Origin: Ewingella sp. CoE-038-23
Lineage (GTDB): Bacteria > Pseudomonadota > Gammaproteobacteria > Enterobacterales > Enterobacteriaceae
Length of the DNA stretch: 64,000 nucleotides
Direction of reading: 5' to 3'
NCBI RefSeq assembly: GCF_040419245.1
Contig: NZ_JAZHOH010000001.1
Span: 4,030,001 to 4,094,000 of the forward strand
Shown: positions 1 through 64,000 of the stretch, in pieces
How positions within the stretch are numbered: the first letter of the stretch is position 1
Layout: each line of letters begins with the position of its first letter
Made by a program: the position numbers and the translations under genes
Notes under the pieces: model-generated
Seen by the model: only the letters and a program-made list of their open reading frames with translations
The model's database searches: none
Told to the model about the DNA's origin: nothing

Positions 1-2
1 TC

Positions 3-536
3 GTCGGCCACACTCAGTTTGGTTGTCGCCCATCCAGCAGTATTTTCTGGGTGTTCCTGATGGCGCTAAAACTGAAGAAATTCCCCTGTACGTTGGACGA
101 TAGAATTGACGTTATTCCGGTGGATTATTGCGCCATGGTATTGGTCAATCTCTGCCTGAATAGCGATATTCAGCACGATTTCTATCATATTTCATCCGGC
201 GATATGTCCACGCCTTTCCATGAAATAGATATTTGTGTCGCCAAAGCCAGCAATACGCCAGCGGCCGTTAATGAATACAAACAAACGACTTATCAAGACT
301 TCATTGGTATTCGCAAGCAGTTCAAAGATATTCTTGGCCCGTGCAATGATAAGATTATTTTACGCGCCATTAAATTATATGGCAGCTTCGCGGAATTAAA
401 CGTCAAATTCGATAACCGTCGTGTAATGGACATGGGCCTGCCAAAACCTATGCCATTTAAAAACTATATCGATAAGTGCGTTAGCTCCACGCACGGTCAA
501 ACCATCTCCGAACTGATGATGGTTGATTTTAAATAA
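3..536 (+). CDS. SDR / thioester-reductase-like NAD(P)-binding protein, 3' part only
   Basis: The reading frame is open to the left window edge, so this is the C-terminal ~177 residues of a longer protein. The visible part resembles the distal half of NAD_binding_4 (male-sterility or thioester-reductase) SDR proteins. It has a segment GHTQFGCRPSSSIFWVF, then RIDVIPVDYCAMVLVNL, the typical VDxVA-like stretch before the substrate-binding region, then YHISSG. The NAD-binding Rossmann motif and the Tyr-x-x-x-Lys pair would lie outside the window. Such domains release or reduce thioester-bound acyl chains in NRPS, PKS or fatty-acyl pathways, so a biosynthetic cluster may lie to the left; that is inference. 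The segment looks more AT-rich than the backbone further right. A strong terminator follows at 561. The family assignment is fair; substrate and role are unknown. Confidence 0.6.
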   Translation, partial: VGHTQFGCRPSSSIFWVFLMALKLKKFPCTLDDRIDVIPVDYCAMVLVNLCLNSDIQHDFYHISSGDMSTPFHEIDICVAKASNTPAAVNEYKQTTYQDFIGIRKQFKDILGPCNDKIILRAIKLYGSFAELNVKFDNRRVMDMGLPKPMPFKNYIDKCVSSTHGQTISELMMVDFK

Positions 537-560
537 GCCTTCAGAGAAACCGCTGAAAAT

Positions 561-597
561 AAAAATCCCGCGTTATATTTTTGCGCGGGATTTTTTT
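561..597 (+). terminator. Rho-independent terminator of the left-edge gene
   Basis: A ten-base stem AAATCCCGCG (563-572) pairs with CGCGGGATTT (584-593) across an AT-rich loop and is followed by a T run. It lies 25 bases after the stop codon of the left-edge gene. Confidence 0.85.
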
Positions 598-627
598 ATT
601 GCGGGCTTTTAGCGACAAATTTTTCGC

Positions 628-1251
628 TTACGGCATTCCGTTGCGACCAAACAGCCGGAAACCTTCGCGCTGGTTCAATCTTTCGTAGTAAGCCTCCACC
701 GCAGGCAGCGCCGGGCGAGCCATCGGGGTCATCGCCCAGCGGTTTACCGACAGGCCCAGCGGGATATCCGCCAGCGTGAAGCTGTCTCCCAGCACGTAGT
801 CACCGCTTTTTTGTAGCTGCGCTTCCAAAATCTGCATATGCCGATTCCAGTTACTCACTCCGGCTTCAATTAACGCCGGGTCCTGATGCTGCGCGCTATT
901 ACGCGCCAGCGCCGGGAAGGCGTAGCGCCAAGAGTTATTCAACTCGCCCGCCTGCCAGTCCATCCACTGCTCGGCCAGGGCGCGGGTTTTTATATCTGCC
1001 GAAAGCAGATCCTCACGCCCTTCGCGCGCCGCCAGATAGCGGCAAATCACGTTGGATTCCCACAGCACAAAATCGCCGTCGATCAGCACCGGCACCATGG
1101 CATTGGGATTTAATGCTTTGAACTCAGGGGTTTCGGTGGACTGAAATCCGCTGCCGTAGTCCTCGCGTAAATAATCCAGCCCTAGCTCATGACAGGTCCA
1201 CAGCACTTTGCGGACATTGATAGATGACGCCTTACCCAATAATTTCAACAC
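628..1251 (-). CDS. Glutathione S-transferase family protein
   Basis: A 207-residue cytosolic GST. The N-terminal thioredoxin-like domain (about 1-80) carries KASSINVRKV, where GSTs place the activating Ser or Cys, and the glutathione-binding WESNVICRYLA segment. An all-helical C-terminal domain follows (about 90-200) with the DSFTLADI motif of the conserved N-capping box. The GTG at 1251 is chosen as start because a perfect AGGAGGT lies seven bases upstream; the longer frame to 1308 would place this ribosome site inside the gene. GSTs conjugate or reduce electrophiles with glutathione. The physiological substrate cannot be read from sequence. The gene stands alone, 65 bases downstream of the GNAT gene on the same strand. 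Confidence 0.88.
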   Translation of the reverse strand: MLKLLGKASSINVRKVLWTCHELGLDYLREDYGSGFQSTETPEFKALNPNAMVPVLIDGDFVLWESNVICRYLAAREGREDLLSADIKTRALAEQWMDWQAGELNNSWRYAFPALARNSAQHQDPALIEAGVSNWNRHMQILEAQLQKSGDYVLGDSFTLADIPLGLSVNRWAMTPMARPALPAVEAYYERLNQREGFRLFGRNGMP

Positions 1252-1316
1252 GATACCTCCTGATAGACAGCAGACAATGTGAACATCAATGTGGATCTGG
1301 TGACCCATAAAAAGAG

Positions 1317-1847
1317 TTAAAAACGCGGCCCCGCACGTTTAAAAATGCGGGTTGGGCTGCCGTAATACTCGGTGTCGGTTTCCGCCACAAAGCCACACTT
1401 CTCGGCGAGGCGAATCGAAGCAATATGTTCAGGATCGATGATGCAGCAGAGCTGGCGGTCGAGGTGGGTGTCGGCCCACTCCAGCACTTTCTGCGCGGCT
1501 TCCAGCGCATAGCCTTTGCCGTGGAAAGCCGGGGAGATCACCCAGCCCATCTCGGCCAAACCTTCCAGCGAGGGGGTGATATCGCGCTGATAATCCGCAA
1601 TACCCACTTCACCAACAAAGGTGCCGTCACGCAGACAAACGGCCCAATAGCCAAAGCCCAGCATCTGCCAGTGACCCGGATAACGCAATAAGCGGCTCCA
1701 ACTGGCCTCTCGGCTGGACGGCGTGCCGCCGATATACTTCACCACGTCGGGGTTGGCCCACTGCTCGGCAATGGCATCAAAATCTTCCACGCGATGGCCG
1801 CGCAGGACAAGGCGCACAGTTTCTAAAACGGGGGCAGAAGTCAGCAT
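1317..1847 (-). CDS. GNAT family N-acetyltransferase (RimJ/RimL-like)
   Basis: A 176-residue single GNAT domain of the Acetyltransf_3 (RimJ/RimL) type. It opens with LETVRLVLRGHRVEDFDAI, has the strand VGEVGIADYQ, and the acetyl-CoA-binding turn FHGKGYALEAAQKVLEWA around residues 108-125. The C-terminal ASIRLAEKCGFVAE is the classic family signature. These enzymes transfer acetyl from acetyl-CoA to a protein N-terminus or to small amines; the substrate here is unknown. It precedes the GST gene on the same strand and follows an AraC-type regulator gene by about 70 bases, so the three could share a transcript, although no operon signal was identified. Confidence 0.85.
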   Translation of the reverse strand: MLTSAPVLETVRLVLRGHRVEDFDAIAEQWANPDVVKYIGGTPSSREASWSRLLRYPGHWQMLGFGYWAVCLRDGTFVGEVGIADYQRDITPSLEGLAEMGWVISPAFHGKGYALEAAQKVLEWADTHLDRQLCCIIDPEHIASIRLAEKCGFVAETDTEYYGSPTRIFKRAGPRF

Positions 1848-1916
1848 GGGGTTGGCTCATTAAATTTCACTAAATCATAAGCTAACACTGAAATACGTGG
1901 GGAGGGAATGGACTTT

Positions 1917-2795
1917 TTAGCGCAAGATTTGCTGGCGAAGTTCGGTCGGCGTGATACCACGCATGGCTTTGAAACGGTTACTAAAATGGCTGGTCGAGCT
2001 GAAGCCGCACTCCAGCGCAATGGCCGTGACGTCCAGCGCGCTGCCGCGCAGTAAGTTCTCGCCCTGAATGAGCCGGGCATTCATCACATACTGATGGGGC
2101 GCCATGCCCATGCTCTGTTTGAACATGCGGGCAAAGTGGAATTCGCTCAGCTCCGCCAAGGCCGCCAGCTCGGCCAAGAGTAGCGACTGGGAAAGATTGG
2201 CGTGAATATACTCTTTTACCCGGTTAAGTACCGCAGGCGACAGCCCGCCGCGCACCGTCGGCAAGGCCCACTGTAGCTGGGTGTAGTTTTTCACCAGATG
2301 GGCCATCAGCAGCGTGGAGGCACTGCTGAGCATCAGGTGGTTGCTACGCTCCTGCCACTGGCTACTGAGCAAAAACTGGCGATAGAGCAGCGTGATTTGC
2401 GGGTCTTCGGCAAAAGTTCGCTCTTCCAATTGAATGCTCGCCGGTGTGCGTTCCCACGTCTGCTCGACCAAATGCAGCAGATGCTCATCACTGCAATACA
2501 GATGCACGAAGGAGAGATCGTCGCGCACGTCCCAACTCGACACATTATTTTTGGGCATGATGCAGAAGCGATCCGGGCCACCGCCGTTCCGCCAGCCGGA
2601 GCGCGTTTTATGATAGGTTTCATAGCCATCCGCCACGTAGAGGCTCAGAGTATGGTGGTCAGGATTCTCCTGCGTGACGCAGTCATTCTTGTTCGACCAG
2701 GCGGCGAGCTTAATACCAGAGCCTAACTCCACGCTGTCGTGCAGGACAGCATGATGCTTCCTGAGCGTTTCGAACGCCTGATAAACCTTGCCCAT
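1917..2795 (-). CDS. AraC family transcriptional regulator
   Basis: About 292 residues. The N-terminal part is a cupin-like ligand-binding region containing HTLSLYVADGYETYHK. The C-terminal ~100 residues hold the double helix-turn-helix of AraC/XylS proteins: LLAELAALAELSEFHFARMF for the first helix pair and VTAIALECGFSSTSHFSNRF plus KAMRGITPTELR for the second. It is divergent from the EamA exporter at 2975, its most likely target. The start is uncertain: the ATG at 2795 lacks a clear Shine-Dalgarno sequence, and the frame stays open to a TTG at 2900. The effector is unknown. Confidence 0.82.
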   Translation of the reverse strand: MGKVYQAFETLRKHHAVLHDSVELGSGIKLAAWSNKNDCVTQENPDHHTLSLYVADGYETYHKTRSGWRNGGGPDRFCIMPKNNVSSWDVRDDLSFVHLYCSDEHLLHLVEQTWERTPASIQLEERTFAEDPQITLLYRQFLLSSQWQERSNHLMLSSASTLLMAHLVKNYTQLQWALPTVRGGLSPAVLNRVKEYIHANLSQSLLLAELAALAELSEFHFARMFKQSMGMAPHQYVMNARLIQGENLLRGSALDVTAIALECGFSSTSHFSNRFKAMRGITPTELRQQILR

Positions 2796-2974
2796 GGTGC
2801 GCACCGTTGGAATAAATGAGAGCGCTAAGTGTAACGGTTTGGCGGGTGCGGAGGCCAGTTTTTGAGCTTTCACCCTGAAAAAAAGCGCAAGAATATGCAA
2901 ACCCCAGCAGCCCGGTGCAAGCGCGGTCGCGGCAAATGCCGCAGAATTCCGCCTTTCTATACCGGGGATTGAAC

Positions 2975-3883
2975 ATGAACGCGCTGTTATATATTTCGAT
3001 TATTTTGGTCTGGGGCACGACGTGGTTTGCTATTTATCTTCAGCAAGGTGATGTTCCTGCGTCAGTTTCTATTTTTTATCGTTTCCTGCTGGCCGCCATC
3101 CTGATGCTGATTGTCATGCTGGCAACCCGCCGCCTGCGCCGCCTGCCGCTGCGCGACCACCTGTTTTGCATGGTGCAGGGCTGCTGCGTGTTCAGCTTCA
3201 ACTTCTACTGCTTCTACCATGCTGCGGCCTATATCAGCACCGGGCTGGAATCGGTGATTTTCTCCATGTCAGTGCTGTTCAATGCCTTTAACGGCATGCT
3301 GTTCTTCCGCCAAAAGCTCGCGCCAACGCTGATCCCCGCTTCTATCCTCGGTCTGGCGGGCATTGTGACCCTGTTCTGGCACGACCTTTCCGCGTCCCAT
3401 ATCGCGCCAGAATTACTCAAAGGCATTGGCCTGAGCCTGCTCGGCACCTACGGTTTCTCGCTGGGCAATATGATCAGCACCCGCCACAAAAATCGCGGGC
3501 TGGACGTGTTCTCCACCAACACTTACGCGATGTTTTATGGCACCGCAGTGATTGGCGCGCTGGCCCTGTCGCAGGGTGAATCCTTCGCCATCGACCTGAC
3601 GCCGCAGTATATCGGCTCACTGATTTACCTCGCCGTGTTCGGCTCGGTAGTGGCGTTCGGCATCTATTTCAGCCTGGTCGGGCGTATCGGGGCCAGCCAA
3701 GCGGCTTACAGCACCCTGCTGTTCCCATTGGTGGCGCTAACTGTCTCTACTTTCGGCGAAGGCTATCAGTGGCACGTTAACGCAGTGATTGGGCTCGGCA
3801 TGATCCTGCTGGGGAATTTCGTGATGTTCGCCAAACCTAACTGGTTCAGCGGATGGCGTAAAACGGATAAAGCATTGAGTTAA
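2975..3883 (+). CDS. EamA/RhaT family (DMT) membrane exporter
   Basis: A 302-residue inner-membrane protein with ten predicted hydrophobic segments arranged as two EamA repeats. The first begins ISIILVWGTTWFAIYLQQG, the hallmark opening with VWG-TTW, followed by ASVSIFYRFLLAA. The second repeat includes GLSLLGTYGFSLGNMIS and SQAAYSTLLFPLVAL. DMT exporters usually expel amino acids, purines or metabolites. The ATG at 2975 has GGGG nine bases upstream; the longer frame from 2915 lacks this spacing. The gene is divergent from the AraC regulator. Substrate unknown. Confidence 0.85.
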   Translation: MNALLYISIILVWGTTWFAIYLQQGDVPASVSIFYRFLLAAILMLIVMLATRRLRRLPLRDHLFCMVQGCCVFSFNFYCFYHAAAYISTGLESVIFSMSVLFNAFNGMLFFRQKLAPTLIPASILGLAGIVTLFWHDLSASHIAPELLKGIGLSLLGTYGFSLGNMISTRHKNRGLDVFSTNTYAMFYGTAVIGALALSQGESFAIDLTPQYIGSLIYLAVFGSVVAFGIYFSLVGRIGASQAAYSTLLFPLVALTVSTFGEGYQWHVNAVIGLGMILLGNFVMFAKPNWFSGWRKTDKALS

Positions 3884-3902
3884 ATCGGGTTGGCCTGAGG
3901 GA

Positions 3903-4250
3903 TCAGGCCAATAGACTTTCTCCACCAATCAGCGGAATGATTCTGGCAAGTACATCATCAAAAAGCTGAGGTTCAGCTCGGACAATAAACTTGGCCTTAC
4001 GCTGCCGCCAATCAAGTGTGTGAATTAACGTGGTGGCGACAACACTAGGAGTTTCAAGGTTATTGACCAATACTTCCGTCGGCGCTCCCCGAATACTGCT
4101 GCTGATCGGTGTACATATCACCAAGCCAGTGACGGTGCTGTAAGTTTCATGAGAGAGGATAAGGGCTGGACGGTATTTCCCTATTTCTTTGCCTTTCGTC
4201 GGCTCAAAATCCAGCCAGCAAATATCTCCGCGTTTGGGTATATAAATCAA
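3903..4250 (-). CDS. Type II toxin, PemK/MazF family endoribonuclease
   Basis: A 115-residue MazF-like toxin. It starts YIPKRGDICWLDFEPTKG, contains the catalytic-loop KYRPALILS with Arg27 and the TPISSS strand (47-52) that corresponds to the MazF Arg/Thr active-site pair, and ends with a helix DDVLARIIPLIG. MazF enzymes cut mRNA at short sequences. The start codon is TTG at 4250, overlapping the antitoxin stop as TTGA, so translation is probably coupled to the antitoxin and kept low. No other in-frame ATG or GTG is nearby. It is closest to chromosomal MazF/ChpB proteins. The antitoxin gene lies directly upstream. Confidence 0.9.
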   Translation of the reverse strand: MIYIPKRGDICWLDFEPTKGKEIGKYRPALILSHETYSTVTGLVICTPISSSIRGAPTEVLVNNLETPSVVATTLIHTLDWRQRKAKFIVRAEPQLFDDVLARIIPLIGGESLLA

Positions 4251-4495
4251 AAATCTAACTCCCTGTCCTTAGGTTCTACCAATTCATCCGCATGGGCGGT
4301 GTAGGCACTCAATCCCATCAGTAAATCTGCTTCCGTCACGTTTTTCTTCTCGGCTTTACGAATATGCAAACCCTCTTCCGTAATTTCGACGTCTACGACA
4401 TCCCCTTCTTCAAACTGTGGAATCGACTTCAAATTTCCTGACAGCCTGAGCGCAATGCTGTTACCCCATTTCTGTAATGTAGCTTGTGTTCGCAT
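4247..4495 (-). CDS. MazE-like antitoxin (AbrB/SpoVT fold)
   Basis: An 82-residue antitoxin with an N-terminal swapped-hairpin DNA-binding domain: ATLQKWGNSIALRLSGNL, the MazE signature, then FEEGDVVDVEITEEGLHIRK. The C-terminal ~30 residues, rich in acid residues (ADELVEPKDRELDF), should wrap the toxin. The ATG at 4495 is used because AAGGAA lies eight bases before it. The gene is first in a two-gene operon with the MazF-like toxin and probably autorepresses its own promoter just upstream, as known for MazE. Confidence 0.9.
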   Translation of the reverse strand: MRTQATLQKWGNSIALRLSGNLKSIPQFEEGDVVDVEITEEGLHIRKAEKKNVTEADLLMGLSAYTAHADELVEPKDRELDF

Positions 4496-4536
4496 CGTAT
4501 ATTCCTTCATCAATGTATCTACAAAGAGTATACGCA

Positions 4537-4574
4537 ATAAAGCCCGCCGCTGACTATGCAGTGACGGGCTTTAT
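4537..4574 (-). terminator. Terminator between the SDR gene and mazEF
   Basis: ATAAAGCCCG (4537-4546) pairs perfectly with CGGGCTTTAT (4565-4574) around an 18-base loop. On the minus strand it ends in a short T-rich tail. It closes the transcript from the SDR gene and isolates the toxin-antitoxin pair. Confidence 0.7.
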
Positions 4575-4689
4575 CATTTAAATATCAGATCTGCCTTCAG
4601 ATAAAATTCTGCAATAAACGCTCTTACATCGCAGGCTTCAACAAATCTTCCAACCCAATACGGCGGAACAGCTCGGTGCGGCCATCCAT

Positions 4690-4745
4690 GTGACCGGGGT
4701 GAGCGAGCGCAGCCAACACCCCACAACTCGAAGTATGACGGGGAT
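4690..4745. repeat. Truncated ERIC (IRU) element
   Basis: The sequence GTGACCGGGGTGAGCG followed by AGCCAACACC and GAAGTATGACGGGG matches the right half of the enterobacterial repetitive intergenic consensus, including the stretch used for the classic ERIC2 primer. The left half (CCCAGGAGCTTAC) is missing. On the minus strand the flanking bases continue as a short open frame that ends TELFRRIGLEDLLKPAM, possibly the tail of a lost gene into which the element was inserted; that part is inference. Confidence 0.75.
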
Positions 4746-4754
4746 GAAGGGGAT

Positions 4755-5498
4755 TTAGATGATGCCGCCATTAGCGCGCAGCGTCTGGCCATTGATCCAT
4801 GCACCATCAGGACCAGCCAAGAAAGCAACCACGGCGGCAATATCTTCTGGCTGGCCGAGACGTTCCAGAGGAGCCACTTTTGAAATGGTTTCAATCAGTT
4901 GCTCTGACTTACCGTTGAAGAACAGGTCAGTGGCCGTTGGGCCTGGAGCTACCGAGTTGACGGTGATTTGGCGCCCTCGCAGCTCTTTGGTTAACACCCG
5001 GCTCATGGCTTCCACCGCCGCCTTGGTGGCAGCATAGACGCCGTACGTTGGCTGGTAGAGGCCCACCACGCTTGAAGAGAAGTTAATGATTCGGCCGCCG
5101 TTACGCATGCCTTTCGCCGCTTCGCGCAGGGTGTTGAAGGTGCCTTTCAGGTTGATATCAATCAGGCTGTCGAAGGTGGCATCGTCAGTATCAGCAATGC
5201 TCGACAGCGGCATTACGCCCGCGTTATTGACCAACACGTCGATGCCGCCGAAAGCCTGCTCGGCGCTGGCAAACATTTTTGCCACAGCCGCAGAGTCACT
5301 CACGTCTGCCTGTGCGCTCACTGCGCGGCCACCCGCCTGTTCGATTCTCTGCACCAACGCGTCAGCGGTTTCAGCACCACGGGAGTAGTTCACAATCACG
5401 GTGAAACCCTCTTTCGCCAAACGTTCTGCAATCGCCGCGCCGATACCCCGTGACGCGCCCGTTACTAAAGCCACTTTGTTTTGAGTTGTAGTTGTCAT
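4755..5498 (-). CDS. SDR family NAD(P)-dependent oxidoreductase
   Basis: A 247-residue classical short-chain dehydrogenase. It has the cofactor motif TGASRGIGAAIA near the N-terminus, NNAG at about 91-94, the catalytic Ser (INFSSSVVG) and YGVYAATKAA with Tyr-x-x-x-Lys, and the closing PGPTATDLF loop. An acidic residue is absent after the second strand (VNYSRGAE has Arg), which favours NADPH. It is similar to 3-oxoacyl-ACP-reductase-like SDRs of unknown substrate. It is divergent from a LysR-type regulator at 5638, the usual arrangement for a LysR-controlled detoxification or redox enzyme. Confidence 0.9.
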   Translation of the reverse strand: MTTTTQNKVALVTGASRGIGAAIAERLAKEGFTVIVNYSRGAETADALVQRIEQAGGRAVSAQADVSDSAAVAKMFASAEQAFGGIDVLVNNAGVMPLSSIADTDDATFDSLIDINLKGTFNTLREAAKGMRNGGRIINFSSSVVGLYQPTYGVYAATKAAVEAMSRVLTKELRGRQITVNSVAPGPTATDLFFNGKSEQLIETISKVAPLERLGQPEDIAAVVAFLAGPDGAWINGQTLRANGGII

Positions 5499-5574
5499 GT
5501 TCTCTTCCTCGTCATTGATTAATTAGTCAGCAGCGTTGCTCACCGTTGAACAGAGAGTAGTCCATTGAACTTTT

Positions 5575-5617
5575 CGAATAATTACCTAATATTCGTTAAC
5601 ACTATCCGAATAATTCG
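5575..5617. promoter_or_regulatory. Candidate LysR operator between the SDR and LysR genes
   Basis: The 139-base divergent interval holds two direct copies of CGAATAATT (5575-5583 and 5607-5615), with an inverted half-site AATATTCG (about 5587-5594) between them. The second copy is part of the palindrome CGAATAATTCG. AT-rich dyads of this kind between divergent genes are typical LysR binding sites. Assignment rests on position and symmetry only. Confidence 0.5.
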
Positions 5618-5637
5618 AACAATAAAGAGAGCCAAAG

Positions 5638-6531
5638 GTGGATAAACTCGACAGCATGCGGCTGTTCACCCGCGTGGTAGAACTGCGCAGTTTTACCCAG
5701 GCCGCGCAGGATCTGGATTTAAAACGTTCAACCGTCACCGACGCCATCAAACAGCTGGAGCAGCGGCTGAATGTCCGGCTGTTGCAGCGCACCACTCGCC
5801 ACGTCAGCGCGACGCTGGATGGTGAAGCTTATTATCAGCGCTGTTTGCGGATTTTAGCTGACGTCGAGGAGGCCGAGATGGCTTTTGCCGGAGCACGGCC
5901 CAAGGGGATTTTGCGGGTAGACGTGCACGGCACCATGGCGCGCTACTTCGTCCTGCCGGGCCTGCCGGAGTTTCTGGCGCGCTATCCCGACATAGAAATG
6001 GTGCTGAGCGAAGGGGATCGCTTGGTGGATTTGGTACGCGAAGGCATCGACTGCGTGATCCGCGCCGGGGAGCTAAAAGACAGCGATATGGTGGCGCGAT
6101 CGCTGGGGCAGCTTGAAGAGATAACCTGCGCCAGCCCTGATTATTTGCAGCGCGTCGGCACGCCAAAAACGCTGGAAGATCTTCAGGGACATCAGATGAT
6201 TGGCTATCGCTCGACCGCCACCGGCGGCTTATTGCCACTGGTGTTCAACGTCGAGGGGAAAGTGCATTCTGTGACCCTACCCACCACGCTTTCGGTGACC
6301 GGCGCAGAGAGCATGAAAGAAGCGGCCAGACGCGGGCTGGGGATTATTCAGGTGCCAAAATATGGTTTAACCGAGGATTTGCAAAGCGGCGCGTTGGTGC
6401 AGATTTTGCCGCAGTTCCCCCCTGGTTCGATGCAAGTTTCCCTGCTTTACCCGCGCAACCGCCAGCTGTCGCCAAGAGTGCGGGTGTTTATTGACTGGAT
6501 GGTGAAGGAGTTTGCGGCCAGGAATCAGTAA
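5638..6531 (+). CDS. LysR family transcriptional regulator
   Basis: A 297-residue LysR regulator. The winged helix-turn-helix occupies about 1-60: MRLFTRVVELRSFTQAAQDL followed by RSTVTDAIKQLEQRLNVRLL. The effector domain runs from about 90 to 290 with the two periplasmic-binding-like lobes. It belongs to the group with a TTRHVSATLDGEAYYQRC linker helix that commonly controls adjacent SDR or quinone-reductase genes. The start is GTG at 5638 with a weak purine-rich site upstream. It is divergent from the SDR gene, which is its probable target, and convergent with an AraC gene, whose stop lies only 3 bases away. Confidence 0.9.
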   Translation: MDKLDSMRLFTRVVELRSFTQAAQDLDLKRSTVTDAIKQLEQRLNVRLLQRTTRHVSATLDGEAYYQRCLRILADVEEAEMAFAGARPKGILRVDVHGTMARYFVLPGLPEFLARYPDIEMVLSEGDRLVDLVREGIDCVIRAGELKDSDMVARSLGQLEEITCASPDYLQRVGTPKTLEDLQGHQMIGYRSTATGGLLPLVFNVEGKVHSVTLPTTLSVTGAESMKEAARRGLGIIQVPKYGLTEDLQSGALVQILPQFPPGSMQVSLLYPRNRQLSPRVRVFIDWMVKEFAARNQ

Positions 6532-6534
6532 GTG

Positions 6535-7491
6535 TTACAGCACCATGCTGACCAGCCTGAGCTGTTCAATGTCCTGCAACGGCGGCGCGCCAAAAGAGCG
6601 GCGATACTCACGGTTAAATTGCGAAGGGCTTTCATAACCGACCTGAAAAGCCGCCGTGGCGGCGTCGAGGTCCCCCGCCAACAGTAAACGTCGCGCTTCC
6701 AGCAGGCGAATTTGCTTTTGATATTGCAGCGGACTCATGGCCGTTAGCGCCTTGAAGCGATGATGCAGGTTGGAGACGCTCATGCCCACCAGCTTGGCTA
6801 ACTCCTCCATGCGCAGCGGTTTGCTGAAGTTCTGTTTAATCCATATCACCGCGTCGCTCACCCCTTTGCCCTGATAATAGGAAAGCAGGTGGTGGTAAAA
6901 CGCATCGCATTTTGGGTTAGTGATCAGCCGGTAGAAGATCTCCTTTTTCACCAGTCCGCCCAATGCCTGCAGCTCCTGCGGGTTGTCGAGCATGCTAATC
7001 AGCCGTAAAAAAGCGTCCTGTAACTGCTCGTCAGAATGCGCCACGTAGGCCGCCACGCTGCTGCCTTGCCCTGTGGGCGGCGCGACTTTCATGTCGATCA
7101 GCAGGTCGGCCATTTCCGGGATATTCAGGTCAATGCGTACGCCAAGGTAAGGCTCATCCTGCGTCGCCCGCGTCACTTGCCCGGCAATCAGCATATCGAT
7201 GGCGGCCAGCACGTAGCTGCCCGCACCGTAATCCGTCACTTCCTGGCCGATCAGCACGCGCTTTCCACCCTGTAACACCATGCACACCGCGGGTTCCAGC
7301 ATGCCCTTCTTCATGTCGGTCGGCTCGGCGTAGCGAATGAAAGACAGCCAGGGCAGCGCGGTTTGCAGCGTCACTTCACTGGCGTCGAGACCGGCATAGC
7401 AGGCCGTTACCCGCTGGCGCAGCTTGTGCAGCGTCGGCGAATCCTCGAGATGTGAACGGCTTCTTGGCGGACTCTCTGGCTGTCGATTCAT
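6535..7491 (-). CDS. AraC family regulator with AraC_N (type 1) domain
   Basis: A 318-residue regulator. Residues about 45-195 form an AraC_N-type sensing domain (PAVCMVLQGGKRVLIGQEV, typical of YqhC-like proteins). The C-terminal 100 residues carry the double HTH: RMEELAKLVGMSVSNLHHRF and ATAAFQVGYESPSQFNREYR. Its ATG overlaps the stop codon of the upstream aldehyde dehydrogenase gene as TAATG, so the two are cotranscribed and translationally coupled. YqhC-type proteins respond to aldehydes, which suits an aldehyde dehydrogenase partner; that link is inference. Confidence 0.9.
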   Translation of the reverse strand: MNRQPESPPRSRSHLEDSPTLHKLRQRVTACYAGLDASEVTLQTALPWLSFIRYAEPTDMKKGMLEPAVCMVLQGGKRVLIGQEVTDYGAGSYVLAAIDMLIAGQVTRATQDEPYLGVRIDLNIPEMADLLIDMKVAPPTGQGSSVAAYVAHSDEQLQDAFLRLISMLDNPQELQALGGLVKKEIFYRLITNPKCDAFYHHLLSYYQGKGVSDAVIWIKQNFSKPLRMEELAKLVGMSVSNLHHRFKALTAMSPLQYQKQIRLLEARRLLLAGDLDAATAAFQVGYESPSQFNREYRRSFGAPPLQDIEQLRLVSMVL

Positions 7492-8948
7492 TATGCGTTG
7501 CTCGTTATTACCGGTTGGTCATCAACAATGCTCTTTGGCTCAAGATACGCCTCTAGCCCATAGGTGCCAAATTCTCGGCCCATGCCCGACTGCTTGAAGC
7601 CGCCAAACGGCGCATCGGGCACGTCGTACATGCCGTTGATGAACACCCTCCCGGCGACGATTTTCGACGCCACGTAGCGCGCTTGCTCAAGGTTCTGGCC
7701 ACTCACGTAGCCGTGCAGGCCATAGACCGTGTCATTAGCCATGGCGATGGCCTCTTCAACGTTATTGTAGGTCAGCACTGAGATAACCGGACCAAAGATC
7801 TCTTCGCGGGCGATAGTCATTTCAGGCGTCACGTTGACGAACACCGTCGGTTTGACGAAATAGCCGCTCTCCAGCCCTTCCGGGCGCCCTTCGCCCCCGC
7901 ACAGCAGCACTGCGCCTTCGGCCACGCCCTGACGAATGTAGTTTTGCACGCGCTGATACTGCTTGGCGGTAACTAATGGGCCGATGAAAACATCGCTCTT
8001 GGCTGGGTCGCCGACGGTAAGCTGACCAATCGTGCGTTTAATCTGCGCTTTCACCTCTTCTAAACGGCTCTGCGGCACCAGCAGGCGAGTCCCGGCCAGA
8101 CAGGCCTGCCCGTTATTGATAGTGCCAATGGTCAGCGCCAGAGGAATCGCCTTTTCCAAATCGGCATCTTGCAGAATCACGTTGGCCGACTTACCGCCCA
8201 GCTCGAGCGTGACGCGCTTCATGGTGTCCACCGCGCCGCGCGCGATGGTTTTACCCACCAGCGTCGAACCGGTAAAGGAGATTTTGGCAATGTCCGGGTG
8301 GCGAGTGATTTCTGCGCCGACCACGTCGCCACGCCCGGTGACGATATTGAAGACGCCCGGCGGCAGTCCGGCGTCGTGCAGGCATTCGGTGATGATTTGC
8401 GTCTGCGCCGCGCTCAGCTCGCTCGGCTTGATCACCACCGTGCTTCCCGCCGCCAGAGCCGTCGCCATTTTGTTGGTGATAAAGCCATAGTTGGCGTTCC
8501 ACGGCGTGATCAGGCCGACGACGCCCATGGGTTCCATTACCACTTTCGCCTGCCCGACATAACGAACAAAATCATACTCCTGCAACAACTTGATGGTTTG
8601 CAGGAAAGCGCCGGAGGAGCGCGCCACCGTGCCTTTTGCCATCCAACCTGCGCCGCCGTATTCGGCGATCATCACGGCTTCTAGCTCATCGGCCCGCGCC
8701 AGCACGGCGTCATGTAATTGTTGCAAATATTGGATACGCTGGGCTTTGCTGGTCTGGGAGTAGCTGACATAAGCCGCTTTGGCGGCGGCAATCGCCCGCT
8801 GGGTATCAACTTCATCCGCCAGACGCACCTGCGTGACCACCTGCTCGGTCACCGGGTTTATCAGGTCCATCACTTCGCTGCCGTGCGGGGTGACAAACTG
8901 GCCGTTGATATAAATCTGATTGATCTGCTTTATCGTTGGGGATGACAT
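7491..8948 (-). CDS. NAD(P)-dependent aldehyde dehydrogenase
   Basis: A 485-residue class I/II ALDH that oxidises an aldehyde to its acid. The Asn of TPWNANYGF, the Glu of VTLELGGKSANV, the cysteine nucleophile in NNGQACLAGTR, and EEIFGPVISV near the C-terminus are all intact, so the enzyme should be active. FTGSTLVGKTI forms the cofactor loop. The ATG at 8948 is preceded by GGAG at eight bases; a longer frame reaches 8993 without a better site. The gene overlaps the downstream AraC regulator by one base. The substrate is not evident. A small divergent gene lies at 9101. Confidence 0.93.
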   Translation of the reverse strand: MSSPTIKQINQIYINGQFVTPHGSEVMDLINPVTEQVVTQVRLADEVDTQRAIAAAKAAYVSYSQTSKAQRIQYLQQLHDAVLARADELEAVMIAEYGGAGWMAKGTVARSSGAFLQTIKLLQEYDFVRYVGQAKVVMEPMGVVGLITPWNANYGFITNKMATALAAGSTVVIKPSELSAAQTQIITECLHDAGLPPGVFNIVTGRGDVVGAEITRHPDIAKISFTGSTLVGKTIARGAVDTMKRVTLELGGKSANVILQDADLEKAIPLALTIGTINNGQACLAGTRLLVPQSRLEEVKAQIKRTIGQLTVGDPAKSDVFIGPLVTAKQYQRVQNYIRQGVAEGAVLLCGGEGRPEGLESGYFVKPTVFVNVTPEMTIAREEIFGPVISVLTYNNVEEAIAMANDTVYGLHGYVSGQNLEQARYVASKIVAGRVFINGMYDVPDAPFGGFKQSGMGREFGTYGLEAYLEPKSIVDDQPVITSNA

Positions 8949-9100
8949 GAATGACTCCGCTGCGGCCAAGCCGCTCAGTGAATGAACAATCATGTTAGGT
9001 GGCGAAGAGAAATCAGCGATAGACCGATACTGTGGAAGGATTGCCTAATCCTGCTGTTCGGGAGTAAGTTGAATCATCAACGATTGGAGTATGAAGAGCG

Positions 9101-9586
9101 ATGACCACATCTAGCGTATTTCTGCATATTGGCCCTGAACAGACTGACATCACGGTTCGCACCGCCGGGCGCGAAGACCTACATTTGCCGCTAACGCTGG
9201 GTTCCGAGCTGACATCGCTGGCCTATTTTCGCCATACGCCGCCGACGCCCGCCGAGCTGGAAAATGCCATTATGGTGGTGGAAGACGAGCTGATGCGCGT
9301 ACGCCACGACATCCCGTCAGGGGCGCGAGTGAGCAGCAGTGATAACGACATTCGTGCGATCGCGCGGCTGGCCGGAGTGGCGGAAAATGAACAGATGCCG
9401 CTGTCGGTGGAGGCCGTGGAGCGCACTTTTGATCGTCTGGCCTTAGTGATTAATGGCCGACCGGCCAGCTTTGAAGGCATCCCCGAGGGCAATGACTTCG
9501 CCGCCACGCTGCTGATCCTGCGCGAATTCATGCACCATTTGCAGTTCGAAGAGATTGTGGTGCAAGGCGCGAAGTTCGAGCTGTAA
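9101..9586 (+). CDS. Hypothetical protein, weakly Ppx/GppA-like C-terminus
   Basis: A 161-residue soluble protein with no signal peptide or membrane segment that I do not recognise. The second half, RIARLAGV-like (AIARLAGVAE), then VERTFDRLALVING, then GNDFAATLLILREFMHHLQF and EEIVVQGAKFEL, resembles the end of the nucleotide-binding fold in Ppx/GppA phosphatases, where a helix LILxEIM is followed by a strand and a terminal turn. The catalytic N-terminal part of those enzymes is missing, so it is not a working Ppx. The start has GAAGAG nearby. It is divergent from the ALDH gene and convergent with the DUF1349 gene. Confidence 0.6.
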   Translation: MTTSSVFLHIGPEQTDITVRTAGREDLHLPLTLGSELTSLAYFRHTPPTPAELENAIMVVEDELMRVRHDIPSGARVSSSDNDIRAIARLAGVAENEQMPLSVEAVERTFDRLALVINGRPASFEGIPEGNDFAATLLILREFMHHLQFEEIVVQGAKFEL

Positions 9587-9601
9587 GTCTACAACCTGAA
9601 T

Positions 9602-10177
9602 TTACGACAAGTCGTGCAGCTCTTTTTTCAACGCTTTGGTGAGGCTGATGTCGCTGAATTCCACTGCCAGTCCGGCACGCTGCGGCGTACAACACATCAG
9701 GCCAACGTGAATGCTTTTCGCGCCGGGGAATGGGCATAAACGCAGCAGCGGCCAGACCCGGCCATCCGTGGAGTATTGCACCCGCAAGCAGCCTTCGGTC
9801 AGGGTGACGCGCATCCAAAAATCTCGCGGATCGCCAGAAAAAATCCCCGTCGCCCAATCAGAATTCTCATTGGTCAGCACGCTACCAATCATCGGTTGGC
9901 CGTCGTTGAACTCGATGCCCGCCTTCAGCCAGTGGCTCTCGTCGGCAGTCACCATGATGCCCGCCTGATCGTACAGCGTGGTGAAATCACTGCGCACACG
10001 CACCTGTAGGGTGAAGTCCTCTGCCACGTCCCAGCCATAAACATGCCCGCTAAAACGGTTGAAGCCGTACCAGGTATTGCTCCAAAAATCGGTGGTGTCA
10101 TCAGTCACGGCGCGCAGCACGCCATCTTGCTCCGACCACTGTTGCGGCGGGTTAATCCAGCGAGGAGTAGAATTCAT
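9602..10177 (-). CDS. DUF1349 domain-containing protein
   Basis: A 191-residue soluble protein of the DUF1349 family (concanavalin-like beta-sandwich, sometimes called YnaI-type or regulation-of-enolase-like). Typical segments are WINPPQQWSEQDGVLRAVTD, DFWSNTWYGFNRFSGHVYG, DQAGIMVTADESHWLKAGIE and DFWMRVTLTEGCLRVQYSTD. The function of the family is not established; the fold suggests carbohydrate binding. The ATG at 10177 is chosen because AGGAAC precedes it; the longer frame to 10357 adds an unrelated hydrophobic stretch. Stop codons of this gene and the convergent gene at 9101 are 16 bases apart. Confidence 0.8.
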   Translation of the reverse strand: MNSTPRWINPPQQWSEQDGVLRAVTDDTTDFWSNTWYGFNRFSGHVYGWDVAEDFTLQVRVRSDFTTLYDQAGIMVTADESHWLKAGIEFNDGQPMIGSVLTNENSDWATGIFSGDPRDFWMRVTLTEGCLRVQYSTDGRVWPLLRLCPFPGAKSIHVGLMCCTPQRAGLAVEFSDISLTKALKKELHDLS

Positions 10178-10519
10178 GGGCTGTTCCTGGGCTAAAGAGT
10201 GAAAAGGTAAGGATAGAGGGAAAACGGCAAAGCGTCTGTTTAAGGATTGTATTTTTAGCATTTCGGTGACCAGAACAATCGGGTCTCGAGGGCATGGCAG
10301 GCAGGTTCGTAGATATATGAAAAGCAGAAAGGCCGATATCAAATATCGGCCCTTCACAATTTACTTTTGTATCAGCTGCATCCACGTAACACTAAACAGT
10401 AGAACGCTTTTGCGTGACGCTATGGTCGGGTGATACGCCCCCCCAAGCCTGAAACTGAATTGATCTTAAGCCAATCTGACGATAGGGTCAAGCCGAAGTG
10501 CCAGGCTTTATTCATTAAT
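10178..10519. other. Intergenic region without a supported gene
   Basis: About 340 bases between the DUF1349 gene and the PemK-like gene. Apart from the hairpin at 10329-10355 I see no coding frame with a ribosome site, no tRNA and no repeat. Confidence 0.5.
10329..10355 (-). terminator. Terminator downstream of the PemK-like gene
   Basis: GGCCGATAT (10331-10339) and ATATCGGCC (10343-10351) form a perfect nine-base stem with a three-base loop. Read on the minus strand it is followed by TTTCTGCTTTT, as expected for a terminator of the gene at 10520-11434. Confidence 0.75.
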
Positions 10520-11434
10520 CTATGGGTAATACTTTAATATCTCATCTAAGTTTTTTTCGTCACCCATCATTTCTCTGCCGAATTTAAGAATAAATGCCTG
10601 TAATTTATCAACTTCGGCACTCAAAATCTTCTTCTCATCAAGGATCTGATTTTTTGTAGTTAATAACTTAGCTTTTTCTTTTTTGTTTTTTTCTAACTCA
10701 GTTTTTAAGACTGCAATTCTCGATGTAATATCCTGATTATATTGTTCTGCCAGCGCAGTCTTTATCAACTCTCGATCGCTTTGCGTGATCTTATATTGGT
10801 GATATTTATGCTCGTACTTAGATCGCGCATTGCGGGGAGGAAACACTCGATGGGTTGAAACGGTTTGAATCATATTTAACAGCGCAAAAGACGGTTTCTC
10901 ACGATATCTAGCAGCAAGTGAAGAGAACGATTCTGGACTGACTTCTATATTCAAAGGGTCGTGAGCAAGCTTGATTTTGGTTGAAAGAGGAATGACCTGC
11001 ACGCAGCCTCGGTGCTCTCGCAAAACGATACACGGCCGCCTCTTGTGCATCTCTCCTTTAATCAGCCCGTTTCCCACTCTGTTGTTAATCTGCGGCGCGT
11101 TATGCCCATCGAACAATTCAGAATAGAAGCCAAATTCAACATCCACTATTTGATAGGGCTTGAGATAATAACCCGCGTCTTTGTTTTGAGATGCGGAGAA
11201 CTCTGCAACGGAGGCTGAAAAATCTGACTGATCTAGTGAAATATAAACAGCATCACTATCTATGATGACATTTTTAACTTGCCAGTTAAGTACTCCTTTA
11301 TATTTAATAAAGTTATGCTTTACAAAAACATCATGTGAGTCTTGTTTAAATTCAGGTAAGACTATTTCTGAAAAAATAGAGTGAGTAACTTCTCCAAGTA
11401 ACGTTCCATCGTTATGTTTAAATATAATCTTCAT
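10520..11434 (-). CDS. PemK/MazF-fold protein with C-terminal coiled coil
   Basis: A 304-residue protein. Residues 1-90 are an unassigned N-terminal domain. Residues about 94-200 look like a PemK/MazF fold: YQIVDVEFGFY, HKRRPCIVLRE with the Arg-Pro pair, VQVIPLST and FALLNMIQTVSTHRV. From about 219 to 285 the chain is rich in Lys, Glu and Leu (KTELEKNKKEKAKLLTTKNQ), a likely coiled coil. No antitoxin gene is adjacent. The gene is visibly AT-rich compared with ssb and uvrA and has a poor ribosome site, which suggests horizontal acquisition. It could be an orphan toxin, or an RNA-binding protein that only shares the fold; I cannot decide which. Confidence 0.65.
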   Translation of the reverse strand: MKIIFKHNDGTLLGEVTHSIFSEIVLPEFKQDSHDVFVKHNFIKYKGVLNWQVKNVIIDSDAVYISLDQSDFSASVAEFSASQNKDAGYYLKPYQIVDVEFGFYSELFDGHNAPQINNRVGNGLIKGEMHKRRPCIVLREHRGCVQVIPLSTKIKLAHDPLNIEVSPESFSSLAARYREKPSFALLNMIQTVSTHRVFPPRNARSKYEHKYHQYKITQSDRELIKTALAEQYNQDITSRIAVLKTELEKNKKEKAKLLTTKNQILDEKKILSAEVDKLQAFILKFGREMMGDEKNLDEILKYYP

Positions 11435-11540
11435 TTTTTAATATAGGGATCCTTTAAATAAAATATGAGGAATTAAGGGGAATCGTTACTAACATCGATA
11501 AGAAGAGATTCAATAATAAGGTAGAATACCGCGCATTCTA

Positions 11541-11573
11541 AAAAAGCGCTTCCTAATTCAGGAAACGCTTTTT
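11541..11573 (-). terminator. ssb terminator
   Basis: AAAAAGCGCTTCCT and AGGAAACGCTTTTT form a 14-base stem with one mismatch and a five-base loop, giving a U run in either direction. It lies 31 bases after the ssb stop codon. A six-base inverted repeat TAGAAT/ATTCTA (11522-11540) abuts it. Confidence 0.85.
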
Positions 11574-11603
11574 AAAGAGGCTATATTATTGAAGTATCAA
11601 TAA

Positions 11604-12140
11604 TCAGAACGGGATATCGTCATCGAAATCCATTGGTGGTTCATTGTTCTGGGCTGGCGCGTTGTTTTGCGCAGCTGGGCGAGCTTGCTGACCGCCGCTG
11701 AACTGGTTGCCGCCTTGTGGCTGCTGAGGCTGGCCCCAACCGCTCTGGCCGCCAGAAGCCTGACCGCCGCCTGCAGGTGCGCCGCCGCCGGCACGACCGC
11801 CAAGCATCTGCATGGTGCCGCCCACGTTAACAACCACTTCGGTGGTGTATTTTTCAACGCCAGCCTGATCGGTCCATTTACGGGTTTGCAGTGCACCCTC
11901 GATGTAAACCTGAGAGCCTTTTTTCAGGTATTCGCCTGCCACTTCAGCCAGCTTGCCGAACAACACCACGCGGTGCCATTCAGTTTTTTCTTTCTGCTCG
12001 CCGGTCGCTTTGTCGCGCCAGCTTTCAGATGTCGCCAGAGTGATATTGGCTACGGCGCCGCCGTTAGGCATGTAGCGGACTTCTGGGTCTTGACCCAAAT
12101 TCCCTACAAGAATGACTTTGTTTACGCCTCTGCTGGCCAT
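11604..12140 (-). CDS. ssb: Single-stranded DNA-binding protein
   Basis: A 178-residue SSB that coats single-stranded DNA in replication, repair and recombination. Residues 1-110 are the OB fold ([20 protein letters not shown], then [20 protein letters not shown]). A Gly/Gln/Pro-rich linker follows, and the acidic tail DFDDDIPF that recruits partner proteins is complete. AGGAGA lies eight bases before the ATG. It is divergent from uvrA across a 287-base region with a LexA box, as in E. coli. Length matches the E. coli protein. Confidence 0.98.
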
Positions 12141-12267
12141 GTCGACTCTCCTGATGAGTTAAATTCTATACAGTATAAACGAGGAATTTTAGCACGCGAT
12201 GATTGCATATAATACCTGGAATACAGAATCAGAAAATGTTTAGCGACTCGACACCTGTTACATAAGA

Positions 12268-12287
12268 TACTGGATATACATTCAGGT
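12268..12287 (+). promoter_or_regulatory. LexA (SOS) box of uvrA/ssb
   Basis: TACTGGATATACATTCAGGT matches the E. coli uvrA SOS box except for isolated substitutions and keeps the CTG-N10-CAG framework. It lies about 140 bases before the uvrA ATG in the shared ssb-uvrA interval. No second box with both half-sites was seen near ssb. Confidence 0.75.
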
Positions 12288-12427
12288 TTTCTTGTGCGAG
12301 GAGATTTATTTTGTGTCATAATTGCCCGTTATGTTCTTTCTCTGTGCCCGATTCGTTGACCGCCGCGATACAGATTGAGCGACGGCCATCGGCACGGTGA
12401 GCTATCACGTTAATCCGGGAATGATGA

Positions 12428-15283
12428 ATGGATAAGATCGAAGTTCGGGGCGCACGCACCCATAATCTCAAGAATATCAACCTGATTATCCCGCGCGACA
12501 AACTGATTGTTGTCACCGGCTTATCGGGTTCAGGCAAATCCTCACTGGCGTTTGATACTCTCTATGCGGAAGGCCAGCGTCGTTACGTTGAGTCGCTGTC
12601 AGCCTATGCTCGCCAATTTTTATCCTTAATGGAAAAACCGGACGTTGACCATATCGAAGGTCTTTCTCCGGCGATTTCGATTGAGCAGAAATCCACGTCG
12701 CACAACCCGCGTTCGACGGTCGGTACCATCACTGAAATCCACGACTACCTGCGCCTGCTGTTTGCCCGCGTGGGTGAGCCGCGCTGCCCGGACCACAATG
12801 TGCCGCTGTCAGCGCAGACCGTCAGCCAGATGGTCGACAACGTGCTGGCGCAGCCGGAAGGCCAGCGCCTGATGCTACTGGCGACCATCATCAAAGATCG
12901 TAAAGGCGAGCACACCAAGACGCTGGAAAATCTGGCGGCGCAGGGTTACATCCGCGCCCGTATTGATGGCGAAGTCTGTGATCTGTCCGATCCGCCGAAG
13001 CTGGAGTTGCAGAAAAAGCACACCATTGAAGTGGTGGTGGATCGCTTTAAAGTGCGCGAAGACATCGCCCAGCGTCTGGCGGAATCTTTCGAAACTGCGC
13101 TGGAGCTGTCCGGCGGTACCGCCGTGGTCGCCGACATGGATGACCCGAAAGCCGACGAGATGCTGTTCTCCGCTAACTTTGCTTGCCCGATTTGTGGCTA
13201 CAGCATGAGCGAGCTGGAACCGCGCATGTTCTCGTTCAACAACCCGGCCGGTGCCTGCCAGACCTGTGACGGCTTAGGCGTACAGCAGTTCTTCGACCCT
13301 GAACGCGTGGTGCAAAACCCAGAGCTTTCGCTGGCGGGTGGCGCAATCCGTGGTTGGGATCGCCGCAACTTCTACTACTTCCAGATGCTGCGCTCCTTGG
13401 GCGAGCACTATAAATTCGACGTGGAAGCGCCTTATAGCGAGCTGAGCAGCGACGTAAAACACGCCATCCTGCACGGCTCCGGCAAGGACACTATCGAGTT
13501 TAAATACATTAACGATCGCGGTGACACCTCGATTCGTCGCCATCCGTTTGAAGGCGTGCTGCACAACATGGAGCGCCGTTATAAAGAGACGGAGTCCAGC
13601 GCGGTGCGCGAAGAGTTATCCAAATACATCAGCAACCGCCCATGTGCGTCCTGTAAAGGCACCCGCCTGCGCGAAGAAGCGCGCCACGTGTTTGTGCAGG
13701 AGACCACGCTGCCGCAGATTTCTGATTTCAGCATTGGTCATGCGATGGAATTCTTCCAAAACATGAAACTCAGCGGCCAGCGCGCCAAGATTGCTGAGAA
13801 AGTGTTGAAGGAGATTGGCGACCGCCTGAAATTCTTGGTCAACGTCGGGCTGAACTACCTCTCTCTCTCGCGCTCGGCAGAAACCCTGTCCGGCGGCGAG
13901 GCGCAGCGTATCCGCCTGGCTAGCCAGATTGGTGCTGGCCTGGTGGGCGTGATGTACGTGCTGGATGAGCCGTCAATCGGCCTGCATCAGCGCGATAACG
14001 AACGCCTGCTGGAAACCCTGATCCACTTGCGCGACCTCGGAAACACGGTGATTGTGGTCGAGCACGACGAAGACGCGATCCGCGCCGCAGATTATGTCAT
14101 CGATATCGGTCCGGGCGCTGGCGTCCACGGCGGTGAAGTGGTGGCAGAAGGCTCGGTGGATCAAATCATGGCGGTGGAAGCCTCGCTGACCGGCCAGTTC
14201 CTCAGCGGCAAACGTGAAATCGCGCTGCCAGAGAAACGCGTCCCGGCCGACCCCACCAAAGTGCTGAAGCTGTCTGGTGCCAAGGGCAACAACCTGAAAG
14301 ACGTCACCCTGACGCTGCCGGTGGGCCTGTTTACCTGTATCACCGGCGTGTCCGGCTCGGGTAAATCGACGCTGATTAACGACACCCTGTTCCCGCTGGC
14401 CCAGCGCGAGCTGAACGGCGCGACCATCGCCGAAGCGGCACCTTATCGTGAAATCGACGGTCTGGCGCACTTCGACAAAGTGATCGACATCGACCAAAGC
14501 CCAATCGGCCGAACTCCGCGCTCTAACCCGGCCACTTATACCGGCATTTTCACTCCGGTTCGCGAGCTGTTTGCCGGCGTGCCTGAGTCACGCGCGCGCG
14601 GCTACAATCCGGGGCGTTTCAGCTTTAACGTCAAGGGCGGGCGCTGCGAAGCCTGTCAGGGCGATGGCGTGATTAAGGTCGAAATGCACTTCTTGCCGGA
14701 CATTTATGTGCCGTGCGACCAGTGCAAAGGCAAACGCTATAACCGCGAAACGCTGGAAATTAAGTACAAGGGCAAGAGCATTCACGAAGTGCTGGAAATG
14801 ACTATCGAAGAAGCGCGTGATTTCTTCGACGCCGTTCCTGCGCTGGCGCGTAAGCTGCAAACCCTGATGGACGTTGGCTTGACTTACATCTGCCTCGGCC
14901 AGTCAGCCACCACGCTGTCCGGCGGTGAAGCCCAGCGTGTGAAGCTGGCGCGCGAGCTGTCAAAACGCGGTACCGGCCAGACGCTGTATATTCTGGATGA
15001 GCCGACCACAGGTCTGCACTTCGCGGATATCCAGCAGCTGCTGGCGGTATTGCACCAGCTGCGCGATCAGGGCAACACCATCGTGGTTATCGAGCATAAT
15101 CTGGACGTGATTAAAACGGCGGACTGGATTGTCGATTTAGGCCCGGAAGGCGGCAGCGGCGGCGGTGAGATTCTGGTCTCCGGCACCCCAGAAACCGTGG
15201 CGGAGTGCAAAGAGTCGCACACCGCGCGCTTCCTCAAGCCTATCCTTGAGCATCACAAGCAGAAAGCCAAGAAATCGGCCTAA
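12428..15283 (+). CDS. uvrA: Excinuclease ABC subunit A
   Basis: A 951-residue UvrA, the damage-recognising ATPase that loads UvrB in nucleotide excision repair. Both ABC modules are intact: Walker [15 protein letters not shown] and [13 protein letters not shown], two signature motifs [12 protein letters not shown] and [12 protein letters not shown], and the Walker B segments [10 protein letters not shown] and [10 protein letters not shown]. The zinc fingers [19 protein letters not shown] and the [16 protein letters not shown] region are complete. The protein is about 11 residues longer than the E. coli one because of a Lys-rich tail, [14 protein letters not shown] control is indicated by the box at 12268. 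A symmetrical terminator follows the stop. Confidence 0.98.
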
Positions 15284-15289
15284 TGCTTC

Positions 15290-15322
15290 TCACCCCTTCT
15301 CCTGCTTTGGGAGAAGGGGTGA
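15290..15322. terminator. Hairpin between convergent uvrA and LysR genes
   Basis: TCACCCCTTCTCC (15290-15302) and GGAGAAGGGGTGA (15310-15322) form a perfect 13-base stem with a seven-base loop. No strong T run follows on either strand, but the position between two converging genes supports a shared terminator. Confidence 0.65.
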
Positions 15323-15338
15323 TCCTCCTGCCTTCAAA

Positions 15339-16235
15339 TCAAGTATGAATCTGCGGTAACTGCCCCAGCCTGTCACAGGCAAAATCCCAAAACGTCCTCA
15401 CCTTGCGCGGCATCCTTTCCACCTTTTGCGCCACCAATTGCACCGGCATCGGCAGCGGCTCGTCGTTGGGCAACAATCTCATCATGGTCCCAGCAGCCAA
15501 ATCATCAGCCACCTGATAACTCAGCAGGCGTGCAATCCCGTGCCCGGCGCGCACCGCCAGCAGCTGGGACTCCACTTCGTTAAACATCAAACGGGGCGAA
15601 AGCTTAACGCGCAGGCCATCCTCCCTCGGGCCAAAACGCCACTCCCGGCGCGGGGATTTTAAAGTGCTGAGGATGATTTGGTGCTCGGCTAACTCGGCGG
15701 GTTCACGCGGCTGGCCGTGCTTCGCCACATATTCGCGGCTCGCCACTAGCATGCGAGTCACCTCCCCCACCTTGCGTGCCACCTTGCCCGAATCCTCCAG
15801 ATGCCCAATGCGAATCGCCAAATCCAGACCTTCGTCAATCAGGTCCACATTGCGGTCATTGAGCAGCATTTCGATTTGCATATCGGGATGCAGCGTGAGG
15901 AATTCCATCACCAGCGGGGCAATGTGTTTACGGCCAAACTGCACCGGCGCGGTGATACGCAGCAGGCCGCTGAGCTGGGTTTCGGCGGTGTCGAGCAGGG
16001 CATCCTGGTAGTGCCCAATCAGCAACTGGGCCTTTTCCGCCAACCGCGCCCCGGCCTCGGTCGGCGCGAGGCGTCGCGTGGTGCGTTCAACCAATCGCGC
16101 ACCAAATCGCTGCTCAAGTGAGGCGATGGCGCGGGTGATGGCGGGAGCAGAGCGCCGCGTTTTACGCGCCGCCTCGGCCAGACTGCCGTGTTGCAGCACC
16201 GCCACGAAAATTTCCAGCTCGTCCAAACGGTCCAT
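15339..16235 (-). CDS. LysR family transcriptional regulator
   Basis: A 298-residue LysR protein. The HTH is at the N-terminus (FVAVLQHGSLAEAARKTRRS, APAITRAIASLEQRFGARL), then the linker TTRRLAPTEAGARLAEKAQ and an effector domain with VDLIDEGLDLAIRIGHLEDS. It is divergent from a glutathione S-transferase gene 100 bases away and probably controls that gene and the PNPOx-like gene behind it. The shared interval carries related half-sites TTACTGCAA and TTGCAAGAGTAA. The inducer is unknown. Confidence 0.9.
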   Translation of the reverse strand: MDRLDELEIFVAVLQHGSLAEAARKTRRSAPAITRAIASLEQRFGARLVERTTRRLAPTEAGARLAEKAQLLIGHYQDALLDTAETQLSGLLRITAPVQFGRKHIAPLVMEFLTLHPDMQIEMLLNDRNVDLIDEGLDLAIRIGHLEDSGKVARKVGEVTRMLVASREYVAKHGQPREPAELAEHQIILSTLKSPRREWRFGPREDGLRVKLSPRLMFNEVESQLLAVRAGHGIARLLSYQVADDLAAGTMMRLLPNDEPLPMPVQLVAQKVERMPRKVRTFWDFACDRLGQLPQIHT

Positions 16236-16335
16236 AGATTATTCCATTTACTGCAAGGGTATATTTCAATATTGGCGGATTCACTTTGTTTGTTGCAAGA
16301 GTAATCTGGAGTTAACCCGAACAAGGAGAATCACC

Positions 16336-16956
16336 ATGCCCCACATTAAACTTTACGGAACCCCGCTGTCTGGTCACTGCCACCGCGTGGTGTTACTGCT
16401 CAACATGCTCAGCCTGCCGTTCGAATCCATCGATGCGCCGGCGGCGTTGCGCCAAACCGACGAATTCAAAAAGCTCAGCCCGATGGCGCAAGTTCCCGTG
16501 CTGGTCGATGGCGAGGTGGTGCTGACGGACAGCAACGCCATTCTGGTCTATCTGGTGAAACGCTATGCGCCGAACAGCCACTGGCTGCCGGAAGACGCGG
16601 TCGAAGCCGCCCAGGTGCAACAGTGGCTGTCGAAAGCGGCCGGTGAGATCCGCTACGGCGTGGCGTCTGCCCGCATGGTGACGCAGTTCAAAGCGCCGGA
16701 GCACTACGACGCGGCGATTGCCGTTGCACGCAAGTTTTTGCCCCAGTTGGAAGAGCACCTGCGCCAGCATGAATTCCTGGCGACCGATAAAGCGACTATC
16801 GCGGATCTGGCCTGCTCCTGCTATGTCAAAACCGCGCCAGAGGGCGGCATTTCGCTCGTCAACTATCCGTCGATTCGTCGCTGGCTAGCCCGCATTGAAA
16901 AGCTGCCCGGCTACCAGCCACAGCCAGAGCTGGCGCTGCCTGCTGAAGTGATGTAA
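16336..16956 (+). CDS. Glutathione S-transferase family protein
   Basis: A 206-residue GST. The N-terminal thioredoxin-like domain starts PHIKLYGTPLSGHCHRVVLL, with Ser/Cys near the glutathione thiol, followed by MAQVPVLVDGEVVLTDSNAI, which holds the cis-Pro and the Asp-Ser glutathione contacts. The C-terminal helical domain contains KATIADLACSCYV. The ATG at 16336 has AAGGAGA seven bases upstream. It is the first gene of a two-gene unit with the PNPOx-like gene at 16990 and is divergent from a LysR gene. A role in detoxifying an electrophile is likely; the substrate is unknown. Confidence 0.9.
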   Translation: MPHIKLYGTPLSGHCHRVVLLLNMLSLPFESIDAPAALRQTDEFKKLSPMAQVPVLVDGEVVLTDSNAILVYLVKRYAPNSHWLPEDAVEAAQVQQWLSKAAGEIRYGVASARMVTQFKAPEHYDAAIAVARKFLPQLEEHLRQHEFLATDKATIADLACSCYVKTAPEGGISLVNYPSIRRWLARIEKLPGYQPQPELALPAEVM

Positions 16957-16989
16957 CGGCCACATTAAGAAGAAAAGTCGGGGTGGAAA

Positions 16990-17919
16990 ATGAGCGAATC
17001 CTTAGCCGTGAATGATGTTTTTCACCCTGATGAACGCCGGGCGCAGGCCTTGGCGCAGTTTGATATCACCAGCGCGCCAATCCGCGCCGCCATGCCAGAG
17101 CAGCACCGGACGTTTTTCGCCGGTTTGCCCTATCTGCTGGCTTCCACCATTGATGATGAAGGCTGGCCGCTGGCGACGCTCTTCACCGGCCCACCGGGCT
17201 TTGTCAGCTCGCCGGACGACACGCATCTGCGCATTAACGCCCCGCGTCGGCAGGATGACCCGGCGCTGAATGCCATGTTTTCTGGTAAAGAGATCGGTAT
17301 TTTGGGCATCGACTTCTCCAACCGCCGCCGTAACCGAGCCAACGGGCGGATCGGCCGGATGGATAAAAACCGTATTGAGATCGCCGTCGATCAAAGCTTC
17401 GGCAACTGCCCGAAATACATTCAGATCCGCGAGATCTACCCCGTGGACAGCGCAACGCCGCCTGCCGCCAGAGAGGATTTAGCCCAGTTAGATGATGAAG
17501 CGCGAGCGCTGATCCACCGCGCCGACACTCTGTTTGTGGCTTCTCACGCCTACAGTGAAAAGGCTCAGGGCGGCGCGGATGTCTCCCATCGCGGCGGGCA
17601 GCCGGGCTTTGTGAAGATAGACGGCAATCGCCTGTGGATCCCCGACTTCGTTGGCAATAAGTTTATGAATACGCTGGGTAATCTTCTGGCGAAACCGCGC
17701 GCCGCCCTGCTGTTTCCCGACTTCGACAATGGCGATATTCTGCACTTGCAGGGCACCACGGAGATTGTCTGGCAGCCAGAAACGATTAAAGGCCCCGAAG
17801 GAGCCCAGCGTTATTGGTGTGTCGATGTCCAGCGGGCGTGGCGTTTCCGTCAGGCACTGCCTTGGCGCGGGCGTAACGTGGAGTATTCACCCGCCTCGCT
17901 CGGCACCGGGCAGTGGTAA
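16990..17919 (+). CDS. Pyridoxamine 5'-phosphate oxidase family (FMN-binding split-barrel) protein
   Basis: A 309-residue protein with two copies of a PNPOx-like flavin split-barrel half: residues about 45-150 (FFAGLPYLLASTIDDEGWPL, LRINAPRRQDDPAL, IGILGIDFSNRRRNRANGRI) and about 175-290 (TLFVASHAYS, RGGQPGFVKIDGNRLWIPDF, GNKFMNTLGNLLAKPRAALL). Proteins of this type often occur fused or next to ferredoxin reductases and act on small redox substrates. It lies 33 bases behind the GST gene, so glutathione transfer and flavin chemistry may act on the same compound. The substrate is unknown. It converges with yjbR, with 4 bases between the stop codons. Confidence 0.82.
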   Translation: MSESLAVNDVFHPDERRAQALAQFDITSAPIRAAMPEQHRTFFAGLPYLLASTIDDEGWPLATLFTGPPGFVSSPDDTHLRINAPRRQDDPALNAMFSGKEIGILGIDFSNRRRNRANGRIGRMDKNRIEIAVDQSFGNCPKYIQIREIYPVDSATPPAAREDLAQLDDEARALIHRADTLFVASHAYSEKAQGGADVSHRGGQPGFVKIDGNRLWIPDFVGNKFMNTLGNLLAKPRAALLFPDFDNGDILHLQGTTEIVWQPETIKGPEGAQRYWCVDVQRAWRFRQALPWRGRNVEYSPASLGTGQW

Positions 17920-17923
17920 TGCG

Positions 17924-18277
17924 CTACGCGCTTAAACCGTGGCGCGCTGATTCAGGCAGAGAAGCTACCACCAGCTGATAGGAGCCGTCGATCAGGTAGT
18001 AAAACTGCGAGTCCGGCAAGTCGCCATCGATATAAATGGTGTTCCAGTGCGCCTTATTCAGCTTATCGCCGGGGATCACGCAGTCGTGCTTGGCCCGCAA
18101 GTCGTCGGCCAATTCGGCACTGGTTTTGAGCGAAATAGCCTGCCGCCCGTTGCATTCGCAGAACATGGCAAACATCACGTCCGCCACTTTAATTTGGTTA
18201 GCACCGCGCTGGGTATTCTGCGTGGCCTCCGCGCCCGGCTTCCCCAAACAATAATCGAGTAATTCCTCATTGGTCAT
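17924..18277 (-). CDS. yjbR: MmcQ/YjbR family DNA-binding-fold protein
   Basis: A 117-residue protein of the MmcQ/YjbR family: EELLDYCLGKPGAEATQN, VADVMFAMFCECNGRQAISL, KTSAELADDLRAKH, then LNKAHWNTIYIDGDLPDSQF. This closely parallels E. coli YjbR, whose fold resembles a double-wing DNA-binding domain but whose function is not established. The ATG at 18277 has AAGGGG about ten bases upstream; an upstream in-frame ATG (18286) lies on top of that site. It follows yjbQ with a five-base gap, so the two form an operon as in E. coli. Confidence 0.93.
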   Translation of the reverse strand: MTNEELLDYCLGKPGAEATQNTQRGANQIKVADVMFAMFCECNGRQAISLKTSAELADDLRAKHDCVIPGDKLNKAHWNTIYIDGDLPDSQFYYLIDGSYQLVVASLPESARHGLSA

Positions 18278-18282
18278 TTTTC

Positions 18283-18699
18283 TCATTCCCCTTGCAAGGT
18301 AGCGACGATCCGGCGCTGTCCGCCGTCGATCCGGTGTTCGCCCAGCCAAATGCCTTGCCAGGTGCCCAACACCAGTTTGCCCTTCGAAACGGGCAGCATT
18401 AATGATGCACCCAATAGTGACGATTTAATGTGACCCGGCATGTCGTCTCGCCCTTCGTAATCGTGCTCATAGGGCGCGTTTTCCGGCACGCTGCGCATGA
18501 AATGCTGCTCCATGTCCACTCGCACGGTGGGATCGCAGTTTTCATTGAGGGTCAGCGAGGCTGAGGTGTGCTGGATAAACAGATGCAACAGGCCGATTTG
18601 CACTTCGTGCAGACGCTGAATATGACTGAGCACTTCGTCGGTCACTAAATGAAAACCTCGCGATTTCGCGCTAAGGGTGAAGGTCTGCTGATGCCACAT
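18283..18699 (-). CDS. yjbQ: YjbQ (UPF0047) family protein
   Basis: A 138-residue protein nearly colinear with E. coli Yjb[56 protein letters not shown] and the C-terminal [16 protein letters not shown]. The family has an octameric beta fold with a His-lined site; weak thiamine-phosphate-synthase activity has been reported for the E. coli member, but the real role is unclear. The MWHQ start at 18699 matches E. coli; the frame runs five codons further upstream. It is followed by yjbR, and a terminator separates it from tyrB. Confidence 0.95.
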
Positions 18700-18747
18700 A
18701 GTGTCTCCTATCAAAACGGTTGCTCGTTAAGGATAGCAGCCAATAAA

Positions 18748-18773
18748 AAGGGCCGACATTGCTGTCGGCCCTT
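18748..18773 (-). terminator. tyrB terminator
   Basis: AAGGGCCGACA (18748-18758) and TGTCGGCCCTT (18763-18773) form a perfect 11-base stem with a TTGC loop, ending on the minus strand in TTTTTATTGG. It lies 50 bases after the tyrB stop. Confidence 0.9.
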
Positions 18774-18822
18774 AAAAACGCTTCCTGCAAAATAATTCGG
18801 ATTGCAGGAGGGATGGCGAGAG

Positions 18823-20016
18823 TTACTGAACGGCGGCGAATGCCTCGGCAACCTGCTTCACGTTGTGGTGGTTCAGGCCCGCCATGCAAACGCGGCCGCT
18901 GGCAATCAGGTAGACGCCGAACTCTTCGCGCAGACGATCAACCTGCGACACGCTGAAGCCGGTGTAGCTGAACATGCCGCGCTGTTGCAGCAGGTAATCA
19001 AAGTTGCGATTAGGCAGCGAGACTTTCAGACTGTTAACCAGCGTTTGGCGCATTTCCAGAATACGCGCGCGCATGTTTTCCACTTCGCTCAGCCATTGGG
19101 CCTTGAGCTGGCTGTCGTTCAGGACTTTGGCTACCACCTGCGCACCAAAGTTTGGCGGGCTGGAGTAGTTACGGCGCACGGTGGCTTTCAACTGGCCCAG
19201 GACGCGACCAGCTGATTCGGCATTTTCACACACCACGGACAGGCCGCCGACGCGCTCGCCGTACAGCGAGAAAATCTTGGAGAAGGAGTTGCTGACGAAG
19301 CAGGTCACGCCCGCCGCCGCCATTTCGCGAATGGCATAAACGTCCTCGTCGATACCCGCGCCGTAGCCCTGATAAGCGATGTCGAGGAAGGGGATCAGGT
19401 CGCGCTGTTTAGCAATTTCAATCACTTGGTCCCACTGCGCTGGCGTTAGATCAGAACCCGTTGGGTTGTGGCAGCACGGGTGCAGCAGAACGATGCTCTG
19501 CGCAGGCAGGGTTTTCAGCGTCTCGAGCATACCGGCGAAGTCGACGCCGAGGCTTTTTGGATCAAAGTACGGGTAAGTGTGAACCTTGAAACCCGCGCCG
19601 CTAAAGATAGCCACGTGGTTATCCCAGGTTGGGTCGCTCACCCAGACTTCTGAATTCGGGAAGTAGGTTTTCAGAAAATCTGCGCCGACTTTCAGCGCGC
19701 CCGAGCCGCCAACGGTCTGAATGGTCGCAATGCGCCCCTCTTTCAGCGCCGGGTGTTCAGCACCAAATAACAGCGTCTGAATCGCGCTGCGGTAGGCCGG
19801 CAAGCCGTCCATCGGCAGGTAAACTGACGCCGCCTGAGGCTGGGCGTTCAGCCATTCTTCCGCCGCCGCGACGGAAGGCAGTTGAGGAATAATACCTTGC
19901 TCGTCGTAATACAAACCGATGCTCAGGTTAACCTTCTTCTCTCTTGGATCATTTTTGAAACTGTCCATCAACGACAGGATCGGATCACCCGCATAGGCAT
20001 CGACATGTTGGAACAC
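18823..20016 (-). CDS. tyrB: Aromatic-amino-acid aminotransferase
   Basis: A 397-residue class I PLP aminotransferase for the last step of Tyr and Phe (and partly Leu) synthesis. The PLP lysine is in [20 protein letters not shown], the Asn and Asp/Tyr cofactor contacts are in [13 protein letters not shown] and [10 protein letters not shown], and the carboxylate Arg lies in [14 protein letters not shown]. The start is taken as GTG at 20016 ([19 protein letters not shown]), which gives exactly the E. coli length with GAGGAG nine bases upstream. The in-frame ATG three codons earlier touches that ribosome site. No convincing TyrR box was found upstream. Confidence 0.96.
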
Positions 20017-20178
20017 GGTATACATCTCCTCGGTGGTTTATTTTCAAATGATCGCGTCGCTCGGATCTCTTGCCCACGCCGCTCAGTCGCGTCGGCGGGG
20101 GGATCCGGGGTCAATCATTGGACTCGCTTGCTTCACAGACTAACAAAGTTCGTTAAAAAAAATGACTACTATATGGTG

Positions 20179-21111
20179 TCAATTTACGAACATTATTCGT
20201 GCGTCAAATCTGCGTGAAAGCTGCTGTTCGCGGAACTTTTCCATCACGAAATCCACAAAAACTCGGGTCTTTGCGGGCAGCATTTTATGCGTGGGAAAAT
20301 AGAGCGAAAGCGTACCGTTTTCGGCATACCAATTCGGCAATACGCGAACCAGCCGACCACTCTCCAGATAGGGCAATAAATTGGGAAGGCTCGCCACCGC
20401 GATGCCCAGTCCCATCACCGCCGCCTCGCAGCAAGCTTCTGGCTCGTTGAAGGTCATACGCTCGGGCAACGAAATGGCCGCCTGCCGGTCCTGGCTGTCG
20501 CGCAGGATAAAATTACGCACACGCCCGGTCTGTGGAGAGCGAATGCGGATCCCCTCGCCAAAGGCTAAATCTTCGGGTTCGACAAAAGGCGGCTTGCTGG
20601 CGAGATAGGCGGGCGACGCCGCCAAAACGGTGTGCGCTGGCGCAAGTTCGCGGGCCACAATCCCTTGCGGCAGCTCAAATCCGCCGCCGATAGCTGCGTC
20701 GAATCGCTCGCCAATCAGGTCGATTTTGCGATTATCAAATTCCCAATCGGGGCGAATAAGAGGATAGCGGCCCAAAAACTCGTCCAGCAAAGGCAGCAAA
20801 TAGTGAATACCAAAGTGGGTGCCGACGCTCACCTTGAGCGGCCCTGACGGATGCTGCGCGCTGCTGTCCAGACTGTTCATCGCCATCTGAATCGACGCCA
20901 AACCACCGCGAACCTCGAGTAAAAAGCGCTCGCCCGCTTCGGTTAGCGTAAGTTTTCGCGTGCTGCGTTGGAAAAGCCGCACTCCAAGCTGGGCTTCCAG
21001 CGTAGTGACGTTTTTGCCTACCGCCGCCGAGGTCAATGCCAGACGCCGCCCGGCAGCCGAAAAACTGCCCGTATCGGCACTCTCTACAAAGCATTCTAGA
21101 TGATTAATCAT
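20179..21111 (-). CDS. LysR family transcriptional regulator
   Basis: A 310-residue LysR regulator with the N-terminal HTH (CFVESADTGSFSAAGRRLAL, SAAVGKNVTTLEAQLGVRLF) and an effector domain that includes RKIDLIGERFDAAIGGGFEL. It is divergent from an SDR gene at 21237, with a perfect nine-base inverted repeat in between. It therefore resembles the LysR/SDR pair at 4755-6531 but the proteins are clearly different. The C-terminal 20 residues extend past the usual end of the family. Confidence 0.9.
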   Translation of the reverse strand: MINHLECFVESADTGSFSAAGRRLALTSAAVGKNVTTLEAQLGVRLFQRSTRKLTLTEAGERFLLEVRGGLASIQMAMNSLDSSAQHPSGPLKVSVGTHFGIHYLLPLLDEFLGRYPLIRPDWEFDNRKIDLIGERFDAAIGGGFELPQGIVARELAPAHTVLAASPAYLASKPPFVEPEDLAFGEGIRIRSPQTGRVRNFILRDSQDRQAAISLPERMTFNEPEACCEAAVMGLGIAVASLPNLLPYLESGRLVRVLPNWYAENGTLSLYFPTHKMLPAKTRVFVDFVMEKFREQQLSRRFDARIMFVN

Positions 21112-21123
21112 ACTCTTAGGCCC

Positions 21124-21146
21124 ATTTCAAACTTTTGGTTTGAAAT
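21124..21146. promoter_or_regulatory. Inverted repeat between divergent LysR and SDR genes
   Basis: ATTTCAAAC (21124-21132) and GTTTGAAAT (21138-21146) form a perfect nine-base dyad with a five-base spacer, just upstream of the LysR start codon. It fits the T-N11-A pattern of LysR sites and is the probable operator. Confidence 0.6.
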
Positions 21147-21236
21147 GATTATAGCGATTACTGGCTATTCCTATCCTAATTTCGGGTCAATACTTGTCTC
21201 CATCAACACCTCTTCCTAATGATTTGGAGACATACC

Positions 21237-21995
21237 ATGACTACCACAACACCTTCTTCTTCACTGGCTGGCAAAGTCGCTTTCGTCCAAGGCGGCGCGC
21301 GGGGTATCGGCGCAGCTATCGTTCGTCGCTTAGCTCAGGAAGGCGCAAGCGTGGCCTTTACCTACGTTTCTTCGGCGGAGAAAGCCAACGCGCTGGCGGC
21401 AGAGATTGAAAAAATCGGCGTTAAAGCCTTAGCCATTCAGGCCGACAGCGCAAATGAGCAGGCCGTTCGTCTGGCCATCACGCAGGCCGCCAAGCATTTC
21501 GGCCATGTCGATATTCTGGTCAATAATGCCGGGGTTTTGGCCGTCGCACCGCTCGACGAATTCAGCATGGAAGATTTTGACCGCACGCTGGCAATTAATG
21601 TACGCAGCGTGTTTGTTGCCAGTCAGGAAGCGGCGCGCCACATGCCGGAAGGCGGGCGCATTATCAATATCGGCAGCACCAATGCTGATCGCATGCCCTT
21701 CGCCGGTGGCGCGGTGTACGCCATGAGTAAATCAGCCATAGTTGGCCTTACCAAAGGATTGGCGCGAGATTTAGGGCCACGGGGGATCACGGTGAATAAC
21801 GTTCAGCCCGGCCCGGTTGATACCGATATGAACCCGGCAGCAGGCGAAATGGCCGATGAGTTAACAAAGCTGATTGCGGTAAACCGTTATGGCAAAGACA
21901 GCGAAATCGCTGCCTTTGTGGCTTTCATCTCTGGCCCCGAGGCGGGTTATATCAGCGGCGCCAGCCTGACTATCGACGGTGGTTTTGGCGCCTAA
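21237..21995 (+). CDS. SDR family NAD(P)-dependent oxidoreductase
   Basis: A 252-residue classical SDR. Its cofactor motif is QGGARGIGAAIVRRLAQEG, in which the usual TGG is QGG. NNAG is present in ILVNNAGVLAVA, and the catalytic Ser and Tyr-x-x-x-Lys are in INIGSTNADR and YAMSKSAIVGLTK. PGPVDTDMNPAAGE and the terminal SGASLTIDGGFGA are typical of FabG-like or SDR5-type oxidoreductases. The ATG at 21237 follows GGAGA. It is probably controlled by the divergent LysR protein. Its stop lies six bases from the convergent alr stop. Confidence 0.9.
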   Translation: MTTTTPSSSLAGKVAFVQGGARGIGAAIVRRLAQEGASVAFTYVSSAEKANALAAEIEKIGVKALAIQADSANEQAVRLAITQAAKHFGHVDILVNNAGVLAVAPLDEFSMEDFDRTLAINVRSVFVASQEAARHMPEGGRIINIGSTNADRMPFAGGAVYAMSKSAIVGLTKGLARDLGPRGITVNNVQPGPVDTDMNPAAGEMADELTKLIAVNRYGKDSEIAAFVAFISGPEAGYISGASLTIDGGFGA

Positions 21996-22001
21996 TAGCA
22001 C

Positions 22002-23087
22002 TCAGGCGTCATTACCGACATAAACGCGGGCAGTGCGGGCGGTCAACTGAGTGACCAGCTCGTACTGGCTGATGCCGGTCGCGGCGGCGATCTGTTCGAC
22101 CGGCAGCCCTTCTCCCCAGAAAATCACTTCATCCCCCACCCGGTCGGTGGCATCCGGGCCGAGATCGACGGAAATCATATCCATCGAAACGCGTCCAACG
22201 ATTGGCACAATGCGGCCATTGACCAGCACCGGCGTGCCGCTCGGCGCGCTTCTTGGATAGCCGTCGCCATAGCCCATCGCCACCACGCCAAGGCGCGTAT
22301 CTCGCGTGCTGCGCCAAACGCCGCCATAGCCCACAGGTTCACCCGCCGCGTGATCGCGCACGGCGATCAGGCTGGAGGTTAGGGTCATCGCGGGTTTTAA
22401 GCCAAAATGGGCGGCATCGGCGAAGCTCATCGGCGAAACGCCGTAGAGGATCAGGCCAGCGCGCACTAAGTCGTGATGGGCTTCGGGCCAGTGGAGAATT
22501 CCGCTCGAAGCGGCGAGAGATTTCAGCCCCGGCTTGTCCTGAGTGAACTGCTGGAAGCTGCGAATCTGGTCAGGTGTGGCTTCAACATCGGGTTCGTCTG
22601 CACGGGCGAAGTGGCTCATAATATTGACCGGCTGGCGAACATTCGGACAGGCGCTGAGGCGCTGATAAAACGCCTCGGCTTCGGCGGGGTGAACCCCCAA
22701 ACGATGCATACCGGTGTCGAGTTTCATCCACACCGTGAGCGGCTTGTCGAGCGTAGCCTGCTCCAGAGCCTGTAACTGTTCACGGCTGTGAACCGCGGTT
22801 TCCAACCCCCGCGCCGCCACCAAAGGCAGCTCTTCGGCGCTAAAAAACCCTTCCAGCAGCAAAATAGGCTTAATAATACCGCCAGCCCGCAGAGTTAATG
22901 CTTCGCTCAGGCGAGCCACGCCGTAGCAATCTGCATCCTGCAAAGCCTGCGCGGCTTCCAGCAAACCGTGTCCGTAGGCGTTAGCCTTCACCACCGCCAC
23001 CACACGACTTTGCGGCGCCATATGCCGCACCCGTTGCAGATTATGTCGCAGAGCGCGGCAATCAATGACAGCCGTAGCCGCTTTCAT
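22002..23087 (-). CDS. alr: Alanine racemase
   Basis: A 361-residue PLP enzyme that interconverts L- and D-Ala for peptidoglycan. The PLP lysine is Lys34 in [13 protein letters not shown]; the second catalytic Tyr sits in EPVGYGGVW, and [11 protein letters not shown] and [17 protein letters not shown] are family hallmarks. The ATG at 23087 has AGGAATC upstream and matches E. coli Alr in length; a longer frame to 23150 has no better site. It lies downstream of dnaB on the same strand, as in E. coli, but with a structured intergenic repeat between them. Confidence 0.96.
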
Positions 23088-23159
23088 CTTGATTCCTTTA
23101 TAAATTCTTAATTTAAAAATGACACCCCTAGCTTCATAGGGAATTAACACGAAAGCTAA

Positions 23160-23278
23160 GGGGCGTTATTGGCGCAGTCAGTTTGCGTTCGGCCAGCGCG
23201 GAAAAACCGGAGTGTACACGTAGTACACGAGGATTTTGAGCACTGCCCGGACGCAAAATGGCAAGCAAAATAGCCCCG
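23160..23278. repeat. Imperfect palindromic element between dnaB and alr
   Basis: Nested inverted repeats fold nearly the whole interval: outer GGGGC/GCCCC arms, TTTGCGTTCGG (23182-23192) against CCGGACGCAAA (23247-23257), AAAAACC against GGATTTT, and a central GTGTAC-ACGTA-GTACAC. The whole unit is about 118 bases. It looks like a dispersed palindromic repeat of the kind found in Yersinia and Serratia relatives, but no second copy is in this window. The family name is not asserted. Confidence 0.65.
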
Positions 23279-23282
23279 CACA

Positions 23283-24689
23283 CTAGTCCTCGTCGTATTG
23301 AGGACCACCATAATTATCAAACCGCGAAAACTGCCCATTAAAGGTCAGTCGCACTGTACCGATTGGACCGTTACGCTGCTTACCGAGGATGATCTGGGCG
23401 ATGCCTTTCTCTTCACTGTTGTCGTGATAAACCTCGTCACGATAGATGAACATGATCAAGTCGGCGTCCTGCTCGATGGAGCCGGATTCACGCAAGTCGG
23501 AGTTGACCGGGCGTTTGTCGGCACGTTGCTCCAGGCTTCGGTTCAGCTGCGACAGCGCCACTACTGGCACTTGCAGCTCTTTAGCTAAGGCTTTGAGCGA
23601 GCGGGAGATTTCGGCGATTTCCAAGGTACGGTTGTCGGACAGCGAAGGAACGCGCATCAGCTGTAAGTAGTCGATCATGATCAGGCTCAGGCCGCCGTGT
23701 TCGCGGAAAATACGCCGCGCGCGCGAGCGCACTTCGGTTGGCGTCAGGCCAGAGGAGTCATCGATGTACATATTGCGTTTTTCCAGCAGGATACCCATGG
23801 TGCTGGAGATGCGTGCCCAATCCTCGTCGTCAAGCTGGCCGGTACGAATTTTGGTTTGGTCGACGCGAGAAAGCGACGCCAGCATACGCATCATAATCTG
23901 GTCGCCGGGCATCTCCAGACTGAAGATAAGCACCGGTTTTTCCTGCATCATCGCGGCGTTTTCGGCGAGGTTCATCGCAAAGGTGGTTTTACCCATCGAA
24001 GGACGCGCCGCCACGATAATCAAATCTGATTTCTGCAAACCGGCGGTTTTCTTATCCAAATCGGCATAGCCGGTGGACACCCCAGTGACACCGTCGTGCG
24101 GGCGCTGGAAGAGTTCTTCGATGCGCGACACCGTGCTTTCCAAAATGCGGTCGATACTTTTCGGGCCTTCATCTTTGTTGGCGCGGCTTTCGGCAATTTG
24201 GAATACGCGAGATTCCGCCAGATCCAGCAGGTCTTCACTACTGCGGCCCTGCGGGTCATAACCGGCGTCGGCAATTTCATTGGCGACGGAAATCATTTCG
24301 CGAACAACTGCACGTTCGCGGACAATATCGGCATACGCGCCGATGTTGGCCGCACTTGGGGTGTTTTTCGACAACTCGGCTAAATAGGCAAAGCCGCCCA
24401 CTGAGTCCAAATCGCCTTTTTGCTCCAGCGATTCAGACAGGGTTATTAAGTCGATAGGCTTGCTCATTTCCAGCAAGCGCTGCATTTCGGTAAAAATCAG
24501 GCGATGCGGGCGGCTGAAGAAGTCATTGCTGACCACGCGTTCCGCCACGTTGTCCCAGCGCTCGTTATCCAGCATTAGCCCGCCCAGAACGGATTGTTCA
24601 GCTTCCAGCGAGTGCGGAGGAAGCTTCAATCCTTCCATCTGACGATCGCGGTTTTCGTTCTGTTGATTGGTCGGTTTTTTTGCTGCCAT
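23283..24689 (-). CDS. dnaB: Replicative DNA helicase
   Basis: A 468-residue DnaB, the hexameric 5'-3' helicase of the replisome. The N-terminal primase-interacting domain (about 20-130) starts PHSLEAEQSVLGGLMLDNER. The RecA-like motor has Walker A ARPSMGKTTFAMNLAEN, Walker B LIMIDYLQLM, and the DnaB signature with SDLRESGSIEQDADLIMFI and the arginine-finger region. It is not interrupted by an intein. Length equals the E. coli protein. It is divergent from qorA. Confidence 0.98.
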   Translation of the reverse strand: MAAKKPTNQQNENRDRQMEGLKLPPHSLEAEQSVLGGLMLDNERWDNVAERVVSNDFFSRPHRLIFTEMQRLLEMSKPIDLITLSESLEQKGDLDSVGGFAYLAELSKNTPSAANIGAYADIVRERAVVREMISVANEIADAGYDPQGRSSEDLLDLAESRVFQIAESRANKDEGPKSIDRILESTVSRIEELFQRPHDGVTGVSTGYADLDKKTAGLQKSDLIIVAARPSMGKTTFAMNLAENAAMMQEKPVLIFSLEMPGDQIMMRMLASLSRVDQTKIRTGQLDDEDWARISSTMGILLEKRNMYIDDSSGLTPTEVRSRARRIFREHGGLSLIMIDYLQLMRVPSLSDNRTLEIAEISRSLKALAKELQVPVVALSQLNRSLEQRADKRPVNSDLRESGSIEQDADLIMFIYRDEVYHDNSEEKGIAQIILGKQRNGPIGTVRLTFNGQFSRFDNYGGPQYDED

Positions 24690-24882
24690 GTGTGGGAAAT
24701 TCCTGCGGTAAGCGCCTGTTTTGTGAGCATCGACTTCCCAGTAATTTAGGAAGTTTTTTCGCTGCTTAGTATAGGTTGTGCTGTCTCATTTCAAAAGGGT
24801 ATTAACCCGCTGTGCCTAAAATCTGGATTGTCGCAAACATTTAGCCTAGGGTTGAAAACAGACCCTAACACGAGATTAAAAC

Positions 24883-25869
24883 ATGGCTAAGCGCATTCAA
24901 TTTGCCGCAACAGGCGGCCCCGATGTTCTGCAATATGTCGATTTCCAACCACAAGACCCGGCCGCGGGCGAAGTACAGGTCGAGAATAAAGCGATAGGCA
25001 TCAACTACATTGATACCTATATTCGCGGTGGCTTGTACCCTGCCCCCTTGCCTTCCGGGCTGGGCACGGAAGCCGCTGGCGTGGTGAGCAAAGTTGGCAG
25101 CAATGTGACGGGCATTAAGGTCGGTGACCGTGTGGTGTACGCGCAGGCTCCTTTGGGTGCCTACAGCGAAGTGCATAACGTTTCGCAAGAAAAAATCGCC
25201 CTGCTGCCCGATGCTATTAGTTTTGAAGTGGCCGCCGCGTCGTTCCTCAAAGGTTTGACCGTCCACTATTTGCTGCGCCAAACCCATAAAATTCAGGCCG
25301 GTGAAACCTTCCTGTTCCACGCTGCCGCCGGTGGTGTGGGCCTGATCGCCTGCCAGTGGGCGAAAGCGCTGGGTGCGAACCTGATTGGTACCGTCGGCTC
25401 AGAAGAGAAAGCCCAACGGGCGAAAGAAGCCGGGGCATGGGCGACGATTAACTACCAGACGGAAGACATTGTTGCCCGTGTTAAAGCGCTGACCAATAAC
25501 GAAAAAGTCGGCGTGGTTTATGACTCGGTGGGTAAAGATACCTTTGAGCGCTCCCTCGATAGCCTGAAGCCGCGCGGCCTGCTGGTCAGCTTCGGTAATG
25601 CTTCCGGCCCGGTGTCAGGGGTCAATTTAGGGATTCTGTCGCAGAAAGGCTCGCTGTTCGTCACTCGCCCGACACTTGGGAGCTACATCACTACCCGCGA
25701 AGAGCTGAAAACCGCCAGCGACGAGCTGTTCTCGCTGATTGCCAGCGGCGCTATCAAAGTGGATGTCAGCGAGGCGCAAAAATTCCCGCTGTCCGAAGCG
25801 AAGCGTGCCCATGAAACGCTGGAAAGCCGCGCGACGCAAGGCTCTAGCCTGCTGATCCCCGGCAAATGA
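24883..25869 (+). CDS. qorA: NADPH:quinone oxidoreductase
   Basis: A 328-residue zeta-crystallin-type medium-chain reductase that lacks structural zinc ligands. It reduces quinones with NADPH by one-electron steps. The N-terminal GroES-like domain includes GINYIDTYIRGGLYP and GLGTEAAGVVSKVG; the Rossmann domain carries FLFHAAAGGVGLIACQWAKA (GGVG) and AKALGANLIGTVGSEEKAQR. It is divergent from dnaB, as in E. coli, and a strong terminator follows. Confidence 0.96.
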   Translation: MAKRIQFAATGGPDVLQYVDFQPQDPAAGEVQVENKAIGINYIDTYIRGGLYPAPLPSGLGTEAAGVVSKVGSNVTGIKVGDRVVYAQAPLGAYSEVHNVSQEKIALLPDAISFEVAAASFLKGLTVHYLLRQTHKIQAGETFLFHAAAGGVGLIACQWAKALGANLIGTVGSEEKAQRAKEAGAWATINYQTEDIVARVKALTNNEKVGVVYDSVGKDTFERSLDSLKPRGLLVSFGNASGPVSGVNLGILSQKGSLFVTRPTLGSYITTREELKTASDELFSLIASGAIKVDVSEAQKFPLSEAKRAHETLESRATQGSSLLIPGK

Positions 25870-25888
25870 TCTGCTATTACTGAAATGC

Positions 25889-25916
25889 AAAAGGGCTTCC
25901 GTGTGGAAGCCCTTTT
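25889..25916 (+). terminator. qorA terminator
   Basis: AAAAGGGCTTCC (25889-25900) and GGAAGCCCTTTT (25905-25916) form a perfect 12-base stem with a GTGT loop and a T-rich tail, 20 bases after the qorA stop. Confidence 0.92.
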
Positions 25917-26245
25917 ACTGTCTTGCTCAGACGACTGCTGATAAAGACGGGTACTGCTTGTAGGGGTACTGCAAGGTAAATCCGCGGACGATGAAGCTTA
26001 AGCCTCTATTTTATATCTCACGGATTTGATGAATTTCGTTCGAGCTGACATTCGCAGCGCGAGAAATGCATCCTAGCAGCCCTTAATGTTAAAAAGTATG
26101 GTTAATAAAAAATCTGCCGACTTAAAAGTGCAAGCTGTGATCGATGCCACATAAGTAAAAGTTATCTCGACAAATGTTGCAGTCAATCCGAGCAGGTTAA
26201 AGCTCAGATAGCTGATAATTCTAATAATTCATCATCTTCTACAGG
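25917..26245. other. Intergenic region between qorA and pspG
   Basis: About 330 bases with no open frame that has a ribosome site and no recognisable RNA gene or repeat. Composition is AT-rich in the middle. I see nothing that can be named. Confidence 0.5.
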
Positions 26246-26482
26246 TTATGGCAGGCGGCGCGAACGGTAGCGCGGCGTGTCGGGCTTCTTAAAGGCGCGA
26301 TAGACCCACACCACGGCAACGGCCAGCAGCAGCCACGGCAACATTTTTATAACAATAGCCACAAAGCCTCCCAGCATCATCACCGCAAAGGCCACCACCA
26401 GCGCAGCAATCATGCCCAGCAGCGAAATACCGGTCAGCATCAACATAAAGAAAAAGCCAAGCACAAAGAGAATTTCCAACAT
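26246..26482 (-). CDS. pspG: Envelope stress response protein PspG
   Basis: A 78-residue inner-membrane protein with two hydrophobic segments, colinear with E. coli PspG: ILFVLGFFFMLMLTGISLLG, AALVVAFAVMMLGGF, IKMLPWLLLAVAVVWVYRAF, then a basic tail. PspG is part of the phage-shock regulon that protects membrane integrity and proton-motive force. The ATG at 26482 has AAGGAGC. A sigma-54 promoter lies about 70 bases upstream, so PspF control is expected. The position between qorA and dusA is as in E. coli. Confidence 0.95.
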   Translation of the reverse strand: MLEILFVLGFFFMLMLTGISLLGMIAALVVAFAVMMLGGFVAIVIKMLPWLLLAVAVVWVYRAFKKPDTPRYRSRRLP

Positions 26483-26551
26483 CGCATGCTCCTTAATAAA
26501 CAGCGAAAACACGGAACAGCCTGACGAATGTCATCTGACTCTCCTAGCTAA

Positions 26552-26567
26552 TACAAGAAACATGCCA
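26552..26567 (-). promoter_or_regulatory. Sigma-54 promoter of pspG
   Basis: On the minus strand the sequence reads TGGCATGTTTCTTGTA. This has GG at -24 and TTGT at -12 with the correct ten-base spacing, against a consensus of TGGCAYRNNNNTTGCW. PspF sites would be expected just upstream, between here and the dusA end. Confidence 0.75.
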
Positions 26568-26610
26568 GAACGGCGGATAATTTATTGATTTGATTTTTAA
26601 GAAGAATTTA

Positions 26611-26638
26611 CGCCATCAGTTATTAGAGCTGATGGCGT
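26611..26638 (-). terminator. Hairpin after dusA
   Basis: CGCCATCAG (26611-26619) and CTGATGGCG (26630-26638) pair perfectly with a ten-base loop, 44 bases beyond the dusA stop. The T run is weak, so it may be an mRNA-end structure rather than a strong terminator. Confidence 0.55.
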
Positions 26639-26681
26639 GATAGTAAGAAAGGCTAATTTTTAGCGGATTTAACTAACAGAT

Positions 26682-27716
26682 TTAAGCTTGGCTGAGCGCC
26701 GCGTGCGGCTGAGTGACCAGCTGCAGCGCCTGCTCAACCACTTCAATACCTGAACCCGGCTTATGGGCGTTTTCGCTCAGGTGACGACGCCATTGGCGCG
26801 CGCCGGGCACGCTCTGGAAAATTCCCAGAATGTGCCGCGTCATGTGCCCCAGATAAGTGCCCTTCGCCAACTCCGCCTCAATGTACGGATACATGCTACG
26901 AATAACCTCCGGCGCCGTGCGCAGCGGGGCATCTGAGCCAAACAGCTCGCGGTCCACGTTCAGCAACATGCCAGGGTTTTGATAGGCTTCGCGCCCCACC
27001 ATCACGCCATCCATATGTTGCAAATGCGCCTTGGCTTCTTCCAGCGTTTTGATGCCGCCGTTAATCGCCATCGTCAGGTGCGGGAAGTCTTTTTTCAGCT
27101 GATATACGCGCGGGTAATCCAGCGGTGGGATCTCACGGTTCTCTTTCGGGCTGAGGCCAGACAACCAGGCTTTGCGGGCATGGATGATAAAGGTGTCGCA
27201 GCCGCCCTTCTCAGAGACTTGCTGAACGAAGTCGCAAAGGAACTCGTAGCTGTCTTGTTCGTCGATGCCAATACGCGTTTTTACCGTCACGGGAATGGAC
27301 ACCACGTCGCGCATGGCTTTGATGCAATCCGCCACCAGCGAGGCTTGCGCCATCAGGCAGGCACCGAACATGCCGTTTTGCACGCGGTCAGACGGGCAGC
27401 CAACGTTCAGGTTGATCTCGTCATAGCCGCGCTGTTCGGCAAGCTTGGCGCAGGTCGCCAAATCCGCAGGATTGCTGCCACCCAGTTGCAGCGCCACAGG
27501 GTGCTCCGCGTCACCAAATCCAAGGTAGTCGCCTTTGCCGTGAATGATCGCGCCGGTGGTAACCATTTCGGTGTATAGCAGCGTTTGGCCGGTCATTAAA
27601 CGATGGAAATGGCGGCAATGACGATCGGTCCAGTCGAGCATCGGCGCGACGGAAAAACGTTGAGCGGAGTAAGGCTTGGCGCTGGTTTGAGATGTGGCGT
27701 TTTGAGTTTCTGACAT
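26682..27716 (-). CDS. dusA: tRNA-dihydrouridine(20/20a) synthase
   Basis: A 344-residue FMN enzyme that reduces U20/U20a in the tRNA D-loop. It has the FMN-binding [19 protein letters not shown], the catalytic Cys in [18 protein letters not shown], the His/Lys region [16 protein letters not shown] and the phosphate loop [11 protein letters not shown] followed by [12 protein letters not shown]. Length is near the E. coli enzyme. A TATAAT-like hexamer is on the minus strand at 27787-27792. In E. coli the next upstream gene is zur; here the 12-kb sugar island lies in between. Confidence 0.97.
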
Positions 27717-27814
27717 CGACCTGAGATTCGCTGAAGGTGTTCGGGCGCTCCCTCGAGCATCATTGGCCGAAGGAATGGAATCGCAGATTATATCACAGAA
27801 CGGCGATTCGGCAT

Positions 27815-27855
27815 CTCACGGGGTGCTCTGCCGCTAAAGGCAAAACCCCCGTGAG
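27815..27855. terminator. Hairpin at the end of the sugar operon
   Basis: CTCACGGGG (27815-27823) pairs perfectly with CCCCGTGAG (27847-27855) around a 23-base loop that itself contains TGCC/GGCA. It lies 34 bases past the stop of the MFS gene and upstream of dusA. No T run follows, so termination is a guess based on position. Confidence 0.5.
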
Positions 27856-27888
27856 CCATTTCAATAATCACTCTTACAGCAACGCGGT

Positions 27889-29319
27889 TTAGACGATCGC
27901 CTTGGTTGAAGCCCGCTCGGCCTTGCTCTGCCCCAGCTGTTGCTCCAACACTTCCAGTGAAACACCTTTGGTTTCAGGCACCTTGAGTTGCACGAAGGCC
28001 CATCCCGCCAGGCAAATCGCGCCATACATGAAGAAACTCCCCGCCGCGCCCAGCGCCACGTTGAGCAGCGGGAAGGTGTAAGTCAGGACAAAACAGGCGA
28101 CCCACAGCGCCAGCGTACAGGTCGCCATTGCCGTGCCTCGCACCCGATTGGGGAAGATTTCTGACAGCAAAACCCACGTCACCGGAGCCAGCGTTACCGC
28201 GTAAATCGCAATGGCGACCAGCACCAGGAGCAGAACCGGCAGCCCCATAATGCCAAAGGAATAGGCCATACCAATCAGCACGTAGATGATGGTCAGGCCC
28301 GCCGCGCCGTACTGCATCAGGCGGCGACGCCCAATGCGGTCCACCAGCGGCAGCGCCAGAAGTGTAAAGATCAGGTTGATCAGGCCGGTGGCCACAATGG
28401 ATTTCAGCGTGTCGTTGATGTCGAAGCCCGCCGAGGCGAAAATCTCCTGCGCGTAGTTGAAGATGACGTTAATCCCGCACCACTGCTGAAATACCGCCAG
28501 CACCACGCCCATCACCACGATAGGTCTAACTTTCGGCTGCCATAGGGCGGAGAGCGGCACTTGCTGGTTTTCCGACCCCAGCGAGTGGCGGATATCAGAG
28601 AGCGTCTGCTGCGCGTACTCCACCGAGCCAATGCGGCGCAGCACTTTTTCAGCCTGCGGATAGCGGTTTGCTTTCGCCAGCCAGCGCGGTGATTCCGGCA
28701 CCACGAACATCAGTAGCAGGAACAACACTGCAGGAATGCCTTCCGCGCCGAACATGTAGCGCCAGCCAACCTGCGCATTCCAGGTTTGCAGGATTTCAGC
28801 CTGTGTCGCCGCCGAAGCCACGGGTTCAGCAATCATCAGGTTGACCAGCTGCGCGGCAAGCACGCCGATAACAATGGTCAACTGATTGACGGCCACAAAG
28901 CGCCCGCGCTTCTCGGCTGGGCTGATCTCGGCGATATAAACCGGCGCGAGGGCCGAAGCCAGACCAATACCGACCCCGCCGACAATGCGCCAAAATACAA
29001 ACCAGTCGAAGTCGTTAGCCAGTGCAGTTCCCACGGCCGAGAGCGTAAAGGCAATCGCCGCGATAATCAGCGGCAGGCGGCGGCCAAAACGGTCTGACAG
29101 CCAGCCCGATACCATGGCCCCAAGGATACAGCCCACCAGCGCCGAGCTCATGGCCCAGCCGGAGGTGGCGGGGTCGGTAATATGGAAATAGGCCTCGTAG
29201 AACGGCTTCGCACCGCCAATCACCACCCAGTCGTAGCCAAACAGCAGCCCGCCACAGGCGGCAACCAGACAGATCATCCAGACATAGGGCATGTTCAGTG
29301 TTGTAGGATTTTTCATCAT
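27889..29319 (-). CDS. MFS sugar porter (GalP/XylE type)
   Basis: A 476-residue major-facilitator sugar:proton symporter with 12 predicted membrane helices. All sugar-porter hallmarks are present: GGLLFGYDWVVIGGAK in helix 1, GWLSDRFGRRLPL after helix 2, VYIAEISPAEKRGRFVAVNQ after helix 4, VPESPRWLAKANR in the central loop, LVDRIGRRRL after helix 8, and KVPETKGVSLEVLEQ at the end. QQWCGINVIFNYAQEIF matches the sugar-binding QQ segment of helix 7. The start has AGGAGC. It is the last gene of the minus-strand sugar operon and 8 bases behind the epimerase gene. The exact sugar is not evident. Confidence 0.92.
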   Translation of the reverse strand: MMKNPTTLNMPYVWMICLVAACGGLLFGYDWVVIGGAKPFYEAYFHITDPATSGWAMSSALVGCILGAMVSGWLSDRFGRRLPLIIAAIAFTLSAVGTALANDFDWFVFWRIVGGVGIGLASALAPVYIAEISPAEKRGRFVAVNQLTIVIGVLAAQLVNLMIAEPVASAATQAEILQTWNAQVGWRYMFGAEGIPAVLFLLLMFVVPESPRWLAKANRYPQAEKVLRRIGSVEYAQQTLSDIRHSLGSENQQVPLSALWQPKVRPIVVMGVVLAVFQQWCGINVIFNYAQEIFASAGFDINDTLKSIVATGLINLIFTLLALPLVDRIGRRRLMQYGAAGLTIIYVLIGMAYSFGIMGLPVLLLVLVAIAIYAVTLAPVTWVLLSEIFPNRVRGTAMATCTLALWVACFVLTYTFPLLNVALGAAGSFFMYGAICLAGWAFVQLKVPETKGVSLEVLEQQLGQSKAERASTKAIV

Positions 29320-29327
29320 TGCTGCTC

Positions 29328-30239
29328 CTAGCCCGTCGTCGTAGGAGTTAGGGTGCTTTCCGAAGTAAGCGTCATGGTTTGAGTAAGCGTTTCATGGGGT
29401 TCCAGCACCTTGAGGCCCCCTAAATCAGCCATGTTGTGGCCATTGGCGGCGTGACTCATCGGCTCGAAACAGAAGAAATCAAAGTCATAGCCGCGATCGA
29501 ACTTAGGGTCTGAGACGAAAACGAAATAGACCGGACAGGCTGGCTCCGTAGACAGACTTAGCTGCTGTTGATGACTCGGCCAGATAATGTTCGCCTGCCC
29601 ATCCCACCCCGAAAACCCGTTGTTCACCCAGCGGCGCGGCAAGGTTTTTGCCGTCGAGAACTGCACATCCTCGGGTAAGTCGGCCTGATGTTCACCCGCC
29701 AGCCACTGAGCCTCTTCCAGCCAATATCCTGCAGCATTGGCCTGAAGCAGGGTGTCCTCATCAAGAGGGAAATAGGGGTGCCAGCCAAGGCCAAAGGGCA
29801 TCGCCACTTTGCCCAGATTCGTGACACTGAGCGTCACCTCAAGCTGATTATCCACCAGCTCAAATCGCTGCAAAGCGCGATACTGATAAGCTCCGTGATG
29901 ATGGCTAAACTCCAACAGCAGGTGCCAATCATCATGTTCGGCGCAGCGCCACTCCTGTAACCAACCATCACCGTGCAAATAGTGGGCGTCCCAGTCGGTG
30001 TTGGGTTTTAACGGATAGCGCGTGCCGTCAAAGTCAAATTGGTTGCCGTTAACCCGATTACCAAAAGGCACCAGCGGGAAACAGCCGGATTGCAGCGGCG
30101 GCGTATCGGGGGAGACTTTTGCTGGTCGCAACAATGGCAGGTCGGCTCCGTTGCAATGTGCCACCAGCTGGATGATGCTGCCGCCATGAGTAGACACCTT
30201 AAGGGAAAGCTGTGGATTGGTTAGCGTAAACAGAGACAT
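29328..30239 (-). CDS. Aldose 1-epimerase family protein
   Basis: A 303-residue galactose-mutarotase-fold protein. Residues expected of active mutarotases are visible: PLVPFGNRVNGNQF, HGDGWLQEW (first His), FGLGWHPYFPL (second His), and FFCFEPMSHAANG with the Glu base. These enzymes interconvert anomers of free aldoses, so that an imported sugar is presented in the form a dehydrogenase or kinase needs. The gene lies between the zinc dehydrogenase (18-base gap) and the MFS porter (8-base gap). Substrate sugar unknown; the C-terminus carries a Thr-rich tail. Confidence 0.9.
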   Translation of the reverse strand: MSLFTLTNPQLSLKVSTHGGSIIQLVAHCNGADLPLLRPAKVSPDTPPLQSGCFPLVPFGNRVNGNQFDFDGTRYPLKPNTDWDAHYLHGDGWLQEWRCAEHDDWHLLLEFSHHHGAYQYRALQRFELVDNQLEVTLSVTNLGKVAMPFGLGWHPYFPLDEDTLLQANAAGYWLEEAQWLAGEHQADLPEDVQFSTAKTLPRRWVNNGFSGWDGQANIIWPSHQQQLSLSTEPACPVYFVFVSDPKFDRGYDFDFFCFEPMSHAANGHNMADLGGLKVLEPHETLTQTMTLTSESTLTPTTTG

Positions 30240-30257
30240 AGCGCGCTCCTCGAAGGG

Positions 30258-31319
30258 TTAATCGGCGAAGTTGATGACAACTTTGCCGCATTTGCCACTG
30301 GCCATTAGCGCATAGGCCTCGCCCGCCTGTTCCAGCGTGAAACGGTGGGTAATGGCGCTTTGCGGCCGCATCTTCCAGTCGTGTAAATCGCCACAGCATT
30401 TCTCCATGTTGTAGAGGCTGGTGACCCACGAGCCGATGATCTGCCGCTGGTGGTGCATTAGGTCGGCGCTGACTTCAAATTCGACTTTGCCGGTTTCGCC
30501 GATATAGACCACGCGCCCCCAGTCGGCGGTCGCTTGCAAGGCCAGCAAGCGGCCTTGGGCATTGCCGGAGCAGTCCAGCGCGACATCAGCCCCGCCCCTC
30601 GTCAGCTCGACAATAGAAGGGATCAGGCTGTCCCCGCTGGCTAAAAAGCCGTGATCCATCAAGCCGAGCTTTTTGGCGGTCGCCAGACGCTCAGGCTGAA
30701 CGTCAACGCCAATGACGCGCTTGGCACCCCGGCCTTTGGCTAGCATCATCGCCATCATGCCCACCGGGCCAAGTCCGACGACGAGCACGTTATCGCTACC
30801 CGAGACATTGCCGCGCAGGATGCCTTCATAGGCCGTCCCGACGCCGCAGGAGATGAATGCGCCATCTTCGTAGCTCAGGGAGTCCGGCAGGTGAATCAGG
30901 TCTTTCTCTTCCGCCAGCAGATATTCAGCATGCCCGCCATCGCGCTGCCAGCCGTAAGCCGCCTTGCCCTCGCCGGTGCAGGAGATAGGGAAACCTTTGC
31001 GGCAGTTGGGGCAGAAGCCACAGCCAGAAATGTGGTAAACCAGCACGCGGTCAGCCTCTTTGAAGTGGCGGCACCCGGCCCCCAGACTGACAATTTGGCC
31101 GCAAGGTTCGTGGCCATTAATAAAGCCCTGATAAAGAGGTTTATCCGGCGCGGCGGCGGTCGCCCGATGCTGGTGATAAATATAATGAACGTCGCTGCCG
31201 CAAATTCCCGACGATTTCATTTTTATTAACACCTGTCCGATCCCCGGCGTTGGGATCGCCACTTCTCTTAATTCGGCAGTAGAGTTTCCCGGTAAATAAG
31301 CCGCCAACATGGTTTTCAT
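30258..31319 (-). CDS. Zinc-dependent alcohol/polyol dehydrogenase (MDR family)
   Basis: A 353-residue medium-chain dehydrogenase. Catalytic zinc ligands are present in GICGSDVHYIY and INGHEPCGQIV (Cys, His-Glu), and the structural zinc is held by the four cysteines of SGCGFCPNCRKGFPISC. The Rossmann motif is VVGLGPVGMMAMMLAKGRGA and a DVQP acidic residue suggests NAD. Similar proteins include sorbitol and L-threonine dehydrogenases. In this operon it probably oxidises the imported sugar or a polyol derived from it. The ATG at 31319 has GAGAGGAAT upstream; the ATG five codons earlier overlaps that site. Confidence 0.9.
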   Translation of the reverse strand: MKTMLAAYLPGNSTAELREVAIPTPGIGQVLIKMKSSGICGSDVHYIYHQHRATAAAPDKPLYQGFINGHEPCGQIVSLGAGCRHFKEADRVLVYHISGCGFCPNCRKGFPISCTGEGKAAYGWQRDGGHAEYLLAEEKDLIHLPDSLSYEDGAFISCGVGTAYEGILRGNVSGSDNVLVVGLGPVGMMAMMLAKGRGAKRVIGVDVQPERLATAKKLGLMDHGFLASGDSLIPSIVELTRGGADVALDCSGNAQGRLLALQATADWGRVVYIGETGKVEFEVSADLMHHQRQIIGSWVTSLYNMEKCCGDLHDWKMRPQSAITHRFTLEQAGEAYALMASGKCGKVVINFAD

Positions 31320-31408
31320 ATTATTCCTCTCCATAAATTTGAAAATTGTTCATTTTCTTTTTGCCATCACGCCTCGCGAAGATTGTTTGCAAGGCGCAAA
31401 GGTGCAGA

Positions 31409-32413
31409 TTATTTTTTCGAGCGAACTCGACTATTTCGCTGAGTCAGAAGAATGTTTGCCAGCACGGCGACGACGATAATTACGCCGCGCACCACTTGCT
31501 GGAAGAAGGAGTTAATCCCCAGCAGCACCAATCCATTGCCAATCAGCGTGATAACCAGAACCCCGAGCAAGGTGCCAAGCAGCGAGCCTCGGCCGCCGGA
31601 CAGCGCCGTGCCGCCCACCACCACCGCCGCGATAACGTCAAATTCCAAGCCATTGGCCGCCCCGGCGTTGCCTGAACCCAGACGCGCCGCGAGTAAGATC
31701 CCGGTGACGGCGGCCAACAGGCCGGAGAGCGTGAAGATGAGCACCCGCACGCGTTTGACATTGATGCCGCACAGCTGCGCCGCCGAGGCGTTACCGCCCA
31801 CGGCATATACCGAGCGTCCAAAGGCCGTTTTGCGGCTGACAAACAGGAATACGGCGAATAAAATCAGCATGATAAGCGCCGAGACAGGAATACCTGCCAC
31901 CTGCCCGCCCAGCCAGTCGAGCACGTCATTTTCGTCTATCGGCACTGGCAGGGCGTCGGTCATAAACAGGCCAAGCCCGCGCAGCGCGCTCCACAGGCCC
32001 AGCGTCGCCACAAAACTCGGCACGTTAAACCATCCGCGCAAGAAGCCCGCCAGAGTGCCAAAAGCCGCGCCAAGGATCAGCACCAGAACCAGCGACGCCG
32101 CCAGCGGCACCTGCGCCTGCATCAGATAGGCCAGACAGACTGAGACAAAAGCCACCGTCGGCCCGACGCTGACATCGATTTCACCGGCGATGATCACCAG
32201 CGTCATGGCCCACGCCGCAATGCCGATAGTCGCGGCATCGCGCAGCACATTCATCTGGTTACTGAGCGAAATAAAACCCGGCGCGTAAATTGAAAACACC
32301 AGATAGAGCAGAGCAATAACCACTAATAAGCCAATGGCATTAATATTCGCCGAAATAAAGGCGCGGCGGGATTCACCTTTTTCTTGTTGATAAGATAATG
32401 TCGTCATGGTCAT
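31409..32413 (-). CDS. Sugar ABC transporter permease (RbsC type)
   Basis: A 334-residue inner-membrane permease of the BPD_transp_2 (RbsC, AraH, XylH) family with about ten helices. It has the family loop MTLVIIAGEIDVSVGPTVAF, FNVPSFVATLGLWSALRGL, FGRSVYAVGGNASAAQLCGI (coupling loop to the ATPase) and VVVGGTALSGGRGS. The ATG at 32413 follows GGAG by seven bases. It is the membrane part of the importer formed with the two genes upstream. The gap to the ATPase gene is 164 bases and contains a hairpin. Confidence 0.92.
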   Translation of the reverse strand: MTMTTLSYQQEKGESRRAFISANINAIGLLVVIALLYLVFSIYAPGFISLSNQMNVLRDAATIGIAAWAMTLVIIAGEIDVSVGPTVAFVSVCLAYLMQAQVPLAASLVLVLILGAAFGTLAGFLRGWFNVPSFVATLGLWSALRGLGLFMTDALPVPIDENDVLDWLGGQVAGIPVSALIMLILFAVFLFVSRKTAFGRSVYAVGGNASAAQLCGINVKRVRVLIFTLSGLLAAVTGILLAARLGSGNAGAANGLEFDVIAAVVVGGTALSGGRGSLLGTLLGVLVITLIGNGLVLLGINSFFQQVVRGVIIVVAVLANILLTQRNSRVRSKK

Positions 32414-32547
32414 TTCATTACTCCACACTATTTCCCGGCATCGAAATAAAAGCCCGGAAACGAAAGCCATCATTTACCGGTAACGGAGAGGCTCTTGCTC
32501 GCCAGCGTTTATTTGAGCCCCTCGCTATCGCCCTGATTTATATTTTT

Positions 32548-32575
32548 AGCCGCAGGTTTTATTCACTCCGCGGCT
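32548..32575 (-). other. Intercistronic hairpin after the ABC ATPase gene
   Basis: AGCCGC (32548-32553) and GCGGCT (32570-32575) form a six-base stem in the 164-base gap between ATPase and permease genes. It directly follows the ATPase stop and could set message stability. Evidence is structural only. Confidence 0.4.
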
Positions 32576-32577
32576 AT

Positions 32578-34119
32578 TTAATGTGACGCTAGTATTTCCG
32601 CCATTAACTCTTCGGTACTCACAGGTGAGGTTAGAGTTCGGGTCAGCGTGCCCTGCTGCAACAGCAAAATTCGGTCGCAAACCAGTGGCAGTTCCTCAAC
32701 TTCACTTGAGACAAAGATGATGCTTTTGCCTTCGGCGGCCAGTTGGCGAACTATCTGATAAATCTGGTTTTTAGCTTCTACATCCACCCCGCGCGTTGGC
32801 TCATCAAGCAAAAGCACGCGGCTTTCGGCATAGACCCAGCGGCCAATCACCACTTTCTGCTGGTTGCCGCCGGAGAGCGTGCCGATTGGCGTCGTGGTGC
32901 TGGCGGCCTTCACCCGCATTCTGGCGATAATGTCCTGGGTGTATTGGCGAATGTCGGCCCACTGCAAAACGCCCAGTCGGCTGACGCGATGGCGGTTGGT
33001 CATCACGGTATTTTCATCCACTCCGAGCAGCGGCATGATGCCCGCCTCTTTGCGGTTTTCCGGCGTGTACCCCAATCCGTGGGCCAGCATGCGGGCATAG
33101 GTCGGTTTGTGTATCCGCGCGCCGTCGATTTCCACTTCGCCTTCGCTGTAACTGTCCAGACCCGCCAAGGCTTTGAGCAGTTCTGTTCTGCCCGACCCCA
33201 GCAGCCCGGCAATGCCCAGCACCTCGCCTTGCAGCAGGTCGAAATTGATGTCGTGAAGTTTGGGTGGCAGATTCATGCCGCGAACCGACAACACGGGTTT
33301 TCCGCCTTGCGGTTGAGTGACTTGGTTGTCGCGATGCCCGCTGTGACCCAGCATCAGCGCGACAATCTCTTCGGTGGAGGCGTCGGCCAAACGGACATTT
33401 CCCGCCACTTTACCGTCACGCATGATGGTGGCGCTGGAAGCCAGACGGCGGATTTCATTCATTCGGTGGCTAACATAAATAACCGCGATGCCGACTTCAG
33501 CCATTGCCTGAACGGCGGCAATCACCAGTTCGACTTCGTTGGAAGCCAGAGAACTGGTGGGTTCGTCGAGGATAACCACCTGCGGATGGCCCTTCATAAC
33601 GCGGGCGATTTCAACCAGTTGCTTCTGCGCCGGGCTAAGGTTTTCAACCCGCAGCAGCGGGTCGATATCCACACCGAGATGCCCAAGGCAGTGCCGCGCC
33701 TGTTCCAACATCTTCTTGGCGTCGAGCATGCCGCCGCTGCGCGGCCACTCGCCGAGATAGAGGTTTTCCGCCACGCTGAGGCCGTCCACCAGACTCAGCT
33801 CCTGATACACCGCGCGCACGCCTAATTCCGCCGCGCGGCGAGTAAGCTGGGCATCGCTGCCGGAAAGGGTCTGCCCGCCTAACATCACGGTTCCTCGATC
33901 CGGCTTTTCACTGCCGGTGAGCAGGCGAATTAATGTCGATTTCCCGGCACCGTTTTTACCCAACAGGGCGCGGATCTCGCCGCGCTTTAGTGTGAAATCC
34001 ACATTCTCCAGCGCAATCACGCCCGGATACTCTTTGTAGCCGCCACGGACCGCTGCGACACAATCCTTATCATCGCCAGACGTGGTCATGGTGTCTGTTG
34101 CCATTGCAAGTGCTGACAT
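32578..34119 (-). CDS. Sugar ABC transporter ATPase (RbsA type, two ABC domains)
   Basis: A 513-residue fused double ATPase. The first domain has Walker A LLGKNGAGKSTLIRLL, signature LSPAQKQLVEIARV and Walker B VVILDEPTSSL. The second has the degenerate Walker A GLLGSGRTELLKALAG, signature LSGGNQQKVVIGRWV and VLLLDEPTRGVDV. This is the exact pattern of RbsA/XylG/AraG. The first ~30 residues (MSALAMATDTMTTSGDDKDC) are an unusual Thr/Asp-rich extension and the true start may be further inside. It lies 14 bases behind the binding-protein gene. Confidence 0.93.
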   Translation of the reverse strand: MSALAMATDTMTTSGDDKDCVAAVRGGYKEYPGVIALENVDFTLKRGEIRALLGKNGAGKSTLIRLLTGSEKPDRGTVMLGGQTLSGSDAQLTRRAAELGVRAVYQELSLVDGLSVAENLYLGEWPRSGGMLDAKKMLEQARHCLGHLGVDIDPLLRVENLSPAQKQLVEIARVMKGHPQVVILDEPTSSLASNEVELVIAAVQAMAEVGIAVIYVSHRMNEIRRLASSATIMRDGKVAGNVRLADASTEEIVALMLGHSGHRDNQVTQPQGGKPVLSVRGMNLPPKLHDINFDLLQGEVLGIAGLLGSGRTELLKALAGLDSYSEGEVEIDGARIHKPTYARMLAHGLGYTPENRKEAGIMPLLGVDENTVMTNRHRVSRLGVLQWADIRQYTQDIIARMRVKAASTTTPIGTLSGGNQQKVVIGRWVYAESRVLLLDEPTRGVDVEAKNQIYQIVRQLAAEGKSIIFVSSEVEELPLVCDRILLLQQGTLTRTLTSPVSTEELMAEILASH

Positions 34120-34133
34120 AGTCGAACCCCAGA

Positions 34134-35120
34134 TTAAGGTAAGCCATCCTGATGGGTGTCCAGCCAGCCCTGTCCCTGAGCTGAGGTGGTGTAGAGGTCA
34201 ATCGGTACTTGAATGACTTTGTCCGCTGGCAGGGTTTTGTTGATGGCTTGCAGCGTTTTGGCAAACACCTGCTCGCCCATTTTCTTACCTGAGATATCCA
34301 CGACTGCCTTAAGCACCTGATTTTTATTCAGCTCTTGGGCGATTTCGGTGGTCATGTCGGAGCCAAACACCACGGTTTTCCCCACGCGATTCTGATTGCG
34401 CACGGCCTTCACAGCGCCAAGGCTCGCCCCGCCGGATTCACCAAAAATGGCGTCTAGGTCAGGCTGGGAAATCAGCAGTTTTTCACCCACTGAAATGGCT
34501 TTGTCGATGGCGGTTCCTTCCTGATTCGCCACGATACTCATGCCCGGCACTCGCTGCTTCAGCGCGGCTTCGAAGCCTTTACGGCGCTGGACGCACACTT
34601 CGAAGGCTTCGCAGTTAATCACCGCGATTTTCGGCGCAGTAATGTTGTTAGCGATAAAGTAGTCGGCGGCAGCATCACCCGCTTTGCGGCCAAACTCCAC
34701 CGGGTCGCCCACCAGATAGGCCGCGACATACTTCTGCACACCTTTGTCGCTAATGCAGGTGTTGTAGCAAACCACGGGGATCCCAGCCTCGCTGGCCCGC
34801 TGGATCGCCCGGCGACTGCCCTGTTCCGACACAGCGGAGAGCACGATGGCATCGACCTTGCGGGCAATCAGCGTGTCGATGAACGTGCTCTCTTTCGAGA
34901 TATCGCCCTGCGCGTTGGTTTCAATCAAATTCACTTTGTCGCCAGAGGCGTTGGCACTTTGCTGCACCCCGGCTTTTACTCCGGCGTAATAGCCTTGGGT
35001 ATCGAGATAGATGGCTCCGACGGTCAGCGCTTTCGCCGATTCGGCCTGCGCATGAGTGAGGGTGAATAAACCGGTCAGTAGGGCGGTAGTCAGAGCAATT
35101 CTTTTACAGTTGAACGGCAT
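34134..35120 (-). CDS. Periplasmic sugar-binding protein of the ABC importer
   Basis: A 328-residue Peripla_BP_4 (ribose/galactose-binding) protein. It opens with a signal peptide (CKRIALTTALLTGLFTLTHA then a QAES cleavage region). The mature part has VGAIYLDTQGYYAGVKAGVQ, ARKVDAIVLSAVSEQGSRRA, AGIPVVCYNT and VVFGSDMTTEIAQEL. It delivers the sugar to the RbsAC-type genes downstream. It lies 158 bases after the DUF5107 gene, behind a strong hairpin, so it may be expressed at a different level from that gene. Confidence 0.92.
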   Translation of the reverse strand: MPFNCKRIALTTALLTGLFTLTHAQAESAKALTVGAIYLDTQGYYAGVKAGVQQSANASGDKVNLIETNAQGDISKESTFIDTLIARKVDAIVLSAVSEQGSRRAIQRASEAGIPVVCYNTCISDKGVQKYVAAYLVGDPVEFGRKAGDAAADYFIANNITAPKIAVINCEAFEVCVQRRKGFEAALKQRVPGMSIVANQEGTAIDKAISVGEKLLISQPDLDAIFGESGGASLGAVKAVRNQNRVGKTVVFGSDMTTEIAQELNKNQVLKAVVDISGKKMGEQVFAKTLQAINKTLPADKVIQVPIDLYTTSAQGQGWLDTHQDGLP

Positions 35121-35216
35121 GATTCCTCCGGTATTCCTGGGTTGGCGTGATGTTCTGGTAAGGTTGGTGGCTAATTTATTGTTTTAGTTGTGAAGTAAAT
35201 GTTTTCGATGAGTTAA

Positions 35217-35250
35217 CACAGTGGGGATAAAGTAAATCATCCCCGCTGTG
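35217..35250 (-). terminator. Intercistronic hairpin between the DUF5107 and binding-protein genes
   Basis: CACAGTGGGGAT (35217-35228) pairs with ATCCCCGCTGTG (35239-35250) with one mismatch and a ten-base loop. No T run follows, so it is more likely a partial terminator or mRNA-end structure inside the operon than a full stop. Confidence 0.5.
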
Positions 35251-35278
35251 CAGTTATTCATCACGATCACGGATTAAA

Positions 35279-38200
35279 CTAAACAGCGTTTAGTAAACCC
35301 TCCTGTTGCTCAGCAAGGCGTAGGAAAAGCTGTGCTTTGTTGTTGGCCGGATTGAGTACCAGCGCCTGTTGCAAGCTGCTGGCCGCTGCACTGTTATCTC
35401 CTGCCCCCAACTCGGCTAAGCCTTTGACGAATAACAGATGTTCCTTGTGTTGAAGCTGGCGATCGCCGTTGAGTACCAGCAGGTCAGGCAAGGAGACGGC
35501 GAAGAAGTCGGCGGTGACGACATCACCGCTGGCCTGCTCGGCCCAATCGCGCATTTGGCTAAATAGCTGATTAGCCTCGGCTTGCTGGTCTAGCTGGCGC
35601 AATGCCATGCCCTGATAGAACAGATAATCCACCGGCTGGTCGTTGTAATAACGGCGCTCGCTGATGCCTTTATCACCCTGCGCGGCGCGCTCGAACCACT
35701 GTTTTGCCTGCCCGTGCTGCCCCAGCTGTTTGGCAGTGACGCCGAGCCAGTAGTAAAGGTCGTTGTCGGTTTGCCCAACCAGCCGCCCTTCGGCAAGGTT
35801 CAGCGGATAGGTCTGCGCCGCCAGTAAAATCTCCTGCGCCTCTGCCGGTTTGCCGCTGTTGAGCAATTCAAACGCCCGCAGTTGCGCATTCAACAAGAAC
35901 TGCCCGGTGACACGCCCTTCGCCCCCTTCCCACGGATGGAACTGGCGCTCTGACAGCAGCGTTGCCGCCTGCTGCAACTTGCCGGTTTGGTGATAAAGCC
36001 CCAGCAGCTCGGCCGTTAGATCATCGCGCTGGGTCGCCACATCGAGGTGCTTTTCGAGCAGCGCGAGGCGGGTTTGCGGCGTCGCCGAGGTGAGTTTTTT
36101 CAGTAAATCCTGCTCAAACAGCAGACGGGCATCGTGCGGAGCCAGCGCGTAAGCTTTATCGAAGTAGCGGGCCGCCGCGTCGGCATCATGGTCGATATTC
36201 CACGCGTGGATCCCCAATCCGCGCCATGCGTCGGTGAAGTCCGGTTCAAGCTCAAGGCTGCGCTGCCAGTGAGCAACCGCAGGTTGTAGATTGCCCTTGC
36301 TGTAGTGGAAACAGGCCAGCAAGTGGTGGGCAAAGGCGTCATCAGTGAAGCTGTTAAGTATCTGCACTTCGGCAACGCTGTTCGGGAAGCGAACATTGTC
36401 GGGGAAAGCCTGACGGGCCTGACTTACCAGCGACTGGCGGTTGTGCGGGTCAAGACTTGCCTGCACATAGAGCGGCAGAGTTTCGCGGCTGTCGACGGAC
36501 TCCAGCGCCTCCAGCGCCAGGGTGTTAAAGCCGAAAGAGAGCAGCTGGGTGGCGATATTCAGCGCGCTTTCCCCACGCTGCCCGGTGACTTTACGCAGCG
36601 CGTGCAGAGATTCGCTGTTCGGCTGCTGCTGGTAGTTCAGGAAATGCAGCAGATAGTGCAACGGATAGCGCTGCAACTGCTGCTGGCGATAGCGCCCGGC
36701 AGAGGTCGCGTCGCCCACCCGTTGTAGCAGCAATGCTTTCAGACCAATCAGGCCGTAATGGCTGGCGTGGCTTTCCAGACCCTGCTCGCAAAATTGCAGC
36801 GCATCGGCAAATTTCTCACGGCGGGTGGCGATTCGAGCCAAACCAAAGTAGCCGCCAGACTTGGCGTTGCCGCTCCAGATGGCGCGGAAGAAGTCTTCAT
36901 AGGCGGCATCAAGATTGTCGGTTTGCTCATAAGCACAGGCGCGGATCAGACTGGCAAGGCCGCACTGCGGGTTCTTATTCCAGCGATGGGCGCGGCTCAG
37001 GGCATTATCGGCAAAGGCAATGCTGCTGGCGAAGTTGCTGCGGTTATAGTCGCGAGTCGCCAGCGCCAGGTTACAGCGGTAGTCCAATGGATCGAGTTCC
37101 AGCCCGCGCTGATAGTAGGTTGGCGCGCCATGGCTGGCGTGGTTGTACTGTTCAAGGTGCTGGCCGATAAACCAGGCTTCCTCGGCAGTTTGGATTTGGT
37201 CAGCGGGAAGTGGCGCTTTGGCGGCTTCGGGCAGCGGCGTTTCCTTCGGCTGATGCTCGAGATAATGCAGAATTTCGCGACCGTTTTCCGCCAGCAGGCT
37301 GATTTTAAGCCGCCCGCCGAACTCCCCTTGCAGGCTGGCATGCAGCACTTCGCCCGGTTGCAGACTAATGACTTTATCCACCAAGACTTGTTCACCATCG
37401 GCCTCGGCGATCAGCACCCGCGCTTGGTGCAGCGGCGCCACGGCGTAGATGCCCCACTCCACCTTTTGCCCGTCGCGCTGCAATTTGAGCACGGCGTCGG
37501 TATTGGCGTTTTGCACCATGCCCAGCTCGCTGTAGGGCATGAAATTCTGCACGAAGCACTTCTCTTCATAGGCGTCGAGCCACGTAAAGTCCGGCTGGTT
37601 GTCGGTGAAGACGCCGGTCATTAGCTCGATGTACGGGCCGTTGTGGTCGGTAAGATTGCGGTCCCAGGCCAGGCCGAAGGCGCAGTTGCCCCAGGTCCAC
37701 TGCTTTTTGCCCGGCGAGACATGGTGATCCGCCACGTGCAGCAAGCCGCCGCGATCGTCGTGGCTGTAAGCACCGACAAAATCATAGGCCGATTTATCCG
37801 CCATGTAGGAAGTCGGTACCGGAATATTCTTGTAGCGCGAGATATCCACGCCGCGTGAGTAATCGACTTTGTAATAGGTGCCGGTGGCGATGGGAAAAGA
37901 GGACACATCCCGTTTGCCGTGGTCGAACACGGCGGTGACATCCGGCGGGAAAACGCTCTGATGATCATCCCCGCCCTTCACCGCCGGGTTAGCCCACCAC
38001 AGGAAGTGGCGCGGGGTCGGGTTGGCGTTATAGATTTTGGCGCTAATTTCCAGCAGCGCCTTGTCTGGATAGAGCGTAAAGCCGGTCATCACCTGCAAGC
38101 CGCGCATCGGCTCCACTTCCCCCATCCAAACGGTTTGCGCGCCGTTTTCATGCTGCTGCAAGGTGAAATCCACCGGCATAAAAGTGGTTGGGCGATGGTG

Positions 38201-38566
38201 CTGCGGCCAGTTGAATTCAATTCCGCCGGAGATCCACGGCCCAAGCAGGCCCACCAAGGCCGGTTTAATCACTTCGTTGTGATAGACAAAATCACGCTGT
38301 TTGATCTTGTCCCAGGCGCGGTGAACGCGCCCGCCAAGCTCGGGTAACAGCATGATTTTTAGATAATCATTTTCCAGATAGAGCGCCTGATAGGGCTGCA
38401 TCTGCTTCTCGCCCGTCAGTTGATCAGTCACGCCGTACGGATAGACATTGCCCGAAGAACCTTGGTAGACCCGATGGGCTAAAAACATCGGATGGGTATC
38501 CTGTTTTCCCGTGAGATACGTCGGTAATTCGACCTGTTCCTGCCAGACTTTTACATTTCCGCTCAT
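35279..38566 (-). CDS. DUF5107 domain protein with C-terminal TPR array
   Basis: A 1095-residue protein without signal peptide or membrane helices, so probably cytoplasmic. Residues about 40-345 form a DUF5107 beta-sandwich: YLKIMLLPELGGRVHRAWDK (70-88), GGIEFNWPQHHRPTTFMP (114-131, with Glu117 and His123/124), FLWWANPAVKGGDDHQ (188-203) and PYIELMTGVFTDNQPDFTWL (311-330). The Glu and His residues in loops recall mutarotase-fold carbohydrate enzymes. From about 460 to the end are helical TPR-like repeats, e.g. PTYYQRGLELDPLDYRCNLA and LQPAVAHWQRSLELEPDFTD. It heads the operon, divergent from a ROK regulator. The reaction is not known to me; carbohydrate action is inferred from fold and context. 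Confidence 0.85.
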   Translation of the reverse strand: MSGNVKVWQEQVELPTYLTGKQDTHPMFLAHRVYQGSSGNVYPYGVTDQLTGEKQMQPYQALYLENDYLKIMLLPELGGRVHRAWDKIKQRDFVYHNEVIKPALVGLLGPWISGGIEFNWPQHHRPTTFMPVDFTLQQHENGAQTVWMGEVEPMRGLQVMTGFTLYPDKALLEISAKIYNANPTPRHFLWWANPAVKGGDDHQSVFPPDVTAVFDHGKRDVSSFPIATGTYYKVDYSRGVDISRYKNIPVPTSYMADKSAYDFVGAYSHDDRGGLLHVADHHVSPGKKQWTWGNCAFGLAWDRNLTDHNGPYIELMTGVFTDNQPDFTWLDAYEEKCFVQNFMPYSELGMVQNANTDAVLKLQRDGQKVEWGIYAVAPLHQARVLIAEADGEQVLVDKVISLQPGEVLHASLQGEFGGRLKISLLAENGREILHYLEHQPKETPLPEAAKAPLPADQIQTAEEAWFIGQHLEQYNHASHGAPTYYQRGLELDPLDYRCNLALATRDYNRSNFASSIAFADNALSRAHRWNKNPQCGLASLIRACAYEQTDNLDAAYEDFFRAIWSGNAKSGGYFGLARIATRREKFADALQFCEQGLESHASHYGLIGLKALLLQRVGDATSAGRYRQQQLQRYPLHYLLHFLNYQQQPNSESLHALRKVTGQRGESALNIATQLLSFGFNTLALEALESVDSRETLPLYVQASLDPHNRQSLVSQARQAFPDNVRFPNSVAEVQILNSFTDDAFAHHLLACFHYSKGNLQPAVAHWQRSLELEPDFTDAWRGLGIHAWNIDHDADAAARYFDKAYALAPHDARLLFEQDLLKKLTSATPQTRLALLEKHLDVATQRDDLTAELLGLYHQTGKLQQAATLLSERQFHPWEGGEGRVTGQFLLNAQLRAFELLNSGKPAEAQEILLAAQTYPLNLAEGRLVGQTDNDLYYWLGVTAKQLGQHGQAKQWFERAAQGDKGISERRYYNDQPVDYLFYQGMALRQLDQQAEANQLFSQMRDWAEQASGDVVTADFFAVSLPDLLVLNGDRQLQHKEHLLFVKGLAELGAGDNSAAASSLQQALVLNPANNKAQLFLRLAEQQEGLLNAV

Positions 38567-38676
38567 GCGTTCCTCTCACCAATGAATACTGAAAAGTTCA
38601 ATTTCGTGAGTCTACGCAGCGAAAGCGGCTAATTAATGCGCTACCGTCACGCAATTCAGTAAGCGGAGTTTAGTGA
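38567..38676. promoter_or_regulatory. Divergent promoter/operator of the sugar operon and ROK gene
   Basis: The 110-base interval carries a seven-base inverted pair TACTGAA (38587-38593) and TTCAGTA (38655-38661), plus a local dyad GAAA-AGTTCAA-TTTC (about 38591-38605). ROK repressors normally bind such AT-rich dyads in the divergent region, so one or both are probable operators. No -10/-35 pair was convincing. Confidence 0.5.
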
Positions 38677-39879
38677 ATGCAACTTAAGGGTTTGAACAAT
38701 CTTCGGGTCAGGGAATTCAATAAAAAGGTGCTGATGACCCTGCTCTATCGCGAGAAAACGGCGAGCAAATCGACGCTGGCGCGGTTGTCTAACCTGTCGA
38801 TTCCGGCCGTCGGCAAGATCCTTAATGAGTTGCAGGAAGAGGGGCGAGTGGTTCATAGCGACGTGAATCTGCATTCGCGAGGATTAGGCGGTGGCAGCTA
38901 TCAAGTGGCGGTGGAAGACAGCGATATTCTGTGCATGAATGTCTCACCCTATCGCATTGAAAGTATTCTGGTTGATCGGCTTATCACGGCAAAAAGCGAA
39001 TTTCGCCTGAGTGAAATCGCAGTGAAAACACCCAGTGAGCTGCTTAATGAGATAGAACGCCTGTTTCATGACTATCGCAAACAATATCGGGGAAGAAACC
39101 TCAGCCTTGCGCTGTCGATTCACGGGCAGGTTAATCCCACCACCGGCGTCTCGCAGAACATGCCGCAGGCCCCGTGGGACAGTGCAATAGAGATTAAATA
39201 TTTACTGGAGGAGAAGCTCCATACTGAAATTTTGATGGATAACGACTGCATTATGCTGGCTTTAGCAGAAAAATGGCAACACACTGAAATTCAGCGTGAT
39301 TTTTGCTTTATCAATGTAGATTACGGCATTGGCTCCTCATTTGTTATCAACCAGCAGATTTATCGTGGCAATCTATTTGGCAGCGGCCAAATCGGGCACA
39401 CCATTATCGACCCCGACGGCAGCCTCTGCTCTTGCGGGCGATATGGCTGTCTGGAGACTATCGCCTCGCTCTCCGCCATGAAGAAAAAAGCGCGGATGCT
39501 GCTGAAAAATGGCGCGGCGGCGGCTGATAAATCCGCCCTGCGCACCCCGACCACTCAGGAAATTATCGAAAGCTACCATCAGGGGGATGAAAACCTGCGC
39601 GTCATGGTGTTTGCGGCGGCGCGCGCCTTGGGGCTGAGCTTGTATAACTTCCTGAATATTCTCAATATCAACCAAATCCATCTCTATGGCCGCAGCTGCG
39701 GTTTTGGCGAGGCCTGGCTGAGCACGGTATTGGAACAGAGTGGCTTAAACCCCTTCGATAAAACCGACAGCGTGAAGACTCAGGCCACGCATATTGGCCT
39801 TGGGACGCTCAGCCGCGAGCAGCAAATCATGGGAATTGGTTATTTGTATGTGGAACAAGCGCTAGAAAATCGCGTCTGA
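38677..39879 (+). CDS. ROK family transcriptional regulator
   Basis: A 400-residue regulator of the NagC/Mlc/XylR group. An N-terminal winged HTH (about 10-70) includes REKTASKSTLARLSNLSIPA and VGKILNELQEEGRV. The ROK sugar-binding domain follows: LSLALSIHGQVNPTTGVSQN, LMDNDCIMLALAEKW, CFINVDYGIGSSFVINQQI, and the zinc motif with GHTIIDPDGSLCSCGRYGC and LETIAS. It has the classic ROK regulator length. It should repress the divergent operon and be released by the sugar or its phosphate. GCGGAGT precedes the ATG. No kinase activity is expected from the HTH form. Confidence 0.92.
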   Translation: MQLKGLNNLRVREFNKKVLMTLLYREKTASKSTLARLSNLSIPAVGKILNELQEEGRVVHSDVNLHSRGLGGGSYQVAVEDSDILCMNVSPYRIESILVDRLITAKSEFRLSEIAVKTPSELLNEIERLFHDYRKQYRGRNLSLALSIHGQVNPTTGVSQNMPQAPWDSAIEIKYLLEEKLHTEILMDNDCIMLALAEKWQHTEIQRDFCFINVDYGIGSSFVINQQIYRGNLFGSGQIGHTIIDPDGSLCSCGRYGCLETIASLSAMKKKARMLLKNGAAAADKSALRTPTTQEIIESYHQGDENLRVMVFAAARALGLSLYNFLNILNINQIHLYGRSCGFGEAWLSTVLEQSGLNPFDKTDSVKTQATHIGLGTLSREQQIMGIGYLYVEQALENRV

Positions 39880-39999
39880 ATAACTGCAGGATGTTTACTG
39901 CAATGGCGCATAATTCGGCGATTTACGCGAAGCATGGTAAAATCATCGTTCGCTTGCTCGTAAGCGTTCAACCCAGCATCGTACTCAGAGAAACTTCTT

Positions 40000-40509
40000 A
40001 TGACCCTGAACAATCCGGATCAACTTCTTTCACAGGCCGAAAAACTTTGCCAGAAGCGTAATGTGCGTTTAACGCCACAGCGTCTGGAAGTGTTGCGCCT
40101 GATGACGCAGCAACCCGGTGCCATTAGTGCTTACGATCTGCTGGATTTACTGAGAATTAGCGAGCCACAGGCCAAGCCACCCACCGTTTACCGTGCGCTG
40201 GATTTCCTGCTGGAACAAGGCTTTATTCACCGCGTTGAATCGGCCAACAGCTACGTGCTGTGCCATCATTTCGAAGAGCCGAGCCACACCTCTGCGCTGT
40301 TTATCTGCGATCGCTGCGGATTGGTCACAGAGAAGACCACGGACGGCATCGAAGAGAGATTGGCAAAATTGGCAGTAGAATCAGGGTTTGAATTGCGGCA
40401 TTCCGTGGTGGAAGCGCATGGTTTGTGCGGGGATTGTAAAGTGGTAGAGCTTTGCGACAGCCATGAACATTGCGAGCATGACCACAGTATTGTGACTAAA
40501 AAGCGCTAA
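40000..40509 (+). CDS. zur: Zinc uptake transcriptional repressor
   Basis: A 169-residue Fur-family repressor colinear with E. coli Zur. The HTH segment is RNVRLTPQRLEVLRLMTQQP and ISAYDLLDLL with PPTVYRALDFLLEQGFIHRV. The zinc sites include the CDRCGLVTE and GLCGDCKVVELC cysteine pairs and the His-rich end HEHCEHDHS. It shuts off zinc import (znuABC) when zinc is plentiful. It stands 120 bases after the ROK gene on the same strand but has its own upstream interval, so separate transcription is likely. Confidence 0.96.
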   Translation: MTLNNPDQLLSQAEKLCQKRNVRLTPQRLEVLRLMTQQPGAISAYDLLDLLRISEPQAKPPTVYRALDFLLEQGFIHRVESANSYVLCHHFEEPSHTSALFICDRCGLVTEKTTDGIEERLAKLAVESGFELRHSVVEAHGLCGDCKVVELCDSHEHCEHDHSIVTKKR

Positions 40510-40588
40510 TACCGCTTTAGATAAATGAGTTTAGATAAGTAAATTTAGATCAGTAAATAAATAATAAAGGCGGTACGTCCTTGTACCC

Positions 40589-40636
40589 TGCATCCTGAAA
40601 GCTATCCGGGTAGGAGCAGCATTTTTTCAGGATGCA
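40589..40636. repeat. Perfect 12-base inverted repeat between zur and yjbJ
   Basis: TGCATCCTGAAA (40589-40600) and TTTCAGGATGCA (40625-40636) pair perfectly across a 24-base loop that ends in a T run. A second small hairpin GGTAC-GTCCTT-GTACC precedes it. It lies between the converging ends of zur and yjbJ and can act as a two-way terminator; the sequence is also compatible with a dispersed repeat. Confidence 0.65.
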
Positions 40637-40667
40637 TTATCACCGTTACGCACGGGGAAGTTGCGAT

Positions 40668-40877
40668 TTACCAGTGATACTTGTTATCCGTTTCCCACGC
40701 TTTCAGCTCTTTCTCAGCTTCTTCTTTCTTGTAACCGTAGCGCTCTTGGATCTTACCGACCAGCTGATCGCGCTTACCTTCTACAACAGTAAGATCATCG
40801 TCCGTCAGCTTGCCCCATTTCTCTTTCACTTTGCCTTTGAACTGCTTCCAGTTACCTTCGGTTTGGTCCTTATTCAT
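40668..40877 (-). CDS. yjbJ: CsbD family stress protein YjbJ
   Basis: A 69-residue hydrophilic protein of the CsbD family, nearly identical in layout to E. coli YjbJ: NKDQTEGNWKQFKGKVKEKW, GKLTDDDLTVVEGKRDQLVG, KIQERYGYKKEEAEKEL and a terminal W. The role is unknown; in E. coli it is abundant and induced by stress and stationary phase. The ATG at 40877 follows AGGAGA with seven bases. Confidence 0.95.
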   Translation of the reverse strand: MNKDQTEGNWKQFKGKVKEKWGKLTDDDLTVVEGKRDQLVGKIQERYGYKKEEAEKELKAWETDNKYHW

Positions 40878-41064
40878 AATCAATTCTCCTACTACCGTGG
40901 TTTAGGTTTCTGTGTTTTGTTCAACACACTAAGTGCTTATCACATAACTAAGAGTAGTAGAGAATTTGGCATTTGGGTCAAGCGACAGCGTTAAATCACA
41001 ATATTAGGAATAATCCAAAGTGTTAAATAGCGATAAACACTAATAAATTTATCGGCGATTTATT

Positions 41065-42426
41065 TTACTCCGCCTTAGTAAACCAGCGATCGCCTTGCCA
41101 ATATCTACGCCACACCCAGCCTAACGACAAACCTCTTAACGCGAGAAACACGGCCAACGCCAACCACAAAGCATGGTTGCCGAGCCATGGCAGAGTGAAC
41201 AGCGTCAGGCCATAACCCAGAGCTGCCACGGCCATGCTATTGCGCATCTCGCGGCCCCGCGTTGCGCCGACGAACATGCCATCTAGCAGATAACACCAGA
41301 CGCCGATGAGCGGCAGAACCACCTGCCAGCCCAGGTATTGATCAGCCAGCTGGCGGATGTCAGGTAAAGAGGTCAGCATGCTGACAATCTGCTGCCCGGC
41401 CAGGCCATAGAACAGCGCAAAGCCAAGCGCCACAGCCCCTGCCTGACGACACGCCGCGTGCCAAACGCGTAACAACTTCTCACGGTTGCGCTCGCCAAAG
41501 GCTTCCCCCGAGTGGGCTTCCACAGCATAGGCAAAGCCATCGAGGGCGAAGGCGGTGAAGGTCAGCAAATTCATCAACACGGCGTTCACCGCCACGATAT
41601 GCCCGCCCAGTCGCGCACCAATTACCGTCAGGGAGGCAAAGCAGACTTGCAGCAGCAGCGAGCGCAGCATGATGTCACGATTGAGGCTGAGTAAGCGCCG
41701 CAGGTTGCCCCGCCACGCCTGCTGTAGCAGGGCAAAATCAATGCCTTTTTGCGCCATCATCCGCCATACCAGCCACAACCCTAGCGCCAATGTGACGTAC
41801 TCCGAGCAGGCCGTGGCAATGGCCGCACCGCGCACGTTCAAGCCCAGCCCCATCACCAGCCAGATATCCAGAACAATATTCAGCACGTTGCCGACAATCA
41901 GCAGCAGAACAGGGCCACGCACATACTGGATGCCCAGCAGCCAGCCGAGGATCACCAAATTTGCCAGAGAAGCCGGGGCGCTTAACCAGCGTATTTCAAT
42001 AAACAGCCGCGCCTGCTCCAGCACGGCCTGACTGCCGCCGACCACCTGAAAGGCCAGATCCATCAGCGGCGTGCGCAGCAACATGATTAAAATGCCCGCC
42101 AGCAGCGCTAACAGGAAAGGTTGTACAAAAGCACGGGCTAGCAGCAGGTTATCTTTGGCACCCAAGGCCTGAGCAGTCAGGCCGGTGGTGCTCATGCGCA
42201 AGAACAGCAGCATCATGAAGAGGAAGGTCGTCACCATCGCGCCGACCGCTACGCCGCCGAGATAATCCGCGCTGTCGAGATGGCCGATAACGGCGGTATC
42301 CACCAAACCTAATAGCGGGACGGTAATGTTGGAGAAAATCATTGGTAAAGCCAGTTTCCATAAGGCTTTGTCCTCACGGCTGAGGAAGGTGCGGCTTAAT
42401 GCTTGTCGAAAGGGATGCTGAGGCAT
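41065..42426 (-). CDS. dinF: MATE family efflux protein DinF
   Basis: A 453-residue multidrug and toxic-compound extrusion protein with 12 predicted helices in two MatE repeats: KLALPMIFSNITVPLLGLVD, AVIGHLDSADYLGGVAVGAM and LLGLV-type repeats, then GLALNVRGAAIATA-like segments in the second half (GLGLNVRGAAIATACSEYVT). E. coli DinF is SOS-inducible through readthrough from lexA. Here it lies 240 bases downstream of lexA with only a weak hairpin between, so cotranscription is plausible. No LexA box of its own was seen. Confidence 0.95.
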   Translation of the reverse strand: MPQHPFRQALSRTFLSREDKALWKLALPMIFSNITVPLLGLVDTAVIGHLDSADYLGGVAVGAMVTTFLFMMLLFLRMSTTGLTAQALGAKDNLLLARAFVQPFLLALLAGILIMLLRTPLMDLAFQVVGGSQAVLEQARLFIEIRWLSAPASLANLVILGWLLGIQYVRGPVLLLIVGNVLNIVLDIWLVMGLGLNVRGAAIATACSEYVTLALGLWLVWRMMAQKGIDFALLQQAWRGNLRRLLSLNRDIMLRSLLLQVCFASLTVIGARLGGHIVAVNAVLMNLLTFTAFALDGFAYAVEAHSGEAFGERNREKLLRVWHAACRQAGAVALGFALFYGLAGQQIVSMLTSLPDIRQLADQYLGWQVVLPLIGVWCYLLDGMFVGATRGREMRNSMAVAALGYGLTLFTLPWLGNHALWLALAVFLALRGLSLGWVWRRYWQGDRWFTKAE

Positions 42427-42530
42427 AGAGGTCCCATGCTGAGGATGTAGAACAAGAGGTCAACCTGGCGTAATTCGGCGTTTCGGCATCAACGCTTTTT
42501 ATAAAAAACAGCGATCTGCTTAAACAACAA

Positions 42531-42548
42531 CGCCCCAATCAAGGGGCG
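42531..42548 (-). terminator. Weak hairpin between lexA and dinF
   Basis: CGCCCC (42531-42536) and GGGGCG (42543-42548) form a six-base GC stem, followed on the minus strand by TTGTTGTTT. It could attenuate dinF expression from the lexA promoter. Confidence 0.55.
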
Positions 42549-42666
42549 CAGTGTCACGGCGTGAGACCACCGTAAGGCGACAGCTAGCTTTGTGGCAAAT
42601 GTCTATAGCAAAAGCCCGGCAGTACTTTCAGGAAGGGCGAGTACCGAGCCTTGCCAGCAGAAAGGA

Positions 42667-43275
42667 TTAGATCCAGTCGCCGTTACGGATAACGCCAACA
42701 GCCAAGCCTTCAATGCTGAAACTCTGCTCGCGCAGGTCAACCACGATCGGCTCGAAGTCGCTGTTCTCTGGCAGCAGTTGCACGACGCTACCCTGCTTTT
42801 TCAAGCGTTTAACCGTCACTTCATCATCAATGCGCGCAACGACAACTTGCCCATTACGTACATCCTGAGTTTTGTGAACCGCCAACAGATCGCCGTCGAG
42901 AATACCGATATCCCGCATAGACATCCCGCTAACGCGCAGCAAGAAGTCGGCGCTAGGCTTGAACATGGCAGGATCAACCTGATAGTGGCCTTCGATATGT
43001 TGCTGAGCTAAAAGAGGCTCACCGGCGGCGACGCGGCCAATCAGTGGTAAACCTTCCTCTTCTTCCATTAGCAAGCGAATGCCGCGTGATGCGCCAGAGA
43101 CGATTTCAATCACGCCTTTGCGCTGCAGGGCTTTGAGGTGTTCTTCCGCGGCATTTGGCGAGCGGAACCCCAGACGAGTGGCAATTTCTGCACGAGTCGG
43201 CGGCATACCCGTGGTGGATATATGTTCGCGAATGAGGTCGTAAACCTCTTGTTGTCTGGCTGTTAAAGCTTTCAT
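42667..43275 (-). CDS. lexA: SOS repressor LexA
   Basis: A 202-residue SOS repressor and self-cleaving serine protease. The N-terminal winged HTH runs through [20 protein letters not shown] and [12 protein letters not shown]. The cleavage bond is Ala84-Gly85 in [10 protein letters not shown]. The Ser119-Lys156 dyad is intact (SGMSMRDIG and EVTVKRLKK). Length and motifs match E. coli exactly. Two LexA boxes lie directly upstream, so it autoregulates. It is followed by dinF. Confidence 0.98.
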
Positions 43276-43283
43276 TCCGCCCC

Positions 43284-43299
43284 CTGATTGTTTATACAG
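43284..43299 (-). promoter_or_regulatory. LexA box 1 upstream of lexA
   Basis: CTGATTGTTTATACAG keeps the CTG-N10-CAG framework and lies nine bases before the lexA start codon. Confidence 0.85.
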
Positions 43300-43304
43300 T
43301 ATTG

Positions 43305-43320
43305 CTGTGAGTATATACAG
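43305..43320 (-). promoter_or_regulatory. LexA box 2 upstream of lexA
   Basis: CTGTGAGTATATACAG is close to the consensus CTGTATATATATACAG. It lies five bases beyond box 1, a tandem arrangement as in E. coli lexA. Confidence 0.93.
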
Positions 43321-43393
43321 GTAACTAGGGAATGAAAACCTAAGAGTGCATAAAAACCAGTGCTAAAGTGAAATCTGGAATCTGTATTCCGCT

Positions 43394-43762
43394 TTAGAAC
43401 CAACGCGGCCAAAAGACGCTGACCCAGGTGAAAATCGCCAGTATGATGCTCAAAAGTACCGCGGCCGATCCAAAATCTTTGGCGCGCCCGGACAGGACAT
43501 GGAATTCAGGGCCGATGCGGTCAATCGCGCTTTCGACGGCGCTATTTAATAATTCGACAATCACCACCAGTACCAAGACGCCCACTAATAAAATACGCTC
43601 GACGCTAGTCACATCGAGGAAAAATGACAGTATGATGAAGGGCAGAACGGCTATCACTTCCTGACGGAAGGCCGCCTCGTTTTTCCAGGCAGCACTCAAT
43701 CCCTTGAGGGAATAGCCGGCGGCCTTAACGATACGAATTAGGCCCGTTGATTCATTTTTCAT
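43394..43762 (-). CDS. dgkA: Diacylglycerol kinase
   Basis: A 122-residue small integral membrane kinase with three helices that recycles diacylglycerol to phosphatidic acid. It has RIVKAAGYSLKGLSAAWKNE (catalytic N-terminal part), VLVLVVIVELLNSAVESAID (Glu-x6-Asn-x2-Glu active-site helix), and RAKDFGSAAVLLSIILAIFT. It is divergent from plsB, as in E. coli. Confidence 0.97.
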   Translation of the reverse strand: MKNESTGLIRIVKAAGYSLKGLSAAWKNEAAFRQEVIAVLPFIILSFFLDVTSVERILLVGVLVLVVIVELLNSAVESAIDRIGPEFHVLSGRAKDFGSAAVLLSIILAIFTWVSVFWPRWF

Positions 43763-43926
43763 GTGTTATGCGTCTTAACAGAGTTTTGGCGGACAGAGTA
43801 TTGGCAGCATTTTATACTCAAAACCATTCAGGGTGACAAATATCGCCGTTAACGCAACAAACAGAACTCGATTCTGGTTTCTGGTATCCTTGCGGCGATT
43901 TGCTAACAAGAGGCTTCACGTTTTTT

Positions 43927-46407
43927 ATGTCAGGTTGGCGTAGACTTTATTATACCTTATTGAATTTACCACTAAAATTGCTGGTAAAGAGCAAGGTTAT
44001 CCCTACAGATCCGGTTACCGAGTTGCGCTTAGATCCGACGCGCCCGATCTTGTATGTTTTACCTTACCATTCGAAAGCGGATTTACTGACGTTACGCACC
44101 CAGTGCCTGGCGCAGAATCTGCCTGATCCCCTTATTCCTTTGGAAATCGACGGCGTTCAACTGCCGAGCCACGTTTTTATCGCTGAAGGCCCTCGCGTTT
44201 TCACTTATTACACGCCGAAAATTGAGTCGATAAAACTGTTCCACGACTATCTCGATTTGCATCGCAACAATCCCGATCTCGACATCCAAATGTTGCCAGT
44301 ATCGGTGATGTTTGGCCGTGCGCCGGGGCGTGAAGGACAGCAGACTCCGCACCTGCGCGTGTTGAACGGCATACAGAAGTTCTTTGCCGTGCTGTGGCTG
44401 GGCCGCGATAGCTTTGTGCGTTTCTCCAATACCGTTTCTCTGCGCTACATGGCCACTGAACACGGCACGGACAAAACCATCGCACAGAAGCTGGCTCGCG
44501 TGGCGCGTATGCACTTCTCACGCCAACGTCTGGCCGCCGTCGGTCCGCGTCTGCCAGTGCGTCAGGAGTTGTTCAACAAGCTGTTAGCTTCGAAAGCCAT
44601 CGAAAAAGCGGTGGAAGACGAAGCGCGTAGCAAGAAGATTTCTCACGAGAAAGCCCAGCAGAACGCCATCGAACTGATGGAAGAGATTGCGGCGAACTTC
44701 TCTTATGAAGCCGTGCGTCTGTCCGACCGCGTGCTGAGCTGGACGTGGAACCGCCTCTATAAAGGCATCAACGTGCATAACGCCGAGCGCGTTCGCCAGC
44801 TGGCGCAAGATGGTCAGGAGATTGTTTATGTTCCCTGCCACCGCAGTCACATGGACTACCTGCTGCTCTCTTACGTGCTTTACCATCAAGGTCTGGTGCC
44901 GCCGCACATCGCTGCCGGGATCAACCTGAATTTCTGGCCCGCTGGCCCGATTTTCCGCCGTTTGGGTGCCTTCTTTATTCGCCGTACCTTCAAAGGTAAC
45001 AAGCTCTACTCCACGGTATTCCGCGAATATCTCGGCGAGCTGTTTACCCGTGGCTATTCGGTTGAATACTTCGTCGAAGGTGGCCGTTCGCGCACCGGGC
45101 GCCTGCTTGAGCCAAAGACCGGCACGCTGGCGATGACCATTCAGGCCATGCTGCGCGGCGGATCTCGCCCTATCACGCTGGTGCCGATTTACATCGGTTA
45201 TGAGCACGTGATGGAAGTGGGGACTTACGCCAAAGAGCTGCGCGGCGCGACCAAAGAGAAAGAAAGTTTTATGCAGATGATCAACGGGTTACGCAAACTG
45301 CGTAACTTGGGTCAGGGCTACGTTAACTTCGGCGAGCCGCTGCATCTCACCACTTACCTGAACCAGAATGTCCCAACCTGGCGTGATGCTATCGACCCAA
45401 TCGAAGCGCAGCGCCCAAGCTGGCTGACCCCGACGGTGCAGGATCTGGCTGACAAAATCATGGTACGCATCAACAATTCCGCGGCAGCTAACGCGATGAA
45501 CTTGTGCTGTACCGCGCTGCTGGCGTCGCGTCAACGTTCACTCACCCGTGAGCAGTTAACCGAGCAACTCGATTGCTACCTGCAATTGCTGCGCAACGTG
45601 CCTTACGCTGAAGATTCTACCGTGCCAGATTTGACGGCTGCCCAGCTGCTCGATCACGCCTTGAACATGAACAAGTTCGAAGTCGAGAAAGACAACATTG
45701 GTGACATCATTGTACTGCCGCGCGAGCAGGCCGTGCTGATGACTTACTACCGCAACAACATTCACCACATGCTGGTGTTGCCGTCGCTGATTGCCAGCAT
45801 TGTCATGCATCACCGTTCGGTGAGCAGCCAAGAACTGCTGCGTCAGGTTGAATTGATTTTCCCAATGATGAAAGCCGAACTGTTCATGCACTACAGCAAA
45901 GAACAGTTGCCAGCACTGCTGGAAGTGCTCAGCGCCGAACTGGCCCGTCAGGGCTTGATTAAGCTCGATGGCGAAACGCTATCGCTGAACCCGGCGCGCA
46001 TTCGCCCGCTGCAACTGCTGGCCGCCGGTGTGCGTGAAACGCTGCAACGCTACGCCATCACCCTCTCTCTGTTGACCAATAACCCGAGCATCAGCCGTGG
46101 AGCCTTGGAAAAAGAGAGTCGGATTATGGCTCAGCGCCTGTCGGTTCTGCACGGTATCAATGCGCCGGAGTTCTTCGATAAAGCCGTCTTTACCACGCTG
46201 GTTGGCACTCTGCGTGCCGAGGGTTTCATCAATGATATCGGCGATGCGATCCCGGAACATACGCGTGAGATTTACACCATTCTGAGTGATTTAATGACGC
46301 CGGAAATCAAGCTGACTATCGAAAGTGCGGGCATGCCGTCCGAGCTGCCGCAGCCTTCCGAGCCGCTGGCGGAACCTAAAGTCGACGTGCGTGACACCGA
46401 CCACTAA
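43927..46407 (+). CDS. plsB: Glycerol-3-phosphate 1-O-acyltransferase
   Basis: An 826-residue inner-membrane acyltransferase for the first step of phospholipid synthesis. The four GPAT boxes are present: [20 protein letters not shown] (HX4D), [38 protein letters not shown] (EGGRSR) and [14 protein letters not shown]. Start is placed at [16 protein letters not shown] (43927) by match with E. coli; the frame opens nine codons earlier with a leader that includes FTFFM. The C-terminal extension ends in Pro/Glu-rich sequence. It is convergent with ubiA across a strong terminator. Confidence 0.96.
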
Positions 46408-46435
46408 GGCTCGCTAAGTTCAGCGAATCACAAAC

Positions 46436-46474
46436 AAAACGCCCGGTTCTCTTAACAAGAACCGGGCGTTTTTT
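46436..46474. terminator. Bidirectional terminator between plsB and ubiA
   Basis: AAAACGCCCGGTTCT (46436-46450) pairs with AGAACCGGGCGTTTT (46460-46474) across a short loop, with A and T runs on both sides. It serves both converging genes. Confidence 0.92.
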
Positions 46475-46498
46475 ATGGCGCTTAGCCAGCGAGACGGC

Positions 46499-47410
46499 TT
46501 AGAAGCTAAACTGGGATAAGCTCATTAGAATGCCGAGGAACAGCACCAGCCCGACATAGTTATTTTGGCGGAAAGCCAGGAAGCAGGCATCGCGGTCGCG
46601 TTTCGCGGTCAGTTTGTGCTGATGGGCGAACAGCGCGGCGGCCAGCAACAAAGACCAATAGAAAGGCGCGCCCAGCTGGGTTAAATGCCCGACTACCGCC
46701 AGCAGTGCCAGCATGACGAGCTGCAAAATGCCGTTGATCAGGTTGTCGAAACGGCCAAAAAGTATCGCCGTGGACTTCACGCCAATCTTCAAATCATCGT
46801 CTCTATCGACCATCGCGTATTGGGTGTCGTAAGCCACCGTCCAACAAATATTGGCGGCGAACAGCAGCCAGCAGCTCAGCGGAACGGCTTCACTCACTGC
46901 GGCATAGGCCATCGGGATGGACCAGCCGAACGCTGCGCCCAATACCACCTGCGGCAAATTGCTGACGCGCTTAACAAAGGGGTAGATCCACGCCAGCGCC
47001 AGCCCGGCCAAGGACAGCAAAATCGTCATGCGATTAAGGGTAAGCACCAGCAGGAAGGACGCCAGCACCAGCCCAACAAACAGCATCTTGGCCTGTTTGC
47101 CGCTAATGACGCCACTTGGCAGCGGGCGGTTAGCCGTGCGTTTCACGTGGCCGTCGAACTTACGGTCGGCGTAGTCATTTACCACGCAACCCGCAGCGCG
47201 CATGAAGAATACGCCCAGCACGAAGACCAGCAAGATCTTCATCGACGGCATGCCGCCGCCGGCCAGCCATAACGCCCACAGCGTTGGCCAGAGCAGCAGC
47301 AGCGAGCCAATAGGTTTATCAATTCGCATCAGGCGGCAATAATCGCGCCAAGTGCCCTGTGGCAGGCTAGCAGACACCTTGGTTCCCTCTTGTTGATTTA
47401 ACTGAGCCAT
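46499..47410 (-). CDS. ubiA: 4-hydroxybenzoate octaprenyltransferase
   Basis: A 303-residue polytopic prenyltransferase of ubiquinone synthesis that joins the polyprenyl tail to 4-hydroxybenzoate. The two aspartate motifs are present: [20 protein letters not shown] and [18 protein letters not shown]. Helices are distributed as in E. coli UbiA. The ATG shares one base with the ubiC stop (TAATG), so the two are coupled. The N-terminal ~16 residues are longer than in E. coli. Confidence 0.97.
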
Positions 47411-47946
47411 TAGCCCTGCACCTTGTTTTCAGGACGGTGAACAGGAGAGTTCGGCAGGAAAACTTCGGTCAGCAACAGCGGCTTATCCGAGAGGCGCAGG
47501 CGAGAACGCCGAGCCCACAGGTCACCCTCTTCCAGCGGCAATTGGCCGAGATGAATATAATCGCGCGTCATATTGTTGCCGCCGAAAAGATAGCGGCCCA
47601 GCGGCACGGTGCCTAAGTCCACCAGCGCTAAATCAGGGCCGGTCAGGGTTTCTTCAGGGATCACGGTGCGCCCGAGCAGCCACGCCTCGTCATCACCAAA
47701 CAGTACGACCTCGCGGATCCAATATCGTGCGCTCACCGGCAGTTGGTCGGCTTCGCTTTCCCCCAGCTCTTCACGCGTGACAAAGCATTCGCGCTTTGGC
47801 TGTACCGTCACGGTAACGCCCTGCTGCTCAAAGCGACGGGTCATCGAGCCCATTTCCATCAGCCAGTCGGCAACGTCGGCGGGGACATCTTGCGTGTCGT
47901 CAAACCAGTGAATTGGGGGTTGTGCAGGGGAATGGGACTCAGACAT
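47410..47946 (-). CDS. ubiC: Chorismate lyase
   Basis: A 178-residue chorismate pyruvate-lyase that makes 4-hydroxybenzoate for UbiA. Matching segments are [65 protein letters not shown] and the C-terminal [20 protein letters not shown]. It lies directly upstream of ubiA. In E. coli the gene upstream of ubiC is malM or yjbI; here it is psiE. Confidence 0.95.
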
Positions 47947-48058
47947 GAATGGACTCCGTAGCAGGGACGCATTACGCGCCCCTATTAATCATCAGCCTCG
48001 CATTCTAACGCAGAATGTTCCGGCAGTAATCGACTTGCGGGCGAATCCTTACTCTGTA

Positions 48059-48466
48059 CTACTCTCGGCGCAGCCTTTCGCTGTTTGCCAGGAACAGCGT
48101 GACCACCAGCACCAGGATGGCACAGGCGTAGACCAGCGTATCGTACGGACTTTTGTGATCCACAATAATCAGACGAATAATGGCCGTGATGCCGATGTAG
48201 ATAAAATAGCGCAGCGGGAAGTGATATCCCGAGGAGAAGTACTTCACAATCAAAGCGATAAACTCGAAGTACAGGAAGTAAATGACGATACCTTCAATCA
48301 GCAAATAGGAGGAGGATTCGTCATTATTGACGAACAACACCAGCGCCAAATGATAGGTTTCACGGCCAAGGAACAGCGTCAAAATCGCTGCCAGCCCCAA
48401 TAAAAAGACGTTCATAATTCGTTGCATAATGACGGATATCATCATCGCGCGTTTTGAGCCAGCCAT
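48059..48466 (-). CDS. psiE: Phosphate-starvation-inducible protein PsiE
   Basis: A 135-residue four-helix inner-membrane protein clearly matching E. coli PsiE, with the strongly conserved [40 protein letters not shown] and [20 protein letters not shown]. In E. coli it is controlled by PhoB and CRP, but no clear Pho box was seen here. It lies between ubiC and pgi; the mal genes and yjbEFGH that flank it in E. coli are absent. Function is not established. Confidence 0.95.
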
Positions 48467-48536
48467 GTGATCTATGTCCCACTTTTGTTAATTGTCCGAG
48501 CAGAATACCACAGCGCCAGCCATAGCAAAGCGCGAT

Positions 48537-48573
48537 AAAAAAAGGGCCAGCCACTCATGGCCGACCCTTTTAA
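48537..48573 (-). terminator. pgi terminator
   Basis: AAAAGGG ... GCCA-CTCA-TGGC ... CCCTTTT forms an interrupted stem between psiE and pgi. It lies just downstream of the pgi stop on its transcript. Confidence 0.65.
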
Positions 48574-48617
48574 TTTAATGCAACTTCCGCCAAGAAAATG
48601 CGAAAGATGGCTAAATA

Positions 48618-50264
48618 TTAACGCCAGTTTTTGAAGCGATTAATCAGACCATTGGTGGAGCTATCGTGGCCCTTAACTTCTTCATTGCCGCTCAGTTCTG
48701 GCAGGATACGGTTTGCCAGCTGTTTGCCCAATTCCACGCCCCATTGGTCGAAGGTGTAGATATTGAGGATTGCGCCCTGAGTGAAGATTTTGTGCTCGTA
48801 CATCGCGATCAACGCACCCAGGCTGTATGGCGTGATTTCACGTAACAGGATGGAGTTAGTTGGGCGGTTACCTTCAAACACTTTGAATGGCGCAACGTGT
48901 TTCACGTCTTCCGGCTTTTTGCCTTGTTCTGCGAACTCTTGCTCTACCACGTCCAGTGATTTACCAAACGCCAGCGCTTCTGTTTGTGCGAAGAAGTTAG
49001 ACAGCAGCTTGGCATGGTGGTCGCTCAGCGGGTTATGGCTGATAGCGGGCGCGATGAAGTCACAAGGAACAATTTTGGTCCCCTGATGAATCAGCTGGTA
49101 GAAGGCGTGCTGGCCGTTGGTGCCCGGCTCACCCCAGATGATTGGGCCAGTCTGGTAATCCACTGGGTTGCCATTACGGTCAACGTACTTACCGTTGGAC
49201 TCCATGTTGCCCTGCTGGAAGTAAGCCGCAAAGCGATGCATGTACTGGTCGTATGGCAGGATTGCTTCGGTTTCGGTGCCATAGAAATCGTTGTACCAAA
49301 TACCAATCAGCGCCAGCAAAATCGGCAGGTTTTTCTCTGCTGGGGTTTCTGCAAAGTGTTTGTCCATAGCGTGTGCGCCGCTGAGCAGTTGTTCGAAGTT
49401 TTCGAAACCAACGGACAGGGCAATCGACAGGCCGATAGCAGACCACAGTGAGTAACGACCGCCAACCCAGTCCCAGAACTCGAACATGTTGTCAGTGTCG
49501 ATACCAAACTCGCTCACCGCTTTGCCATTGGTAGACAGGGCGGCGAAGTGTTTCGCTACGTGCTTGTCATCACCGGCAGTTTTCAGGAACCAATCGCGCG
49601 CGCTATGGGCGTTGGTCATGGTTTCTTGCGTGGTGAAGGTTTTTGAAGCGACCAGGAACAGGGTGGTTTCTGGGGAGAGGTCTTTCAGCGCTTCGGCGAT
49701 GTGGGTGCCGTCAACGTTGGAGACGAAATGCATATTCAGATGGTTTTTGTACGGGCGCAGCGCTTCGGTCACCATGAACGGGCCGAGGTCAGAACCACCG
49801 ATACCGATGTTGACCACGTCAGTAATGGCTTTACCGGTGTAACCCTTCCACTCGCCGCCAATCACGCGCTCGGTGAAGCCTTTGATTTTCGCCAGCACCG
49901 CGTTGACTTCAGGCATGACGTCTTTGCCATCCACCACGATTGGGGTATTGCTGCGGTTACGCAGAGCGACGTGCAGCACGGCGCGGTCTTCAGTACGGTT
50001 GATCTTCTCACCGGAGAACATCGATTTGATTGCATCTTGCAGCTGGGTCTCTTTGGCCAGGGCTTGCAGCTTGTCCAACGTCTCGGCGGTAATGCGGTTT
50101 TTAGAGAAGTCGACCAGCATTTGGTCTTCGAAGGTCGCAGAGAACTTGGTGAAACGGTCGCCATCTTCAGCAAACAGATGACTAATCTGCACATCTTTCA
50201 TCGTATCGAAATGCTGCTGCAGCGCTTGCCAGGCAGCGGTTTGAGTTGGATTGATATTTTTCAT
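48618..50264 (-). CDS. pgi: Glucose-6-phosphate isomerase
   Basis: A 548-residue isomerase of glycolysis, with the sugar-phosphate SIS folds. Family signatures are [58 protein letters not shown] (catalytic His region) and [20 protein letters not shown] (PS00174). Length and layout match the E. coli enzyme. It is divergent from lysC, whose riboswitch lies in the shared interval. Confidence 0.98.
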
Positions 50265-50436
50265 AGCAATGCTCTTAGGCTGAGAATAAATGTGACGTAA
50301 CTAACATGATTGTATCCCGTTATACCTGAGATGAGATGCCTTTTCTTGCGATAGGTCATAACTGTCGTTTAACCATGACAGAAAACAATATTAGATGGCA
50401 ATTGCTCAAAATGTACCGATGTAAGGCTGCTTACCG

Positions 50437-50465
50437 TTGACAGGGAGGCAATAACCCGTTATTCC
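50437..50465 (+). promoter_or_regulatory. Candidate sigma-70 promoter of lysC
   Basis: TTGACA (50437-50442) is a perfect -35 hexamer, followed by a 17-base spacer and TATTCC at -10 (50460-50465). Transcription would start about 35 bases ahead of the riboswitch core. The -10 box is weak. Confidence 0.55.
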
Positions 50466-50508
50466 TAAGCGCCTAACTCCTATGTGCGCGTTAAATGCGC
50501 CATTTGAG

Positions 50509-50695
50509 CCAGAAGAGGCGCGTCGCCCAGGAAGTGTATCGGAGGAGCCGAAATCCAACGAGGGTACATCAGGGGGTGCGACGCCGAGGTCTAAAGCTTA
50601 CGGCAAGCTGCGGATCGACCACAGGGGCTGAATCCTCTGGGTTGTCACCGAGATATACCCGTAACAAGGGTATTGGCAAGGTGGGGCGCTTCTGG
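50509..50695 (+). promoter_or_regulatory. Lysine riboswitch of lysC
   Basis: The 187-base leader carries the L-box layout. P1 is CCAGAAG (50509-50515) against CTTCTGG (50689-50695). Conserved core blocks AGAGGCGCG-GCCC, GGAGGAGCC, CAGGGGGTGC, CGCCGAGG, GGGGCTGAATCC and GGGTTGTCACCGAGA follow E. coli lysC almost base for base. Lysine binding should cut expression of aspartokinase III. The expression platform (50696-50800) is less clear and contains a small GTAG/CTAC hairpin. Confidence 0.92.
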
Positions 50696-50806
50696 GTGTA
50701 TCGTAGCATTTCTACGTCTGCCCCCTCTCCCGCTCTCCCTCTTGTGCCAATTCTTATGGAATTAAGTGGATGTTGAAGGTCCAACGTCCGTGACACGAGG
50801 TTTACC

Positions 50807-52195
50807 ATGAATTACGCAGTATCCCGCAACGCGAATCCCCAGCCCTTGGGCAACACCGTTGTCGCCAAATTCGGCGGCACCAGCGTAGCGGATTACGACG
50901 CCATGAATCGCAGCGCCGATGTGGTTCTCTCCAACCCAAATGTCCGTCTGGTCGTACTATCAGCCTCGGCGGGGATCACTAACCTGTTGGTTGAACTCGC
51001 GCAGGGTAAAGACGCCGAACGCCGGGTATTTCTGCTGGATGAAATTCGCCGGATTCAGTCCGCCATCATCGATCGCCTGAATAAACCTGACGTGATCCGC
51101 GAAGAGATTGGCCGCATGCTGGAAAACATTAGCATGCTGTCAGAAGCGACAAGCCTTGCGACCTCGACGGCACTGACCGATGAACTGGTTAGCCACGGCG
51201 AACTGATGTCCACCCTGCTGTTTGTGGAAATTCTGCGTGAGCGCAATGTCGCCGCAGAATGGTTCGACGTGCGTAAAGTCATGCGTACCAATGAGCATTT
51301 CGGCAAAGCCGAGCCGGATACCGACGCCCTGTCTGAGCTGGCGTTGCAACAACTGCAACCGCGCATTCAGGAAGCCTTAGTGGTAACTCAGGGCTTTATC
51401 GGTGCGGAAGCCAAAGGCCGCACCACCACGCTGGGCCGCGGCGGCAGCGACTACACGGCAGCCCTGTTGGGTGAGGCTCTGAGCGTCGCTCGCGTGGATA
51501 TCTGGACAGACGTGCCGGGCATCTACACCACTGACCCCCGCGTGGTTCCGGCGGCTAAACGCATTGATCGCATTACTTTCGAAGAAGCCGCTGAAATGGC
51601 GACCTTCGGCGCGAAAGTCTTACACCCGGCAACGCTGCTTCCAGCGGTGCGTCGCGGTATTCCGGTATTTGTTGGTTCGAGCAAAGACCCGGCTGCGGGC
51701 GGCACATTGGTGTGTAACACCACGGTGAATCCGCCGCTGTTCCGCGCGCTGGCCCTGCGCCGCAAACAGACGCTGGTCACTCTGCACAGCCTGAGCATGC
51801 TGCATTCACACGGTTTCCTCGCCGAAGTGTTTGGCATTCTGGCGCGCCACAATGTGTCGGTCGACCTGATCACCACCTCCGAAGTCAGCGTGGCCTTAAC
51901 GCTGGACACCACGGGTTCAACCTCTTCCGGTGCCAGCCTGCTGACCACCTCGCTACTGACCGAGTTGTCTTCACTGTGCCGCGTGGAAGTGGAAGAAAAC
52001 CTGGCGCTGATTGCCCTGATTGGCAATAAATTGTCTCAGGCAAGCGGCGTTGGCAAAGAGGTGTTTGGGGTGCTCGATCCGTTCAACATCCGCATGATTT
52101 GCTACGGCGCAAGCAGCTACAACCTGTGCTTCCTGGTGCCGGGCAACGACGCCGACCAAGTCATTACTACTCTACACCGCAACCTATTCGAATAA
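50807..52195 (+). CDS. lysC: Lysine-sensitive aspartokinase III
   Basis: A 462-residue aspartokinase of the diaminopimelate-lysine pathway. The kinase domain has VVAKFGGTSVADYDAMNRSA, VVLSASAGITNLLV and GRGGSDYTAALLGEAL; two C-terminal ACT domains for feedback by lysine cover roughly 310-462 (LHSLSMLHSHGFLAEVFGIL, VEENLALIALIGNKLSQ). The N-terminus is about 13 residues longer than E. coli LysC. The ATG follows GAGG by seven bases. A lysine riboswitch upstream gives a second layer of control. Confidence 0.97.
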   Translation: MNYAVSRNANPQPLGNTVVAKFGGTSVADYDAMNRSADVVLSNPNVRLVVLSASAGITNLLVELAQGKDAERRVFLLDEIRRIQSAIIDRLNKPDVIREEIGRMLENISMLSEATSLATSTALTDELVSHGELMSTLLFVEILRERNVAAEWFDVRKVMRTNEHFGKAEPDTDALSELALQQLQPRIQEALVVTQGFIGAEAKGRTTTLGRGGSDYTAALLGEALSVARVDIWTDVPGIYTTDPRVVPAAKRIDRITFEEAAEMATFGAKVLHPATLLPAVRRGIPVFVGSSKDPAAGGTLVCNTTVNPPLFRALALRRKQTLVTLHSLSMLHSHGFLAEVFGILARHNVSVDLITTSEVSVALTLDTTGSTSSGASLLTTSLLTELSSLCRVEVEENLALIALIGNKLSQASGVGKEVFGVLDPFNIRMICYGASSYNLCFLVPGNDADQVITTLHRNLFE

Positions 52196-52217
52196 TCTTC
52201 GGCGCGGTGTGCTGATC

Positions 52218-52245
52218 AGCCGGGCCCTGCGCCCGGCTTTTTTAT
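52218..52245 (+). terminator. lysC terminator
   Basis: AGCCGGGC (52218-52225) pairs with GCCCGGCT (52231-52238) around CCTGC, followed by six T. It lies 23 bases after the lysC stop. Confidence 0.95.
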
Positions 52246-52329
52246 GCACATCGTTCTGTGCTACAACCAAAACGCTATGGCAAATTTTGACCCACAACAT
52301 CACATAACTAGAAAACAAGGATCCTCCAC

Positions 52330-53271
52330 ATGTTAGCCAAAATAACTCGCCTGTTCCCGCTGTGGGCAGTGCTGCTGTCCGTCGCTGCCTACTACTCTCC
52401 CAGCACTTTTACGCCCATCGGGCCGCACGTCACCACCCTCCTGATGCTGATTATGTTTGCTATGGGCGTAACGCTGGAATTCGGCGACTTTAAGCGCGTG
52501 CTGTCTCGCCCGGCGCCGGTGGCCGCCGCGACTTTCCTGCACTATCTGATCATGCCTCTGGCGGCGTGGGTTCTGGCGAAGCTGTTCCATATGCCCGCAG
52601 ACCTGTCGGCAGGAATGATTTTGGTGGGAAGCGTGGCCTCGGGCACCGCGTCCAACGTGATGATTTATCTGGCGAAAGGTGATGTCGCGCTGTCAGTGAC
52701 CATTTCCGCCGTCTCGACGCTGATTGGCGTGTTTGCCACCCCGCTGCTCACCCGCCTGTATGTCGATACCCATATCAAAGTGGACGTGGTCGGCATGTTG
52801 TTGAGCATCTTGCAGATTGTGGTTATCCCTATTTTCGCCGGTTTAGTTATTCATCACCTGTTTACCAAAACCGTCAAACGCATCGAGCCGCTGCTGCCGG
52901 TCTTCTCGATGGTGTGCATCGTCGCCATCATCAGCGCCGTGGTGGCAGGCAGTCAGGGCTTTATCGGCTCGGTCGGTCTGGTGGTTATCGTGGCGGTTAT
53001 CCTGCATAACGCCATCGGCCTGTTGAGCGGCTACTGGGGCGGCAAGCTGTTTGGCTTTGACGAAACCACCTGCCGCACGCTGGCGATGGAAGTCGGCATG
53101 CAGAACTCAGGTCTGGCCGCCACGCTGGGTAAAATCTACTTCACCCCGCTGGCCGCCTTGCCGGGCGCACTGTTCTCGGTTTGGCACAATCTGTCGGGTT
53201 CCCTGCTGGCGGGCTACTGGTCCGGAAAACCGGTGGATGACGCGAAGCGCACTCACAAAGTGAGCAAGTAA
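52330..53271 (+). CDS. Bile acid:sodium symporter (BASS) family transporter, PanS-like
   Basis: A 313-residue membrane protein with about nine to ten helices of the BASS (SBF) family. Typical sites are [40 protein letters not shown] (the sodium-site Gly/Ser/Asn crossover) and [20 protein letters not shown]. Its length and neighbourhood after lysC recall the ketopantoate/pantoate carrier PanS, but the family also carries other anions, so I do not name it. A GGATCC-type site precedes the ATG weakly. Confidence 0.88.
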
Positions 53272-53276
53272 GAGCG

Positions 53277-53309
53277 AGCAGCCCGCCGCTAATAGTCAGG
53301 CGGGCTGCT
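53277..53309. terminator. Hairpin between the BASS transporter and allA
   Basis: AGCAGCCCGCC (53277-53287) and GGCGGGCTGCT (53299-53309) form a perfect 11-base stem between converging genes. No T run, so efficiency is uncertain. Confidence 0.7.
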
Positions 53310-53324
53310 GGTCAGTATGAAAAG

Positions 53325-53810
53325 CTATTCAAAAACTAACGTACAAAGCTCCGGTAACTCCTCCACTAAACAATTGTCCGTACCGCCGCGATCTATGGTC
53401 AGGAAGTCAGTCACGGTTTGATAAGCAAACAGCGGGTGATGCCAAACCCCCCGGCGATAGTTCACCCCCTCCGAGCCATTGGTAATAAAGGCTTTCAGCG
53501 TTTCGAGCCGCACATGTTCCCCCGCCTCCGCAACAATCACCACAAAAGGTTCCCCCTTCAGCGGCATAAAGGCCTGACTGCCCAGCGGGTGCTTCTCCAG
53601 CACGGAAATCTGGATCGGCAGCGGCGCGGGCTGAGAGCGATTAATACTCATCAGTACCGGCTTGCCGTCAATAATTTCAATATCAATCAGGTCGTGATAT
53701 CGCTCGGTCTGGCCATCATTGATGTGGAAGAAATCATTTCCCTCCACTTTGATAACCTCACCGTAGGGCGAAAACGCTTCGCTTGTGAGCCTGCTGACTT
53801 TCAGTTCCAT
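53325..53810 (-). CDS. allA: Ureidoglycolate lyase
   Basis: A 161-residue cupin-like enzyme that splits ureidoglycolate to glyoxylate and urea in allantoin breakdown. It parallels E. coli AllA along the chain: [70 protein letters not shown] and [12 protein letters not shown]. The ATG at 53810 is preceded by AAGGAA. No other allantoin gene is within the window, so it is an isolated copy here. Confidence 0.94.
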
Positions 53811-54005
53811 ACATTTCCTTTTGCGAGAGGGGGTCCATCCATCGGGACTTTCCACGGGCCAAAACCTGCGCTACACCGCGCGTGAGTGTGCTTAAACATA
53901 TTATTGGAAATATTTTCCATAACAGCGATCATTCGCACATTTATTGCGCAATAGGATAAAAAGCAGCTTAAGGTTTGAGAGGAAATGCAGGGGGAAGCGG
54001 GAAGA

Positions 54006-54037
54006 AAGCCACGCGAAAGCTAAGCTTCGCGCGGCTT
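54006..54037 (-). terminator. yjbB terminator
   Basis: AAGCCACGCGAAAGC (54006-54020) pairs with GCTTCGCGCGGCTT (54024-54037) with a bulge, followed on the minus strand by a pyrimidine-rich CTTTCTTCCC tail. It is nine bases past the yjbB stop. Confidence 0.75.
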
Positions 54038-54045
54038 GAAGAGGC

Positions 54046-55701
54046 TTATTTCATTAGGGTTACGGCGTCATCGGAGTCGCGCTCATCGTCTTCCTGCGCG
54101 TCTTTGTCCAGCACGTTATAGGCCACGGCGCAGAACAGCGAGTTAAGACGCTTCATGTCGCCTAGCAGGCCCAAGTGGAGCGAGCTGGTTTCGATGCTCT
54201 GCACATTATGCTGATGCAGACGGTCAACGTGCGCGTGGGCGTAGCGGCGGTCCAGCAGGCGGAAGCGATGCTTGGAACGGCGCAGGCGGCGGGCGCTGGT
54301 CAAATCATTCGACAGGAACACCGACAGGCTCAGACGGAGGTTATCCACTAGCTTTTCGTGCAGGGAATCCAGCTCGGTCAGCCCTTCCGGCGAGAAGGCC
54401 CGGCGCGCCGCATGGGATTTCGCCGCAATGTCCGCCGTCATGCGCTCAATGATGTCGCCAGCCTGTTCGAGGTTCATCGCCATTTCGATGATTTCCGCCC
54501 AGCGGCGCGAGTCATCTTCGCCCAAATCCTCTTTGTGGATCTGCGCCAGATAGAGCTTGATGGCGGTGTAAAGCACATCCACGTCATCATCCAAACGGCG
54601 CACTTCGCGGTCTTGCGCCAGTTTGCCGTGCATCACTTCATGGTTGAGGATCAGCATATGCTCCACCACGTCGCCCATGCGCAGCGTCTCGCGGGCGGCA
54701 TTGGCCAGCGCCAGTGCCGGAGTATCCAGCGCGCTGACATCCAAGTGACGCGGGCGCAGGCGCGGATCTTCTTCCGGCGCGTCGGCTATCATCAGTTCGC
54801 ACACCCGAGCCATTGGGCCAGAAAGCGGCACCATCGCCAGGCAGCGGATCAGGTTGTAGAACATGTGGAAATAGATAACCAACTCTTCGTCCGGAATGCC
54901 TAAACGCGCCAGTTGCCCCGAGAGCGGGCCGATAAAAGGCAGCACAATGACGCAGCCAATCAGCTTGAACAGCACGCTGCCGAGCGCCACGCGGCGGCCA
55001 GCGGCATTCTGTTTGCTGGCGTTGATCATCGCCAGCAAGCCACTGCCGAGGTTGGCACCAATCACCAGACAGAGCGCGACTTTCAGCGAAATCACCCCGG
55101 TCGCCGCCAGCGTGGCTGTCAGCAGCACCGCCGCCAAACTGGAGTAACTGACAATGGCAAAAACTGCGCCGGTCAGGGCATCAAGGATCACATCGCCGGT
55201 CAACGACGAGAACAGCACTTTGACGCCCGACGCCTGCGTGATAGGCGTCGCGGCAGAGACAATCAGCTCCAGCGCCAGCAGGATCAGCCCAAGGCCAATC
55301 CCCACGCGGCCCATCTGCCCGGCGCGGGTCTGTTTACGGCTGAGGAAGAAGGAGACGCCGACAAAAATCAGCAGCGGCGAGAGCCACGACAGGTCAAAGG
55401 TCAGTACGCGCGCCATCAGCGCAGTGCCGACGTCCGCGCCGAGGATAATCACCAGCGCAGGGGAAAGGGCCACCAGCCCCTGTGAAACGAAGGAGGTCAC
55501 CAGCAATGCCGTGGCATTACTGCTCTGTACCAGCGCGGTAACACCAATCCCCGCCACAAAGGCCAGAGGTTTTTTCTCCACGCTATTGCTGAGAACTCGC
55601 CGCAGATTGGCACCAAAAACGCGCATGATGCCAGTACGCACAATGTGCGTACCCCAAACTAAAAGTGAAACAGCAGACAACAAATGCAGAAGAGTTAACA
55701 C
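54046..55701 (-). CDS. yjbB: Na/Pi cotransporter family protein YjbB
   Basis: A 551-residue protein with two Na_Pi_cotrans repeats in the first ~300 residues (GVTALVQSSNATALLVTSFV and SYSSLAAVLLTATLAATGVI, each with the QSS/YSS motif) and a PhoU-like helical domain from about 340 on. E. coli YjbB can export phosphate when overproduced. The start is GTG at 55701 (LTLLHLLSAVSLLVWGTHIV), matching E. coli. It lies 15 bases downstream of the HAD gene of the organophosphorus operon, so it may be read through from it; phosphate export would suit that. Confidence 0.94.
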   Translation of the reverse strand: MLTLLHLLSAVSLLVWGTHIVRTGIMRVFGANLRRVLSNSVEKKPLAFVAGIGVTALVQSSNATALLVTSFVSQGLVALSPALVIILGADVGTALMARVLTFDLSWLSPLLIFVGVSFFLSRKQTRAGQMGRVGIGLGLILLALELIVSAATPITQASGVKVLFSSLTGDVILDALTGAVFAIVSYSSLAAVLLTATLAATGVISLKVALCLVIGANLGSGLLAMINASKQNAAGRRVALGSVLFKLIGCVIVLPFIGPLSGQLARLGIPDEELVIYFHMFYNLIRCLAMVPLSGPMARVCELMIADAPEEDPRLRPRHLDVSALDTPALALANAARETLRMGDVVEHMLILNHEVMHGKLAQDREVRRLDDDVDVLYTAIKLYLAQIHKEDLGEDDSRRWAEIIEMAMNLEQAGDIIERMTADIAAKSHAARRAFSPEGLTELDSLHEKLVDNLRLSLSVFLSNDLTSARRLRRSKHRFRLLDRRYAHAHVDRLHQHNVQSIETSSLHLGLLGDMKRLNSLFCAVAYNVLDKDAQEDDERDSDDAVTLMK

Positions 55702-55716
55702 TAAAGAACAGCTCCG

Positions 55717-56373
55717 TTAACGCCAGGCAAAAACAGGCCATCCTGCCTGCCGGGCGTGTTGGTGCAGGATAGCGTCCGGATTCACCACATTCGGATGACC
55801 CACCCTGGTAAGCAGCGGCAAGTCATTATGTGAGTCCGAGTAAAAACTGGCATGTTGCAGCTGGGCAGCGTCCTGATTAATCAGCGCCATCAGCCGCGTC
55901 ACCTTACCTTCGCGGTAGGTCATCACGCCTTGCGTCGTGCCGGTGAAAATCCCATTTTCGATGCCGACACCAATCGCCAATGTTTCGTCAACGCCAAGGA
56001 AGCGGGCTATTGGCGCAACTAAATGTTCGCCCGAGGCGGAAATCACCACCGTGCGATCACCGTTCGCACGGTGACGGGCCAAACATTCGCGAGCATCATT
56101 GTATACGCGTGGAGCAATCACTTCATGAATATAACGTTGTACCATCTGCGCAACATCTTGCTGGGTGCGACCTTGCAGTGGCTCAAGGGTACAATTCATG
56201 TACTCCTGCATATCCATCTGACCCACGGCGTATTGCTGCATCAGGTAGGCGTCGCGTTGCAGGAATGCCTGCTCATTTTCCACCCATCCCTGCTGCACCA
56301 TAAAGGCTGACCACAGGCTGGAACAGTCGCCGCTAATCAGGGTTTCATCGAGATCAAACAGCGCCAGACTCAT
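55717..56373 (-). CDS. HAD-IB family hydrolase (SerB-like phosphatase)
   Basis: A 218-residue haloacid-dehalogenase-superfamily phosphatase. Motif I is LALFDLDETLISGDCSSLWS (nucleophile Asp7 and Asp9), motif II is TVVISASGEHLVAPIARFL, the lysine of motif III is in YREGKVTRLMAL, and motif IV is SFYSDSHNDLPLL. The subfamily IB cap is between motifs I and II. It resembles phosphoserine or phosphocholine phosphatases. Its ATG overlaps the stop of the ABC ATPase (ATGA), so it is the last gene of the import operon. It probably dephosphorylates a cytoplasmic phosphomonoester. Confidence 0.88.
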   Translation of the reverse strand: MSLALFDLDETLISGDCSSLWSAFMVQQGWVENEQAFLQRDAYLMQQYAVGQMDMQEYMNCTLEPLQGRTQQDVAQMVQRYIHEVIAPRVYNDARECLARHRANGDRTVVISASGEHLVAPIARFLGVDETLAIGVGIENGIFTGTTQGVMTYREGKVTRLMALINQDAAQLQHASFYSDSHNDLPLLTRVGHPNVVNPDAILHQHARQAGWPVFAWR

Positions 56374-57362
56374 GCAACTTCCCGTAACGTAACAAGATCT
56401 AACTGTAGACCAATTTCAATGCCATCGGCGAGGAGAGAGGCCACAGAACGGTTCAACACATCCACGGAAAGCTCGACATTGTTCGCCAAAACGCGATAAC
56501 GCACCACGCTTCCCAACAGGCTATGATTCAAAATTCGGGCTGAAATGCCCTGTTCAGGTGCACATAATACAATCGATTCAGGGCGAATTGCCACCTGACC
56601 GCCATACTGCTGGCCGGTCAGCGCCTGCGCCTGTTGCGCAGTCAGTAAGTTATAACTGCCGATAAACCCGGCGGCAAAGGCATTCACCGGCTCGGTATAT
56701 AGGGTTTCAGCATCGGCGTTTTGCACAATCTGACCTTTGTTCATCAGCACGATTCGGTCGGACATGGTCAGGGCTTCTTCCTGATCGTGGGTGACGAAAA
56801 TGGCCGTCAGGTTCAATTCGCGCTGAATGCGGCGGATCTGCTCACGCAGGTGTTTGCGAATACGGGCATCCAGCGCGGAGAGAGGTTCGTCGAGCAGCAG
56901 CAGGCGCGGCTGCGTCACCAAAGAGCGCGCCAACGCCACGCGCTGGCACTGGCCGCCCGACAGCTGGTGCGGGTAACGCTTGGCGTAATCGTTCATTTCC
57001 ACCAGTGCCAGCACGTCACCCACCCGGCGATGAATTTCATTGGCAGACAATTTCTGCATCTTGAGGCCAAAAGCCACGTTGCCTTCGACAGTCATATTTG
57101 GGAACAGCGCGTAGCTCTGGAAAACCATGCCGATGCCGCGCTCTTGCGGGCTGAGGGGCACAATGTCCTGTCCCTGCAAAATAATCTGCCCGCTGTCTAC
57201 CGAGGTCAGCCCCGCGAGGCAGCGCAGCAGCGTGGATTTCCCGCAGCCGCTCGGCCCCAGTAAGGTGACGAATTCGCCCTCTTTCGCACTGAAATCAATG
57301 TCGTTGAAAATCTGCGTCTGGCCGTAATGCTTATTGAGTTTAGTGACCTGTAAATATGACAT
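56370..57362 (-). CDS. ABC transporter ATPase (PhnT/PotA type)
   Basis: A 330-residue ABC ATPase of the CUT1/PotA/PhnT class. Walker A is LLGPSGCGKSTLLRCLAG, signature LSGGQCQRVALARSLV, Walker B LLLLDEPLSALDA, and the H-loop is VTHDQEEALTMS. A C-terminal TOBE domain (about 235-330) follows. It powers the two permeases downstream in numbering (upstream in transcription). The gap to the permease is two bases. It is similar to the 2-aminoethylphosphonate importer PhnT. Confidence 0.93.
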   Translation of the reverse strand: MSYLQVTKLNKHYGQTQIFNDIDFSAKEGEFVTLLGPSGCGKSTLLRCLAGLTSVDSGQIILQGQDIVPLSPQERGIGMVFQSYALFPNMTVEGNVAFGLKMQKLSANEIHRRVGDVLALVEMNDYAKRYPHQLSGGQCQRVALARSLVTQPRLLLLDEPLSALDARIRKHLREQIRRIQRELNLTAIFVTHDQEEALTMSDRIVLMNKGQIVQNADAETLYTEPVNAFAAGFIGSYNLLTAQQAQALTGQQYGGQVAIRPESIVLCAPEQGISARILNHSLLGSVVRYRVLANNVELSVDVLNRSVASLLADGIEIGLQLDLVTLREVA

Positions 57363-57364
57363 TT

Positions 57365-58150
57365 TCAGCTCTTTTCCTTGTTCAGCACGTTAGCAATCCA
57401 GGTGAAAATCAGGACTACCACGAAATAGGAGATAACCAATGCGCTGGTGAAGTGGCCGCTGCCATTGCGCATGTTGAAAAGATAAACCTGTAGCGTTTCG
57501 TAGCGGCTTCCGGCCAACAGGTTGGCGAAGACGAACTCGCCGATTAAGAAGGAGAACGACAGCAGCACGGCGATCATGCCGCCTTTACGCAGGTTGGGCA
57601 GAATAACCAGCAGCGCGGCTTTCCAGGTGCTGGCGCCCAGCAGGTGCGCGGCGTCCATCAGGTCACGCAGGTTTATCGCCTGCATATTGTTAGATATCGC
57701 CCGATAGATGAACGGCAAGGCGATGGTGAAGTAGCAGCCAATCAGGATCCACGGCGTGCCGGTCATGGCAAAAGGCCCGGACGAATAGAGCGACATTAGC
57801 CCAACCGAGGAGACTACCGGCGGCACCGCAAACGGCAGCAGAATCAAGATGTTCATTAGCGTGTCGAGCTTAGGGAAATAGTAAGCAATTACAAACATCA
57901 GCGGCAAGATGAGCACCAGCGACAGCAGCAGCGTGCCAAAACAGATCAGCAGCGAATGCCCTAGCGCTATCAGGAAACGCGGATCGCTCCACAGCGCCAC
58001 CATCCATTTCAAGGTGAAACCGCTCGGTAAGATGGTCGCGCCCCACTCGCTGACTAAGGCATAAATCAGCGTCGCGGCCAGCGGCAACAGCAGGAGCACC
58101 ATCAAAATCCAAACAATCAGGCGGTGGTAAGCCCCTTCAATGCGAGACAT
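57365..58150 (-). CDS. ABC transporter permease (second subunit)
   Basis: A 261-residue inner-membrane permease with six helices and the BPD_transp_1 coupling loop MDAAHLLGASTWKAALLVIL (EAA motif). It begins IVWILMVLLLLPLAATLIYA. The ATG at 58150 has GGAGGGG upstream; the frame runs further to 58216 but without a site. It forms a pair with the gene upstream, both feeding the same ATPase. Confidence 0.92.
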   Translation of the reverse strand: MSRIEGAYHRLIVWILMVLLLLPLAATLIYALVSEWGATILPSGFTLKWMVALWSDPRFLIALGHSLLICFGTLLLSLVLILPLMFVIAYYFPKLDTLMNILILLPFAVPPVVSSVGLMSLYSSGPFAMTGTPWILIGCYFTIALPFIYRAISNNMQAINLRDLMDAAHLLGASTWKAALLVILPNLRKGGMIAVLLSFSFLIGEFVFANLLAGSRYETLQVYLFNMRNGSGHFTSALVISYFVVVLIFTWIANVLNKEKS

Positions 58151-58179
58151 GGCACCCCTCCCGGCAATCAACCCTATTT

Positions 58180-59019
58180 TTAGCGCACATTCAGATAGCT
58201 CCTGCGCAATAACCATTGATGAATCAGCGTGATAAACACCATCAGCACCACCAGCAACATCGCCAGAGCACTGCCCATATTCGGGTCGAGAGAGATATCA
58301 CCTGACACCAGCGCGGCAATTCGCACCGGCACCACGTTAAAGTTACCGTTGGTCAGCGCGTACACCGTCGCATAGGCTCCCAGCGCGTTGGCCAGCAGAA
58401 TGACGAAAGTGCCCATCAGCGCCGGGAACATCACCGGCAAGCCGATATGACGCCAGTAGCGCCAGCGGCCCGCGCCGAGCAGCGCGGCGGACTCGCGCCA
58501 ATCTTCACGCAGCGCGTCAAAGGCCGGGTAGAGCAGCAGAACGCCGAGCGGGATTTGGAAATAGGTATAAAGAACAATCAGGCCGTCGCGCGAATAGAGA
58601 TTGAAGCTCTCCATCAGACCGTATTTCTTCAGCAGCAAAGTCAGGCAGCCGTTCAGACCCAGCAAAATGACAAAGGCAAAGGCTAGCGGCACGCCGGCAA
58701 AGTTGCTGGTCATATTGGTAAACGACATGACAAAGTCATGCAGCTTGGTGCGGCCTAGCTGGCGAAGTGAGTAACTGCTCACCAACGCAATCAACAAACC
58801 GAACACGCTGGACCAGATTGAGATATCCAGCGAGAAGCGCATGGCCTGCAAGTAGAAAGGCGAGGTCAGGATATCGGAGTAGTTGCCAAACCCCCACGCC
58901 TCGTAGGTGTCGCTGTAAAAACTGCTGACCGCCACCCAAACCAGCGGGGCCAGCTGAAACGCGATAAAAAACACGGCAAACGGCAACATGAATAACGCAG
59001 CTATCCACTTGGCTTTCAT
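58180..59019 (-). CDS. ABC transporter permease (first subunit)
   Basis: A 279-residue permease with six helices. The EAA loop is REDWRESAALLGAGRWRYWR and ALPVMFPAL-like (HIGLPVMFPALMGTFVILLA). N-terminal KWIAALFMLPFAVFFIAF is typical of the CysTW/PhnU group. The ATG at 59019 follows GAGGAG by five bases; a GTG two codons earlier falls on that site. Part of the operon with the hydrolase, binding protein and ATPase. Confidence 0.92.
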   Translation of the reverse strand: MKAKWIAALFMLPFAVFFIAFQLAPLVWVAVSSFYSDTYEAWGFGNYSDILTSPFYLQAMRFSLDISIWSSVFGLLIALVSSYSLRQLGRTKLHDFVMSFTNMTSNFAGVPLAFAFVILLGLNGCLTLLLKKYGLMESFNLYSRDGLIVLYTYFQIPLGVLLLYPAFDALREDWRESAALLGAGRWRYWRHIGLPVMFPALMGTFVILLANALGAYATVYALTNGNFNVVPVRIAALVSGDISLDPNMGSALAMLLVVLMVFITLIHQWLLRRSYLNVR

Positions 59020-59044
59020 CGGCACTCCTCAAGCAGTGACGGGT

Positions 59045-59842
59045 TTAAGCCAACAAGTCCGCGCAATGCGGTTTGTCGTGGGCAATATTCAATAGCTGGC
59101 ACACCGTTCCACAGAGTTCAGTTTGCAGCGGCGCGGCATCCTGCAAACTAAAGGCTGAGCCGAAGACAAACAGCGGCACCTGACGCTCTTCCGGCAAGAT
59201 ACCGCCGTGGCTGCGGTCGTCATTCATGCCGTGGTCGGCGGTGACAATCACCTGATACCCGGCGGCCAACCAGTCCCCCAAGAAGCGGGAGAGAATGCCG
59301 TCAGCGTTGCGCGCCTTGTTGCGATACTGCGGCGTGGAGAGGCCAAACTTGTGGCCCGCGTCGTCGATATTCATCGGGTGAATTAGCAGGAAATCAGGAT
59401 CATAGCGGCGGCGCAGGCTTTCTGCATCGTCGAAAAGATGGGAGTCTGGATAAGCATCGTCATAATAAAAATGCCCGTGCTGGATAGTCAGTTTTTCGTC
59501 ACTGGTGTGGCGGTCACGCGGTGGGTCAAACGGCGTCTGGTTATACAGCTCGCTCACCCAGTGGTAGGCCGCCGCCGCGGTGGTTAAACCGGCGTCACGG
59601 GCATAATGGAAAATACTGCGCTGTGTCGAAAGTCTATCAACATGATTGTGCACGATGCCGCTCTCAACCGGCGTCATGCCGGTGAGAATGCACTCGTACA
59701 AAGGCCGTGACAATGAAGGTAATTCGCATTCCAGTTGATACAAGCGGCCGCGTCCAGCAGCGCACTGTGCCTGTAAATATCCCATTGCATCGCGAGCGAC
59801 CTGATAATTCAGACCGTCAAGTACCACCAGAATGCTTTTCAT
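59045..59842 (-). CDS. Alkaline-phosphatase-superfamily hydrolase (NPP / phosphonoacetate-hydrolase-like)
   Basis: A 265-residue soluble metallohydrolase without a signal peptide. Metal ligands of the alkaline-phosphatase superfamily are all visible: Asp9 in LVVLDGLNYQ, Asp and His in HPMNIDDAGHKFG, Asp-His in IVTADHGMNDD, and the final His in RSHGGILPEE. The nucleophile lies in the ELPSLSRPLYECILTGM turn, probably the Ser of LSRP. Relatives cleave phosphodiesters, phosphonates or phosphonoacetate. In this operon it likely cleaves the imported compound inside the cell; the exact bond is unknown. Confidence 0.87.
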   Translation of the reverse strand: MKSILVVLDGLNYQVARDAMGYLQAQCAAGRGRLYQLECELPSLSRPLYECILTGMTPVESGIVHNHVDRLSTQRSIFHYARDAGLTTAAAAYHWVSELYNQTPFDPPRDRHTSDEKLTIQHGHFYYDDAYPDSHLFDDAESLRRRYDPDFLLIHPMNIDDAGHKFGLSTPQYRNKARNADGILSRFLGDWLAAGYQVIVTADHGMNDDRSHGGILPEERQVPLFVFGSAFSLQDAAPLQTELCGTVCQLLNIAHDKPHCADLLA

Positions 59843-59903
59843 TGAATCGTTGCCTTGTTGCTGATGTTTTAAAAAGTTAACCGTTTGAAGTGATGAGTTT
59901 TTA

Positions 59904-60962
59904 TTATTGCTGCATGTTGATCATCACGTTCTCTTGCCACAGGCGCGGCAGAGTTTTCGCGCTCTTATCCCAAGCTTCTGGATCAGCAATTGGGTGAGCA
60001 TTTTTGTATTCGCTGGCAGGTAACAGTTTGGCCTTCACGTCGTCTGGCAGAGTAATTTTGTCTGCACGGATTGGACGCGCATAACCGCGAGCCAGGTTGA
60101 TTTGGCCAGCATCAGAGAAGATGTATTCGCGCGCCAATTTTGCGGCGTTCGGGTGTTTAGCGAATTTGTTGATGATGGTGGTGTAGCCGGAAGTGATGGT
60201 GCCGTCAGAGGGGATCAGCACGTCGAAGCGCGTTTTGTCGATCTGGTCGCGGTAGTTCAGGCCGTTGAAGTCCCACACAATGCCAACCTGCACTTCGCCT
60301 TTTTCCAATGACGCGATGCTCGGGTCGCTCAGGCCCAGACGGCCCGCTTTGGCCAATTTGCCGAAGAATTCCAGACCCGGTTTGAGGTTCTTCTCATTAC
60401 CGCCCATGGCGTAAGTCGCTGCCAGCACGCCGTTGGCGGCCTGAGCGGCGGTACCGACGTCACCGATAGTCACTTTGTAGTTGCCTTTCAGCAGGTCAGC
60501 CCAGCTGTGCGGCTCATCTTTCACCTGCGACTTATCGATAATAAAAGCGATGGTGCCAGTGTAAGCGAGTGCCCACATACCATCTTTGTCTTTCGCCCAC
60601 GCCGGAACATCATTCCAGGTGGTCGGTTTATATGGCTGAGTCACGCCCTTTTGCACTGCAACCGGGCCAAATGCTGCACCCACGTCGCCGATGTCCGCGC
60701 TGGCGTTATCTTTTTCAGCAGCGAATTTCGCGATTTCTTGTGCCGAGCTCATATCGGTATCGCTATGCTTCAACCCATATTGGCTGCTCAACGCGGCCCA
60801 CGTGTCTTTCCAGTTTGCCCAAGAGTCAGGCATCCCGACGCTGTTGACAGTCCCTTCGGCCTGCGCGGCTTTGACCAGTTCTGCTGGAGGTTCAGCGGCA
60901 AACGCCGATGAAGTAGAAAGAACCAAGGCGCTGGTTAACACTGAAGCGAACAACTGTTTCAT
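59904..60962 (-). CDS. ABC transporter substrate-binding protein
   Basis: A 352-residue periplasmic binding protein (type 2 fold, SBP_bac family). It has a signal peptide (KQLFASVLTSALVLSTSSAF, then AAEPP at the cleavage region). The mature part shows GTVNSVGMPDSWANWKDTWA, GDVGAAFGPVAVQKGVTQPY, ADLLKGNYKVTIGDVGTAAQ and KFAKHPNAAKLAREYIFSDA. It is probably the first gene of the operon. The ATG at 60962 follows GGAG by eight bases. It is only distantly like PhnS of Salmonella. Confidence 0.92.
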   Translation of the reverse strand: MKQLFASVLTSALVLSTSSAFAAEPPAELVKAAQAEGTVNSVGMPDSWANWKDTWAALSSQYGLKHSDTDMSSAQEIAKFAAEKDNASADIGDVGAAFGPVAVQKGVTQPYKPTTWNDVPAWAKDKDGMWALAYTGTIAFIIDKSQVKDEPHSWADLLKGNYKVTIGDVGTAAQAANGVLAATYAMGGNEKNLKPGLEFFGKLAKAGRLGLSDPSIASLEKGEVQVGIVWDFNGLNYRDQIDKTRFDVLIPSDGTITSGYTTIINKFAKHPNAAKLAREYIFSDAGQINLARGYARPIRADKITLPDDVKAKLLPASEYKNAHPIADPEAWDKSAKTLPRLWQENVMINMQQ

Positions 60963-61163
60963 AACGGATGCTCCGGATGGTAGTGTGTGTGAGTGCTGGT
61001 CTAGTCCAGCAAGAACCAAGCCAATCTAACGATCAATTGTGATAATTATATTACAGTGCGAAAAACCAGCATTTTTAAGGCGCAAGCTGTTAACAAGCGC
61101 ACAATAATTCAGCACTGATTCGCCGTGCTGGTGCAAAAACGCACTTAAATGAGGCCTGTTGCA
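60963..61163. promoter_or_regulatory. Divergent control region of the organophosphorus operon
   Basis: A 201-base interval between the binding-protein and GntR genes. It holds a TATAAT hexamer on the minus strand (61045-61050) suited to the operon, and an inverted repeat CAGCAC-N9-GTGCTG (61110-61130) near the GntR start. A related TGCTGG half-site (minus strand) lies about 60-65 bases left of that repeat. These are the probable GntR operators. No Pho box is obvious. Confidence 0.5.
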
Positions 61164-61874
61164 ATGAGTGAACCGCTTACCACCGTGGCTGCGATCTGTC
61201 TGAGATTGAGTGAAAACATCGCGTCCGGCCTATTTGCGGCGGAGGGCCGCCTGCCCTCAGAACGCCAGCTAAGTGAACAATTTGCAACGACCCGCATCAC
61301 CCTGCGCGAGGCGCTGAGCCAGCTTGAAGGTCAGGGTTTGATCTACCGTCAGGTACGGCGGGGTTGGTTTGTTTCTCCGCCGCGGATTGTTTATAACCCG
61401 CTACAGCGCAGCCACTTCCACGCCATGGCAAGAGAACAAGGGCGCAGTGCAAAAACAGAAGTGATTGATGCTAAAGAGTTAATTGCCAGTGACGCGGTAT
61501 GTTCAAAGCTGTCGTTACCGGCGAAAAGCGCGGTATATTGCATTCGTCGCCTGCGCTACATTGATGGCCGCCCGGTGCTGTATGTCGAGCACTACCTCAA
61601 TCCTAAGTATTTCCCGCAGATTTTAAATGTCGACTTAACCCAGTCGCTGACTGACCTTTATGCATCAAAGTATGGGATGAGCTATGGGCGAGTGCGTTTC
61701 GATATGCTCCCCACTCGGCTGCCAGAAGATGCTTCTTCGGCCTTAAAAGTCGCCCCCGGCAGCCCAGCGCTGTTTATCACCCGAACCAACCGCGATCAGC
61801 ACGACCGGGTGATTGACTGTGACTTGGAGTATTGGCGGTATGACGCGTTACTTATTGATGTGGAAGTGAATTGA
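61164..61874 (+). CDS. GntR/UTRA regulator (PhnR-like)
   Basis: A 236-residue HutC-type regulator. The N-terminal winged HTH includes LPSERQLSEQFATTRITLRE and ALSQLEGQGLIYRQVRRGWF, and the UTRA ligand domain covers about 85-230 (SAVYCIRRLRYIDGRPVLYV, VIDCDLEYWRYDALLIDV). The GWFVSPPR junction and the end LEYWRYDALLI closely recall PhnR, regulator of 2-aminoethylphosphonate genes in Salmonella. It is divergent from the ABC operon. The ATG at 61164 has GAGG upstream. The last codons and the stop are duplicated downstream (see 61856). Confidence 0.9.
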   Translation: MSEPLTTVAAICLRLSENIASGLFAAEGRLPSERQLSEQFATTRITLREALSQLEGQGLIYRQVRRGWFVSPPRIVYNPLQRSHFHAMAREQGRSAKTEVIDAKELIASDAVCSKLSLPAKSAVYCIRRLRYIDGRPVLYVEHYLNPKYFPQILNVDLTQSLTDLYASKYGMSYGRVRFDMLPTRLPEDASSALKVAPGSPALFITRTNRDQHDRVIDCDLEYWRYDALLIDVEVN

Positions 61875-61887
61875 TGTGGAAGTGAAT
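61856..61887 (+). repeat. 16-base tandem duplication at the GntR stop codon
   Basis: TGATGTGGAAGTGAAT occurs twice in a row (61856-61871, 61872-61887). The first copy spans the last codons before the TGA; the second repeats the same sequence after it. It looks like a recent slippage or small duplication with no effect on the protein. Confidence 0.85.
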
Positions 61888-61900
61888 TGATACGGCAACG

Positions 61901-61986
61901 AAATCCGCCCCAGGAGCTTACACCAGTAAGTGACCAGGTCGGATTTCGGCAGCTAACGCAGAGTCAGTTCGAAGGATAACGGGTAA
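61901..61986. repeat. ERIC (IRU) element between the GntR gene and metH
   Basis: CCCCAGGAGCTTAC and CAGTAAGTGACC match the central ERIC palindrome, flanked by AAATCCG (61901-61907) and CGGATTT (61940-61946). GCAGCTAACGCAGAG and CGAAGGATAACGGG follow the right arm with mutations. It is a shortened and diverged copy in the same direction as the one at 4690. Confidence 0.75.
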
Positions 61987-61993
61987 AGGTTAA

Positions 61994-64000
61994 CTAGTCG
62001 GCGTCGTAGCCAAGGTTTGGTGCCAGCCAACGCTCGACTTCGGCAATCGGCATATTTTTGCGTGCCGCGTAGTCTTCCACCTGATCGCGCTGTATCTGGG
62101 CCACGGCGAAATACTTACTTTCAGGGTGGCTGAAGTACCAGCCTGATACCGCCGCTCCAGGCCACATGGCGAAGGATTCGGTCAGCCGCATGCCGGTGTT
62201 AGTTTCCACGTCCAGCAGTTTCCAGATCTCACCTTTCTCGGTGTGCTCAGGGCAAGCCGGATAGCCCGGCGCAGGGCGAATACCTTGGTAGTTTTCACGG
62301 ATCAGCTCTTCGTTGCTCAGGCTCTCGCTCGGCGCGAACCCCCAATAGACTTTACGTACGCGCTCATGCAGATATTCGGCAAAGGCCTCCGCCAGACGGT
62401 CTGCCAGAGCTTTGACCATAATTTTGTTGTAGTCGTCGTGCTGGTTGTCATAGGCCTCGGCCAAGGCATCTTCTTCCAGCCCGCCGGTCACCGCAAAGGC
62501 GCCCATATAGTCTTTTTTGCCACTGGATTTCGGTGCCACAAAGTCGGCTAAACAGTAGTTAGCAAAATCGGTTTTCTCCGTTTGCTGACGCAGATGGTGG
62601 CTGACCACCAGCACCTCTTGGCGGCGCTCATCGCTATAAATTTCAATATCATCGCCTACGCGGTTAGCCGGGAACAGCCCCACCACGCCACGCGGATTCA
62701 GTAACTTCTCGTTCGAGAGCTTATCGAGCAGGTCATTGGCGTCTTTGAATAAGCGTTTGGCTTCTTCGCCCACCACTTCATCTTCCAGAATGCGCGGATA
62801 TTTACCCGCCAGCGCCCAGGTCATAAAGAAAGGCGTCCAGTCGATGTAGTTTCTCAATGTCTCTATGCTGGCTTCCACCTTCTGCACGCCAAGGCGATGG
62901 GCCACCGGTGGGGTATAACTTTCCCAATCGATCACAGTGGCGTTGTCGCGCGCGGTTTCAAGACTGACTGGCGGCGTACGCGGCTTTTTGCGGCCGTGCT
63001 GAATACGCACGGTTTCGTATTCTTTACGAGTACGGGCAACAAAATCATCGCGCTGGGTGCTCGAAAGCAGCGCTGAGACTACCCCCACCGAGCGCGAGGC
63101 ATTCTGTACATAAGTCGTCGGGCCGCTGTAGTTCTGCTCAATTTTCACGGCGGTATGGGCTTTCGAGGTCGTTGCACCGCCAATCAGCAGAGGAATGGTG
63201 AAGCCACGGCGCTCCATCTCTTTGGCAACGTTAACCATTTCATCCAGCGATGGGGTGATTAGCCCTGACAGCCCGATGATATCGACATTCTCTTCAATCG
63301 CCGTTTTGAGGATTTTATCGGTCGGCACCATCACACCCAAGTCGATGATTTCATAGTTATTACACTGTAAAACCACGCCGACGATATTTTTACCAATGTC
63401 ATGGACATCGCCCTTCACCGTCGCCAGCAGGATTTTTCCGTTGGTCTGGCCCTTCTCTTTGCTGGCCTCAATATAAGGCTCGAGATAGGCCACCGCCTGT
63501 TTCATGACACGGGCAGATTTCACCACTTGTGGCAGGAACATTTTGCCTTCGCCAAACAGGTCCCCGACCACGTTCATGCCGTCCATCAGCGGCCCTTCAA
63601 TCACCTCTATTGGGCGAGCCGACAGCTGTCGCGCCTCTTCGGTATCGACTTCGATAAATTCTGTAATTCCTTTAACCAGCGAATATTCCAGACGTTTACG
63701 CACTTCCCAGCTGCGCCACTCAGCCTGCTGTTTATTGGCTTCGCCATCGTCTTTATTGCCACGATATTTTTCCGCCAGATCCAACAGGCGCTCTGTGCCG
63801 TCATCACGACGGTTAAGGATCACATCTTCAACGGCATCGCGTAATTCGGTGGAGAGATCATCGTAGATCGCCAGCTGGCCGGCGTTGACGATCCCCATGT
63901 CCATGCCGTTGCGGATGGCGTGATACAGGAATACGGCGTGGATCGCTTCACGCACAGGCTCATTGCCACGAAATGAGAAGGAGACGTTAGACACGCCGCC
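61994..64000 (-). CDS. metH: Methionine synthase, cobalamin-dependent, C-terminal part
   Basis: The frame is open through the right window edge, so the 5' half (homocysteine and most of the folate domain) is missing. The visible ~668 residues start in the end of the pterin-binding domain ([20 protein letters not shown]), continue through the cap ([20 protein letters not shown]) and the B12 domain with the cobalt-ligand His in [20 protein letters not shown], and finish with the AdoMet-binding activation domain ([15 protein letters not shown]). MetH transfers methyl from methyltetrahydrofolate to homocysteine. It is the anchor on the right of the organophosphorus operon. Confidence 0.98.

Follow-up and report, generated by a model that had tools for sequence, protein, structure and literature searches.

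The yph gene cluster at the dusA–zur site of Ewingella sp. CoE-038-23 and its possible role in the scavenging of galactose-type sugars

Gene content of the dusA–zur site

The window is a stretch of 64,000 nucleotides from the genome of Ewingella sp. CoE-038-23. The listing of its open reading frames contains seven frames on the minus strand and one on the plus strand between dusA (26682..27716, minus strand) and zur (40000..40509, plus strand), the left and right flanks of an insertion site, both above the respective NCBIfam cut-offs (DusA and Zur). Coordinates, Pfam and NCBIfam agree with the first-pass annotation, which had placed seven minus-strand genes and a divergent ROK regulator here; its further statement that dusA and zur are adjacent in E. 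coli is incorrect, since K-12 has yjbL and yjbM between zur and dusA.

On the minus strand, an MFS sugar porter of 476 aa (27889..29319; Pfam Sugar_tr, 354 bits) is followed by homologues of yphB, an aldose 1-epimerase (29328..30239; Aldose_epim, 133 bits vs. a cut-off of 27), yphC, a zinc-binding dehydrogenase of the zinc alcohol-dehydrogenase family (30258..31334; ADH_N and ADH_zinc_N), yphD, an ABC permease (31409..32473; BPD_transp_2), yphE, a double ABC ATPase (32578..34119; two ABC_tran stretches), yphF, a periplasmic sugar-binding protein (34134..35120; Peripla_BP_4), and yphG, encoding 1095 aa (35279..38566; DUF5107 and TPR). The homologue of yphH, a ROK/NagC-type regulator (38677..39879, plus strand; ROK), is divergent from yphG across a gap of 110 bp. 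The double ATPase, BPD_transp_2 permease and Peripla_BP_4 binding protein make up an RbsABC-type importer, and the Pfam families bear out the earlier description of a carbohydrate locus that has two routes of import, ABC and MFS, as well as an epimerase, a zinc dehydrogenase and a 1095-residue DUF5107/TPR protein. As had also been noted, neither Pfam nor NCBIfam finds a kinase, isomerase or aldolase gene among the eight; compared with the Leloir galactose operon, galK, galT and galE are all missing from them.

The island is the yphBCDEFG cluster of E. coli K-12 with its divergent yphH (b2544–b2550), to which an MFS porter has been added. The seven orthologues have the same order and orientation, with BLASTP identities of 51% (YphB), 88% (YphC), 83% (YphD), 67% (YphE), 72% (YphF), 60% (YphG) and 56% (YphH), and in both genomes the ROK regulator gene is divergent beside yphG. 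The two loci differ in that the K-12 set lies between yphA and glyA, while the window set lacks yphA and has the extra porter after yphB, which has no counterpart in the K-12 cluster. The identity and order of the seven genes rule out the view of an island matching no known sugar operon. The label "uncharacterised" still applies: the open-access literature searched describes no pathway for a yph-type locus and no function of the yph cluster or DUF5107, and subscription papers may have been missed.

A separate recent import of yphFEDC relative to E. coli was rejected on divergence ratios and the YphG tree: for each of the seven genes, the window–E. coli divergence is 1.3 to 2.2 times that between E. 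coli and the enterobacterial relative L036, and the window and E. coli fall into one clade of 12 rows with support 98/98, on which yphF presence needs two changes.

The gaps within the minus-strand seven are 8, 18, 74, 104, 14 and 158 bp, and this spacing, together with the common orientation, suggests an operon structure. Promoter-like and terminator-like matches are no more frequent than in shuffles. Residues 21–351 of the YphD homologue align by BLASTP to residues 1–331 of E. coli YphD, and the true start is probably about 20 codons inside the called frame.

A palindrome upstream of yphG and yphF

A perfect palindrome ACTAAAC-N3-GTTTAGT, designated O2 (35278..35294), overlaps the yphG stop and lies upstream of yphF, and the same sequence with two mismatches, designated O1 (38658..38674), lies in the yphG–yphH gap. 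In K-12, too, the palindrome precedes yphG, and a weaker one precedes yphF. A matching palindrome was found in 7 of the 8 yphG–yphF gaps and in 0 of the 15 yphG–MFS gaps tested; the palindrome shuffles preserve base composition only. Upstream of yphG, it is kept in loci both with and without yphFEDC.

Two relatives have the palindrome in front of a gene for a galactoside-type transporter, with an alpha-galactosidase gene close by. The L047 locus, which consists of yphG, GH36, yphB and ROK genes with a divergent MelB (over the NCBIfam cut-off) and a RafY-type porin, has palindromes upstream of both yphG and MelB, and in L058 (Enterobacter) yphFEDC adjoins a GPH transporter/GH36/GH2 operon with the palindrome upstream. 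The palindrome is a candidate YphH operator, at which YphH would repress the cluster upstream of yphG and of yphF.

The idea of a YphH regulon extending beyond the cluster was rejected: in the window genome, the strict pattern occurs at two places in the cluster and at one elsewhere, between what we take to be molybdopterin-oxidoreductase-like and D,D-carboxypeptidase-like genes. A CRP site in the yphG–yphH gap of the window was likewise rejected, the best match having 4 mismatches of 10.

Gene neighbourhoods of YphG relatives

Loci were compared for the best 80 of 584 YphG relatives, to which the frequencies by phylum refer; a gene counts as present if it lies anywhere within the stretch, up to 10 kb each side. 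L061, whose yphG frame was lost in ORF picking, and L051–L053 were left out before counting, and repeats occur within the genome set (e.g., L042 and L073). Outside Bacillota, the MFS porter is the usual partner of YphG in these loci: its cluster is present in 38 of the 40 Bacteroidota loci and missing from all 16 Bacillota loci, the latter counting against a galactose substrate. Cedecea davisae (L063), Aeromonas bestiarum (L074), Serratia sp. H1w (L055) and Citrobacter gillenii (L067) have yphG, MFS and yphB genes with yphH. Such loci resemble the window in YphG, MFS sugar porter, epimerase and divergent ROK regulator, but they are without yphFEDC, have the MFS gene before yphB, and encode a YphB only 32–36% identical to that of the window (L041, L046, L055, L059, L063 and L074). 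The Bacteroidota AraC–MFS–YphG loci share with the window a YphG homologue (about 42%) and the same type of porter; they differ in an AraC regulator (31/40), a GalM-type epimerase (16/40), galactosidase-type glycoside hydrolases, SusC/SusD-type genes in some, and the lack of the four-gene yphFEDC block, which we also count against galactose.

In Bacteroidota and Bacillota, GH36 and GH35 galactosidase genes occur in the neighbourhood of YphG homologues more often than expected by chance. Across 23 genomes with YphG, the genes within 10 kb of it include 6 of the 30 strong GH36 genes (of 50 rows, 20 with E 2.6e-15 or weaker having been dropped) and 7 of the 37 GH35 genes, against expectations of 0.14 and 0.16. 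No GH43 gene was within 10 kb among the listed matches that could be placed, namely 22 rows sharing a contig number with YphG (1.2 expected from 270). The 23 genomes, which also supplied the background densities, were hand-picked from 59 loci (L075–L133) after the neighbourhood map had been seen. In all 59 of these non-enterobacterial loci, GH36 occurs in 7 (0.23 expected) and GH35 in 10 (0.29 expected); in the 36 unpicked ones, GH35 is still enriched (4 vs. 0.15 expected, P 2e-5), but GH36 not clearly so (1 vs. 0.12 expected, P 0.12).

Six of the 17 GH2 proteins of cluster c7 were tested, and the NCBIfam exo-beta-1,4-galactosidase model was best in 6/6 and over its cut-off in one; one GH97 protein matches a retaining alpha-galactosidase model below cut-off, and a GH53 gene adjoins YphG in Paenibacillus luteus. 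GH92, GH95, GH30_2, GH3 and sulfatase genes also occur near YphG, as does, in L082, a gene that resembles GH43 by eye, and these are counted against galactose.

It is outside Enterobacterales that the association with galactosidases is most marked, which again counts against a galactose substrate: of the 20 named enterobacterial or Aeromonas loci among the best 80 of 584 relatives, only 2 have GH2, 35 or 36 members, and no GH36 match in the window genome passes the cut-off. The prior cleavage of an oligosaccharide, put forward earlier, has no gene in the window's own set, but YphG relatives do sit with galactosidase genes.

A proposed role for the cluster and its alternatives

Overall, the comparison with distant bacteria suggests that the yph cluster handles galactose or galactose-containing sugars, and we put the probability that it is a YphH-controlled scavenging module for galactose or galactosides at slightly more than one half. 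YphFED, probably with high affinity, and the XylE-like porter would import the sugar, and YphB would interconvert its anomers; YphG would bind and probably act on a galactose-type sugar in the cytoplasm, and YphC, in lineages having it, may oxidise the sugar or a side product. A galactokinase encoded elsewhere would then pass the galactose into the Leloir pathway. If this is correct, one of the uncharacterised operons in a model organism gains an assignable role and DUF5107 its first functional context; the yph genes are near-universal in E. coli, and the comparison yields testable leads in the sugar class, the candidate YphH operator, the conserved transporter partner and the invariant YphG residues.

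The Asn-Arg, His and Glu columns of GalM, presumably the catalytic residues, are common to the YphB homologue, for which 3nre is a solved homologue. A galactokinase is encoded in the window genome at C1:1153826, with yphG at C1:4065282, and galK is present in all 47 YphG genomes examined (23/23 and 24/24), so that a cluster without a kinase does not have to work by oxidising the free sugar; however, galK is widespread in any case (9 of the 14 control genomes have it over the cut-off), which counts against this reading. Known routes already allow enterobacteria to take up and use galactose, which leaves the need for a yph module unexplained and is likewise counted against it. PMC8753852 reports YphF as up on levoglucosan vs. 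fructose, like six other ABC components, also a point against galactose.

In the predicted structure, YphG has an N-terminal DUF5107 domain with a galactose-mutarotase fold, a second beta domain and a TPR superhelix of about 630 residues; a signal peptide is not evident. It is about 750 residues longer than GalM, with 11% identity, and its profile matches to GalM and YphB are not significant (hhalign probability 1.2 and 1.8%, vs. 98% for the YphB–GalM control), so that the GalM catalytic residues are not transferable to it. Another of the closest known comparisons, the entry 5cd6 (BDI_1685, Parabacteroides distasonis), differs in having 575 residues only, and its title names no function.

The long superhelix and the non-significant match to mutarotases would both suit a YphG that is not an enzyme but a sugar sensor or scaffold, in which the mutarotase-fold domain binds sugar and the TPR part relays this to partners. 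Such a role, compatible with galactose scavenging, seems to us rather unlikely, because in 67 sequences 116 of the 157 invariant residues fall in the N-terminal 355, many being H, E, D, K, R or W, a pattern more active-site-like than scaffold-like. It is a tentative and, in our estimate, improbable further step to see in YphG a new class of carbohydrate enzyme, in which a TPR superhelix carries a catalytic domain of mutarotase fold and which, in at least three phyla, acts on galactose-type sugars just after galactosidases and ahead of the Leloir pathway; if true, yph would be a step that has been missed in the galactose metabolism of nearly every E. coli.

The enterobacterial cluster could also serve a non-galactose sugar, oxidised in free form by YphC, if YphG is of galactoside origin and switched substrate on the arrival of yphFEDC; for galactose itself, oxidation by galactose dehydrogenase is the De Ley–Doudoroff route. 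The complete yphFEDC block is confined to one YphG clade of Enterobacterales in the loci examined (best 80 of 584 relatives), YphC is the protein most conserved between the window and E. coli, and it matches the NCBIfam threonine and scyllo-inosose dehydrogenase models, below cut-off. We nevertheless consider a change of substrate unlikely, since loci with and without yphFEDC alike retain the palindrome in front of yphG, the Enterobacter locus has the block beside a GPH transporter/GH36/GH2 operon with its own upstream palindrome, and the porter tells the same story. The latter is 40% identical to E. coli XylE and misses the NCBIfam XylE equivalog cut-off (397.6 vs. 608 bits); at five pocket positions, all 12 porters compared share the same difference from XylE, and at the checked positions the window porter has the residues of porters from loci without yphFEDC, except for V/I exchanges.

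The distribution of the cluster is uneven. Of six genomes of the genus, three have an empty dusA–zur site, two, including that of the window, carry the full set, and one has a four-gene form without yphCDEF, which is also found in a Rahnella; strong YphG matches occur in just 21 of 394 genomes drawn from Enterobacterales, and yphG carries internal stops in G364 and G299 and is split by an IS in one E. coli record. That yph is merely a decaying or neutral remnant, mobile between sites and often lost, is nonetheless very improbable, given the conserved palindromes, the 19 of 21 strong yphG matches without an internal stop, and yphG matches in 5372 of 5426 complete E. coli genomes.

Identity of the gene set and its variants

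The eight genes reported between dusA and zur in the first-pass annotation are confirmed at their coordinates by the ORFs of the window, in domain content by Pfam, and in placement by NCBIfam. The two flanking genes, described there as adjacent in E. coli, are nearly but not exactly so, as yjbL and yjbM intervene in K-12. The annotation matched the set to no known sugar operon, but the E. coli K-12 yph cluster matches it in order: in the K-12 record, yphB, C, D, E, F, and G share one strand and yphH is divergent, and BLASTP of the K-12 proteins against the window gives 51% for YphB, 88% for YphC, 83% for YphD, 67% for YphE, 72% for YphF, 60% for YphG, and 56% for YphH, with the same gene order throughout. 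The MFS porter gene (27889–29319) of the window has no counterpart in the K-12 cluster. The observation itself was right and the set's novelty overstated; what makes the set interesting is that nearly all E. coli carry this uncharacterised operon, whose sugar class, candidate operator, and conserved partner are now testable. The yphG gene of E. coli has a match in 5372 of the 5426 complete genomes of that species, and in 5369 the match spans 80% or more of the gene. The YphB homologue (29328–30239) is the fastest-changing gene, with 90.5% to the nearest congener versus 96–99.7% for the other seven.

The accessible parts of open-access papers with yph gene names gave no function for these genes. 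In such excerpts, yphFED appears in a table as a putative ABC transporter of sugar (PMC10305011); YphF protein is up about 3.0- and 4.6-fold on levoglucosan versus fructose, along with six other ABC components (PMC8753852); among uropathogenic E. coli importer mutants, a yphF deletion "performed similarly" to its whole-system deletion (PMC11032443); and the YphB structure is solved (3nre, PMC5902678).

Three of the six genomes compared within the genus of the window have YphG: all eight genes are present in the window's genome and in G001, and G004 has yphH, yphG, yphB, and the MFS gene only. The dusA–zur spacer is empty in the three remaining congeners (260, 266, and 250 bp), and at both ends its sequence agrees with the two junction spacers of the window; Rahnella ecdela carries the four-gene form of G004 at the same site. 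One contig of the window genome matches an Ewingella americana plasmid at 93% over 70% of a 3-kb query, so the host is probably Ewingella or a near relative. In a sample of 394 genomes of the order, 39 matched YphG at E ≤ 1e-3; 21 of these matches were strong (E ≤ 1e-156) and the others short or TPR-only, as judged from coordinates. On the YphG tree (39 rows), the eight yphF-bearing loci fall inside one 12-row clade (support 98/98), and yphF presence needs two changes. On the basis of this tree and the comparison of sites and variants, the window set looks like a yph cluster retaining the MFS porter, as does that of Enterobacter sp. R1(2018), and not like something new.

Stops interrupt yphG in two genomes, G364 (loci L005/L037) and G299 (L051). 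Five of ten hits in a plasmid-record search are plasmid-filed YphG homologues (NZ_CP093490.1, NZ_CP129873.1, CP012866.1, OY725976.1, and NZ_CP143321.1) from Klebsiella, Persicobacter, Phocaeicola, and Cetobacterium; the other five are chromosome-sized or megabase records.

Porter and galactosidase genes beside YphG

A locus scan of named genomes, in which the best 80 of 584 YphG loci were kept and neighbours grouped by ORF clustering, placed an MFS porter in 38/40 Bacteroidota, 16/20 Enterobacterales or Aeromonas (L061 left out), 1/1 Vibrionaceae, and 1/1 Ignavibacteriae loci, and in 0/16 Bacillota and 0/1 spirochaete loci. At 18 XylE positions checked, the 12 YphG-linked porters compared, ranging from the window's to those of Bacteroidota, all differ from XylE in the same five (175 V/I, 298 N, 383 Y, 388 A, and 415 L); these common departures suggest one conserved substrate, other than xylose.

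Recurrent YphG neighbours were GH2, GH35, GH36, GH95, GH92, GH97, AraC, and an aldose epimerase, for which three comparisons with E. coli GalM gave 32–37% identity. Among the same best 80 loci, GH2, 35, 36, 95, or 97 members occurred in 26/40 from Bacteroidota, 7/16 from Bacillota, and 2/20 from enterobacteria or Aeromonas. In 23 genomes hand-picked after the neighbourhood map was viewed, 6/30 GH36 genes and 7/37 GH35 genes (six genomes) lay within 10 kb of YphG, versus 0.14 and 0.16 expected; of the GH43 genes placed among the matches listed, none did (1.2 expected from 270), nor did any of 26 galK matches. Over all 59 non-enterobacterial loci the counts were 7 for GH36 (0.23 expected) and 10 for GH35 (0.29 expected), and over the 36 outside the hand-picked set, 1 (0.12) and 4 (0.15). 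Six of 17 proteins in one GH2 cluster were tested: exo-beta-1,4-galactosidase was the best NCBIfam match for all six, above cut-off in one. In Paenibacillus luteus, YphG has a gene of GH53, a family of endo-galactanases, upstream and a GH35 gene downstream. The presence of GH92, GH95, GH3, GH30_2, and sulfatases near YphG counts against a pure galactose reading.

By eye, the gene at L082:20139–21104, near a Paenibacillus YphG, resembles GH43; if it is one, the GH43 control would have an exception. Paenibacillus phytorum (L116) has two YphG copies (9992–13333 and 19393–22758), each with a divergent AraC-type gene.

Proposed pathway

We estimate the probability that the substrate class is galactose or galactosides at roughly 0.53. 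The sugar would most likely be imported by YphFED and/or the MFS porter, YphB would interconvert its anomers, and YphG would act on the galactose-type sugar, the chance that it is an enzyme being even. YphC would oxidise the sugar in some lineages, and a galactokinase would provide entry to the Leloir pathway. galK was found in 23/23 and 24/24 YphG genomes examined, but is common anyway (over cut-off in 9/14 control genomes); it lies far from yph in the window genome, and none was within 30 kb of YphG in the first 23.

Candidate operators

The yphG–yphH gap contains the palindrome ACTAAAC-N3-GTTTAGT, which E. coli has without mismatch. Of 35 sequences scanned, 30 have the site some 100 bp ahead of yphG when up to 3 mismatches in 14 are allowed, L045, L048, L049, L068, and L070 being without it; in thirty shuffles of the window no site had 0–1 mismatches, and the mean count per 64 kb was 0.03 at 2 mismatches and 1.8 at 3. 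A matrix built from 20 of these sites, taken from the same family of loci as those scored, found a second site upstream of yphF in 7/8 yphG–yphF gaps (not L058), scoring above all 48,984 background positions, and none in 15 yphG–MFS gaps. The window's copy of this second site is fully palindromic and overlaps the stop codon of yphG. From position only, we infer that YphH may bind the palindromes and regulate at these two candidate operators.

In L047, one palindrome lies ahead of yphG and another ahead of MelB (635.7 bits versus a cut-off of 456), a divergent gene adjoining that of a RafY-type porin, and GH36, yphB, and a regulator gene follow yphG; this looks like an alpha-galactoside locus that includes YphG. 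The locus (L047:843–12460) comes from a distant relative in the same order, and its yphG, GH36 alpha-galactosidase, yphB, and ROK genes face the MelB-type symporter and RafY-type porin.

In L058, a palindrome site precedes genes for a GPH transporter, a GH36 protein, an OprD-type porin, and a GH2 protein in a row; the corresponding site of L063 is weak. The L058 run (589–8501, Enterobacter sp. ENT03) adjoins yphH, and its GH2 is exo-beta-1,4-galactosidase-like.
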